Virus record (IMG/VR): IMGVR_UViG_3300034101_003542
Coordinates: 1 to 41,802 of that record
Direction: 5' to 3' (one strand)
DNA from: a virus
Length of the DNA: 41,802 bases
The notes below the pieces were generated by a model, which did no database searches, was not told the DNA's origin, and saw nothing but the letters and a program-made list of their open reading frames with translations. Positions 1 to 41,802 of the stretch are shown here, one piece after another. Position 1 is the stretch's first letter. Each line of letters opens with the position of its first letter. Position numbers and translations under genes: made by a program.

Positions 1-1
1 C

Positions 2-64
2 CCTGCCAAGCCCGGATGGTTTGCCATGGTCGCCACGCCCATGGGCCTTGCTACCGGAGAGTAA
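2..64 (+). CDS. C-terminal end of an upstream CDS cut by the window edge
   Basis: An open frame enters from the left edge and ends with TAA at 62-64. It would encode the last 20 residues of a protein (PAKPGWFAMVATPMGLATGE). It has the same strand and GCC-rich codon use as the next gene, which starts 25 bases later. The piece is too short to assign a function, and chance openness over 60 bases is possible. Confidence 0.45.
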   Translation, partial: PAKPGWFAMVATPMGLATGE

Positions 65-88
65 CGCGCAACAACCGTTTACGATGCC

Positions 89-802
89 ATGACAACCGAC
101 ACCCCGCCACCACCGCCCAAGGGCTGGGCCATTGTGCCCGCCGACGATCCCCGGCTTGATTTTTTGCCTGTTAGGCCAATGCGCTATTGCAAAGAGAAAG
201 GCTGGGAAATGTCATCAAGAAGGGCAGGGTATGCCATCGGCTCAGTAGCCAAAAGCCTCTACACCTACGCCCTGCCCATCCATGCAGAGCCCCAGCCACG
301 CCTGCCGTATGCCTGCAAGCACGAATCGCGGAACATCATGGGGCAATGCGTGGCCTGTGGCGACATGGGCCAAACAGAGTCAGCCGCAAAAGACGAGGAG
401 ATCGCACGGTTGAAAAAATGCCTGTTTCAAATGCAGGAAGCCGCCAAAAGTCTAGCCTCCGCCGACCCCAAAGGCCAGGCCGGGGCCGCCAAGCCGCCGC
501 TGGGCCTGATCCCGCCCGAGGCCATGAGGCAGGCCGCCATCGTGCATGGCCTGGGGGCCAGGAAATACGGGGCCTGGAACTGGCGCGAGACAAAGGTGCT
601 GGCCTCGACCTACATTCACGCCGCCCTTCGCCACATTGAGGAGTATCAGGACAGGCTCGACGCAGAGCCGGAATCAGGCCAAAGCCCGCTTGCCCACGCC
701 ATCGCCAGCCTGAATATCCTGCTGGACGCCAAGAAGGCTGGGACGCTCATCGACGATAGGCCGCCCGCCCCGCTGGAACTGGACAAAAACTGCCCTGACT
801 GA
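89..802 (+). CDS. dATP/dGTP diphosphohydrolase-like protein (DUF5664 type) with modular N-terminus
   Basis: The protein has 237 aa and three parts. Residues 5-64 form a proline-led module (PPPPP, GW.IV, DDPRL, LP.RPM, GY..G, YALPI) that recurs in the gene at 38460-39044. Residues 76-90 hold C76, H78, C87 and C90, a possible small zinc site. Residues 135-228 resemble the phage family formerly called DUF5664, now annotated as dATP/dGTP diphosphohydrolase. The signs are the GARKYGAWNW block at 157-166, the histidines and acidic residues of the HAALRHIEEY helix at 177-186, and an LAHAIASLNILLD helix. By family it would act on purine dNTPs in the cytoplasm, adjusting pools for phage DNA synthesis. 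The enzymatic assignment rests on motif resemblance only. The start is ATG 89 with a C/A-rich leader and no SD. Confidence 0.72.
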   Translation: MTTDTPPPPPKGWAIVPADDPRLDFLPVRPMRYCKEKGWEMSSRRAGYAIGSVAKSLYTYALPIHAEPQPRLPYACKHESRNIMGQCVACGDMGQTESAAKDEEIARLKKCLFQMQEAAKSLASADPKGQAGAAKPPLGLIPPEAMRQAAIVHGLGARKYGAWNWRETKVLASTYIHAALRHIEEYQDRLDAEPESGQSPLAHAIASLNILLDAKKAGTLIDDRPPAPLELDKNCPD

Positions 803-806
803 TGTT

Positions 807-971
807 ATGCACATGCTCCCCTGTGTTATCTACTTCCTTGGAATGCTCTACTATGGCACCTTGCGGGCTCGCTTGAACTATCACGATGACGAGAAGGCTT
901 GGGCTATCGTGACGGTGATCGGCACGCTAGTCCTATTCCTCCTAGGTCTTTACAGCATCTTCAAAGCCTAA
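807..971 (+). CDS. Small membrane protein, two predicted helices
   Basis: This 54-aa ORF begins MHMLPCVIYFLGMLYYG and ends with AIVTVIGTLVLFLLGLYSIF. It has two hydrophobic segments (about residues 3-18 and 32-51) joined by a charged loop (RARLNYHDDEKAW). It starts 4 bases after the stop of the hydrolase gene, and its TAA overlaps the terminase ATG as TAATG. That tight packing is typical of this operon and supports a real gene. An internal ATG at 813 is an alternative start. Two-helix topology just before a terminase could suit a holin or a membrane-modifying protein, but no family is recognised. A holin-like gene also lies in the lysis block near 24313. Confidence 0.68.
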   Translation: MHMLPCVIYFLGMLYYGTLRARLNYHDDEKAWAIVTVIGTLVLFLLGLYSIFKA

Positions 972-3433
972 TGCCCGCCGCCAAGCCACGCCGCCCGCCC
1001 GCCAAGGCCAAGCCCGAGGCCGCCAGCCTGGACACGGCGGCCTTGGCCGATTGCAAGTATAGCGCGGAGAAACAGGGTGACTGGTCTTTGCTGGCCGATC
1101 CGATATGGCGGTTGTGCAACATCTACACGATTCGCTCTGAGGAGGGAAAGCCCATGCCGTTCAGGCCGAATGATGAGCAAATGGAGGTAATCCGCGAGAT
1201 TTACATCTATGGAGCAAAAACCATTGTCATCTTAAAGGCCCGCCAGCTCGGCGTCAGCACCCTGCTTTGCCTCATCTCACTGGACACCATCCTTTTTGGA
1301 ACCTCCGTTGAGGCCATCTTGATCGACTACAACTCAATCAACGCCAAGAAGAAGCTCCGCGAGAAGGTCATTTTTGCTTGGGATCACCTCGACCCACTGC
1401 TGAAAAGCCAATACTTCATCAAGACCAAAAGCCTCCAGACCGGCGAGTTCAGCCTAGGCCCGCTAAGCCTGGCCGGTCAGGCCGAGGGGCCGGACGGCAA
1501 GCCATACAGCACCTACATTGCCGGGGAGACGCCCCGAGGCGGCACGTTCCAGTTCACGCACATTTCGGAGTGGTGGGAAATCGCCGCCCGCTACCCGCAG
1601 CGCTCGGCCGACATCCTGACGGCTGGCTGGCCCGCAGGCGAGCAGGGCGTGCGCGTGGTGGAAACGACCGTTCACGGCGGCAAGCACGGCGAAGTCTGGC
1701 ACCTCGCCAAACTGGGCCTGGACTACAAAGACGAGCCGCTGCCCCGCGAGCTTCGATCACCCAAGACGCCTGTGGTGATGTTCTTCCCGTGGTGGAAAAA
1801 AGCCAGTTACCGCGAGAAAGGCAGTCCAAGCCTGATCCGCCAGGACACGCACGACTACTTTGCCGAGAAGGAAAAGGCCCTGGGCGTCACTTTCGACAAC
1901 GAACAGCGGCTCTGGTATCAAATCCAGGCCGATACCCTGGGCGTGTTCGTGAAAGGCCAGTATCCGACAGACCTGCATGAAACGTGGTCAAGTCCGGTCA
2001 AGGGGGCCGTTTGGGCAGAGGCCCTGGCCCGGGCCAAGAAAGAGCGCCGGATTTGCGAGGTGCAGCACGACAACAGCCTGGAAGTGGACTGCTTCTTTGA
2101 CCTTGGAGCGCCCGACAACACGGCCTGCCTCTATGTCCAGCACGTCGCCGGATTCCAGCACTTGATTGATTACGATATCGGCCTGCAATACGACCTGCCA
2201 GACAGGCTCCGGCACATGGCCGCCAAAGGCTACCGATACGGCACCTTCTACCTGCCGCACGACGCCGCCGCCAGACAAAGGAACGGCGTCAGCTACCAGA
2301 AAGAATTCGAGGACGAGCTTAAAAAGCAGGGCATTCAGGGCCGCGTGGTCATTCTGCCACGAACCAACAACATCTGGCTTGGTATCAACAAGTTCAACCT
2401 CATGCTCTCCACCACGGTCAGGGTGGATGAAAAGAAATGCGCCAAGTGGATCGAATCGGCCAGCCTCTACCGCCGCAAGCCGGACACCAACAATCCCGAA
2501 GTGTTCACAGACGAAATCGTTCACGACCAGCACTCACACGGGGCGGACAGCTCCAGGTATCTAGCCGAATCGGCACTCATCGGCCACCTCCCCCACACCT
2601 CCAACGGCATCATGGCAAACCTCTACTTTGACTCTAGCCACCTCCAGGCCGCCACGGCGGGCATCATCGACCACCAGCCCACGCTCATGGCCCTGGACCG
2701 GCAAGGCACGACCTGGGCGCATGTGGCCTCCCGGCAAGACCCGGCAGGCTGGCTCCGCGTATGGGAAACGCCCTTGCACGGCCCGCGCTACCTTGTGGCC
2801 GTCACCAACGGGGCCGTGGCTGTCTGGCGGGCGTCAGGCTGGGAGGCTAGCGCCAACGCAGAGCGCCCGGCCAGGATGGTGGCCGCCTGCGTCGATGAAG
2901 CCGGGATCAACCAAGACAAGGTGCTGGCCTGGGCCGCCATGGCCTCGACCTACTACGGCCTGTGCCCTGTGGTTGCCGACATCACCAGCATTCCCGGGGC
3001 CGTTGAACGCTTGCGAGAACAGGGCGTTGGCGTGGCAGCCCGTCAGCAGAGCCTGGCCGAGCGCCGGGTAGGGCAGGCAACGGCCATCCGCAAGCCGGGC
3101 CATGAATTCGGTAACGAAGAACGAGCGCAGGCCTGGGCCGTGCTGCAAAGCCTCTGGCGCGATGGCGGGGCCGATCTTTGGTGCCCGACCACGCTCCGGC
3201 AGATGTCCGGCGTCACGGCCACGGAATCGGGCGGGTTTGAGGTGCTGACCGGCTACGGCACGCAATGGCTGGACGTGGCCGCCCTAGGCGTCTGGACGCT
3301 GGGCCTTGCAGCGCCGGCCATGAGGCCAGGGGCAGGATCGGGCGCTAGGTGGGAGGGCGACGGCTACACAAGGGACGCCATTGCCGAAAATTCAGGCTTG
3401 CCATTTGAGCAGGGGCGGCGAAAACTGTTCTAG
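971..3433 (+). CDS. terL: Terminase large subunit with an extra degenerate nuclease-like C-terminal domain
   Basis: This 820-aa protein is the ATP-driven motor and nuclease that packages DNA into the prohead through the portal. The ATPase domain has a Walker A-type motif KARQLGVST (K89-T97) and a Walker B/catalytic acid in FTHISE (E200). The RNase H-like nuclease domain (about 370-540) shows D377 in CFFDLG, D431 in LPHDA and D526 in HGADSSRY, three acidic residues in the expected order. Residues about 560-820 look like a second copy of that fold. It contains an LRVWETP...RYLVAVTNG strand where the usual aspartate is replaced, an ADIT strand with D670, and a QWLDVAALG helix with D768. Large terminases are usually shorter (about 450-600 aa). 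The start is ATG 971, which overlaps the previous TAA. An ATG at 899 in the same frame would run through the membrane-protein gene and is rejected. Confidence 0.93.
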   Translation: MPAAKPRRPPAKAKPEAASLDTAALADCKYSAEKQGDWSLLADPIWRLCNIYTIRSEEGKPMPFRPNDEQMEVIREIYIYGAKTIVILKARQLGVSTLLCLISLDTILFGTSVEAILIDYNSINAKKKLREKVIFAWDHLDPLLKSQYFIKTKSLQTGEFSLGPLSLAGQAEGPDGKPYSTYIAGETPRGGTFQFTHISEWWEIAARYPQRSADILTAGWPAGEQGVRVVETTVHGGKHGEVWHLAKLGLDYKDEPLPRELRSPKTPVVMFFPWWKKASYREKGSPSLIRQDTHDYFAEKEKALGVTFDNEQRLWYQIQADTLGVFVKGQYPTDLHETWSSPVKGAVWAEALARAKKERRICEVQHDNSLEVDCFFDLGAPDNTACLYVQHVAGFQHLIDYDIGLQYDLPDRLRHMAAKGYRYGTFYLPHDAAARQRNGVSYQKEFEDELKKQGIQGRVVILPRTNNIWLGINKFNLMLSTTVRVDEKKCAKWIESASLYRRKPDTNNPEVFTDEIVHDQHSHGADSSRYLAESALIGHLPHTSNGIMANLYFDSSHLQAATAGIIDHQPTLMALDRQGTTWAHVASRQDPAGWLRVWETPLHGPRYLVAVTNGAVAVWRASGWEASANAERPARMVAACVDEAGINQDKVLAWAAMASTYYGLCPVVADITSIPGAVERLREQGVGVAARQQSLAERRVGQATAIRKPGHEFGNEERAQAWAVLQSLWRDGGADLWCPTTLRQMSGVTATESGGFEVLTGYGTQWLDVAALGVWTLGLAAPAMRPGAGSGARWEGDGYTRDAIAENSGLPFEQGRRKLF

Positions 3434-3466
3434 CGTTCAACCTCCACCTTACCTCTCCATGAAATA

Positions 3467-3976
3467 ATGAATACCTGGGCATCTACCGGCGGCAGCGGCG
3501 TCCAAGTCTGGGACCCGGAAACAAACAGCTACTACGACGTGGGTTCGGAGCGCGGGGCCGCCATCCAGGCCAAGCAGCGGGAACGCATGATCGGCCAGCT
3601 TCAAAAAACGGTCAGCACGCAGCAGAACCTCGCCAACGCCGAAGTCGAGGCCGACGCACAGAACTACGAGGCCGAGCAGAACCGAGCCGCCGGGCAGGCC
3701 GCCTTCCAGACCGCCATGAGCCAGGCCGGAGGCCGCCGGGCACCTGGCGGAGGCATTGCCAGGGGAGGCATGGGCCGCCGTGGGATCAGCCTGAACCAGG
3801 CAACCGGAGGCTTGGCCGCAGCCAACGCCGCCGCCCGCCGGAAAGCCCAGCAGGGCCTAGCCACGGCCAGGGTTGCCGCCAACCCGGAAGTGTTCGCCGC
3901 GCAACAACAGATCGACATGCTGAAACCAGCCGCCGCCGGGCAGTCGATGCTGATGAAGCCGAAGCGCCTGCGCTAA
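3467..3976 (+). CDS. Hypothetical Ala/Gln-rich protein of the packaging region
   Basis: This 169-aa protein starts with MNTWASTGGSG followed by VWDPETNSYYDV. It then has a long Ala/Gln/Glu-rich helical stretch (about 28-85), a Gly/Arg-rich flexible segment (RRAPGGGIARGGMGRRG, about 90-106), a second Ala-rich helix, and a basic C-terminus (MKPKRLR). No family is recognised. Its place between the terminase and the giant protein, and its helical composition, would suit a minor virion or internal protein, which is inference. It starts 33 bases after the terminase stop behind a C/T-rich leader without SD. Confidence 0.8.
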   Translation: MNTWASTGGSGVQVWDPETNSYYDVGSERGAAIQAKQRERMIGQLQKTVSTQQNLANAEVEADAQNYEAEQNRAAGQAAFQTAMSQAGGRRAPGGGIARGGMGRRGISLNQATGGLAAANAAARRKAQQGLATARVAANPEVFAAQQQIDMLKPAAAGQSMLMKPKRLR

Positions 3977-3997
3977 TCATTCCACCACCTCACCACA

Positions 3998-4468
3998 ATG
4001 GCACGTTACGACGCAGAAGGATACAACGCCAGGGGCCGCCGCCAGATTCTCGGTTACAGCCGGGCCGTCCAGGGCGGGGCCGACGAGGCCCGAGCAAGGG
4101 CGAATCAACGCATCGCCGAGGGCTGGAATCCAAGCCTGCGATTCGCCCGCCAGCGTGCCCAGCGTGTTGCCGAGGCCAAGGCCGCAGGCACGTTTGGAGC
4201 CACCCGGGAAGCCTACAATCAGAACGGGCAGAACGAATACCAGATGGATGCCGCCGGGAACATTAGCAAAGGCGTGAACGTCGGCTATGCAGGCGACAAC
4301 GCCAAGCCATACCAGTATGTGCCGCCTAAGCCCGTCCGCTCGACTCCCTTGAACTACCAGCGCCCCGCCGATCAGCGCGTTGCCGACATCGTGGGCATGG
4401 CCTCGCCGACCGGCCTTATCAATATGGCCCGCAAGGCTCGCAGGCGGGGAACGCTGGTCATCAAGTAA
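3998..4468 (+). CDS. Hypothetical basic protein of the packaging region
   Basis: This 156-aa protein is rich in Arg, Ala, Gln and Tyr. It opens with MARYDAEGYNARGRRQILGY, has a helical RQRAQRVAEAKAAG stretch, a Tyr/Asn/Gln-rich middle, and a Lys/Arg-rich tail (ARKARRRGTLVIK). The composition suggests a nucleic-acid-contacting or internal virion protein, but no family is recognised. The leader is ACCACCTCACCACA directly before the ATG, a clear example of the SD-less C/A-rich start in this genome. Confidence 0.78.
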   Translation: MARYDAEGYNARGRRQILGYSRAVQGGADEARARANQRIAEGWNPSLRFARQRAQRVAEAKAAGTFGATREAYNQNGQNEYQMDAAGNISKGVNVGYAGDNAKPYQYVPPKPVRSTPLNYQRPADQRVADIVGMASPTGLINMARKARRRGTLVIK

Positions 4469-4487
4469 CCACTCACACTCTCCCCTA

Positions 4488-5111
4488 ATGGCTACGATTG
4501 AAAATAAACCCGCCGCAGAATGGATTCGCGCCGCTAAAGAGAGGCAGGCAAAAGGCCAATTCGACGAAACTGGAGCAAGGGAGGCAGTGCAAAGGGCGCA
4601 AGGCCAAGCCATGCCCGATTACGACGCCAAAGGCCAGATTGTCAGAGGCCCCAGCGGACGCACTTACAATTACAAGCCAACGCCCGCCAAGCCTGCAAAG
4701 CCCGAGGCCCCCAAGCCAGCACCCGAGCCCGCCCGGCAGGTGGCCTCCATGCCCAAGCCCGCCGACCACGCCAGCCCAGCCAAGCCTGCGCCTGCCCCCG
4801 CCAAGAAGTCGGAGACCAAGCCCGCCATGGTGGCCGCCACTTACACCGAGCGGACCAAGAAAGCAGGAATCAGCAAGGCCGTGGAGGACGCCCGAAAGGA
4901 ATACGAGCGCCTGAGGGCTAAAAATCCGCCGAAGCCTATCGCCAAGCCGAAGGAGGAAATGGCGAAAGACATCCCGGCTGGCAAATTCTGGGATGAAGGC
5001 CACGCCCGCGCTGCCCTCAAGGAGGTGCAGGCCGACGAGGCCAAGGAGAAGGCTGCCGAACGCGAGTCCTACGCTTCCACCAAGCGCCGCTACACCGGAA
5101 CGTCTTTCTGA
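4488..5111 (+). CDS. Hypothetical protein with Pro/Ala/Lys-rich linker
   Basis: This 207-aa protein has a short helical N-terminus (AAEWIRAAKERQAKGQF) and a YDAKGQIVRG segment. A long Pro-Ala-Lys low-complexity linker follows (about 62-112). The C-terminal half is charged and helical (SKAVEDARKEYERLRAKNP, then HARAALKEVQADEAKEKAA). The start is ATG 4488, 20 bases after the previous stop; the frame is open farther upstream only because it runs over the preceding gene. Its PAK linkers resemble those of the giant protein just downstream, so a related role in the same virion component is plausible but unproven. Confidence 0.75.
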   Translation: MATIENKPAAEWIRAAKERQAKGQFDETGAREAVQRAQGQAMPDYDAKGQIVRGPSGRTYNYKPTPAKPAKPEAPKPAPEPARQVASMPKPADHASPAKPAPAPAKKSETKPAMVAATYTERTKKAGISKAVEDARKEYERLRAKNPPKPIAKPKEEMAKDIPAGKFWDEGHARAALKEVQADEAKEKAAERESYASTKRRYTGTSF

Positions 5112-5112
5112 C

Positions 5113-5412
5113 ATGGCCTGGCCATTCTGCCAGACCTGCTGGGATCGGTGGGGAAAAGAGCTTTGGTCTGGCTCCTGCGTTTGCACAGGGGCCGTGAAAG
5201 TAGGATTGACGTATGAGGACGCTAGGGCTAAAAATGCCGAATGTCCAACGGCCTCGCCTCGCTCCTCCGCAATCCTCGCCGCCTCCAGCAATTCGCCGAA
5301 ACTCCCGGCAACTACCCGGCAGCCTTGTCCTTCGCCGGAGCCGGCCAAAGCCGTGTGGCAGGCCGGGCCGCTCCGCGCACCAGCAAAAGCGAAGAAGAGG
5401 CTGGCGTCCTAG
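5113..5412 (+). CDS. Possible small Cys-rich protein overlapping the start of the giant gene
   Basis: A 99-aa frame begins one base after the previous stop (TGACATG) and starts MAWPFCQTCWDRWGKELW. It has CxxC at residues 6-9 and CVC shortly after, a possible small zinc knuckle. It fills a 128-base interval that otherwise has no gene, which favours it. However, its last 172 bases overlap the giant ORF in another frame, and there the sequence becomes low-complexity Ser/Pro/Ala, as expected of a shadow frame. Either it is a real gene with a long overlap, or the interval is leader sequence for the giant gene. Confidence 0.42.
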   Translation: MAWPFCQTCWDRWGKELWSGSCVCTGAVKVGLTYEDARAKNAECPTASPRSSAILAASSNSPKLPATTRQPCPSPEPAKAVWQAGPLRAPAKAKKRLAS

Positions 5413-8400
5413 AGACGGGAGAAGTGATCGACAAGGTGAAACTGCCGGACGGCAGCTACGTCAGGCCAGCCACGCAGTCGGGCCAGATCGTGAAGGTGCC
5501 TGGACGCTCTAACCTGTTCGTTGATCCTGCCACAGGCGAGCCGTTTCAGGCCGACCCCGCCAAGCCCACGGGCCTGCGCTCCGCGTTTGAGACGGCCCGC
5601 AAGGTTGCCCGAGGCGGAAAGCTGTTTGCCGTGGTGCCAGGAGTCGGCGAACGCGAGATCGGAGCCGATCCCGAGGCCGAAGCCAAGGCCAAGGAGCAGG
5701 CCGCCAAACGCGAGGCCGAAAACGTCCGCCTTGGTTACGCCAAAGAGAAGCGCCCCTACAACATCGACCGCGTGACGGGCCGCCCGGTGCCTCTCCAGAG
5801 TGACGAGGAATGGGCCAAGGCCAAGCAGGAGAAGGCCGACAAGCTGGCCGAAGCCGCCGCCGTGAAGAAGCTGAAGGCCCAGGCTGACAAGCTCGACATC
5901 GACGCCGACCGACTGAGCCTGACCACTCCCAAAGTCAGCCCGGAAGAGGCCGCCGCCTACGATGCCGCCGTTTCCTCCCTGGAAGGCTTTGCCGCAGACA
6001 AAGACCTCGACACCGCCGCCGAGGAACTGGCGAACGCCCCCGACGTCGAGGACGAAGAACAGAACGCCGCTAAGGCCACGGCCCAGAGCTACCTTTCTTT
6101 GCGCGACAAAGTGAAGCCCGCCAAGGACGCCGAGGAAAAAGCCAAGGAACTCAAGCTCCGCGCCCTCGACCTGAAAGAGCAGATGCTCGACCCGGACGCC
6201 TGGAAGGCAGGCAAGGCCGCCAGCCTAGCCGAACTACCAGACGCCGACCTTGCCGCCGAGGCCAATGCCCAGGCCGACATCATCACCGAGCAGGAGACGG
6301 AAGCCCAGGGCACTCTTGAGCTTGTCGCCAAGGGCCGGGCCGACCTGGAGCAGAAGCACGCCGCCTTCCTGGCCGAACGGCAGGCTGCCGAGGCCCAGGG
6401 CATTAGCCTGGAGCAAAGGCAGGCACTCGACGCCGAGCAGGCCCAGTTTGAGGCCGAAATGGCCGATTACGACGACTGGAACGCCGAGGCCGTGACATCG
6501 GCCCAGGGCTCGCTCAAAGCCTCGCAGGATCGCCGGGAAGTCCTGGCCGCCGCCGGCGCGGAGATCGACCGCCGGAACAAGGCCGCCCAGGAGCAGTTCC
6601 AGGTCGCCACCGAAAAAGCCGCCGTGCTGGATAAGGCCAAGCCTCTCTACGACTGGGCCAAGGACAACTTCCACTACACGGACGACTACCGGGGGATGAA
6701 TGACTATGGCATCCTCGACGCCGAGGCCAAGAAGGCCGGGCTGGACCCGAAGCAGGCCCGCGAGGCTTTGCAGACGTTCCGGCAGCTCGACTGGAGCAAT
6801 CCGCGCCGAGATGCCCAGACAGGACAGCCAATCGCCGAGGAATCCCGCCTGTTGCCTGATGGCCGTGTTACGATCAACCCCGGCGCATGGGGCGACCTCG
6901 CCACCTATACGAAAGCCGTGGAGGCTAGCGGGGCGAGCGAGGTGGCCAAGAAACAGGCGCTCGAACAGTTCCCCCAGCTTCAAGAAATCTACGCCGAGAA
7001 GGCCGTGGACATCCTGAGCAAGTCCGCAAACATCCCCGGCCAGGACAACTTTATGAAGTGGCGGGAACGGAAGATTGAGGAGGATCAGGCCCAGAAAGGC
7101 GCTCTTGGCTTCACGCGCAAATCACCCGCTCGTCAAGCCATCGAATACATGGACGAGATGAAAAACCGTTCATGGTTCCGCAAGGCAGGCGAACAGATTG
7201 TTTCAGGCCTGCTTGTCGGTTCCGCCGACATTGCCACGCAGGTCTTGGGCGATGCCGCCATGCTGACAGGTTCGGAAACCATCGCTGACCTTGCCGCCGC
7301 CAACTCCGCCAACAGCGAATCCGTGGTGGGCGCTCAAAGTCTGGAAGGCTCCGACACTGATTATGCCCTGCGCGTCATGGGCATGGGTGCCAGGATGGCC
7401 CCCGGCGTGGCCGCCATGATGGCCGGAGCCGGAGCCATTGGAGGCGGCGTGACGGCGGCCAGCATTTTGTCAGGCGCTCAAACAGCGGGTGGCATGTTTG
7501 CCGACATCTACCGGAAAGCCAAAGACGAAGGCATGACCCATGGAGAGGCTTGGCGCAAGGCTGCCCTGCCGTCCGCCTTTGCCGGGGCCATCACAGGCCT
7601 GCTTACTCGCGGCATGGGGGCAACGGGTCTTGAGCGTGTCTTTGCCGATCCGGTGGCGAAAGAAGCCGCCAAAGGGGCTTTCAAAACCTACCTTGGACAG
7701 TTCGCCAAGGCCGCCGCCGAAGAACTGCCAGAAGAAACCGCCGACGAGTTCTTTTCCCAGATCATCCAGGGCGCGGCAGAATCCGCCGACCCAGCCGCCA
7801 CGCTCAAGAACTATGTCGAGAACCTGCCGGAGCTGGCCGGCGTGTCTGCCCTTATGGGCGGCGCAGGCGGCCTAATGCAGGGCCAGGGCAACGCCCAAGC
7901 GGCAGGCCCCGATGGCATGGCACCGATGCCAGCAGAGCCCCAGGCCCAAGCAGGCCCGGCCCCCACGCCCGGCACAGTGGCCCCCGCCCAGATCAGCCAG
8001 CCTGCCCAAACAGGCGACATCGCCGGCGCAATCAAGGCCTTCACGCCCACGGGCGAGGCCATGCTGCCGCAGGCCGTGGCCGACACGGTGAAGCGCACCA
8101 ACCGCACCACCGAGGACGTTTCCCGGGCCGCCGCCTCCGGCCTCGTCAAGGTGGCCCAGGGCGCAAGCCTGGAAAGCCTGGACGCCCGCGAACGCGAGGC
8201 CCTGGGGTTCGTCAGCAAAGACGGCAAGATCATCCCGGCCCCCAAGACCACGCCCCTTGTGGAAACCTACAAGGGCAAGCTCGTCATCCGCAACGAGGCC
8301 GCCGAATGGCTGGACGACGAAGGCCAGCCCCTGCTTGCCCGCCAAATCCGCCTGGACGAAGCCGAGCGCAAGGCCCAGATCGACGAGGCCGAGGCCAAGC

Positions 8401-11400
8401 CAGCCGCCAAGAAAAAGGCTGGACAGGCCAAGCCAAAGGCCGCAGAATCAAAGCCGCAGGGTAGTGAAACGGTCATCACGGGAGATTCATTATCTTCAGA
8501 AGCGAGTTCGACTCTCGCCCCTGCAACCAACGAACAAGACGATATTCGCATTGCATCGGAAACAATGCTCGAAATTCAAGCTCGCACAGATCCGGGCCCA
8601 GAACGTGAAGCGGCACTTGCCGAACGACGGAAAGCCGCAGAACGAATTGTCAGCACTTTGCAAATAGGCGACATTATCACTGATGTGGACGGCAATGAAT
8701 ATATTGTCGATGGCAAGCCTATGAATGGAAAGGTGTTTGTAAAGGGGGCAGGCGAACCAGTGGATGCAGTCACCATGCTTATCCCAGGTTTTGCAAAGGA
8801 CGCTCAAGGCAATAGAATTGAAGAGCCGCCCGCGACTATTACGCGAAAAAATCAACCGACGCCCACAAAAAGCATTAGCGGCCAACCGGGAGCATTGACG
8901 GATGCCGTTATTAACACGCGCGTCACCAAAGACCTTGAAGCAGAAATCCCAAGGCTCAAAAAAATAATCAATGACGCCATGACCGGCGGAGAGCCTGACA
9001 CAGAGCTTGCAGGCATGGCTCAAAACGCGCTTGATAGTGTGCGTGCGGAAATCGCCCGCCGCAAAGCAGCCACCATTACAACACCCGCCCCCACCAATGA
9101 GCCGCAGCCGCAAGCAGCCGTATCGCTTGAGCCGAGCCGTGGACAAATCGTGCCGGAATCACGGGAACTGCCCGTGGTGCCAGAACAACCGCCAGCACCG
9201 GCACAAGAAGCGGCTCCTGAGCCTGAGCCAGCAGCAGGCGGAGGCCTGACGCCAGCCCAGCAAGACCAGCTTGCCCGGGCCGAGTCCGCGCACAAGAAGC
9301 GCGTGGAAACCATCACCAAGATGGAGGCCGACCCCGAACAGCGAGCCAAGCAACTCAAGGCCGAGGGCATGAAGCACGCCGCCGTTAAGCGCCAGATCAC
9401 CGGCAAGCTCACGGCCAAGGAACAGGCTGCCCAAGACAAGCGCGAGGCCAGCAACTATGAAGGAAAGCCTGTGACCGTGGAAGGCCGTCCGGCAGTCGTG
9501 ACAGGCAATGCCTTCGGCAAGGTAAAAGTCCGTTTTGAGGACGGCACCACCAAGGCCGTGCCCGCCAGCCAAGTCACGGCCCGACAGGAGGCCCCGCCCG
9601 CCCCCGTGGAAGAAGCCGCCGCCCAGGCCGCCACAAGCCCGGCCAGCCCTGCGCCGGAGCCTAGTGAGGCCCCCAGCCTGCCCGAGGCTAGCCAGGAAAC
9701 GGCCAGCCCGGCGGAGGCCAAGCCACCGGAGCAGATGACGCCGGAGGAGCAAATCATTGACGCTGAAAACCGCATCAACAGCATTAAAGAGTTCCTAAAG
9801 AATGATCCAGACAAGGGGCTAATTGATACAGCAAAACAGCAACTCGCTTCAGAGCAAACTCAGCTAGTTTTAATGAAGAGGCAGTTTAAAAAGCCTCTGA
9901 CGCAAAAGGAAGCGGACGATTATGGAGCCCCAGCAGGCTACGTCCGCGAAGGCGACCTTTACGTTTACCGCCCGGCCCCTGCCGGACAGCCCGTGTCCCA
10001 AGCCGGACAAGCCGTGTCCGAGCCCGCCCCGGCCACGCCCCTAGCCAAGGCCAAGGCGTATATTGAAAGCCAAATTGCACAGGCAAAAGCAAGGATTACA
10101 GAAATCGACGCCGCTTTAACGGACTGGAAATCGCGCCGCTATAAATCAACTCAAGGCACCGAAGTCATTAACGATAAAAATCCCGCCAACTTTTTTGGCG
10201 TTAAGGAAGTCAATTTAGGTTCTTTGAATGAAAAGAAAAGAGCCGCCAGAATTCGCGCTTTGGAGGACGAAAAAACACAGCTTGAATCCAAGCTCAAAGC
10301 CGACACTAGAGAACTTCAAAAAATTGAAGATCAAATTGCAGAGCAATCTCCGCAACAACCTACGACCAATGAAACTATTGATCAACTTATTCAACAAGCC
10401 AAAGACGCCGGACTTGGAGAAGCGCAAACGACTGGCGGAAATGTCCGAAAAACGCAGGCAGGAGTGGATCAAACAGAGGGCGAGACTAGGCGTTCCGCCG
10501 CCGACACGCGAAGAGATGGCGGCAAACTGGAATCACAATATGCGCCAAATGTTCCCCTAGCCAAGGCCAAGGCCGCCATTGCCGACTACACGGCCAAGGC
10601 AGAGCAGGCGCGTAAAGGATTAAAGGGAGCAGCCGCAGCGCCATTTAACCGCCAGATCATTGGAGGGTATCATCTCGCCAAACGGCTAAATAGCCTTCAA
10701 GGAGCTGTTGAATACAAAATCGAAACCATATACGACGGCGTTCCTATTGACGGGATGATGGTTGCCCGAGACGGCAGCCTTGTCATCAATCCAACCGCCA
10801 TTTTGGAACTGATTACGGCCAAGCATTTGGACGGGAAGGCCATTGCCAAAGCCATCGACAAATTTTTGGTGCATGAGTTCATCCACCTTGCTGCGCTATC
10901 CAAAATCTCTGGCAGCCGTATCAACAAACTCTACAATTCGCTAACTCCAGAAGCTAAAGAGATCAGCAGTAAACTCTATTTGGCCGAGGCTCGCCCGAGA
11001 ACGCCGCCGCTTCATATCGGTCCCAAAAATGAGGAGTATAAAGAACGCATAGAACGTGAATTTCGAGCCGCGCACGAATGGTTTGCCCAGCTCGTAGAGG
11101 CCCGCATGTCCGGCGAGATCAGCAACCAAGCCCTAATTGAAGCCTCCGACGACCCGGCCTTCCGCGACAAGCTGGCCGCCTTGTTCCGCGAGTTCGTGGC
11201 CGCCCTCCGGGAGATCGCCGGGCTGGTCAAAGACCCGGCCATGGCCGAGCAAATCCGGGCCGAGGCCGACGCCGTGGAGGCTTCCGTCCGGCAGATGGCG
11301 GAAAAGGCCGGGCTGGCTGAGGCACCGAAGGCCGAACAGGCCAAAGAGACGCCCGGCATTCCGGCAGAAGGCAAATACAGTGTTTATCAGGCCGGCGGCC

Positions 11401-14400
11401 GCTGGCTTGTGCAGCAATCCGACAAGCGCGGCTTTGGGGATCACCTTTTTGACTCCGAAGAAGAAGCCGTTACGGAATCTCTGCGCCAGCAGGACATGGC
11501 CCGCAAAAATGCCGAATTTTCAGCCAAGCAGGAAGCCGCCGCCAAGGCAGCCCAGGAGGCCGAAGAGGCTAGGCTAAAGCCGCTGAACGACTATCTTGAC
11601 GCGCTCGGCATGTCGGCAATGCAACGCGGTAAGCTGAAAACAGCTTTGTCGGCAGACACCGCCAAGCAGAGCCGGGAAAAAGGCAAGATTTACCAAGGGA
11701 CGCGATTCAACGCGGCTCAAGAAATGGTGGCCGATGGATTCCGCGCCACGACCGAGCAAGTTCCAGCTATCAAGGAGCCGACAGGCATCCAGTGGAACCG
11801 GATGAACAACCAGCAACAGGCAGAGTTTGAGCGCAAGCGCAAGGCCGCCGGGACGACAACCGAATACAGGCTTGCCCTTCCTTCCGGTTCTATGTTCGTC
11901 GTCACCAAGGCCGAGCACGATTACGCCAAATGGCTGGCCGAACGCCCAGCCCCGGCCCCCGCCCAGCCTGCCGAGCAGGCCGCCCAGGCCAGCCAGCCCG
12001 TAGAGGCTGCCGCGCCTATGGGGCAGGCCGCCGCCGCTGCCACGATCACAAAAGAGCAGGCCGAGGAAGTCCTGAAAGACAGCACTCTCAAAGATAGGCC
12101 AATCAAGACCTACGAGATGGCCGTGGCCGCCAATCAGATCCACATGGGGACCAAGATTTCCGATTGGTCCGCATTCCCATTCACTGGGGAAGCGCAAGAC
12201 GGCAAGCCAACGCAAGATTTGACTGGCGCATCTGAGATGCAGAAAGCTCCAACGCTATTCCCAAGCAGCAACGCGCAAGAGCACGGAAACTGCGAGTGGT
12301 GCGGAAAGCAGCCAGTAAAGAACTTCTATTTCATCAAAGACGATGGGAAGAAATGGACGCTAGCCGTTGGTAGCGAGTGCATCACACATTTTGCCGACAA
12401 AAGCGGCGATGAAATGGCCGTAGAAGCCCGCCAAAGCCTTGCCATTGCCACCATCCAGGGCATTACGGAGGCCCGCAAGACACTCTCTAAAGAGTTCAGC
12501 GAGATTCAATCAGCCGGTTATGGCCGCACTGAGCGCGTATGGAAAAATCCTTCAGCCCGCACGCTTAACGATGAAACTCCCGACATCCTTGGTAAGATCA
12601 CCATAGAAAGCGGAGCGGCAGCACATAGCCGCTGGTTGAACACAAAACTTGAAGCCGCTCGCGAGTGGCTGGCACGCTACGCTGAACTGATGGCGCGTCC
12701 AGAAACCAAGAAACGCCAAATCGAATGGCGCACTAGCCGCATCAAAGAGCTTGAAATCTCTCTCAAACTCAAAAACAAGCCAGAGTGGGAGCTTGCCAGC
12801 CTAGAAAAGAAACTGGAAGAACTGCGCGGCGAGAAGGCCGCTATGGAAGGCACCGCCGCCGCTCCGCCGCCTACCGTGCCTACGGCAGCCGACGAAATTG
12901 CCGCCCGCCAACGAGTCGAGGCCGCCCGCATCAAAGCGGATGACGCCACCGCCAAAAGAGAAGCCGCCGAGGCCGCCCAGGCCGGGCCGGAGAAAGCCCC
13001 GCCCGCCTCCGTGACGCCAGCCCAGGCCGAGGCCGTGGCCGAAGAGGCCGCCATGCCGGAGCCGGCCGCCGAGGCGGAGAAGCCGAAGGCTGGGACGGAA
13101 GTGGAATACCGCGAACTTGGAACCAGCAATGGTGAGGCTAACACCACGGTATTTTTCAAGGCTCCCGGTTTCCAGGGGGATACCAACATGCGGACAAAAA
13201 GCAGGTTCTCAAAAGAGATCATGCTAACCCGCTATGAGTATGACCCGAAAAGCAAATACGGTGCCCGTAAGACCGTGAATGTTCACGGATTCGGCCCTTA
13301 CACGTCTGTCAAAGACGCCAAGGCTGTGCTTGAAAAAGCATGGGCGGCAGGACGCTTAAAATTCAATGAACTTGGACAGTTGGTCAAAATGGAGCCCGGT
13401 GTCAGCGATGCCACGGAAATCAACAATTTGCCAGCGCCAGCAGGCGGATGGAGTGGGCGCAAAACAGGAGCAACCGCCGATTTCATTAGTGACGGACGAA
13501 TGCTGATACCGCGCGCAAAAGTGCGCAGCCTTTCTGTTGTAAACAAGCCGAACGCTCTCACAAAAGAAGGCGAAACAGCAGGAATGGACGAAAGGGCTGC
13601 AAAGCTCTGGCAAGACATCACCTCGACCGAAACAAAAAACCTTCGTGTAATGCAGCCCATTGGCGCGGCACTCACGGACGACGGCATGAAACGGGCCTAC
13701 TTCCAAACCATCCAAGGCAACACCGTCACCTTGGACGCCGGAGTGCTCGGCGTGTTTATGAAGGCCCTCGGCAAAATTGACAAATGGGAGGTTACATTTG
13801 AAAACAACCGAGTCGGCCCAGTAATCGCCTACCGTGGCGGCGAGCCCGTAGGCGTTATCATGCCTTTGTCCGGCCTCCAGTCAGACGGCGACATGGCCCG
13901 GCTCGTCGAACAAGCTCTAGCCCGCTCTGCCCCGCCCGTGACGGCCCAGCCGCCCGCCGTGGAGGCTGCCGGGAAGCCCGAGGCTAGGCCAGCCGCAAAA
14001 ACAAAAAGCCAGCTTGCGCAGGAATTGGCCGGCGAAGAACCCAAGGACTACACGTTGCGCCAGCAATGGAAGAAACGGGTTAGCGATTACATGGGCCGTT
14101 CAAAAGCCGAGCTTGAAGAGCTTCTTGCGGATAAGGCTGTGAGCGATGCGAAATACAAAGCCAGGGCAGAAAAAATCAAGGAATGGAGCGACTATTTGCA
14201 GTCCAAAATCGACCTGGACGATGCCAAATGGCGTTCTACTCTGGCGACATTCGCCGAACAAAACGGCGTTCAATCATGGTCCGCTATGATGGACAACGGC
14301 AAAGGAGGGGAAATTTACCGCCTTGCAGAACGGCTTGCAGATACAAACGCCGCTTTGCCAGCCGCCAAGCAGCCCAGCCAGCCCGAGGCCCAGCCAGCCA

Positions 14401-17400
14401 GGCAGGCCCCCGCCGCCGAGGCCGGGCAGGGCCAGGAGGAGGCCGCAGACAAGCCTCCAGTCGGCTACGGCGACGAGCCAGCCCCGCCAGCCATCACGGC
14501 CCCCGGCGTGCGCTACAACGACATGCCCCTGGAGCTTGCCCGGCAGGCTCACAGCGGCACCTCGTTTGTGCCGGATGTCCGCGCCCGAGGCGAACAGCGC
14601 CAGTATGTCGCCTACATGAACGCCGTTTGGGCAGATCTGGAGGCCAAGGCAGCCACGGACGAGCAGAAGGCCACGGCCAAGGCCGAGTTTGCAGAATACC
14701 GCGAAAACTATGTGGAACGCTACAAGGACCTGCTGCGTTCACGGGCCGGGCTTGTGTCAGCCATGATCGCCGGGCCTTCTAAATTCCCAGCAGCCAGGAT
14801 GCAAAAGCGCAACGACGCTTACGACAAGAAGCTGAACGCATTCAACGAATGGGACAGGAAGGCAAAACGCCGCATCTATGGCGAAGTAGCGCCAGCCGAA
14901 AGCAAAGTTATTTCTGCCGACGATGCCAACGCGCCGGAAGCATTGAAAGCCAAAATCGAACAGGCCAAGAAAATGCAGGAGGCCATGAAGGCCGCTAACG
15001 CCATTGTGCGCAAAAAGAACCTGACCGACGAGCAAAAGGTTAAGGCCATGGTGGATCAGCTCGGCTTTCGAGAATCAACCGCTAAAGCGGCCCTGACTAA
15101 AGACGATATTGGCCGAGTTGGATTCCCAGACTACGCGCTGACCAACAATCTGGCGAACATCAAGCGCATGGAGGAGCGCCTAAAAGGCATGGAAAAGCTC
15201 CGCGCCACCGCCGCCCGCGAGGCCACGTTTGAAGGCGGCTGGGTCGAAGAGAACGCCGACCTGAACCGCGTTCAAATCTTCTTTGACGCCATCCCCTCCG
15301 CCGACCTTCGCACCAAGCTCAAGGCCAACGGCTTCAAGTGGGCACCCAGCCAAGGAGCCTGGCAGCGCCAGCGCACCAATGCCGCCGTCTATGCCGCCGA
15401 GAGCATGCTAGGCGTCAAGATGGCCTCCCCAGCCAAAGAGGCCCAAGCCGAGCCTGAGCCTGCCGACATCGGCCCCGCCACGCCCACGCCCCTGCCCGCC
15501 GACGAAGGCGGCCAGCCCGGCCTAGCCAACCCGCCCGGCCGGCGTGGCCCGGTCCGCCAGTCCGACGAGGCCCAGGCCGCCGAGCTTGAGGAGGCCGCCA
15601 ACGAGGCCGTGAAGGAGGCGGGGGAAATCCTGCGCGAGTTGCAGCAGCAGGGCGAGCAGGAGGCCCGAGAAAAGGCCAAGGACGAGGCGGCCCGGCTGGC
15701 TTTGGCTAACGATCCGAAGGCCGTGCGCTCCATTGGCGAGGGCGAGAAGATCGACGCCCGCAACCCATCGTTGATCTTCAAGAACCCAGCCGCACGCCGC
15801 TTCTATCAGGCCATTCTGGTGGCCCGTGCCGAGCTTGGCATGAGGACATACATTAGCGACAAGGAACTTCAGGACTTCGCCCGCAAACAATTCGATTCCG
15901 ACCCGGAAGGCGTTTACGAATGGGCGCTGGACAAGGCCGACGAGGGCGAAAGCCTTAACGACGAAGAACAGGCCGTCCTGTTTGAGCTTTTCGACCGTGC
16001 CCAGGCCGACGACAGCCCGTTTATCAACCGCCCCGGATTCGATCAGGAAATGGTCAAGCTAGGCCATTACATCCGCGAAAGCCGAGGCACCACGGGCCGA
16101 ATGCTCCGCTATGGCCGCGACCGGGTGGAGACGCCCCAGCAGCGCTGGAAACGCGCCTTCTACCACATCAAAGGCCCGGACTCTAAGCAGGCCGCCATGC
16201 TACGCATTGCCCCGTCCGCCCGCGAGAAGGCCCGCCGGATTGCCGAGCTTGAGGATCAGCTTGCCAAAGCCTCCGCCGCCCGCCGGGCCGACGTTGAGGC
16301 CGCCCTAGCCAAGGCCAAGCGCCAGAAATCCCGTGCCGAGGTTCTGGAGGAAATCACAGCGGAGAACGAACGGCTCATGGACACCATCATCGACAAGATG
16401 GGCGGAGTCACGCGAGACGACATCATGCACTCGCCGTTGGAGCGCTACGGTGCCCAAATTGCCGTTTTGGATTTGCCAGCCGTCCGCGAGGCTCTGGACA
16501 AGTTCGATAATGGCCGCGACATCATGCTTCTTTCATTCCGTGGCTTTTCTACCCAGCACATAGCTGGCGCTCTTCAAATCCCCGAGGGCGACGTGGCCGA
16601 CTTCATCAAGCAGGCCAACGCCGCCATTGTTCGCCCGGCCATTACAGAACAAGTGAAAGCCGGAAAGACCTTTGGCGACTGGATCAAGTCAGGCCTGGAC
16701 ATCCTGGCCCGAAAAACCGGCCTGCGCCAACCGCCGTCAATCCGCCCACTGGAGAACTGGCGAACGCTCATCACCGGCAAAAGGCAGACCTTGGACGAAG
16801 TAACCGCCGAGGTGAACCGGGTAATGAACTACGTCCAGCAGTCGCAAAAGGCTCGCGACTCCAAGAAACTGATGTCGAAGGTTATCAACACCCCGACCGG
16901 CCAGAGAGTCCGCATCTTTGTGCCGTTCGACCCCGACGACGCCACCAATTACTACTCATTCGCCCGCGAATACTCCGCTGCCAAGGCCAATGTGTTCGAC
17001 AAGTTCTATGAATACTGGATCAACTGGCCGCTTTTGTCAGGCCCGCAGACCCAGGTTGTTAACTTCACAGGCAATGCCGCCCAGGTGGCTTGGCACTACA
17101 CAGGCCAGCGCCTTGCCGAAGCCACGCTGAACGCCCTGATTTACCACGACCCGAACAGCGCCCAACTCCGCGAGTTCTGGCACATTATGAAGGGCTTCTG
17201 GAAGAGTATCGGCCCAGCCCTGGACATGGCCCGCCAGTCCTTCCTCACAGAAGGCGACACCGTGCGCCACAAGTTCCTCAACGAGCCGCTGCAAATCGAC
17301 ATTGTTGACGGCGACATCGACAAGGTGGGCGGCATCCGGGCAGCTGTGGGAGGCAAGCTAGGCCGCCTGAACCGCCTGCCGGGCCGTGTGCTTCGCTGGA

Positions 17401-19007
17401 CGGACTCATTCTTCAAGACCGCTGTGCTTTACGCCGAGGCCTCCGCCGTGGCTTATCGCAAGGCCCACGCCTCCGCCAAGACCCAGGGCCTCAAGGGGCA
17501 GGCCCGCCGCGATTTCATCGACACGGAAATTGACAACACCCTTAAAGACCCGCAAAGCCCGGTTTGGGCGGATGTCATGGACACGGCTGAAGAGCTGCTG
17601 TTCCAAGACGACAACGTGGCGACCGCCATTGTTGACACCATGCTTGGCGGCTACCGGGGCGTGAATGCCTTTGAGAAGGCCCTGGCCGAGGCCAAGGCGT
17701 CGGGCAATTCTAAGACGGTGGCCGTCCTGAATGCCATGATCGCCGGAGCTAAAGCTGTGAACCGAATCATGCGGTTCATCTTCCCCTTCCAGCGCACCCC
17801 AACGAATATCATTCGCGCTGGCCTGCGAAAAGGCGGCGGATCCGCCATTGTTGGGCTCTACCATCTCCTGCATGGCGGCTGGCTAAAATATAAGGACAAA
17901 ACTCCCATGCTGCAATCCTACACCAAGGCCATGCAGATCAAGGATTTGTCTGAAACAGGCATTGCCGTCATGGGCTGGCTCATGCTTGCCAGCATGTTTG
18001 AAGGTGACGATGACGACGAAAAGAAACCTTTCTTGATAGTCGGCTCACGGCCAAGCTCTAGGCAGGGATACCCTGAAAAGCAGGCGTTTTTGAACAAATA
18101 CGGAGGCGAAAGTTCCTTCGTTTGGCAGGATAGTAAGGGTAACGTCATCGCTTCCAAGTCGTTTGGTCGATACGAGCCGATTGGAACGCTCCTGACAACC
18201 TGGGTGGACGCTTACCGGAACTTTCAAGAAGTCCGGCGCAGGCAGAAAGCGGGCGAAGCCGCCAGTTTCAAAACATACATGCTTTCCAGCTTCGTTTCCG
18301 GCCTGGAAAACAAATCCTTCCTGCAAGGCCTTTCCAACATTATGGAATGGGTTCGCGACATTGAAGAACGCCGGGAAAATCCCGACGTGGACGCCGACAC
18401 AAAATTCGTCCTGCGAAACATCGTCCCGAACATTATCAAGCAACCTCTCCGCAACTTGGACGAAGTAGTCAGGGAAACAAAAACGGCCGGAGCCGGTTAC
18501 TCGGCCCTGCCGAATCCGGCCCTTTCGCCCAAGCTGCCGACCTTTGCCGCCGAGCCCAAAATCTCGACCACGGGCCAAAAGATGCGCAAAGACTTGAGCG
18601 CCCCGGCACGCCTGCTGTTCCCGGCAAATACGGTTGTCACACCACAGCCCGACGCCCTGCTTTACCGGGCCAACAGGCTTAACCCGACCGCTGCCAAGTG
18701 GCCTTCTGGCATCCAGAGGGACGAATTTTTCTATCGCGCCCCAGGAGCTAAGCCGAAAACGCCCGGCTACCACGTCCCGATTGAAGATGCCGCCGGAAAG
18801 CGCCGCTTTGCCGAAATGGTGGGCCAGGAATACACCAAGGAAGTGCGCAACTACGTCGCCAGCCTGCCGCCCGCCCTAAAGGCCCGGCCCGGCCCTGAGC
18901 AAATCGAAGGCCTAGCCAAGGCCATGACCGAAGCCCGAAAGAAGGCCCGCATACTCTATGGCTTGCAGAAGCCCAAAACCCCGGCCATAACTACATCCAA
19001 TAAATGA
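5241..19007 (+). CDS. Giant (4588-aa) polyvalent virion-type protein with zincin, zinc-finger and LPD38-like regions
   Basis: Proteins of this class are multi-domain phage proteins thought to enter the cell with the DNA. In order it shows: Ala/Glu-rich coiled coil (about 140-480); a Gly/Ala-rich hydrophobic region (about 715-793) followed by EELPEETADEFF (827-838); the stretch encoded by the embedded tRNA (1072-1097); an SH3/KOW-like segment YEGKPVTVEG...GKVKVRFEDGT (about 1405-1447); a zincin motif HEFIH (H1878-H1882) with a possible further ligand near H1945/E1946; a CxxC...CxxH finger (C2351, C2354, C2380, H2383); a VQIFFD...GFKWAPSQGAWQRQ module (about 3340-3385); and a C-terminal half resembling large polyvalent protein-associated domain 38 (LLSGPQTQVVNFTGN near 3931, FPFQRTPTNI near 4181). 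Pro/Ala/Glu linkers separate modules and GC content shifts sharply between them. It ends as ATGA with the portal gene. Domain names are by resemblance only. Confidence 0.9.
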   Translation: MSNGLASLLRNPRRLQQFAETPGNYPAALSFAGAGQSRVAGRAAPRTSKSEEEAGVLETGEVIDKVKLPDGSYVRPATQSGQIVKVPGRSNLFVDPATGEPFQADPAKPTGLRSAFETARKVARGGKLFAVVPGVGEREIGADPEAEAKAKEQAAKREAENVRLGYAKEKRPYNIDRVTGRPVPLQSDEEWAKAKQEKADKLAEAAAVKKLKAQADKLDIDADRLSLTTPKVSPEEAAAYDAAVSSLEGFAADKDLDTAAEELANAPDVEDEEQNAAKATAQSYLSLRDKVKPAKDAEEKAKELKLRALDLKEQMLDPDAWKAGKAASLAELPDADLAAEANAQADIITEQETEAQGTLELVAKGRADLEQKHAAFLAERQAAEAQGISLEQRQALDAEQAQFEAEMADYDDWNAEAVTSAQGSLKASQDRREVLAAAGAEIDRRNKAAQEQFQVATEKAAVLDKAKPLYDWAKDNFHYTDDYRGMNDYGILDAEAKKAGLDPKQAREALQTFRQLDWSNPRRDAQTGQPIAEESRLLPDGRVTINPGAWGDLATYTKAVEASGASEVAKKQALEQFPQLQEIYAEKAVDILSKSANIPGQDNFMKWRERKIEEDQAQKGALGFTRKSPARQAIEYMDEMKNRSWFRKAGEQIVSGLLVGSADIATQVLGDAAMLTGSETIADLAAANSANSESVVGAQSLEGSDTDYALRVMGMGARMAPGVAAMMAGAGAIGGGVTAASILSGAQTAGGMFADIYRKAKDEGMTHGEAWRKAALPSAFAGAITGLLTRGMGATGLERVFADPVAKEAAKGAFKTYLGQFAKAAAEELPEETADEFFSQIIQGAAESADPAATLKNYVENLPELAGVSALMGGAGGLMQGQGNAQAAGPDGMAPMPAEPQAQAGPAPTPGTVAPAQISQPAQTGDIAGAIKAFTPTGEAMLPQAVADTVKRTNRTTEDVSRAAASGLVKVAQGASLESLDAREREALGFVSKDGKIIPAPKTTPLVETYKGKLVIRNEAAEWLDDEGQPLLARQIRLDEAERKAQIDEAEAKPAAKKKAGQAKPKAAESKPQGSETVITGDSLSSEASSTLAPATNEQDDIRIASETMLEIQARTDPGPEREAALAERRKAAERIVSTLQIGDIITDVDGNEYIVDGKPMNGKVFVKGAGEPVDAVTMLIPGFAKDAQGNRIEEPPATITRKNQPTPTKSISGQPGALTDAVINTRVTKDLEAEIPRLKKIINDAMTGGEPDTELAGMAQNALDSVRAEIARRKAATITTPAPTNEPQPQAAVSLEPSRGQIVPESRELPVVPEQPPAPAQEAAPEPEPAAGGGLTPAQQDQLARAESAHKKRVETITKMEADPEQRAKQLKAEGMKHAAVKRQITGKLTAKEQAAQDKREASNYEGKPVTVEGRPAVVTGNAFGKVKVRFEDGTTKAVPASQVTARQEAPPAPVEEAAAQAATSPASPAPEPSEAPSLPEASQETASPAEAKPPEQMTPEEQIIDAENRINSIKEFLKNDPDKGLIDTAKQQLASEQTQLVLMKRQFKKPLTQKEADDYGAPAGYVREGDLYVYRPAPAGQPVSQAGQAVSEPAPATPLAKAKAYIESQIAQAKARITEIDAALTDWKSRRYKSTQGTEVINDKNPANFFGVKEVNLGSLNEKKRAARIRALEDEKTQLESKLKADTRELQKIEDQIAEQSPQQPTTNETIDQLIQQAKDAGLGEAQTTGGNVRKTQAGVDQTEGETRRSAADTRRDGGKLESQYAPNVPLAKAKAAIADYTAKAEQARKGLKGAAAAPFNRQIIGGYHLAKRLNSLQGAVEYKIETIYDGVPIDGMMVARDGSLVINPTAILELITAKHLDGKAIAKAIDKFLVHEFIHLAALSKISGSRINKLYNSLTPEAKEISSKLYLAEARPRTPPLHIGPKNEEYKERIEREFRAAHEWFAQLVEARMSGEISNQALIEASDDPAFRDKLAALFREFVAALREIAGLVKDPAMAEQIRAEADAVEASVRQMAEKAGLAEAPKAEQAKETPGIPAEGKYSVYQAGGRWLVQQSDKRGFGDHLFDSEEEAVTESLRQQDMARKNAEFSAKQEAAAKAAQEAEEARLKPLNDYLDALGMSAMQRGKLKTALSADTAKQSREKGKIYQGTRFNAAQEMVADGFRATTEQVPAIKEPTGIQWNRMNNQQQAEFERKRKAAGTTTEYRLALPSGSMFVVTKAEHDYAKWLAERPAPAPAQPAEQAAQASQPVEAAAPMGQAAAAATITKEQAEEVLKDSTLKDRPIKTYEMAVAANQIHMGTKISDWSAFPFTGEAQDGKPTQDLTGASEMQKAPTLFPSSNAQEHGNCEWCGKQPVKNFYFIKDDGKKWTLAVGSECITHFADKSGDEMAVEARQSLAIATIQGITEARKTLSKEFSEIQSAGYGRTERVWKNPSARTLNDETPDILGKITIESGAAAHSRWLNTKLEAAREWLARYAELMARPETKKRQIEWRTSRIKELEISLKLKNKPEWELASLEKKLEELRGEKAAMEGTAAAPPPTVPTAADEIAARQRVEAARIKADDATAKREAAEAAQAGPEKAPPASVTPAQAEAVAEEAAMPEPAAEAEKPKAGTEVEYRELGTSNGEANTTVFFKAPGFQGDTNMRTKSRFSKEIMLTRYEYDPKSKYGARKTVNVHGFGPYTSVKDAKAVLEKAWAAGRLKFNELGQLVKMEPGVSDATEINNLPAPAGGWSGRKTGATADFISDGRMLIPRAKVRSLSVVNKPNALTKEGETAGMDERAAKLWQDITSTETKNLRVMQPIGAALTDDGMKRAYFQTIQGNTVTLDAGVLGVFMKALGKIDKWEVTFENNRVGPVIAYRGGEPVGVIMPLSGLQSDGDMARLVEQALARSAPPVTAQPPAVEAAGKPEARPAAKTKSQLAQELAGEEPKDYTLRQQWKKRVSDYMGRSKAELEELLADKAVSDAKYKARAEKIKEWSDYLQSKIDLDDAKWRSTLATFAEQNGVQSWSAMMDNGKGGEIYRLAERLADTNAALPAAKQPSQPEAQPARQAPAAEAGQGQEEAADKPPVGYGDEPAPPAITAPGVRYNDMPLELARQAHSGTSFVPDVRARGEQRQYVAYMNAVWADLEAKAATDEQKATAKAEFAEYRENYVERYKDLLRSRAGLVSAMIAGPSKFPAARMQKRNDAYDKKLNAFNEWDRKAKRRIYGEVAPAESKVISADDANAPEALKAKIEQAKKMQEAMKAANAIVRKKNLTDEQKVKAMVDQLGFRESTAKAALTKDDIGRVGFPDYALTNNLANIKRMEERLKGMEKLRATAAREATFEGGWVEENADLNRVQIFFDAIPSADLRTKLKANGFKWAPSQGAWQRQRTNAAVYAAESMLGVKMASPAKEAQAEPEPADIGPATPTPLPADEGGQPGLANPPGRRGPVRQSDEAQAAELEEAANEAVKEAGEILRELQQQGEQEAREKAKDEAARLALANDPKAVRSIGEGEKIDARNPSLIFKNPAARRFYQAILVARAELGMRTYISDKELQDFARKQFDSDPEGVYEWALDKADEGESLNDEEQAVLFELFDRAQADDSPFINRPGFDQEMVKLGHYIRESRGTTGRMLRYGRDRVETPQQRWKRAFYHIKGPDSKQAAMLRIAPSAREKARRIAELEDQLAKASAARRADVEAALAKAKRQKSRAEVLEEITAENERLMDTIIDKMGGVTRDDIMHSPLERYGAQIAVLDLPAVREALDKFDNGRDIMLLSFRGFSTQHIAGALQIPEGDVADFIKQANAAIVRPAITEQVKAGKTFGDWIKSGLDILARKTGLRQPPSIRPLENWRTLITGKRQTLDEVTAEVNRVMNYVQQSQKARDSKKLMSKVINTPTGQRVRIFVPFDPDDATNYYSFAREYSAAKANVFDKFYEYWINWPLLSGPQTQVVNFTGNAAQVAWHYTGQRLAEATLNALIYHDPNSAQLREFWHIMKGFWKSIGPALDMARQSFLTEGDTVRHKFLNEPLQIDIVDGDIDKVGGIRAAVGGKLGRLNRLPGRVLRWTDSFFKTAVLYAEASAVAYRKAHASAKTQGLKGQARRDFIDTEIDNTLKDPQSPVWADVMDTAEELLFQDDNVATAIVDTMLGGYRGVNAFEKALAEAKASGNSKTVAVLNAMIAGAKAVNRIMRFIFPFQRTPTNIIRAGLRKGGGSAIVGLYHLLHGGWLKYKDKTPMLQSYTKAMQIKDLSETGIAVMGWLMLASMFEGDDDDEKKPFLIVGSRPSSRQGYPEKQAFLNKYGGESSFVWQDSKGNVIASKSFGRYEPIGTLLTTWVDAYRNFQEVRRRQKAGEAASFKTYMLSSFVSGLENKSFLQGLSNIMEWVRDIEERRENPDVDADTKFVLRNIVPNIIKQPLRNLDEVVRETKTAGAGYSALPNPALSPKLPTFAAEPKISTTGQKMRKDLSAPARLLFPANTVVTPQPDALLYRANRLNPTAAKWPSGIQRDEFFYRAPGAKPKTPGYHVPIEDAAGKRRFAEMVGQEYTKEVRNYVASLPPALKARPGPEQIEGLAKAMTEARKKARILYGLQKPKTPAITTSNK
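8455..8529 (+). tRNA. tRNA-Met-like (anticodon CAT) embedded in frame within the giant ORF
   Basis: The 75 nt fold into a full cloverleaf. The acceptor arm is 8455-8461 with 8519-8525: six pairs plus a C1-A72 mismatch. The D-stem GTGA/TCAC is 8464-8467 with 8476-8479, its loop carrying A14, GG and A21. The anticodon stem is 8481-8485 with 8493-8497 (one G-T pair), loop TTCATTA, anticodon CAT at 8488-8490. The variable loop has 4 nt. The T-stem is 8502-8506 with 8514-8518, loop TTCGACT. Discriminator A8526 and CCA 8527-8529 are encoded. Departures from consensus are T at position 37 and A at 48. C1-A72 is typical of initiator tRNA, but the three GC pairs of an initiator anticodon stem are absent, so elongator Met or a lysidine-modified Ile tRNA is equally possible. 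The giant ORF reads through it as residues 1072-1097. Confidence 0.85.
10038..10057 (+). repeat. 20-bp direct repeat, copy 1, within the giant gene
   Basis: CCCCTAGCCAAGGCCAAGGC encodes the PLAKAK motif. An identical copy lies 516 bases downstream in the same reading frame, and the segment between them is clearly poorer in GC. A 17-base partial match occurs near 16304 within another LAKAK motif, so biased codon choice may explain part of the identity. Confidence 0.7.
10554..10573 (+). repeat. 20-bp direct repeat, copy 2, within the giant gene
   Basis: Identical to the copy at 10038-10057 and in frame with it. The two copies bracket about 496 bases encoding a coiled-coil-like, Gln/Thr-rich segment. 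Confidence 0.7.
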
Positions 19008-21070
19008 AGCGCCTCATTGAATCACACCTGACGTTTGCCTCCGATTACGAAGAGGACGCCTTCATTCAGCACGTCATCGCCGAGGTGAACGACAAACGCG
19101 ACCTGATGGGCGTGCAGACCACCAGCCGGGAATACCGGGTGGGATCGACGCTTTACCGCTGGGACAACTACCAACTGGCCTTTGAACAGGACTTTGAACA
19201 CAGGAAGGCGCAATGCCTGCTGTTCAAGGAAACCAACCTTTCCTTGAACGTGCCGATGACACCCGTTCTCCAGCACGGCGACAAGATGGCGAACGACCTG
19301 CTGGCCTCTGCGGCCTTTTTCGGCCCGGCAGCGGAGGGCACCGAGGATGAAAACCCGAGCATCGACACCCTTATGCGCCGACTGAAGAAGCGGGCGCAGG
19401 CCATCAACCTCAACGAAACAGGCAAAAAGGCCATGCAGGGGGCCTTGATTCGAGGCCAGGAAATCACCCGGGAAGGCCTAGCTGAGGCGTTTTATATGAA
19501 GCCCGTGGTTATCCAGGGCGTCAAACTGGACGGCAAGACGCTGAAGGACAGCCAAGGCCAGCCTGTCTTAGCCTCCGACATCTGGATAGACGACCCGGCC
19601 TATCCCGAGCGGCAGGTTTTGCAGCGTGATCCGTCCGTTTGGGCTATCAAAGGCGCGGCTCTGGAGATGGCAAAGCCGCATGTGGTCATGCAGCGCACCA
19701 GCAAGGAACCCGGCTGCGAGGTGGCCGTGATCCATTACGGGGACTTCTTCTGCCATCCAAACGCCGCCAGCATCGACGCCAGCCCGGTTAAAGGCCACGT
19801 TTTCGCCGCCAACCCTGGCGACCTGCTGATTTCCTACGATCCCGACACCAGAATCAAGGAGACATACGACAAATACAAGGAGGCCATCAAGACCAACAGC
19901 CTGCCCGGCGGAGACTACGAGAACTACACGGTTCGCGCCTCCCTGAACCGCGTCCGCGACGGTGAGGATGAGAACACGCAGCGCCCGGCAGACCAAAGCC
20001 CGAACCGCTACAAGCGCCGGACATACGTTGAGTGCTGGATTCGCTACGACGCCGACAACGACGGCTACGACGAAAGCATCTACGTCCTGCTGGACTGGGA
20101 CGCCAAAATTCCGGTTCACTACGAATACGCCTCCATCATCCTCCCCTGGAACGACAAGGAGCACCCGCACCCATACACCTGTCACCGCATCTGGCCAAAA
20201 CTCCACCGCTGGACGGGGAGAGGTTACTACGAGCTTCTGGACACCTGGGCCGAGGTGGCCGACAAGATGCTGAACCGCATCGAGTTCGACGCCAACACCT
20301 CAGGCAATGTCATCTTTGAGAACCCCCTTGCCACCCAACAGGGCATCGACGGCGGCGGCATCCAGTTCCGCAACTCCGAAGGCTACCAACTCCGGGCAGG
20401 CTTCACGGCCGATGATGCCATGTCCGTCAAGACCGTCCAGCCCGCCAATATCGAAATCTTTGGGCAGCTCATGGAAAAGGCCGTTGGCCGGGCCGAGATC
20501 AGCGCCGGCCTGACCAGCCCTGCCGAGGCCAGCGTGGCCGACGTGCCCGGCCAGGACACCCTGGGCGTGGCGAAGATTCTGGAGAACACCAGCAACCAGT
20601 CTCTTCGCGCCCGGGAATCCGAAATCGTGATTGGCCTGCAATCCATGCTCCGGTCCTTCATCGACATCGAGCTTTACACCATCACCAACACCGAGGCAGG
20701 CATGGCCGCCCTCATGGAGCAGGTAGGCCAGGAAGAGGGCATGGCCTTGCTGGAGTGGATCAAGACGTTCCCGCAGGACGTTTCTAACGTGTTTGAAGTG
20801 TCCTTGACCAAGGCTCATTCAAGCCAGATGGTCGAAACCGGGCAGGCTATCATCAACGTGCTGAACCAGTTCGCCACCCTGGCCCCGCCCATGCAGAACG
20901 CTCTTGCTCGCCAGTATGGCAACATCCTAAAGGGCATCGGCGAGCCGAACCCCGAGGAAACCCTGAAAGCCATGCAGCAGGCATCCGCCGAGATAGCCCA
21001 GGCCCAAGCCGCTGCCGCCGCGCAGGAGGCCCAGGCCGCCCAGCCACAACCGCCACCACCTAACCGATGA
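19004..21070 (+). CDS. Portal protein
   Basis: This 688-aa protein would form the dodecameric portal ring at one vertex, through which the terminase pumps DNA and to which the tail attaches. The hallmarks resemble portals of short-tailed phages. The N-terminal helical region has YRVGSTLYRWDNYQLAFEQD. A core follows with ECWIRYDADNDGYDESIYVLLD and the tract HPYTCHRIWPKLHRWTGRG. Next comes a long stem helix (GYYELLDTWAEVADKMLNRIEF), a segment predicted to contact the barrel (GRAEISAGLTSP), and a Gln/Ala/Pro-rich C-terminus. The length is within the usual 500-750 aa. The ATG overlaps the stop of the giant gene (ATGA), so both are probably translated in sequence. Placing the giant gene between terminase and portal is unusual, as these two genes are normally close together. 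Confidence 0.9.
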   Translation: MKRLIESHLTFASDYEEDAFIQHVIAEVNDKRDLMGVQTTSREYRVGSTLYRWDNYQLAFEQDFEHRKAQCLLFKETNLSLNVPMTPVLQHGDKMANDLLASAAFFGPAAEGTEDENPSIDTLMRRLKKRAQAINLNETGKKAMQGALIRGQEITREGLAEAFYMKPVVIQGVKLDGKTLKDSQGQPVLASDIWIDDPAYPERQVLQRDPSVWAIKGAALEMAKPHVVMQRTSKEPGCEVAVIHYGDFFCHPNAASIDASPVKGHVFAANPGDLLISYDPDTRIKETYDKYKEAIKTNSLPGGDYENYTVRASLNRVRDGEDENTQRPADQSPNRYKRRTYVECWIRYDADNDGYDESIYVLLDWDAKIPVHYEYASIILPWNDKEHPHPYTCHRIWPKLHRWTGRGYYELLDTWAEVADKMLNRIEFDANTSGNVIFENPLATQQGIDGGGIQFRNSEGYQLRAGFTADDAMSVKTVQPANIEIFGQLMEKAVGRAEISAGLTSPAEASVADVPGQDTLGVAKILENTSNQSLRARESEIVIGLQSMLRSFIDIELYTITNTEAGMAALMEQVGQEEGMALLEWIKTFPQDVSNVFEVSLTKAHSSQMVETGQAIINVLNQFATLAPPMQNALARQYGNILKGIGEPNPEETLKAMQQASAEIAQAQAAAAAQEAQAAQPQPPPPNR

Positions 21071-21414
21071 CACCCGACCAGACCGCCCGCGCCCATGAAT
21101 TGCTTGTCCAGCTTGAAAACAGCGAGGCATTCAATGAACTGATCGTCAAGCCCTACGCCGAGCACGCCGCCGGGGCTTTGCGAAAGGCCATCGCCGAGGC
21201 CGTCAAGCCCGCCGGGCCGGTCAAGCAGGGCGAGCCGCCAGACCCGGCCAAGATCAGGAATCCGCAGATTGTCTGCGACTGCCTCCGCGAGCACGCCCTT
21301 TACAACGAGGTTGCCACCCTGGTTTCCAGCCAGCTTGCCAGCATCCGGCAGGCCGCCGCCAAGCGCGAGGCCGCAGGGCGAAAAGACTTGCCAGAAACCA
21401 CCGAACCCGCATAA
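21067..21414 (+). CDS. Hypothetical helical protein following the portal
   Basis: This 115-aa protein is mainly helical and rich in Ala, Glu and Lys. It has AHELLVQLENSEAFNELIV near the start, a CDCLREHALYNEVATLVSSQLASIRQAAAK helix-rich region, and a polar tail. Its ATG overlaps the portal stop (ATGA). No family is recognised. Its small size and position directly after the portal would suit a minor head or scaffold-associated protein, but this is positional inference. Confidence 0.8.
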   Translation: MTPDQTARAHELLVQLENSEAFNELIVKPYAEHAAGALRKAIAEAVKPAGPVKQGEPPDPAKIRNPQIVCDCLREHALYNEVATLVSSQLASIRQAAAKREAAGRKDLPETTEPA

Positions 21415-21423
21415 TCAAGACCA

Positions 21424-21789
21424 ATGAATTTGTTCCCCGAACGCTACTACAACCCTCGCGGCGGTGATGCCGTTGCCAAGGCCCGCACGTTTGTGGAGGT
21501 GGCCTCACCGGATACTGAAACCCTGGTTGCCGCCCCGTCCGGCACGGTTCGCATTGCCGTTTTCTCAGTTGAGATTCGCTCCGACGTGGACGCCACGGTT
21601 GTTTTCAAGTCCGGCACCACGGCCATTTCCGCCACGGAATACGTTGCGGCCTCCGGCGGCTCTAATATGGGCAGCCCTGACAACCAGATGGCCCTCTTCA
21701 AGGCCACGGCAGGCGAGGCCCTGAATGTGACCACCACAGGCACCGGCAACGTCTCTGTTTCAATCACCTACGCCATCATCCCCGGCTAA
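21424..21789 (+). CDS. Small beta-rich structural protein, decoration or fibre accessory
   Basis: This 121-aa protein is made almost wholly of alternating hydrophobic and polar residues typical of a beta-sandwich (VRIAVFSVEIRSDVDATVVF, then ALNVTTTGTGNVSVSITYAI). Proteins of this look are common among phage head or tail surface components. It starts after a CAAGACCA leader, 9 bases past the previous stop, and its TAA overlaps the next ATG. The exact role is not recognised. Confidence 0.78.
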   Translation: MNLFPERYYNPRGGDAVAKARTFVEVASPDTETLVAAPSGTVRIAVFSVEIRSDVDATVVFKSGTTAISATEYVAASGGSNMGSPDNQMALFKATAGEALNVTTTGTGNVSVSITYAIIPG

Positions 21790-22226
21790 TGGCTAACAAT
21801 CTGGTCCTACTCGGCGCAGGCACAAGCGGCTCAGGCACGCTTACGCCGCCGACAGTGGCACCTGTTTTGACGGTGGACGCCGATCCTGGAAGCTCTGTCG
21901 CCTTACTTGAATGGACAGCCAGCAATAAATCCGGTTCAGCAGGGTTTGGTTACAATGTCTATCGAGGCACAAATACACCACCTATTCCAGGCGTTGACAG
22001 CCCTGTTTTTTCAACAGGCCCAAATACATTAACTGCATCTGATAATGTCTCAGCCACCGCAGGAGAAACATACTACTACATAGTAGTTCCATTCAACGAT
22101 GCCGGGGAGGGGCCGAGTAGCAATACAGCCAGTGTTATCTTGCCGGGGGAGTCTAATCGCCTCCTGTTAAACACGGGAGGCCACGTTCTTTTAAACCAAA
22201 CAGGCGACCTTTTGATTAATGGCTAA
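21789..22226 (+). CDS. Fibronectin type III-like structural protein
   Basis: This 145-aa protein has one Fn3-like domain at about residues 23-117. It shows the VALLEWTASN strand, then GFGYNVYRGT, then AGETYYYIVVPFNDAGEGPSSNTASV, the usual order of conserved Trp, Tyr and final-strand residues. The C-terminal tail has a short LLLNTGGHVLLNQTGDLLING pattern in which an LLxNxxG unit recurs. Fn3 domains in phages usually sit on virion surface proteins and may bind host carbohydrates. The start is TAATG with the preceding gene, and the last 8 bases overlap the fibre gene. Base composition dips slightly below that of its neighbours. Confidence 0.82.
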   Translation: MANNLVLLGAGTSGSGTLTPPTVAPVLTVDADPGSSVALLEWTASNKSGSAGFGYNVYRGTNTPPIPGVDSPVFSTGPNTLTASDNVSATAGETYYYIVVPFNDAGEGPSSNTASVILPGESNRLLLNTGGHVLLNQTGDLLING

Positions 22227-23784
22227 CTCGCTCATCACAAACCTCACAGACAGGGCCACGCTTGACGGCACCGAAGAAATCCCGCTCAACCTGCCGGGCA
22301 CGCCGGATGTTGACCGCAAGGCCACCATTGCCGCCGTCAAGACCTACGCGCAGGCCGATCTTGGCACGGCCGCCTTTGCCGACACGGGCGATTTTGCCAC
22401 GGCTGCCCAGGGCGCTTTGGCCGATACCGCCGTCCAGCCCGCCGACATCGGCACCGCCGCCGCCGAGGACATAGGATACTTCGCCACGGCAGCGCAAGGC
22501 ACCAAGGCGGACACGGCCTTGCAACCCGCTGAGGTGAAATCCGCAAACTTCACCGCCGCGAACGATGGGCTTTACGTCGTGGTGGCGTCTGCAACCGTCA
22601 CAGACCCAAGCCCTAGCGAGGGCAAGGGATTTACGGTTGTTGTCCGCAACGGCACGGCCACCATTGGCGGCACCGGATACAGCACGGCAGGCAGCCAGAT
22701 CAGGCGGCTTTTCCATTCCGGGGCCTGGGCAACCTACGTTGACGTTCTTACCACCGATTCCCGCCTCACGGACGCCAGGACGCCCACGGCCCATGCCTCC
22801 AGCCATGTCACGGCAGGCTCCGACAAGATCAGGGACGCCAGCGCCAGCCAGGACGGCCTGATGACCACGGCTTACGCTTCCAAGCTGGACGGCATTGAGG
22901 CGGCGGCGGATGTCACCGACGCGGGGAATGTTGGCTCTTCCATCCACGGGGCCACGGCCAAGACCACACCCGTAGATGCTGATACAATGCCGCTTATTGA
23001 CTCGGCGGCCAGCAACGTCCTGAAAAAAGTCACTTGGGCAAACATCAAGGCCACGCTCCAAACGGCCTACGATGCGCTTTACTCCAAGGTAGGAAGCGTT
23101 TCCTCTTCTGGCCTGACCATGACCACTGCCCGCCTGCTTGGCCGGACCACGGCCAGCACGGGCGCGATTGAGGAAATGACGGCCACGGCGGCCACGGCCT
23201 TCTTAAACGCCATGGTGGGAGACTCCGGCTCTGGCGGCACCAAGGGTCTTGTGCCTGCGCCGGCGGCAGGCGATGCGGCAGGAGGCAAGTATCTGAAGGC
23301 TGACGGCACCTGGGCCGCGCCTAGCGGCAGCGGCGGCAAGATTCTTCAGGTTGTCCAGGCGACCAAGACAGACACGGCGAGCGTGACGGGTTCCAGTTTT
23401 TCCAGCGTGTTCACGGCCAGTATTACGCCTTCGTCGTCCTCTTCCAGGGTGCTGGTAATGGCGTTTCTTTCCGTTGGTGGTGCCACAAGCAACTATTCAA
23501 ACATCCGTCTTGTGAAGTCCTCTACGGTGTTGCTTCAGGGTGACACGGCAGGTAGCCGAACAAGGGTCACGGCCATGGGCAACCCAGGTGTTGCGGGGGC
23601 CATGAACGCCATCACGATCAACTATGTTGACAGTCCTGCATCAACGTCGGCACTGACTTACGAGATCGAGCTTGCCAGTCACTCAACCGGGGCCGTCTAC
23701 CTGAATCGCTCCGGCACCGACACGGACGGGGCCACCATCTCCCGTGCATCCTCAACAATCATCCTCATGGAGGTAGCCGCTTAA
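22219..23784 (+). CDS. Tail fibre protein
   Basis: This 521-aa protein looks like a trimeric fibre. It has an N-terminal attachment-type region and a shaft of repeated alanine-rich units (GTAAFADTG, ATAAQGALADTAVQP, ATAAQGTKADTALQP). It also has a HASSHVTAGSDKIRDAS motif, a DADTMPLIDSAASNVLKKVTW motif, and the signature KYLKADGTWAAP ahead of the receptor-facing C-terminal beta domain (about 375-521). It would recognise the host surface. It overlaps the Fn3 gene by 8 bases and begins with MANSL, close to MANNL of that gene. The following gene has features of a fibre accessory protein. Confidence 0.87.
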   Translation: MANSLITNLTDRATLDGTEEIPLNLPGTPDVDRKATIAAVKTYAQADLGTAAFADTGDFATAAQGALADTAVQPADIGTAAAEDIGYFATAAQGTKADTALQPAEVKSANFTAANDGLYVVVASATVTDPSPSEGKGFTVVVRNGTATIGGTGYSTAGSQIRRLFHSGAWATYVDVLTTDSRLTDARTPTAHASSHVTAGSDKIRDASASQDGLMTTAYASKLDGIEAAADVTDAGNVGSSIHGATAKTTPVDADTMPLIDSAASNVLKKVTWANIKATLQTAYDALYSKVGSVSSSGLTMTTARLLGRTTASTGAIEEMTATAATAFLNAMVGDSGSGGTKGLVPAPAAGDAAGGKYLKADGTWAAPSGSGGKILQVVQATKTDTASVTGSSFSSVFTASITPSSSSSRVLVMAFLSVGGATSNYSNIRLVKSSTVLLQGDTAGSRTRVTAMGNPGVAGAMNAITINYVDSPASTSALTYEIELASHSTGAVYLNRSGTDTDGATISRASSTIILMEVAA

Positions 23785-23785
23785 C

Positions 23786-24214
23786 ATGCCAGTCCCATCC
23801 GCCAACCTTGCAGAAGCCGTCGCCCTGGCCTGCCCGCCAGGAGCAAAGTTCAAGCTCGACCCTGAAACCTACGAAGGCCTGACCATGCTTGACGATACGC
23901 CTAAACCGACGCTGGCCGAGATTGAGGCCGCATGGGAGGCTAGGCCAGCCGATCCGCCACCTCCCCTAACCGTGCCGGGCGCGGCCTTCCTCCAGGCCAT
24001 AGGCAGGACGCTGGAAATCGCTTTGAAGGCCAAAATAAACGAGATTCCGAACCTGGACACTAGGCGGCACATGATGCTGTATCTGGACTATCCATATTTC
24101 GTGTCCAACCATCCGGTGATTGCGCAGATTGCCGCCACCATGGGCAAGACGGATGCAGAAATTTACGCCTACTTTGAGGCTGCCCACGCCATCGCATACC
24201 CATCTGGACAATGA
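23786..24214 (+). CDS. Small protein following the tail fibre (putative fibre accessory)
   Basis: This 142-aa protein contains LDPETYEGLTMLDDTPKPTLAEIEAAWEA. This pattern is often found in short proteins encoded just after tail fibres (XkdW or fibre-accessory type). A largely helical C-terminus follows (FLQAIGRTLEIALKAKINEI and GKTDAEIYAYFEAAHAIA). The start is one base after the fibre stop. A chaperone or fibre-tip role is inferred from position; the sequence motif alone does not prove it. Confidence 0.78.
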   Translation: MPVPSANLAEAVALACPPGAKFKLDPETYEGLTMLDDTPKPTLAEIEAAWEARPADPPPPLTVPGAAFLQAIGRTLEIALKAKINEIPNLDTRRHMMLYLDYPYFVSNHPVIAQIAATMGKTDAEIYAYFEAAHAIAYPSGQ

Positions 24215-24240
24215 AAACGCATGGAGTAGGCCGAAATTCT

Positions 24241-24267
24241 AGGCAAGGAGGCTTTTTCTCCTCGCCT
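24241..24267 (+). terminator. Hairpin between fibre block and lysis block
   Basis: The arms are AGGCAAGGAG (24241-24250) and CTCCTCGCCT (24258-24267). They pair at 9 of 10 positions around the 7-base loop GCTTTTT. No U-run follows the stem, so this is not a classical intrinsic terminator. It could be an attenuator or RNA-processing site that separates lysis-gene expression from the fibre genes. If the holin-like gene starts at 24211 instead of 24313, the hairpin lies inside coding sequence. Confidence 0.5.
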
Positions 24268-24312
24268 TACGGCCCGGAATCGGCTACTTGCAATCAACCC
24301 CATTCAAACGCG

Positions 24313-24690
24313 ATGCACGTTCCAGAACCTATTCAGACCATCATGCACGACATGCCTGCCTATGTTCAGGCCGCCATGGCAACCGGAGCCGCCGCAGTCC
24401 TGGCCTTGGCCGATGTGGCCTGGCAGGCCATGACGGGGCAGGTGCCAAGCCCTCAGGAGGCCGGAGAATGGAGCTTCTACGGGGTGCTGATCGTGGCGGT
24501 GATAGTGCTTTTCACGTCACTGGCGTCGGTGATCTACTGGGTGGCAACCAAGGGCCTTAAAGCCTTCCAAGACCTGACGCAGGCCATGGAGAAGATGAAC
24601 GAGACACTGGACAAGCAGAACGATTACTTTGACGAGATCGCCAAGAACGCGGTTCGTTCCGCCCTGACAACCCCGCCCACAAAGGCATGA
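24313..24690 (+). CDS. Holin-like membrane protein
   Basis: This 125-aa protein has two hydrophobic segments (about residues 13-34, VQAAMATGAAAVLALADVAW, and 46-69, SFYGVLIVAVIVLFTSLASVIYW). A charged amphipathic C-terminal helix follows (FQDLTQAMEKMNETLDKQNDYFDEI). This layout, together with an endolysin three genes downstream, suits a holin that permeabilises the inner membrane at lysis. The start is placed at ATG 24313 behind a CA-rich leader. An in-frame ATG at 24211 overlaps the previous stop as ATGA and would add 34 polar residues; both remain possible. Confidence 0.7.
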   Translation: MHVPEPIQTIMHDMPAYVQAAMATGAAAVLALADVAWQAMTGQVPSPQEAGEWSFYGVLIVAVIVLFTSLASVIYWVATKGLKAFQDLTQAMEKMNETLDKQNDYFDEIAKNAVRSALTTPPTKA

Positions 24691-25116
24691 ATGAAAGAGG
24701 CGTCTTTCATCACCGAGTTTCAGGCCCTTGACGTGGCCGAGGGCCAGCAGACCAACCTGCTGAAGCTGATCGCCCCGTTTTCCGTCTATTCCGCCGTCCT
24801 CGACGCCATTATCACGGCCCCCGAGGGCTTTACCTTCGACGGCGAAAGCATTCCGGCCTGGCTCCACGGCCTTGTTCCGCCATTCGGCCAGTCCAAGCGC
24901 GGGGCCTGCATCCACGACTACCTTTACCGGCACCACGGCTACCGGACGCCCGGCGGAGACTTCCATCCCGTCACCCGCGCCCAAGCCGACGCCGTTTACA
25001 AAGAGCTTGTCCAGGCCAAGGGACTGCCCGGCTGGCGGGCCAACATCCGCTGGGGCGTGCTCCGGCTGGTAGGCTGGGCGGCCTGGCGGGCCAGCTACAA
25101 GGAGGCCCGGCTATGA
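24691..25116 (+). CDS. DUF1353 family protein
   Basis: This 141-aa protein matches the DUF1353 pattern: PEGFTFDGESIPAWLHGLVPPFG, then GACIHDYLYRHH, then ADAVYKELVQAKGLPGWRANIRWGVLRLVGWAAW. The family is common next to phage holin and endolysin genes. Its biochemical role is not firmly established; a function at the cell envelope in lysis or superinfection has been proposed by context. The ATG follows the preceding TGA directly, and the stop overlaps the next small gene as ATGA. Confidence 0.85.
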   Translation: MKEASFITEFQALDVAEGQQTNLLKLIAPFSVYSAVLDAIITAPEGFTFDGESIPAWLHGLVPPFGQSKRGACIHDYLYRHHGYRTPGGDFHPVTRAQADAVYKELVQAKGLPGWRANIRWGVLRLVGWAAWRASYKEARL

Positions 25117-25229
25117 TCCTGGCGGCGGCAGCTTTGGGCGGCCTGGGATGGCTGCTTGGCACGGCGGCCTGCGTGTGCGTCGTGGTCGGCGTGTTCCTGC
25201 TGGTTGACAAGGGCCTGGGCGGGCGGTAG
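25113..25229 (+). CDS. 38-aa membrane peptide of the lysis block
   Basis: The protein is MILAAAALGGLGWLLGTAACVCVVVGVFLLVDKGLGGR in character: one long hydrophobic helix ending in a basic tail. It overlaps the DUF1353 stop as ATGA and precedes the endolysin by 9 bases. Small hydrophobic peptides in this position may be antiholins or spanin components. The AAC motif near residue 20 could be a lipobox, but no mature domain would follow, so a lipoprotein is unlikely. Confidence 0.62.
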   Translation: MILAAAALGGLGWLLGTAACVCVVVGVFLLVDKGLGGR

Positions 25230-25238
25230 AATGCCGCC

Positions 25239-26033
25239 ATGCCCAAGACACCCGACAAACCCACCCTTCGCCGAGGAGACAAAGGCGAACAAGTCATGGC
25301 GTTGCAGTTCGCCCTTTCCTGGCAAAACCTGCTTGGCATCGCCAACGGCGAGTTTGGTTACAGGACCGAGGCCGCCGTTAAAGCCTTCCAGGCCAACAAG
25401 GGCCTCAAGCCAGACGGCATCGTAGGCCCGGCCACCTGGGCAGCCCTCGACGCCTTCACGGCCACGCCGGCCCCGGCCAAGCCTGCCGAGCCGCCCGCCA
25501 TGGGGCTCACGTTCGCGGATTGGTTCGTGAAGATTGCCAGCCGCGACCTGGGCAAGGTGGAGAAGCCCAAGAACAACATGGGCGAGTGGATCAAGAAGTT
25601 TTGGCCCTCCACGTCCTACCCTGACGGCTACGAGAACCGGGAGCCTTACTGTGCCGCCGCCATGTCGTATTGGCTGGACACCACTGGCGACGAGCTTGCT
25701 AAGGCCGGGATGCTGGAGGCCATGACGGGCATGACCGCCGCGCAGTTCGAGAAATGGCGCTGCCAGTCCGCCGCCGCCTTTGGCTGGCTGCCCTGGGCCA
25801 AGAAGGCCAAGGGCGTGACCATGCTGCCGGACACCGCCGAGCCCAGGAAAGGGGATGTGGTTGTGTTCGATTTCTCGCACATCGGCCTTGTGACCGGCGT
25901 TCCCAGGAAAGGCCGAATCGCCACCATCGAGGCCAACACCGGGCCGAGCGGCGAGCGTGACGGCGACGGCTGCTGGCCCAAAGACCGCCCGCAGGAAGTG
26001 GCCCGTGCCTTCATTCGTTACAGCTTCAAATGA
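25239..26033 (+). CDS. Endolysin: peptidoglycan-binding domain plus CHAP-type catalytic domain
   Basis: This 264-aa lysin would cut peptidoglycan at the end of infection. Residues 10-68 form a PG_binding_1 domain (LRRGDKGEQVMALQFAL, then TEAAVKAFQANKGLKPDGIVGPATWAAL). After a PAPAKPAEP linker, residues about 90-262 resemble a CHAP amidase/endopeptidase. Candidate Cys-His-Asn catalytic residues are C138 (PYCAAAMSYW), H214 (DFSHIGLV) and N233 (IEANTGPS). No signal peptide is seen, so export through a holin pore is expected. It lies directly after the holin-like, DUF1353 and 38-aa genes. Cleavage specificity cannot be read from sequence. Confidence 0.9.
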   Translation: MPKTPDKPTLRRGDKGEQVMALQFALSWQNLLGIANGEFGYRTEAAVKAFQANKGLKPDGIVGPATWAALDAFTATPAPAKPAEPPAMGLTFADWFVKIASRDLGKVEKPKNNMGEWIKKFWPSTSYPDGYENREPYCAAAMSYWLDTTGDELAKAGMLEAMTGMTAAQFEKWRCQSAAAFGWLPWAKKAKGVTMLPDTAEPRKGDVVVFDFSHIGLVTGVPRKGRIATIEANTGPSGERDGDGCWPKDRPQEVARAFIRYSFK

Positions 26034-26281
26034 CCGAGGCCACCGTTGCCCGCGTTCTCTATGAGCAAGTCGCTACCGCCGCCAAAGGCAACGACCACCA
26101 CCGAGTCACAACGGTGCTCACCAGAGCCATGTGGCAGGTGTTCCTGCGAGCCTACGGCCTGCCCGAGAACGCCGAGCCCATCCAGTCACCGAACTGCCAT
26201 AAGGCGCGGAGCGTGGCGGGTTCTCTCACTTTTGTCTTGGATGTCCCGGGCATGTGGGCGGTGTCACGTCTGACTTTATGA
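26030..26281 (+). CDS. Hypothetical small protein between endolysin and methyltransferase
   Basis: This 83-aa protein has ATVARVLYEQVATAAKGNDHHRVTTVLTRAMWQVFLRAYGLP, a helical half, followed by a short beta-like tail (AGSLTFVLDVPGMWAVSRLTL). It overlaps the endolysin stop as ATGA, and its own stop overlaps the methyltransferase ATG as ATGA. No family is recognised. Base composition falls abruptly at its 3' end, so a recombination junction next to it is likely, but the tail looks intact rather than truncated. Confidence 0.72.
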   Translation: MTEATVARVLYEQVATAAKGNDHHRVTTVLTRAMWQVFLRAYGLPENAEPIQSPNCHKARSVAGSLTFVLDVPGMWAVSRLTL

Positions 26282-27513
26282 AAGAGGTATTCCATAAACT
26301 AGCGCCAAATAATAAAACTCCGCAGCCGGAGCAATACGACCTTGCTTGGCGTTTGTTGGGGGACGAAAAAGCTAGCCCTATTGACAGAGCTAATGCAAAA
26401 TGCTGGCTTACCTATCGGGCGGTGGATGGGGACATTACCATTAACGATTGGTATAGGTGCGTTGATTCGGCGGAATTACCCGAAATACCAAAAGGGCCAT
26501 TTTTTTACAGGTGGGAATCGAGCCAAAAAACAGCCGAGGTTTATTTGCACCTGCTACAAGGCGAAATTGAACATTACTCCATAGCAAAAGCCGAACTGTT
26601 GCAAGATTTCAAAAACAAACCAGTTCTTGAAAACTGGCACCAGTCCGCGCTTAATTTACTGAGGGTCAAATGTTTGGATATTTACGAAAAATATCTTTGC
26701 GACGAAGAAGCCAAAGATTCGGCAATAGCAGCCATTGAAGAATGGTGGGGATTGTGGACAGGCAGCGCTAAAAAAAACCGCGTATTGACCTATTCGGAAA
26801 TGAACGACGGCTATCAAGCCGTCAAAGTTCTTGCACACATACTGCAAAAATACGGAGTTACAAAAATTAAAAAAAATGCCAACGAAAGCCCTTACACTCT
26901 ATTGAGGCCAGATAGCAATTTACCGTTTTGCCGCAGCATGTATTGGCTGGGCTGGTTTAATCGCAGTAAAGCCATTTGGGTTCCTCCGGCCAGAAAAGAG
27001 GGAAGCAAGGTCCAGCAATACAGGATCATTCACGCAAGCAAGGAATACGGCAAGGGCGGTGATTTTAAGAAATGGCTGCCGTTCATTCAATCCGAAATTG
27101 ACGCCGCAAATGTGCGGTCCGTAATAGATTATGGGTGCGGCCAGTCTAGCGACATTGTGACCGTTTTTCCAGAGGCAAAACATTCGTTTTACGATCCCGC
27201 TATCCAAGGCAAGGACACAGTGCCTGAAGGCCGTTTCGACGCCGGATACTGCACTGAAATGCTTGAGCATATCCCAGAAGAGGAGGTGGACGCCGTTTTG
27301 CAGCAAATGCGTGCGCTTTCTGGAGTTTGGTTTATGACCATCCATACAGGCAAAGCCAATCAAATCCTTCCAAACGGCGAAAACGCCCATTGCACGGTTC
27401 GACCGCCTGAATGGTGGACGGCCAAAGTATTAGAAGTTTTTGGTCCTGGAGTAATCACAACTCAAAATCACGGACAGCCAAGTTTTGCCCTTATTTACAA
27501 AGCCTCCACATGA
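26278..27513 (+). CDS. SAM-dependent methyltransferase (class I) with long N-terminal extension
   Basis: This 411-aa protein has a C-terminal Rossmann methyltransferase domain (about 275-411). The SAM-binding motif I is SVIDYGCGQSSD (D284, G286, G288). An acidic strand follows (SFYDPAI), then GRFDAGYCTEMLEHIPEEEV, then NGENAHCTVRPPEWWTAKV. The last block is familiar from small phage methyltransferases of unknown substrate. The N-terminal about 270 residues are helical and unrecognised. Codon use is clearly more AT-rich than in the flanking genes, which suggests recent acquisition. The start is ATG 26278, overlapping the previous stop; a GTG at 26254 in frame is a weaker alternative. The following glycosyltransferase starts as ATGA, so the pair may modify the same glycan or surface molecule. 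Confidence 0.83.
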   Translation: MKEVFHKLAPNNKTPQPEQYDLAWRLLGDEKASPIDRANAKCWLTYRAVDGDITINDWYRCVDSAELPEIPKGPFFYRWESSQKTAEVYLHLLQGEIEHYSIAKAELLQDFKNKPVLENWHQSALNLLRVKCLDIYEKYLCDEEAKDSAIAAIEEWWGLWTGSAKKNRVLTYSEMNDGYQAVKVLAHILQKYGVTKIKKNANESPYTLLRPDSNLPFCRSMYWLGWFNRSKAIWVPPARKEGSKVQQYRIIHASKEYGKGGDFKKWLPFIQSEIDAANVRSVIDYGCGQSSDIVTVFPEAKHSFYDPAIQGKDTVPEGRFDAGYCTEMLEHIPEEEVDAVLQQMRALSGVWFMTIHTGKANQILPNGENAHCTVRPPEWWTAKVLEVFGPGVITTQNHGQPSFALIYKAST

Positions 27514-28181
27514 GCGAGATTTCAGACATTCTTGGCGTCACCATCGCCAGTCCCGGCTATTTTGACATGGCCTACGAGGCCGCCGCCCGTTTTCGCAAAT
27601 ACACGGAACTGGACGCCATGGTAATCACCACCGACCGACAGGAAAGCTACGACATGAAGTATGTCCTGCCCCTCCTGGGGACGCGCACGCTGGTGTTCTT
27701 TGACGCCGACCTGTGGTTTATTCGCCAGGTCAGCCTTGCCCGGTTCGCCAACCTAAACGGAATCGCCGCCGTCCAGGACGTGACCCGGCACAGCATCCAC
27801 GGCACTTTCTGCCTGCAAGATGCCCTAGCCCTCGACATGCCACCGGATCGCTACGTCAACACGGGCTTCATGGTCATCAACCCCCGCGTGCCCGCCGTGG
27901 GCGAGGCATTCAGGCTGGCTTCCGCCCTCATGGCCCAGCGCCGGGCCGGAGAGATCAACATTCTCGACAAGACCGAGCAAAGCCTGCTCAATGCGGCCTT
28001 TTACCGCTCCGGCGTGGACATGCACTTTTTGCCGGATGAGTGGAACTTCTGGCCGATGGCCTGGAAGCACAAGTTCTACGACCGCCTGCCGCTGGAGCCC
28101 TACTGCATCCACGCCGCCGGAGTGCCCCTGGCTGACAAGGCCGCCTTCCTGGCCCGGCACGCCGCCGTCTTTGAGGCCTGA
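27510..28181 (+). CDS. Glycosyltransferase, GT-A fold (GT8-like)
   Basis: This 223-aa protein has a nucleotide-sugar-binding layout. It shows a YEAAARFRKYTELDAMVITTD region, a DxD metal-binding motif in TLVFFDADLWF (D65, D67), and the strand RYVNTGFMVINP (N117-N124). A C-terminal FLPDEWNFW...CIHAAG block carries a likely metal-binding His, as in family 8 transferases. It would transfer a sugar to a host glycan, a virion protein or another acceptor, in the cytoplasm. The start at 27510 overlaps the methyltransferase stop (ATGA). Unlike the methyltransferase, its codon use is GC-rich and matches the rest of the genome, so the two genes may have different histories. Confidence 0.82.
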   Translation: MSEISDILGVTIASPGYFDMAYEAAARFRKYTELDAMVITTDRQESYDMKYVLPLLGTRTLVFFDADLWFIRQVSLARFANLNGIAAVQDVTRHSIHGTFCLQDALALDMPPDRYVNTGFMVINPRVPAVGEAFRLASALMAQRRAGEINILDKTEQSLLNAAFYRSGVDMHFLPDEWNFWPMAWKHKFYDRLPLEPYCIHAAGVPLADKAAFLARHAAVFEA

Positions 28182-28195
28182 TTGGCCGCCCCAAA

Positions 28196-28212
28196 ACTTT
28201 GTCTTGCAAAGT
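28196..28212 (+). other. Short inverted repeat ahead of the scaffold gene
   Basis: ACTTTG (28196-28201) and CAAAGT (28207-28212) form a 6-bp perfect stem with a 5-base loop. It sits in the AT-richer 60-base gap between the glycosyltransferase and the scaffold start. It could be a weak attenuator or processing site. The stem is short, so chance is possible. Confidence 0.3.
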
Positions 28213-28241
28213 CGTCAATAACTACACACAATACAGCCATC

Positions 28242-29198
28242 ATGTCCGACACCCCGACACCCACCCTTGAACAGATGCTTTACGGCAATCTGGAGAAAGA
28301 CCCTGCCGCCCTGGCCGCCGACTTCACCGCCGCCGCCGGCGTGGCCCAGCCGCCCGCCGCAAACGCCAAGCTCCTGCCTGACCCGGACGACTCCGCCGGA
28401 CATGATCCCGCCGACCCTGTGGCCGCCGCCGAGGCAGCCGAGGCCGCCAAAGACGCGGGCCAGTATCCGCTGGAGCCTGACGCCGCCGTGACCTCTCCCG
28501 AGGTGGCCGCGCCTGCCGCCGAACCTGCCCAGCCCGAGGCCAGCCCGGCCACGGCTGCCGCTCCTGCGCCCGCCGCCGAGCCGCAGGACTTGGCCCCGGT
28601 GTTCTCGCAGGCCCTCCAGGACTACAACGCCGCCGCCACCGCCGCCCAGGAAGCCGCCCAGCGCCTCGCCGACCTCCAAAGCAACGCCGAGGGCATTGTT
28701 GAGTTCACCCCCGAGATGGCCGCCGCCCTGGAAGACAAGATGAAGGCCGAGGCCAACGCTGAACGCGCTTTTGAGGAGATCGGCGACGACGCCTTGGCCC
28801 TCGCCATCCAGCAGTTTCCAGAACTGGCCGACGACAACAGCCCGGCCACCATCGCCGTCAAGACCGCCCTGGAGGCCAGCCCCGACCTTGCCGTTCGCTC
28901 GCCCACCGCCGTTGCCGAGCTTGGCGTGAAGATCGCCCAGCAGCTCCGCGCCCAGGCCAAGCAGGCCGCCCCGCCCGCCGCCCAGCCCAAGCCCGCCCCC
29001 GGCCCCGTGCCTGCCAAGGCCGCCGCCCCCGCCAGCGCCATGACTTCCCATGCCCAGGCCCAGCGCCCCGCGCCCGGCCAGCCCGCCACGCCCGACATCG
29101 TGACACAAGTCGCACAAGCTGCCCAGGCCGGAAGCCTGAAAAGCCTGTTCGGCTCCGTTCTCGGTGCCGGCGCTCCTGTCGGTATTCGCATGTCCTGA
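28242..29198 (+). CDS. Putative capsid scaffolding protein
   Basis: This 318-aa acidic protein is extremely rich in Ala, Pro and Glu. It starts MSDTPTPTLEQMLYGNLEKD and has long disordered Pro/Ala segments (about 30-115 and 250-290). A central coiled-coil-like region includes FSQALQDYNAAATAAQEAAQRLADLQ, and a short C-terminal helix (ATPDIVTQVAQAAQAGSLKSLFG) may bind the capsid. Position just before the major capsid gene and composition are those of scaffolds that guide prohead assembly and are then removed. No protease gene is evident nearby. The start is ATG 28242; TTG 28182 in frame would add 20 unlikely residues. Confidence 0.75.
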   Translation: MSDTPTPTLEQMLYGNLEKDPAALAADFTAAAGVAQPPAANAKLLPDPDDSAGHDPADPVAAAEAAEAAKDAGQYPLEPDAAVTSPEVAAPAAEPAQPEASPATAAAPAPAAEPQDLAPVFSQALQDYNAAATAAQEAAQRLADLQSNAEGIVEFTPEMAAALEDKMKAEANAERAFEEIGDDALALAIQQFPELADDNSPATIAVKTALEASPDLAVRSPTAVAELGVKIAQQLRAQAKQAAPPAAQPKPAPGPVPAKAAAPASAMTSHAQAQRPAPGQPATPDIVTQVAQAAQAGSLKSLFGSVLGAGAPVGIRMS

Positions 29199-29231
29199 TA
29201 GCTGCCTGGCCTAGAGCCACGGCAGACTCCC

Positions 29232-29313
29232 GTGTGGAGTGACAACCTGACAACAGACAAACAGGGCCGAGCAAGCCCTGCGGTTAGTTCTGTTTTCACA
29301 TTTCACTCCACAC
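29232..29313 (+). promoter_or_regulatory. Long-range inverted repeat framing the capsid gene leader
   Basis: GTGTGGAGTGA (29232-29242) and TCACTCCACAC (29303-29313) are perfect 11-bp complements. The downstream arm ends 4 bases before the capsid ATG at 29318. Inside the loop is a second stem, CAGGGC (29262-29267) with GCCCTG (29275-29280). A competing stem, CACGG (29218-29222) with CCGTG (29230-29234), uses part of the upstream arm. Mutually exclusive stems directly before the most highly expressed gene suggest RNA-level control of capsid synthesis. Confidence 0.62.
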
Positions 29314-29317
29314 ACCA

Positions 29318-30853
29318 ATGGCTACCTACACCGCAATCGACGCCCAAACGGTCGCTCAGATCGTTGCGCAGTCCCCCACCTATGCCCGTCAGATCATCTG
29401 GGTTTCCTCGATCCAGATGGACGAAGAACGCTACAACCCGTTCTCCGAACTGATGGGAGGCCTTGGCTCCGCCAAGCCCATCAAGGAAGTTCTCGACACC
29501 TCCAAGGTGCGAGGCAACACCATCGTTTTCACCCAGGAAGCCGGACTCGGCGGCAAGGGCGTGGAAGGCAACACCTCGCTGATCGGCGCTGAAGAAGCCC
29601 GCAAATACAGCCAGTTCACGCTGACCATCGGCCTCCACCGTCATGCCGTTGCCGAAACCGTCACCACCAAAGACCTGACGTTCATCGGCACGACCTTCGA
29701 CCAGAGCGCCCGCCGTGGCCTCAACGAATGGGTCCAGCGCCTCAAGTGCGACTGCATCGAGGCCACCATGCTCGGCAGCCTGGAAACCTACAACACCCTG
29801 TATGCGGGCAACAAGGCCAACATCAACGCCCTGACATCCACGGATGTCGTCACCAAGGCGACCATCTCGCAGGCCAAAATCATGGCGAACGGGATCAAGA
29901 TGAAGCAGATCGAGGTTGCCCGGGCGAAGGGCGGTCAGCGCATCCTGAAGTATTTCTTCCAGGGTAACGACTACCTGTTCCAGGGCCTCCGCGAAAACTC
30001 CACCTGGGAAAGCCTCCTGGCGACCGCTGGCGATCGTGGCGACACGAACTACCTCTTCTCCGGCTTCCTGCCCGAGTATGACGGCGTTCTGCTCAACAAC
30101 TGGGCTGTCTCCAACACCGCCGCCGACGCCGCTCAGGGTGCGTTCTGCGCCCCCCGTGCCTACCTCGGCGAGGAATACGCGGCCAAGGCCACGACCACCA
30201 CGCTTGTGGCGATCAAGGGCGGCGGCTTCAACGGCAGCTCCACGCTGACCACCAACGCCATCGCCAAGACCCGGAACGACTACTTCCGCTACTTCCCCGG
30301 CGCTGGCTTCACCGCCTTCGAACAGACGTTCATCTCGTCCACCTCCTCGGCCCGTTATCTCATGGTCATCCACGGCAGCGGCTCCGACATCGGCAAGTTC
30401 AGCTTCTTCAAATACACGACCTGCGACGGTTACACCGTTTCGGCGACTGGCATGGAGCGCCTGGGCTCTACCTCCTCCGGCGGCTACGTCACCACCCTGA
30501 CGGGCTCCACGATCACCTGGGGCACCGCTCCCTGGACCTCGGCTTACCTCTCTGAGGCTGCCATCCCGGTCGGCTCGCTCATCATCCCCTGCAACAGCAA
30601 GGGCCAGCCCTACGTCTGCGGCTACTTCATGGGCAACGACGCCGTTTATTGCGGCTACGGCTCCGTGAACGGCAAGCCCAGCACGGCCATGGGCCAGCGC
30701 GTCACGGAACAGCAGGACTACACCAACCGCTTCGGTATCGGCGTCCAGATGGTCTGGGGTGCCACCGCCTACAAGAACGCCGCCCTCGTCAAGAACGGCT
30801 ACCTTGTGGTTTATGGTGCCTGGAACGCCCCCGGTATGCCGGAGGTCAGCTAA
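29318..30853 (+). CDS. Major capsid protein, N4-gp56 type
   Basis: This 511-aa protein would build the icosahedral head shell (HK97 fold). It resembles the N4-gp56 family. The N-terminal region is MATYTAIDAQTVAQIVAQSP, followed by NPFSELMGGLG. A VRGNTIVFTQEAGLGGKGVEGN strand-loop region comes next, then the characteristic LTIGLHRHAVAETVTTKDL (102-120). The region NEWVQRLKCDCIEATMLG corresponds to the spine helix, and beta-rich P-domain segments follow. It has no obvious cleavable N-terminal delta domain, in keeping with a separate scaffold gene upstream. Codon use is strongly biased toward C-ending codons, more than in its neighbours, as expected for a very highly expressed gene. No SD is visible before the ATG. 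Confidence 0.9.
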   Translation: MATYTAIDAQTVAQIVAQSPTYARQIIWVSSIQMDEERYNPFSELMGGLGSAKPIKEVLDTSKVRGNTIVFTQEAGLGGKGVEGNTSLIGAEEARKYSQFTLTIGLHRHAVAETVTTKDLTFIGTTFDQSARRGLNEWVQRLKCDCIEATMLGSLETYNTLYAGNKANINALTSTDVVTKATISQAKIMANGIKMKQIEVARAKGGQRILKYFFQGNDYLFQGLRENSTWESLLATAGDRGDTNYLFSGFLPEYDGVLLNNWAVSNTAADAAQGAFCAPRAYLGEEYAAKATTTTLVAIKGGGFNGSSTLTTNAIAKTRNDYFRYFPGAGFTAFEQTFISSTSSARYLMVIHGSGSDIGKFSFFKYTTCDGYTVSATGMERLGSTSSGGYVTTLTGSTITWGTAPWTSAYLSEAAIPVGSLIIPCNSKGQPYVCGYFMGNDAVYCGYGSVNGKPSTAMGQRVTEQQDYTNRFGIGVQMVWGATAYKNAALVKNGYLVVYGAWNAPGMPEVS

Positions 30854-30866
30854 GGTCACGCCTGAC

Positions 30867-30895
30867 GGCCGCCCGGCCTAACCCGCCGGGCGGCC
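30867..30895 (+). terminator. Strong GC-rich hairpin after the capsid gene
   Basis: GGCCGCCCGGC (30867-30877) pairs perfectly with GCCGGGCGGCC (30885-30895) around a 7-base loop, 14 bases after the capsid stop. No U-run follows, so it may act as an mRNA 3'-end stabiliser or a partial terminator, keeping capsid mRNA abundant relative to downstream genes. Confidence 0.68.
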
Positions 30896-30938
30896 TGAAG
30901 GCACAACACCCACACGCAACCCTCCATATACCACTTCA

Positions 30939-31481
30939 ATGCTTTCCATCACACCCATCCCGACCAACCCGGCCGATCTTCCGGCCCTGCTTGGTTCCAG
31001 TCTCACGACTTCGCATCGCGTTCTCGTCTATGACAGCCGGAAGCCTTCGGGCGACCCGAACATCATGGCCGACATGACGCTGGCGGAGTTTTTCAGCGGC
31101 GTGAATTCCCTCGTCAACGCAGGCACCATTTCCGGGCCTCGTTCCGACGTTGTGGAAGCCGTCACAGCCACCGTCGGAGGCGCTTCCATCGCGGCGGCGT
31201 CCAGTCACGTCACCGTCACCAGCTCGGACGCCAACCACATCGTCATTCTGCCGGCCCCGGTTGTGGGCAAGCAGATCGTGATTGACGTTGGCGCAACCGG
31301 ATTTGAGCTTCGCAGCTCCACGCCCGCCAGCATCGCCATCAACGGCGGTAGCGGTGCAAATGCCGAGTCCGCCATTGCGGCCAACTCCACATGCTACCTC
31401 ACATGCGTCTCCGCGACTGCATGGAAAGGATGGTTCATGGATGCAGACGGCGACCTCGCCAAGATCGAGGCGGCGGCCTAA
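30939..31481 (+). CDS. Beta-rich head-associated protein (decoration or head fibre candidate)
   Basis: This 180-aa protein has an N-terminal NPADLPALLGSSLTTSHRVLVYDS region and a helical MTLAEFFSGVNSLV segment. The C-terminal beta domain (about 80-175) has HVTVTSSDANHIVILPAPVVGKQIVIDVGATGFELRSS and ends in CYLTCVSATAWKGWF. Position directly after the capsid and the beta-prism look suggest a surface head protein. It is flanked on both sides by strong hairpins (30867-30895 and 31511-31542), so it may be expressed as a separate unit. Family membership is not certain. Confidence 0.78.
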   Translation: MLSITPIPTNPADLPALLGSSLTTSHRVLVYDSRKPSGDPNIMADMTLAEFFSGVNSLVNAGTISGPRSDVVEAVTATVGGASIAAASSHVTVTSSDANHIVILPAPVVGKQIVIDVGATGFELRSSTPASIAINGGSGANAESAIAANSTCYLTCVSATAWKGWFMDADGDLAKIEAAA

Positions 31482-31510
31482 CCAGCCCAGCCCCGGCCAA
31501 ACAATCAGCC

Positions 31511-31542
31511 AGCCCGGCCTTGCCTTTCCGGCGGGCCGGGCT
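31511..31542 (+). terminator. Terminator-like hairpin after the head-associated protein
   Basis: AGCCCGGCC (31511-31519) pairs perfectly with GGCCGGGCT (31534-31542). The 14-base loop is TTGCCTTTCCGGCG, and TATTCTTA follows directly, giving a weak T-rich tract. It lies 30 bases after the stop at 31481 and 35 bases before the next ATG. This is the best intrinsic-terminator candidate in the late operon. Confidence 0.62.
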
Positions 31543-31576
31543 TATTCTTAGCCTACGACACCAAGCACCCGACACC

Positions 31577-32185
31577 ATGATTACTCACTTCCAGGTCACA
31601 TTCCCGCAGGAGCCAGGCGCATCCTTCCCCATCGCCGCCAGCAATGGCCGCACGCTGCCCGTCCGCGCCCGCTCGGACGTTCGCCCCACCAACTTCCCCA
31701 CGCGCATCCTGACCCGCGAGGAATGGGACGACCTCCGCCGCCCGTCCGGGCCGTATCTGACCGCCTACCAGCCCAAGAGGCCGGTGCCGGACGTGGACTT
31801 TGAGGCCGAGGACGGCAGCCTGCACAAGACGGCCGAAGCCTGCCTGGCCCATGAACTGAAGGCCCGGTTTGGCGTGGAGACGATGGCCGAGGTGGAAGAA
31901 CTGCTGCGCGACTGGAGCAACGCCAAGAAGGCCGCCAAGAAATCAGCCAAATCTGCCGTGCCGCCATCCACGGAAACCAAAGACTCCGCCGCCGAGTCCG
32001 AGCCCTCCGCGCCTACCTACGACGAGGCCCGCCGCCTGCTGGCCTCCGCCCTTAGCCAGCGAGGCCTCAAGCCCGCCGAGGCTGCCCGGGCAACCGGCCT
32101 GACCAGCAAGCAATGCCGCGAAGTGGTGATCGTCTATTCCACTGAGTTCCGTGAGCACGCAGGCAAGCTGTTCCTCAACTGCTGA
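31577..32185 (+). CDS. Hypothetical head-region protein with C-terminal HTH-like domain
   Basis: This 202-aa protein has a beta-containing N-terminus (ITHFQVTFPQEPGASFPIAASNGRTLPVRAR) and a helical middle (TAEACLAHELKARFGVETMAEVEELLRDW). A charged Ala/Lys/Ser linker follows. The C-terminal segment (about 150-202) has a helix-turn-helix look: EARRLLASALSQRGLKPAEAARATGLTSKQCREVV. The start is ATG 31577 behind a CACCCGACACC leader; the longer open frame upstream runs over the preceding gene and terminator. Since no small terminase was found elsewhere, this or the next gene is a candidate DNA-recognition subunit, but that is speculation. Confidence 0.76.
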   Translation: MITHFQVTFPQEPGASFPIAASNGRTLPVRARSDVRPTNFPTRILTREEWDDLRRPSGPYLTAYQPKRPVPDVDFEAEDGSLHKTAEACLAHELKARFGVETMAEVEELLRDWSNAKKAAKKSAKSAVPPSTETKDSAAESEPSAPTYDEARRLLASALSQRGLKPAEAARATGLTSKQCREVVIVYSTEFREHAGKLFLNC

Positions 32186-32191
32186 TTCGCC

Positions 32192-32422
32192 ATGCCAGAC
32201 GCCACCCACCGCCCCCGCCTGACCGCCGGGGCCTACTCCGCCAGCCTCCGCGAAGGGGCGCAAAGCCTCACGCCAGACCTGAAGGCCGCCCTGGCCTCCG
32301 GCCCGCTTGCCATGGCCGACCTTGCCACCAAAGCCGGGCACGGCCTGCCCGCCACGGCCGCCTGTGTGCGTAGCCAGCCCAGGGTCTTTGCCGAGCGCGG
32401 CGGGCTGGTGCATCTGGCGTAA
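32192..32422 (+). CDS. Small HTH-like protein
   Basis: This 76-aa protein has LTPDLKAALASGPLAMADLATKAGHGLPATAACVRSQPRVFAERGGLVHLA. That is helix, turn, second helix and a short beta hairpin, as in small winged-helix domains. It has the same general layout as the C-terminus of the gene before it (helical HTH followed by a hydrophobic wing) and may be a diverged relative. It starts 6 bases after that gene's stop. A DNA-binding role is likely if the fold is right. A regulator in the middle of the structural operon would be unusual; a small terminase is the other option. Confidence 0.68.
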   Translation: MPDATHRPRLTAGAYSASLREGAQSLTPDLKAALASGPLAMADLATKAGHGLPATAACVRSQPRVFAERGGLVHLA

Positions 32423-32464
32423 AACTGCCTTGTCAGGGCACGGTGAGCGGGCTATTCTCGCGGA

Positions 32465-33391
32465 ATGGCTATCATTCAGGACATCCGCGACCAACTGCTT
32501 TCCATGTGCGGGCTCGAATCCGTGGATCATGGGCCGCCAAACCTGGAAGATAGGATCATTCAGGACATCAACCGCGCCTTGGAGGCAGTAGGGGAGTCAA
32601 ATCCGAACTGCTTCTACCAAGTCCGGCCAGATCAGGCCGAGGTTGTCAGGCCGCCGACCGCCGTTTCCGTGACGGTGGCGCAGTATTCCAAGGCCATCAC
32701 CTTCAATTCCGGCTACGTCTCCTCATGGATGCCCGGCAACGCCATCATCATTTCTGGTGACGGCGTGATGAACCGCATAGAGGACGAGGCCAGCCCATCG
32801 GCCCCGGCTCTGGCCGAGCCCTACATGGGGGCCTCTGGCACCTACACGGCCACGGTTTACAATGACTGGATCATGCTGCCCGCCAACGTGCGGCAGATCA
32901 TGGACCCGGTGAGCCTGGACAAATCTACGATCCTGATTCCAGCCCAGTCCGCCGCAGACCTCAACCTGCGACTCATGGACTACAACAAGAACTACGACCG
33001 CCGATATGCCGCGTTCGTGATGGCCTTGCAGAAAAGCGTGCTGGAGCCCACCCGCTACTGGCCTTACGCGCAAATGGTCATCGGCACGCTTCGGGCCGGG
33101 ATCATGCTGGATTCCCTGCCTTCCGCCGCCAGAAAGCTCGTCTATGACGCCCGCAAGTTGGTATTTGCGCCTGTCACCACGCTTTCCGACACCCGGACAA
33201 CCCTTATGCCCCAGGGCAAGGATACGGAAATCCTGCTGCCCGTGGCCCGCTGGTTCTTCTCCTCCTATCAGATGTGCTCCATCCCCAAGACCGAGTTGGA
33301 GCCTGAATACGCCCTAGCCATGCAGAAGGCCCGCGAGCTTTCCGTGTTTGGCAACCGCGCCAAGCGTTACTGCTACAACCCGAACCGATGA
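32465..33391 (+). CDS. Head-tail adaptor or tail structural protein
   Basis: This 308-aa protein starts with a helical MAIIQDIRDQLLSMCGLESVD...IIQDINRALEAVGES region, like head-completion adaptors. A beta-rich segment follows (FYQVRPDQAEVVRPPTAVSVTV, SWMPGNAIIISGDGVMNRI), then a mixed C-terminal half (SAARKLVYDARKLVFAPVTT, ALAMQKARELSVFG). It lies directly before and overlaps the nozzle gene (ATGA), as adaptors do in P22-like gene orders. The function is inferred mainly from order and fold-like features. A leader without SD precedes ATG 32465. Confidence 0.75.
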   Translation: MAIIQDIRDQLLSMCGLESVDHGPPNLEDRIIQDINRALEAVGESNPNCFYQVRPDQAEVVRPPTAVSVTVAQYSKAITFNSGYVSSWMPGNAIIISGDGVMNRIEDEASPSAPALAEPYMGASGTYTATVYNDWIMLPANVRQIMDPVSLDKSTILIPAQSAADLNLRLMDYNKNYDRRYAAFVMALQKSVLEPTRYWPYAQMVIGTLRAGIMLDSLPSAARKLVYDARKLVFAPVTTLSDTRTTLMPQGKDTEILLPVARWFFSSYQMCSIPKTELEPEYALAMQKARELSVFGNRAKRYCYNPNR

Positions 33392-36369
33392 ACCAGCTTT
33401 ACACCATCGACATCCGGGAGTTCGGCACGCTTGCAAGCTCCATTGAAACCACGGACATGGGCGGCAAGCTTCAGCGGGCCGTCAACTGCCTGCTGCGCCC
33501 AGCCGGGGCCATCAAAGGCATTCCCAAATACACGCGCCTCTGGGCCACGTTCTCCAGCGAGACGGCCGCCACCAAGATCAGGAGCCTGCCGTTTACTGGC
33601 TACCCGTCCGGCGTCGGCGTGGACGGCGCAGCCAGGGCCACCAACAAGACCGTGGCCGTTCGCGTCTATCGGCAGGGCAAGAACTTCCTGCTGTTCTACG
33701 ACCTCACCACCAGCAAGGCCCGGGGCCTGTTCTACCTGGGCGATGACGGTTCCTTCACCTCTGGCACCTACGATTTCAGCGCCGGAACGCCCACCTGGGA
33801 AGTCCTGGCCGTCGGCCTCGACGCCTCGGCCCGCTGGTTTGGCAAGCGCACGGCGACCCAGCTCATGCTCTCCAACAACGTGGACACGCCCGTGTGTGTC
33901 CAGCTAGGCCGGACGGCCACGCCCGGCAAGTGGCGGCAGGCCGGAAGCAACGTCAAGCCAGCCACGCCGGTCATCTCCAAGGCCACGCCCGCCGGCACAA
34001 GCAACGTCCAGGCCCGCTGGCAGCTTCCAGGCTCGGCCGGGGCCACATCCTTCAAGTTCTACGCCGTTCCCGCCACGGACTACTGCTACGCCTACACGAC
34101 CACGGCCACGACCACGGTTGACGCCTCCTTGAACACATTCGTGGTGTCCGGCTTTGTGCCAAGCGAAGGCATGGCCGTGCTGGTGGTGGCGACTTCGATC
34201 CCGACTGGCCTCACCAACAACACGGTCTATTACTGCAAGAACGTCTCTGGCACCACTGTCAGCCTCTCGGCCACGGCAGGCGGGGCGGCCATCGACATCA
34301 CCACGGCAGGCTCCGGCGTGGTGTTCTACCAGCTCTACGGCCACGGATACAGCGACAACCAAGCCCTCACTCTCACGACCTCCGGCACGCTGCCAAGCCC
34401 GCTTGCCACGGCCACGACGTATTACATGCGGGACGTGGGCACGAACGTCTATTTCTTCAAACTGGCCTCGACGGCTGGCGGCACGGCCATCAACATCACG
34501 ACCACAGGCAGCGGCACGCACAACATTGTGCCGACAGGGGCCGCCGTCCGGGCAGGCACGGCCACGCTGACTTTTACGGCGGATTCCACGAACTACCCAG
34601 GAGCCAATGGCAACTCCAGGATTCAAGTGGTGATCCAGAACAGCGCCTATGCCACGTCCATTTCATCAAGCATGACCGGTGCCGGGACGACCAGCAACCC
34701 CTACCTTTACACGATCATCACAGGCGGCGGTGCTGCCACAAACAGCACGGATGCGATTGTTGCGTTTGTGAATGCCGACACCCGGGCCTTTGGCATCCTT
34801 TCGGCCAGCAAATCAGCCGCCGACGCCACGGCCGACACTGGCAGCTACGGCCCGACCTTCCTTTCCGGCGGCATCGGCTCCGGCACGTCTGAGGGCCTGA
34901 CAAGCCAGACCTGCACCGTTTACCTGCGCTACTTCGACTCTGGCAGCGAGCGGCTAGGCTACGAGGGCATCAGCTCGGACATCTCCAACACCATCATTCT
35001 GGACGAGTCCACCCGCTCTGACATCCTCGTCACCATCACGCCAGACCCATCGGCCGAGGGCGGGCGGTTTGACCTCATCCGCATTTACTTCCAGTTTGGC
35101 GAAGGCTCGGCGGCCATCTGGAACTACGTCGGCGAGGTCGCCAACACCTCCGGCACCAAGACGCTGCAAGTCGGCACGAACACCGAAATCGGCGCGGCCA
35201 TGGCCGTGGACCAAAACCGCCCATTACCCTACCGAGACTGCGTGATGGTGGGCAGCCAAGTCTGGTATGGGGGCGGCTCTGACAACCCTGACCTGCTCTA
35301 TGTCTCCAAGTCCGCCGTGGACGACGAGATTGCGCCCGAGGGGGCTAATGCCGAGTCGCCGGAGCTAATCAGCATGGCCCGGCAGACTTCCAGGCTCAAG
35401 GTGACAGCCCTCTACACGGACGATTACCGCCTGCATGTCCACACCAACAACGGCGTCATTCTGCTGAACCCCAGCGACCCGACAGCAGACAAGCACATCC
35501 CCCAGGTGACAGTCGGCGCTCTCAACCCGGCCTGCATCACCGAATACGAAAACAGCCGCATCTTCTTCCTTGGCTCAGACCTGCAAATCTATGAGTTCAG
35601 CGGAGCCCGCTACGGCCGCCGGAACATCGCGGCCAGCACAAAAGACGCCATAGAATACATTCTGGACATCGCTAATGTGGACAAGATCGGCCAGCAGCCG
35701 GACCGAGTGAACACTTGGGTTGATCTGCGTTCAGAACTCTACTGGTATTCCTTCCCAGGACAAGACAACACGCTGACGAGCTTCGCCTACGATTTCCAGA
35801 ACAACGGAGTCGTTGGCTACTTCGACTACCCAAAAGCCTACGCGGTCGCCAAAATGGAGCCGGAGCGCCCTGAAACCGTATTCTGTGACGAGGACGGCAA
35901 CCTGTTCTTCATGGACAGCCGTGAACAAAACGACAGCGGGGACACGCTCGACACCTCATCGGCCTACACGCAACACGCCATCACGGACCCCATGCCCGTC
36001 CAGTATGCGGGCTACGGCTACGTTGACCGTGGCGGCTACCGTTACTATCAGGCCGTGCAATCGGTGATCGAAACAGGCTTCATCGACCTGGGCAAGGTGA
36101 CGCAGTTCAAGCAGTTTGGCGGTCTGTTGTTTTCCACAGTGAAAAACAGCCGCGCCTTTATGGACATCACTTTTGCCAACAAGTCAGGATTTGAGGTAAC
36201 GCGCACACTTTCAGACATTTACAGCACAAGCACGCAGCAACTTCGCAAAATCCTTGCTCAACTTGGAGGGGAAGCCGTTAAGGTGAAGTTCACTATTGTT
36301 GCAGCAGAGCAAAGCCCCTGGATCATCCGCAACATGAGCCTGCTATACCGTTCTGTCGGCCAACTCTAA
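33388..36369 (+). CDS. Tail hub/nozzle protein (P22 gp10-like), with inserted beta domains
   Basis: This 993-aa protein looks like the beta-propeller tail nozzle of short-tailed phages. The N-terminus has SSIETTDMGGKLQRAVNCLLRPAGAIKGIP, a typical start. The C-terminal half has propeller-blade phrases (LLYVSKSAVDDE, LISMARQTSRLKVTALYTDDYRLHVHTNNGVILL, NSRIFFLGSDLQIYEFSGARYGRRNIA). Between them, about residues 250-312 and 319-381, are two related beta units, each with a YY strand (TVYYCKNV, TYYMRDVG), a TAGGxAI(D/N)IT strand and an SG loop. A third beta insert (about 390-490) ends TFLSGGIGSG. These inserts are surface decorations by comparison with related proteins. It would form the distal tail and contact the receptor or fibres. 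It overlaps the adaptor gene as ATGA. Confidence 0.86.
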   Translation: MNQLYTIDIREFGTLASSIETTDMGGKLQRAVNCLLRPAGAIKGIPKYTRLWATFSSETAATKIRSLPFTGYPSGVGVDGAARATNKTVAVRVYRQGKNFLLFYDLTTSKARGLFYLGDDGSFTSGTYDFSAGTPTWEVLAVGLDASARWFGKRTATQLMLSNNVDTPVCVQLGRTATPGKWRQAGSNVKPATPVISKATPAGTSNVQARWQLPGSAGATSFKFYAVPATDYCYAYTTTATTTVDASLNTFVVSGFVPSEGMAVLVVATSIPTGLTNNTVYYCKNVSGTTVSLSATAGGAAIDITTAGSGVVFYQLYGHGYSDNQALTLTTSGTLPSPLATATTYYMRDVGTNVYFFKLASTAGGTAINITTTGSGTHNIVPTGAAVRAGTATLTFTADSTNYPGANGNSRIQVVIQNSAYATSISSSMTGAGTTSNPYLYTIITGGGAATNSTDAIVAFVNADTRAFGILSASKSAADATADTGSYGPTFLSGGIGSGTSEGLTSQTCTVYLRYFDSGSERLGYEGISSDISNTIILDESTRSDILVTITPDPSAEGGRFDLIRIYFQFGEGSAAIWNYVGEVANTSGTKTLQVGTNTEIGAAMAVDQNRPLPYRDCVMVGSQVWYGGGSDNPDLLYVSKSAVDDEIAPEGANAESPELISMARQTSRLKVTALYTDDYRLHVHTNNGVILLNPSDPTADKHIPQVTVGALNPACITEYENSRIFFLGSDLQIYEFSGARYGRRNIAASTKDAIEYILDIANVDKIGQQPDRVNTWVDLRSELYWYSFPGQDNTLTSFAYDFQNNGVVGYFDYPKAYAVAKMEPERPETVFCDEDGNLFFMDSREQNDSGDTLDTSSAYTQHAITDPMPVQYAGYGYVDRGGYRYYQAVQSVIETGFIDLGKVTQFKQFGGLLFSTVKNSRAFMDITFANKSGFEVTRTLSDIYSTSTQQLRKILAQLGGEAVKVKFTIVAAEQSPWIIRNMSLLYRSVGQL

Positions 36370-36380
36370 GCATCACAGCA

Positions 36381-36662
36381 ATGCCCATTCAAGACGCCAT
36401 CAAAAAGGCCAGGCGCATGGCCCGCAAGACCGCCCCAGAAGGCAGTCTTATGCGTGACATCTACGAAACAAACAGGGACATCCGCCGCCACTTGAAAGGC
36501 ATTGCAGGCGAGGTCAGCCTGGAAGAGATGATGCACACCAAGAAACGCCTGCGAAAGGAAATGCGCGACGAGGAACGCAAAGAAGAAGAGTCAGCCCGCA
36601 AGCAGGCCAACCCACGGCAGCTTTCCCCGATCCACGCCAAGCCCATGCCCGGCTGGGCCTAG
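36381..36662 (+). CDS. Small basic helical protein, last gene of the late operon
   Basis: This 93-aa protein is highly charged and helical: AIKKARRMARKTAPEGSLMRDIYETNRDIRRHLKGIAGEVSLEEMMHTKKRLRKEMRDEERKEEESARKQ. No family is recognised. It starts 11 bases after the nozzle stop with a CATCACAGCA leader. Its stop overlaps, tail to tail by 4 bases, the end of the minus-strand zinc-ribbon gene. The C-terminal PIHAKPMPGWA is conspicuous and may be a binding motif. Confidence 0.77.
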   Translation: MPIQDAIKKARRMARKTAPEGSLMRDIYETNRDIRRHLKGIAGEVSLEEMMHTKKRLRKEMRDEERKEEESARKQANPRQLSPIHAKPMPGWA

Positions 36663-36874
36663 CCTACGCCCATTTTAAACCAAGGGCGGATCGGCCGCCC
36701 GCAACCAAAGCAAAATCCTCGCTCGTATCCGCGGCCTCCACAAAGTTTGCACTTACTTATCAAACCTTGCAATTCAATAGGCTTAGACGACACCAAGCCG
36801 GTTAAATACGTTGGATGCAAAACAGCCGCCGCAGCGCGGTTTATAGGCCGACAATGCACCGGCAAACATTTCAT
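36659..36874 (-). CDS. Small zinc-ribbon protein, last gene of the early operon
   Basis: This 71-aa protein has a C-terminal treble-cysteine motif CKLCGGRGYERGFCFGCGRPI (CxxCG...CxxCGR, residues about 42-62), a compact zinc ribbon. Its ATG overlaps the stop of the upstream minus-strand gene as ATGA, like every other gene of this operon, which strongly supports it despite its small size. Base composition is more AT-rich than its neighbours. The function is unknown; zinc ribbons of this size often bind nucleic acid or protein partners. Confidence 0.7.
   Translation of the reverse strand: MKCLPVHCRPINRAAAAVLHPTYLTGLVSSKPIELQGLISKCKLCGGRGYERGFCFGCGRPIRPWFKMGVG
36684..36700. terminator. Hairpin at the convergence of the two operons
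   Basis: GGGCGG (36684-36689) pairs perfectly with CCGCCC (36695-36700) around the loop ATCGG. It lies 22 bases past the plus-strand operon's last stop. On the minus strand the stem is followed after a few bases by TTTAAAAT, giving a partial T-rich tract. It may help stop transcription from either side. It lies inside the end of the zinc-ribbon gene. Confidence 0.45.
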
Positions 36875-37104
36875 GGCGAGTCAGGCTCAGAAGTCAGGCT
36901 ATCCACAGCCCTCCCAAGCAGGTCGGCCATCTCGGCCTTGATGCCGGCGGCTGGCAGGCCTTGGCGGCGCTTCACGGCCACGACGGCGGTCATGTAGGAC
37001 AGAACCTCTTCGGCTTCGGTCAAGGGAACTTTGTTCACAGCGGCGGCGATTTCATCAAACAGGGCCGTGGCGGGCGTGTTGTCAGGGTCGGGTGTCTCGG
37101 GCAT
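36871..37104 (-). CDS. Hypothetical small acidic helical protein
   Basis: This 77-aa protein starts MPETPDPDNTPATALFDEIAAAVNKVPLTEAEEVLSYMTAVVAV. A helical body is followed by IKAEMADLLGRAVDSLTSEPDSP. The start is placed at 37104; the frame is open to 37227, but the extra N-terminal residues are low-complexity Pro/Arg/Gly. Its start overlaps the upstream gene by 23 bases and its stop overlaps the zinc-ribbon start (ATGA). No family is recognised. Confidence 0.68.
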   Translation of the reverse strand: MPETPDPDNTPATALFDEIAAAVNKVPLTEAEEVLSYMTAVVAVKRRQGLPAAGIKAEMADLLGRAVDSLTSEPDSP

Positions 37105-37285
37105 GGTCGGAAATGGTATCACTTTCTTCTTGGTCCTGCCACCAAAAACGGCGGCCTTGTGCCTGCCCAGCCGCCCTGGCCCGCCTAACCTCGGCCTGCC
37201 TGGCCTTGTTGGCCTCGCAGGCGGCAAAGATGGCGGCCAGCCCGGCCTCGGCTCGGGCTATGGGGCAGGCGGCGGGCTGGGTCAT
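37082..37285 (-). CDS. Hypothetical small protein, Ala/Arg-rich
   Basis: This 67-aa protein starts MTQPAACPIARAEAGLAAIFAACEANKARQAEVRRARAAG, a basic helix, and has a polar tail with WWQDQEESD. The start at 37285 overlaps the stop of the small lipoprotein gene as ATGA, which selects it over an ATG at 37333. No family is recognised. Confidence 0.6.
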   Translation of the reverse strand: MTQPAACPIARAEAGLAAIFAACEANKARQAEVRRARAAGQAQGRRFWWQDQEESDTISDHARDTRP

Positions 37286-37407
37286 GGGCCAAGTCGGTAA
37301 AACACGTTCAGGCACCCGCCCTCCCGTTCCCACGGCCAGCCTTCCGGCGCACGGCCAGGGCGGCAGCAGGAGGAGAGGCAGGCGGCGAGGATGAGGAGGC
37401 GGATCAT
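37282..37407 (-). CDS. 41-aa predicted lipoprotein
   Basis: The ORF encodes MIRLLILAACLSSCCRPG followed by RAPEGWPWEREGGCLNVFYRLGP. A basic N-terminus, a hydrophobic core and LAAC / LSSCC form a lipoprotein signal with a lipobox cysteine, leaving a short periplasmic tail. Both ends overlap neighbouring genes as ATGA (start with the 88-aa gene, stop with the 67-aa gene), which supports it. It could be an outer spanin-like or a superinfection-exclusion lipoprotein. Its place in the early operon favours the second, but this is inference. Confidence 0.66.
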   Translation of the reverse strand: MIRLLILAACLSSCCRPGRAPEGWPWEREGGCLNVFYRLGP

Positions 37408-37431
37408 GGCTTCAGGAATGGTTGGAGTTTA
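37404..37431. repeat. Dispersed repeat at a gene end, copy 1
   Basis: On the minus strand this segment encodes the last residues KLQPFLKP, the stop, and the overlapping start of the next gene. It matches 37937-37964 at about 25 of 27 positions. Confidence 0.65.
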
Positions 37432-37670
37432 CGCAATGCGTGATGTGCGTCATCCATGGCTTCGCATTCAGCGTCACTTCCAGAAAGCGGAAGCCTCAGC
37501 ATGTAGTTCAGGCATTTGCGCAACGCGGCATCTGCGTCTCTAGCAGCCTCGGCTATGCCTGCGCGGAGCTTGGCTTCACGGGCCTCATGCCAGCCCACGA
37601 TGGCGCGGGCCAGCCGCATCTCGGCGGCGTTGAGTTCGCCAAAGTGGAGGCGGATTTGATCGTTGGTCAT
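37404..37670 (-). CDS. Hypothetical small helical protein ending in PFLKP
   Basis: This 88-aa protein starts MTNDQIRLHFGELNAAEMRLARAIVGWHEAREAKLRAGIAEAARDADAALRKCL, almost fully helical, and ends ALRKLQPFLKP. The same C-terminal motif ends the protein at 37937-38239, and the DNA of the two ends is nearly identical. No family is recognised. The start lies 3 bases from the stop of the upstream gene. Confidence 0.72.
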   Translation of the reverse strand: MTNDQIRLHFGELNAAEMRLARAIVGWHEAREAKLRAGIAEAARDADAALRKCLNYMLRLPLSGSDAECEAMDDAHHALRKLQPFLKP

Positions 37671-37673
37671 GGT

Positions 37674-37940
37674 TTACCAAAGGTTGAGGGTTTTGCCAAA
37701 GGATTCTGCGCGTTGGGCGGCGGTAGAGGACGCAACTCTAAAGCCGCCGATCTCATAAATTGGGAAGTATCCGCCGTTGAGAAAGATAGCATATTCCCTT
37801 TGCTCTTCTGGCGTCAGCGCCTTCTCCGCCTCATGCATGGCGTTGAGGTCGTTGAAGTAGTCGGGCAAACTCCTGGCTTCATGCCATCCGGTCATGCCAC
37901 ACGCTTCCGCGATCTTGATTCGTTTTTGTTCCTGGGTCAT
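37674..37940 (-). CDS. Phage ABA-sandwich-type protein
   Basis: This 88-aa protein has KIAEACGMTGW, then LPDYFNDLNAMHEAEKALTPEEQREYAIFL, then ASSTAAQRAESFGKTLNLW. This set of motifs is typical of the small phage family with an ABA-sandwich domain seen in early or accessory regions. Its function is not known. The start overlaps the upstream gene as ATGA. Confidence 0.8.
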   Translation of the reverse strand: MTQEQKRIKIAEACGMTGWHEARSLPDYFNDLNAMHEAEKALTPEEQREYAIFLNGGYFPIYEIGGFRVASSTAAQRAESFGKTLNLW

Positions 37941-37964
37941 GGTTTCAGGAATGGTTTGAGTTTG
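37937..37964. repeat. Dispersed repeat at a gene end, copy 2
   Basis: On the minus strand it encodes KLKPFLKP, the stop, and the overlapping start. It is near-identical to 37404-37431. Confidence 0.65.
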
Positions 37965-38239
37965 GAGAGGGCATCCGAAAGGAACAGGCCGTGATTGCCA
38001 GAAAGATGATCTTCTAGCCCCGCAAGTCTCTCATGCGCCCCCCTGATAGCCTCGCGCATGGCTGCGTTCTCCTCCGGCGGAGTCCAACCCAAGGCTTTTA
38101 GCGCCTGTTTGGTCGCTTCGTCCTTCGCGCAGGCAACCTTGCGGTGAATCATCCCGGCGATGTCCGTCGTGTCGCAGCCGAATTCCCTGGACTCAAGGTT
38201 GAAAAATGGCGTGACCGTCATTTTGAAAGAATCACTCAC
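37937..38239 (-). CDS. Hypothetical small protein ending in PFLKP (GTG start)
   Basis: This 100-aa protein begins MSDSFKMTVTPFFNLESREFGCDTTDIAG with a GTG at 38239 that overlaps the upstream stop as GTGA. This start fits the coupling pattern better than an ATG at 38257. The middle is helical (HRKVACAKDEATKQALKALGWTPPEENAAMREAIRGAHERLAGLED) and the C-terminus is LSKLKPFLKP. No family is recognised. Confidence 0.74.
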   Translation of the reverse strand: MSDSFKMTVTPFFNLESREFGCDTTDIAGMIHRKVACAKDEATKQALKALGWTPPEENAAMREAIRGAHERLAGLEDHLSGNHGLFLSDALSKLKPFLKP

Positions 38240-38463
38240 TTCGCCACCTCCTTCCATTTGAACGTGGTGTTTCCTTCCTTGCAGATACGGGCAAGCTGCT
38301 CGCGCATGGAGGCGTTCTCGCGTTCGAGGATCGCCATTTCATCGCCTCGAACAACCTCACCGTGATAGGATGAGCCGTCAAGGGTGTGCGCGTAAATAGC
38401 ACAGCTAGAATCGTCTGAATCCAGTTTCAAACGAGCAGCGTCCGTTCTCGGCGTGTCACTCAC
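38236..38463 (-). CDS. Small 'MSDTPRTDAA' family protein (GTG start)
   Basis: This 75-aa protein begins MSDTPRTDAARL, a start found in many small phage proteins of unknown role. A typical charged helix follows (RGDEMAILERENASMREQLARICK). The GTG at 38463 overlaps the upstream stop as GTGA and is preferred to ATG 38502. The family is early-region and probably host-interacting, but no function is known. Confidence 0.78.
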   Translation of the reverse strand: MSDTPRTDAARLKLDSDDSSCAIYAHTLDGSSYHGEVVRGDEMAILERENASMREQLARICKEGNTTFKWKEVAK

Positions 38464-39044
38464 TCCGCACCCCCTTTCTTGGCGGCGAGGAAGCCTTGCC
38501 ATGCTGCATCTGCGATGAGCCCGTTATGGTCGGTGTGGCCTGTATTTGTCCACCACTCGCTGAATTCCTGCTGCCACTTCTCCTCATGGCTGGGCTCGCG
38601 GGGCAGGATGCCGTCGGGGAGGCTGAACCAGAAGCGAACATTGTGGTCAAACGGCAACACCTTAGGCCATGCTAGGACAATCGTATATCCGTCCGAAGTT
38701 CGGCAAACTGCAAAAAGATTCTCCTCCATCGTCGGCTTCTCTGAGGGCAGGCGCAGGCGTATCATGGGCGGCGAGGCTGGGGCGGCCTGGGCGATGGGGA
38801 GGGCGTAGCGCAGTGTTCCGCGAAAATCGCTCGAAATACATCCGCCAACACCATAGCCAGACTTTGACCAACCGCTGCCAGGGAAGTCAGGATCAAAGGC
38901 CATCGGGCGGCAAGGCAGCTTCTTTAGCCTCGGATCATCCTTGCCCACGATCTCCCAGCCGGGCGGAGGCGGCGGGATCGGGCGGGCGGCGGGCTTCTTG
39001 GCAGGCTTGGCCTTGCGGACTGGCTTTTTCTTGGGTGTGCTCAT
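38460..39044 (-). CDS. Protein with the shared PPPP-GW-IV / YALPI N-terminal module
   Basis: This 194-aa protein has a basic N-terminus (MSTPKKKPVRKAKPAKKPAAR) followed by the same module as the hydrolase gene at 89-802: PPPPPGWEIV, DDPRLKKLPCRPM, GYGVGG and YALPIAQ (about residues 23-85). The C-terminal half differs completely: FAVCRTSDGYTIVLAWPKVLP, then FSEWWTNTGHTD...ADAAWQGFLAAKK, which is found in small phage accessory proteins. The module is therefore mobile between early and late genes. ATG 39044 with a GACACCGCC leader is preferred to ATG 39098. Confidence 0.76.
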   Translation of the reverse strand: MSTPKKKPVRKAKPAKKPAARPIPPPPPGWEIVGKDDPRLKKLPCRPMAFDPDFPGSGWSKSGYGVGGCISSDFRGTLRYALPIAQAAPASPPMIRLRLPSEKPTMEENLFAVCRTSDGYTIVLAWPKVLPFDHNVRFWFSLPDGILPREPSHEEKWQQEFSEWWTNTGHTDHNGLIADAAWQGFLAAKKGGAE

Positions 39045-39081
39045 GGCGGTGTCAGGTTGTCGGTGGGTTAGTGTGGCATAA

Positions 39082-40536
39082 TCAGTCGGTCCAGTCACGT
39101 TCTTCTTGTTCCATTTCGCGGATCAGGTAGCGGCCACCGTTAAAGTGGCAGAGAATCTTATCCCCGGAGGCAAACCCTCGGGCAATCTCCACGACAAGCT
39201 CGCGGCGGTCTTTGACGACCTCGGCCACCTTCTCAGGCTCTGAGAAGCCGCGCTTCTTCTCCTGCTTCTGGACAATGTGCCGGAGGCGCAGCCAAGCCTC
39301 GCAGTCAAAGGCCAGGCTCCGGCTTTCCCTGACTTGGCCCTCGTCGTTCTCCTGGGCGACCACAATGCAGGGCACCCCGTAGGTCTTGGTGGCGTTGCAC
39401 AGGCTACCCGAGATGTGGGCAAGCTCCTGTTCCCGGCTACCAAACCGCTCCCGGCTCCGCAGCTTGCCAATCAAATCCACCACAAACAGGCCAGTGCCGG
39501 CCTCGGCCTCGGCCCGCATGTCGGCCACCACGTCCTCGACGTATTTACCGGCGGCGTTGTCGATCAGGATGAGTGTTCCGATTTCCTGCATGAGGCTTTT
39601 CTGAGCCTTGGCGTATTCCTCCTGCTGCCACCGTTCCCGTAGACCGTGCCTGTCCATGCTGCCGTCCAGCCTGTCGGAGGCGGAGGCCAGGATGCGCCCG
39701 GCATAGGCCCGGCGGCCGATTTCGTTGGTGTAAACCTTGGACTTCACGCCCCGGCGGGCCGCATTCACGGCGATGTTTCCCGTCAAGACGGACTTGCCTG
39801 ACTTGGTGGGGCCGGTGACGAGCCAGTATTCATCGACTCCGATGCCGCCGCAGGCCCGGTCCAGGGTAGGGATGCCCGTTGGAATCAGCGGGTTCTCGCC
39901 CTTCATCAACCGCTCGGTGAGCTTCTGCATGTAGTCCATGTGCTCAAACAGGCAGTCTTTCAGCGTGGCCGTTGTCTCCCCCGCCGGCGCATAATCGCCC
40001 AGGAAGGCCCGCACGGTCTGGTCGGCCAGGTTCAGGCTGCCCCTCACGCCCTCCCGGCTCGTATCGGCCCGGCCCTCGGCAAATGCCGCCTGGAGGCCAT
40101 GCAGGGCCTTGGCGTAGCCGTGGATGGCCTGCCGGTATTGCCAGCGCCCGGCCAGGTCGGTCATGTAGTGCTCGTAGTGCGTGGCGCTTGGCACAAAGGT
40201 GAACAGTTCCATGATGGCCCCAGGGCCGCCGACCTTTTCCAGCTTGCCCTGATCCCGCAGGCGGTTCGTTAGCATCACGGGATCAACCGGCAGCCCAGCC
40301 TCTTCCATGGTCAGCATCTCGACATAGACAGCCCGGTTCGCCTCATGGTGGAAGGCCTCGGGCCGGATGCGCTGGCGGCTGTTCCGCAGCCTGCCCGGCT
40401 CCTGCATGAGGGCTGAAATCACGCTCTTCTCGCTCTCGTCGGAGGCTGGCAACGGCTGATTCAGGCCCGCCAGGATTTCCTCGGTGGATGGCTCGGCCCG
40501 GCGGCGGGCGGGCGGGTTGGTGGGGGCTTGGCTCAT
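39082..40536 (-). CDS. dnaB: Replicative DNA helicase, DnaB-like
   Basis: This 484-aa protein would unwind DNA at the phage replication fork. The N-terminal domain (about 28-115) has DESEKSVISALMQEPGRL and EAFHHEANRAVYVEMLTM, as in DnaB N-domains that bind primase or loader. The RecA-like domain carries Walker A GPTKSGKS (G242-S249) and Walker B LFVVDLIGKL (D354). A sensor-type CIVVAQENDEGQVRESRSL motif follows. The start overlaps the replication-initiator stop as ATGA, and the two are probably co-translated. The length is normal for the family. Confidence 0.92.
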   Translation of the reverse strand: MSQAPTNPPARRRAEPSTEEILAGLNQPLPASDESEKSVISALMQEPGRLRNSRQRIRPEAFHHEANRAVYVEMLTMEEAGLPVDPVMLTNRLRDQGKLEKVGGPGAIMELFTFVPSATHYEHYMTDLAGRWQYRQAIHGYAKALHGLQAAFAEGRADTSREGVRGSLNLADQTVRAFLGDYAPAGETTATLKDCLFEHMDYMQKLTERLMKGENPLIPTGIPTLDRACGGIGVDEYWLVTGPTKSGKSVLTGNIAVNAARRGVKSKVYTNEIGRRAYAGRILASASDRLDGSMDRHGLRERWQQEEYAKAQKSLMQEIGTLILIDNAAGKYVEDVVADMRAEAEAGTGLFVVDLIGKLRSRERFGSREQELAHISGSLCNATKTYGVPCIVVAQENDEGQVRESRSLAFDCEAWLRLRHIVQKQEKKRGFSEPEKVAEVVKDRRELVVEIARGFASGDKILCHFNGGRYLIREMEQEERDWTD

Positions 40537-41405
40537 CGGCGGGTCGGGGCTTTGTAGGTGGCGTGATACGAAACGATCCGGCTCCAGGCGGCGCAGAAGG
40601 CGGCCAAGCTGCCGGTCTGGCGAACGCAGGAGTCCGCGTAAGGGTGGCTGGCGGCCGTCTCCCAGGCCCAGCGCAGGCCGTTAAGCCACTCGGCGGCGGT
40701 CAGGCCGGGCAACGACCGCAGAAGGGCTTGGAGTTGCTGGCCGTCTTTGCCGCCCTGCATGGCGTAGGGGCTGCCGGTCTGGACCTCGTATTCGTCGGCG
40801 AAGATGCGGACAAACTCGGCGTGGCGTGTGTCGGCTGGCTTCTCGGCTTTCGGGGCCTTGAGGCGTTTTTCGGGTGGGCTTTGAGGCTTCAAAACCAAAT
40901 CCTCCGGCGGAGGCGTAGCCGATGCCGTGGCAGGCTTGGCTTGAAGAGGTTTTTCTGCTTCTGCCTCTGCCTCTGCATTAGCTCTACCAACGCCTACAGG
41001 ATTCGACTGCGTTCTACCGCGTTCTACAGTAGAAGCTCTTTCTTTGGCGCGGCGGTTGTTGATGTAATTGCGCTTGGACTCCTTAATGGCTTCAGTATCA
41101 CGGATTTCCCGATACTTGGCGTGGTTCAAAAGCCGCCATCCACCGTCAATCTTCTCAATCCGGCGGCCCTCATTGTCAGGCGTCCGGCTGTATTTGTCCG
41201 GCCCCAGGAACTTGCTCAACGCCTCCTCGACATCCTCAACGGGGACACGGGCACGATTGGCAAGGCCGGGCACAGAGGCCCAGACTCGGCCTTTGGAATC
41301 CGCCATGGCAAGCATGGTGATCCAGACAAGGCGGACGTTTGCCGACTCGATCCAAATGGTGGACTCGGTGATGGAAGAAAATAGCTTCGTGAATACCATA
41401 CTCAT
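40533..41405 (-). CDS. Phage replication initiator / helicase-loader-type protein
   Basis: This 290-aa protein has an N-terminal winged-helix-like domain typical of phage replisome organisers: SANVRLVWITMLAMADSKGRVWASVPGLANRARVPVEDVEEALSKFLGPD, then RIEKIDGGWRLLNHAKYREIRD. A disordered Ala/Glu/Pro/Lys linker follows, with an AEAEAEAE hexanucleotide repeat. The C-terminal helical domain (FVRIFADEYEVQTGSPYAMQGGKDGQQL and LNGLRWAWETAASHPYADSC) is like those that contact the helicase. It precedes and overlaps the DnaB gene. Two copies of a TTCTAC-N-GTAGAA palindrome lie in and before it, so the gene may contain or border the origin and be self-regulated. Confidence 0.83.
   Translation of the reverse strand: MSMVFTKLFSSITESTIWIESANVRLVWITMLAMADSKGRVWASVPGLANRARVPVEDVEEALSKFLGPDKYSRTPDNEGRRIEKIDGGWRLLNHAKYREIRDTEAIKESKRNYINNRRAKERASTVERGRTQSNPVGVGRANAEAEAEAEKPLQAKPATASATPPPEDLVLKPQSPPEKRLKAPKAEKPADTRHAEFVRIFADEYEVQTGSPYAMQGGKDGQQLQALLRSLPGLTAAEWLNGLRWAWETAASHPYADSCVRQTGSLAAFCAAWSRIVSYHATYKAPTRR
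41012..41034. promoter_or_regulatory. Operator- or iteron-like site inside the replication gene
   Basis: A half site TTCTAC at 41012-41017 is followed by a full palindrome TTCTAC-A-GTAGAA at 41022-41034. The same palindrome with a different centre base occurs at 41416-41428, with another half site nearby. Such sets are typical of repressor operators or initiator-binding iterons. Confidence 0.55.
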
Positions 41406-41415
41406 TTCGTTGTTG

Positions 41416-41440
41416 TTCTACTGTAGAAAAATACTTCTAC
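41416..41440. promoter_or_regulatory. Operator- or iteron-like site upstream of the replication gene
   Basis: TTCTAC-T-GTAGAA (41416-41428) is followed by a half site TTCTAC (41435-41440). It sits in the AT-richer 75-base gap (41406-41480) before the minus-strand replication gene, 11 bases upstream of its ATG. A promoter for the early operon is expected here, but no confident -35/-10 pair can be assigned. Confidence 0.6.
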
Positions 41441-41480
41441 AAGCGAAAGTGAAAAAAGGGACCAGGAAAAGCCAGGAGGC

Positions 41481-41753
41481 CTAATCGGCCGCCCGCCCGG
41501 CCCCGCCGTCAAGGCCGGGCTTGGCCTTCTTCGGGCGGGTTGGGCGCTCGGCCAGTGGAACGGCAGGCTCAGTGCCGGACTTATTCAAAATGTGGGAGAG
41601 CGTGCCGCGTGAGGATATGCCAAACTCGGCCAGGGTCGCCATAAAGCCGTGTTGCTTGTAGTAGGCGATAACTTGGGCGTGCGGATACTTCACAAGGCTC
41701 CGGCAAGCCTTCATAGAGTGGGCGCGGCGATCTTCTGGGTGGCGGTCCAGCAT
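41481..41753 (-). CDS. Small HTH-like protein, first gene of the early operon in this window
   Basis: This 90-aa protein has HAQVIAYYKQHGFMATLAEFGISSRGTLSHILNKSG (about residues 25-60), a helix-turn-helix of the type found in small phage regulators and in transposase N-termini. A basic Pro/Lys-rich tail follows. Its position upstream of the palindromic sites makes it a candidate binder of them. The start is ATG 41753 with an AGACAAC leader; an in-frame ATG at 41714 is possible. The 49 bases to the right window edge show no gene. Confidence 0.7.
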   Translation of the reverse strand: MLDRHPEDRRAHSMKACRSLVKYPHAQVIAYYKQHGFMATLAEFGISSRGTLSHILNKSGTEPAVPLAERPTRPKKAKPGLDGGAGRAAD

Positions 41754-41802
41754 GTTGTCTTGCTGAGTTCCTAGGCCAATGTTGTCGCGGTGGTTGTTCT
41801 TG

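Follow-up and report, generated by a model that had tools for sequence, protein, structure and literature searches.

The GTAGAA/TTCTAC sites clustered at 41012-41440 of this 41,802-nt stretch of viral DNA (the window, meaning the whole stretch analyzed) are, as far as sequence comparison can tell, quite likely half sites of the replication initiator encoded at 40533-41405, serving as an operator upstream of its gene and as an origin within it, read by a long helix of the protein and forming with it an autoregulated, exchangeable cassette in the style of lambda and SPP1. In the proposed mechanism, GT-NNNN (here GTAGAA) would be the recognition half site of the initiator, and two or three such half sites upstream form inverted repeats through which the initiator probably represses its own promoter. 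The linker-coding part of the gene carries a head-to-tail array with steps of about one helical turn, then (CAGANN)n, and is the probable replication origin; bound initiator would open the DNA at the array and recruit the helicase whose gene is adjacent. The four variable bases would be read mainly by the long helix (residues 107-118) rather than by the HTH helix, and because this helix is encoded immediately beside the array, reader and target would move as one cassette. The genes and domains concerned are the following:

39082-40536, minus strand, DnaB-like replicative helicase gene (PF00772 and PF03796 above cut-off, phrog_19)
40533-41405, minus strand, gene of the 290-aa replication initiator, start ATG at 41405-41403 (open reading frame; weak PHROG replisome organizer match, E 1.4e-5; helicase directly downstream)
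41130-41399, minus strand, predicted winged-helix domain, residues 3-92 (AlphaFold2 model; winged-helix structural matches, Z up to 8.3)
41028-41123, minus strand, predicted long helix, residues 95-126 (AlphaFold2 model, covariation)
41481-41753, minus strand, gene of a 90-aa putative HTH protein, judged not to be the binder (HTH_28 below cut-off, E 0.099)

The 13-bp palindrome TTCTACNGTAGAA, reported in the initial annotation at 41022-41034 and 41416-41428, was recovered at both positions by exact matching over the whole record, as were the half sites TTCTAC at 41012-41017 and 41435-41440. Instead of many copies elsewhere, the 41,802 nt hold these two exact palindromes and no others, compared with none in 100 dinucleotide-preserving shuffles (0 expected). 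Since the number of palindromes with up to three mismatches (6 found, 5.83 expected) is at chance level, only the exact copies count. The proposal that the motif is confined to the early-promoter and initiator region holds for the full palindromes and fails for the half sites: of the 19 occurrences of GTAGAA/TTCTAC in the window, 6 fall in 41012-41440, compared with about 0.11 per 430 bp predicted from base composition, so the half sites are clustered there rather than confined. On the gene strand, the upstream set reads GTAGAA-N6-TTCTAC-N1-GTAGAA from -35 to -11, which places both the N6 and the N1 spacing in the window. The in-gene set reads TTCTAC-N1-GTAGAA followed by four more copies, making five sense copies in exact 10-bp steps, the last three decayed to GTCGAA, GTAGGC, and GTAGAG. 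These three weaker copies and the adjoining (CAGANN)n tract had been overlooked at first. The complete set is as follows:

41435-41440, minus strand, upstream half site in gene sense, GTAGAA, the first of the two arms of GTAGAA-N6-TTCTAC (28 of 67 loci have the N6 spacing)
41423-41428, plus strand, upstream half site, gene-antisense
41416-41421, minus strand, upstream half site, gene-sense, forming the 13-bp palindrome with 41423-41428 (N1; spacing in 20 of 67 loci)
41029-41034, plus strand, in-gene half site, gene-antisense, arm of the second palindrome
41022-41027, minus strand, in-gene iteron 1, GTAGAA
41012-41017, minus strand, in-gene iteron 2, GTAGAA
41002-41007, minus strand, in-gene iteron 3, GTCGAA
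40992-40997, minus strand, in-gene iteron 4, GTAGGC (degenerate)
40982-40987, minus strand, in-gene iteron 5, GTAGAG
40953-40976, minus strand, (CAGANN)n tract GCAGAGGCAGAGGCAGAAGCAGAA, coding for AEAEAEAE, a candidate unwinding or loading element

Relatives carry matching sites at the same two places. Viral and genome contigs yielded 276 loci including the window, 275 of which match the initiator N-terminal domain; 271 were usable after L050, L198, L120, and L069 had been dropped for a missing start, upstream region, or length, and with 169 of these 271 redundant at 85%, 102 non-redundant loci remained. GTAGAA/TTCTAC itself recurs upstream and at +369 to +397 in L004, L005, L006, L007, L010, and L020, among 32 loci inspected. 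The site word varies by lineage (GTAGAA, GTGGAC, GTAACG, GTTAGC, GTCCCG, and others) and is constant between the two places of one locus. Across the 102 loci, 7-mers common to the 120 nt upstream of a gene and positions +351 to +411 of that same gene total 492, at least one being present in 78 loci; the corresponding totals average 182.7 (SD 18.8, maximum 239) under synonymous recoding and 142.6 (maximum 219) with permuted upstream regions, each over 300 runs. Per locus, the 60-nt segment at +360 has 4.84 shared 7-mers and the other segments have 0.8 to 1.5; the upstream partners lie mostly between -60 and 0 relative to the start codon.

A GT-N4 hexamer could be called with confidence in 69 of the 102 loci, leaving 33 without a confident call. 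Geometry was evaluated in 67 loci, L034 and L073 having been removed by hand, with labels re-oriented or merged by hand as well (for L277 with the helix in view). Neighboring sense-strand sites in this set are spaced 9 to 11 bp apart in 186 of 223 cases. The upstream geometry GTNNNN-N6-NNNNAC is found in 28 of the 67 loci (mean 2.5, maximum 8 with permuted classes) and NNNNAC-N1-GTNNNN in 20 (mean 1.8, maximum 6); one or the other occurs in 31 of the 67 and thus not in all. The early suggestion that the repeats are iterons of the origin is well supported at the sequence level, with the same two places occupied in relatives and the sites tracking the DNA-binding helix of the initiator.

The tract that adjoins the array is a recurrent feature as well. 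At least three CAGANN units occur at +390 to +540 in 67 of the 102 loci, versus five times in the 610,597 nt elsewhere in those loci. When the tract is chosen by its protein pattern alone, GCA encodes 241 of 242 alanines, compared with 351 of 1,696 in other parts of these genes, and L025 and L031 carry the tract on the opposite strand, where it translates to a quite different peptide. This near-fixed GCA usage and the opposite-strand copies identify the tract as a DNA element, which may act in unwinding or helicase loading, or might instead be a cluster of priming sites. AT content after the iterons is only mildly raised (0.50 to 0.56; 0.52 to 0.56 at +420 to +480 versus 0.43 to 0.48 further down), and the GC skew of the window is uninformative, giving no clear origin signal.

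It is rather unlikely that the sites serve regulation only, with the initiator repressing its promoter and the copies inside the gene acting as secondary operators instead of an origin. Such a role would fit the enrichment of TTGAC at -75 to -25 (34 of 102 loci versus 4 to 10 per other 50-nt bin) and the -10-like TACAGT lying inside the N1 palindrome of L008, L023, L097, and L098, which together support self-repression in the family; the upstream region of the window itself contains no sigma-70-like promoter by the consensus of the tool used. However, the array inside the gene exceeds the upstream set in both regularity and copy number and is followed by a codon-fixed tract, features that would be expected from an origin and not from an operator. 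We favor both roles for the sites, the upstream ones likely retaining an operator function in which the initiator would repress its own gene.

The initial annotation had also offered the palindromes as operators of the small HTH protein encoded at 41481-41753, taken as an early-region repressor. This gene is adjacent, and its product has a weak match to HTH_28 (E 0.099, below the curated cut-off). Yet the protein occurs in only 2 of the 276 loci (the window and L003), and other GTAGAA-bearing relatives lack its gene. Phage L003/L083 is near-identical to the window, with a helicase 99% identical, and alignment by blastn extends to 41490 and resumes from 40940, with a 457-bp insert lacking any match in between. 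The segment replaced in this phage is as follows:

40941-41489, segment wholly replaced in L003/L083 (blastn breakpoints; 549 bp in the window, 457 bp there)

In the window this segment contains all the sites of the cluster, the six exact and the degenerate half sites alike, together with the CAGANN tract. In L003, GTAGAA is missing from the replaced segment and the palindrome from the entire 48,951-nt record, and the HTH gene is retained with 95% protein identity. Since the swap removes the sites and keeps this gene, the sites travel with the N-terminal half of the initiator and not with the HTH gene. Operators of the HTH protein would, moreover, leave the tandem in-gene array and its covariation with the initiator helix unexplained. 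We consider that role very improbable and discarded it on the joint presence and absence of motif and HTH gene. The cassette of L003/L083 (4140-4596 in L083) encodes a different initiator N-terminal half with the basic stretch AERRRMADRERKARVK, and its linker has three AGAATTCCGC-like repeats and a pyrimidine-rich stretch, making this phage a second initiator type with in-gene repeats and no GT core. Because the AGAATTCCGC repeats lack that core, the residue-base rules described below do not extend to the L003 module.

An RNA hairpin that hides the translation start is scarcely credible as the reason for the upstream inverted repeat. GUAGAA-N6-UUCUAC could fold in the RNA of the window, but its fold energy is ordinary (z -0.62, equaled by 53 of 200 shuffles), which led us to reject an unusual RNA fold upstream; the N1 form is unable to make a hairpin, and the transcript of L097 is predicted, from spacing, to start at about the start codon. 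There is next to no chance that the repeats are merely a by-product of the linker peptides (e.g., NVENVERGR), since, although the array is located in coding sequence, synonymous recoding removes most of the match (492 versus 183) and served to reject coding constraint as their cause, the reading frame shifts at every 10-bp step, and L005 has three opposite-strand copies that encode a different peptide.

The initiator of the window has no family in Pfam and no credible solved relative by sequence (best E 0.75). AlphaFold2, given an alignment of 77 sequences including the window out of the 102 loci, predicts a winged-helix domain (residues 3-92) followed by a single long confident helix (residues 95-126), with pLDDT 91 to 98 as 10-residue block means over residues 11-100. 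A Foldseek search of this model against the PDB returned 827 matches at E ≤10 and none at E ≤0.001, and VIA-align 2 on the top 1000 gave matches of the usual winged-helix kind (best Z 8.3); as these cover residues 7-94 for the most part, structure comparison hardly tests the long helix. All six matches at E ≤0.001 in BFVD are unnamed or uncultured phage proteins. Three queries found no match to the initiator family among 50,697 deposited phage records, and the family has therefore apparently not been studied in any cultured phage of that collection; a DNA search of 38000-41802 against deposited phages and a plasmid search with one query likewise returned no match. O-like PHROG profiles are found in some family members (phrog_678 in 9 of 77, phrog_345 in 6 of 77) and not in the protein of the window; the match is C-terminal in L071 and L037 and wider in L051. 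The same N-terminal domain carries varied C-terminal parts, assigned by PHROG as O-like replication initiation, DnaD-like helicase loader, or primosomal protein.

Residues 111 and 114 covary most strongly with the hexamer, and 107, 110, and 115 score high too; mutual information, contingency tables, and the model delineate residues 107, 110, 111, 114, 115, and 118 as the helix face that covaries with the iteron. With the dominant GTAACG class excluded (44 loci), the mean summed z is 11.45 at residues 105-117 versus 1.90 in the HTH helix (residues 56-67). Some residues elsewhere, such as 101, 88, 4, 40, and 42, score as well, and the signal there may reflect kinship. By partial correlation, hexamer difference is related to helix identity at -0.476 and to winged-HTH identity at -0.230. 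For the residue-base tables, hexamers were called blind to the protein in all 69 loci, N2 and N3 being the second and third variable bases. At N2, the base is G in 19 of 20 loci with Lys111, A in 20 of 21 with Asn111, and C in both loci with Glu111; at N3, it is C in 28 of 29 loci with Arg114 versus 1 of 40 lacking this arginine. These Lys, Asn, Glu, and Arg pairings are consistent with common residue-base preferences. Residues up to 118 are encoded ahead of the array in the window, and the sites therefore do not dictate the covarying residues there. In L080, where a nuclease domain has shifted the array downstream by about 260 nt, the repeats read GTCAAT, in agreement with the prediction from its Asn111.

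The rules were fixed before the last three scans, which added 97 new loci, 77 of them redundant and 20 kept (L315, L287, and L371 were dropped). Nine of these 20 were callable and 11 had no call; N2 was right in all six predictable cases, each predicting A, and N3 in eight of nine. L283, the sole N3 miss among the new loci, has four GTATCG words upstream and two in the gene, which may be a further class or the operator of another repressor. Relaxed calls in 35 earlier loci outside the curated set fit at N2 in 7 of 11 (Glu111 3/3, Lys111 3/5) and at N3 in 12 of 13, bringing the held-out totals to 13 of 17 for N2 (residue 111) and 20 of 22 for N3 (the Arg114 rule), with residue 111 the less clean of the two. 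On a tree built from the winged helix only, the minimum numbers of changes are 32 for the hexamer, 6 for Lys111, 8 for N2=G, 8 for Arg114, and 9 for N3=C. A tree-aware pair test found just two independent pairs on supported branches, too few for the sign test to decide on kinship.

In-gene iteron origins are already known from lambda, Stx phages, and SPP1, as is a covarying, swappable initiator domain and origin from the PLE satellites, according to the available portions of the reports cited here. The window shares with the lambda and SPP1 type a repeated array inside the gene and a helicase gene beside the initiator. O-binding iterons in lambda and Stx phages lie in the middle of gene O and are followed by a special tract, the lambda iterons being 19-bp imperfect inverted repeats next to an AT-rich region, as described in the part of the source available (PMC7466680). 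The window likewise has an iteron array in the middle of its initiator gene and then a special tract, here made of hexamers at 9 to 11 bp and (CAGANN)n, unlike those described in that part for lambda. Further differences from lambda are that a DnaB-like helicase instead of a P-type loader follows the initiator, that the protein of the window has no O-like match, and that matching sites upstream of the initiator gene are a feature of the family. SPP1 gp38 binds direct repeats in oriL, which lies within its own gene 38, as well as oriR, a second origin about 13 kb away, and works with a DnaB-type helicase, in the excerpted account (PMC6316719). The in-gene direct repeats, second set of sites, and DnaB-type helicase of the window resemble that arrangement as excerpted, whereas the second set lies here at the start of the gene itself, and no helicase loader or AT-rich element was found in the window. 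RepA of the PLE satellites of Vibrio cholerae has a DNA-binding domain that covaries with the origin and swaps with it as a module, the C-terminal part being retained, and the PLE origin is intergenic with semi-palindromic iterons of about 30 bp, in the sections of the source at hand (PMC8263062). Initiator domain and sites also covary and swap as a module here; in contrast, the array is in the gene, and a residue-level rule emerges that was not found for PLE in those sections. The DnaA-trio of bacterial oriC, a strand-specific 3'-(G/A)AT-5' every 3 nt beside initiator boxes in the available part of its description (PMC10797057), resembles the CAGANN tract in being a short strand-specific repeat beside such boxes, with CAGA here every 6 nt; this is a resemblance only. 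Our literature search returned no description of this initiator family and no match for the hexamer code, its helix outside the HTH, the paired upstream set, or the CAGANN tract.

Taken together, it is possible, if short of probable, that a large uncultured phage family carries self-addressed origins, in which one helix, separate from the HTH helix, reads GT-N4 by a near one-to-one rule (Lys111-G, Asn111-A, Glu111-C, and Arg114-C, the last amounting to G on the opposite strand). This helix being encoded beside its own array and tract, reader, operator, and origin would be exchanged together as a single cassette. Under this tentative joint reading, diversification would let related phages avoid cross-initiation or origin attack, and a nuclease would have entered exactly between helix and array in two lineages. 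If true, the iteron sequence of an unseen phage would be readable from two or three initiator residues, and compatibility groups of phage origins would be predictable from metagenomes. The family would also offer a natural data set for the joint change of a DNA-binding protein and its site, both being encoded in a stretch of about 100 bp.

In two lineages, a nuclease domain separates the recognition helix from the remainder of the linker. L077 and L080 (4001-5071 in L080) have a MUG113/T5orf172-type domain at residues 137-205, and L014 (3499-4548) has an HNH domain at residues 146-193; in L080, the GTCAAT iterons (10-bp spacing) and the tract come after the insertion. These initiators are reminiscent of the origin-directed nuclease Odn, a nuclease fused to an initiator-like DNA-binding domain in the sections of PMC8263062 referred to above. 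Elsewhere in the window, 5241-19007 (plus strand) is an open reading frame of 4,588 aa whose first 667 codons have no Pfam match, a short part of the open reading frame at 899-3433 matches a profile of the terminase large subunit, and 29318-30853 is a capsid gene by Pfam Phage_capsid_3.
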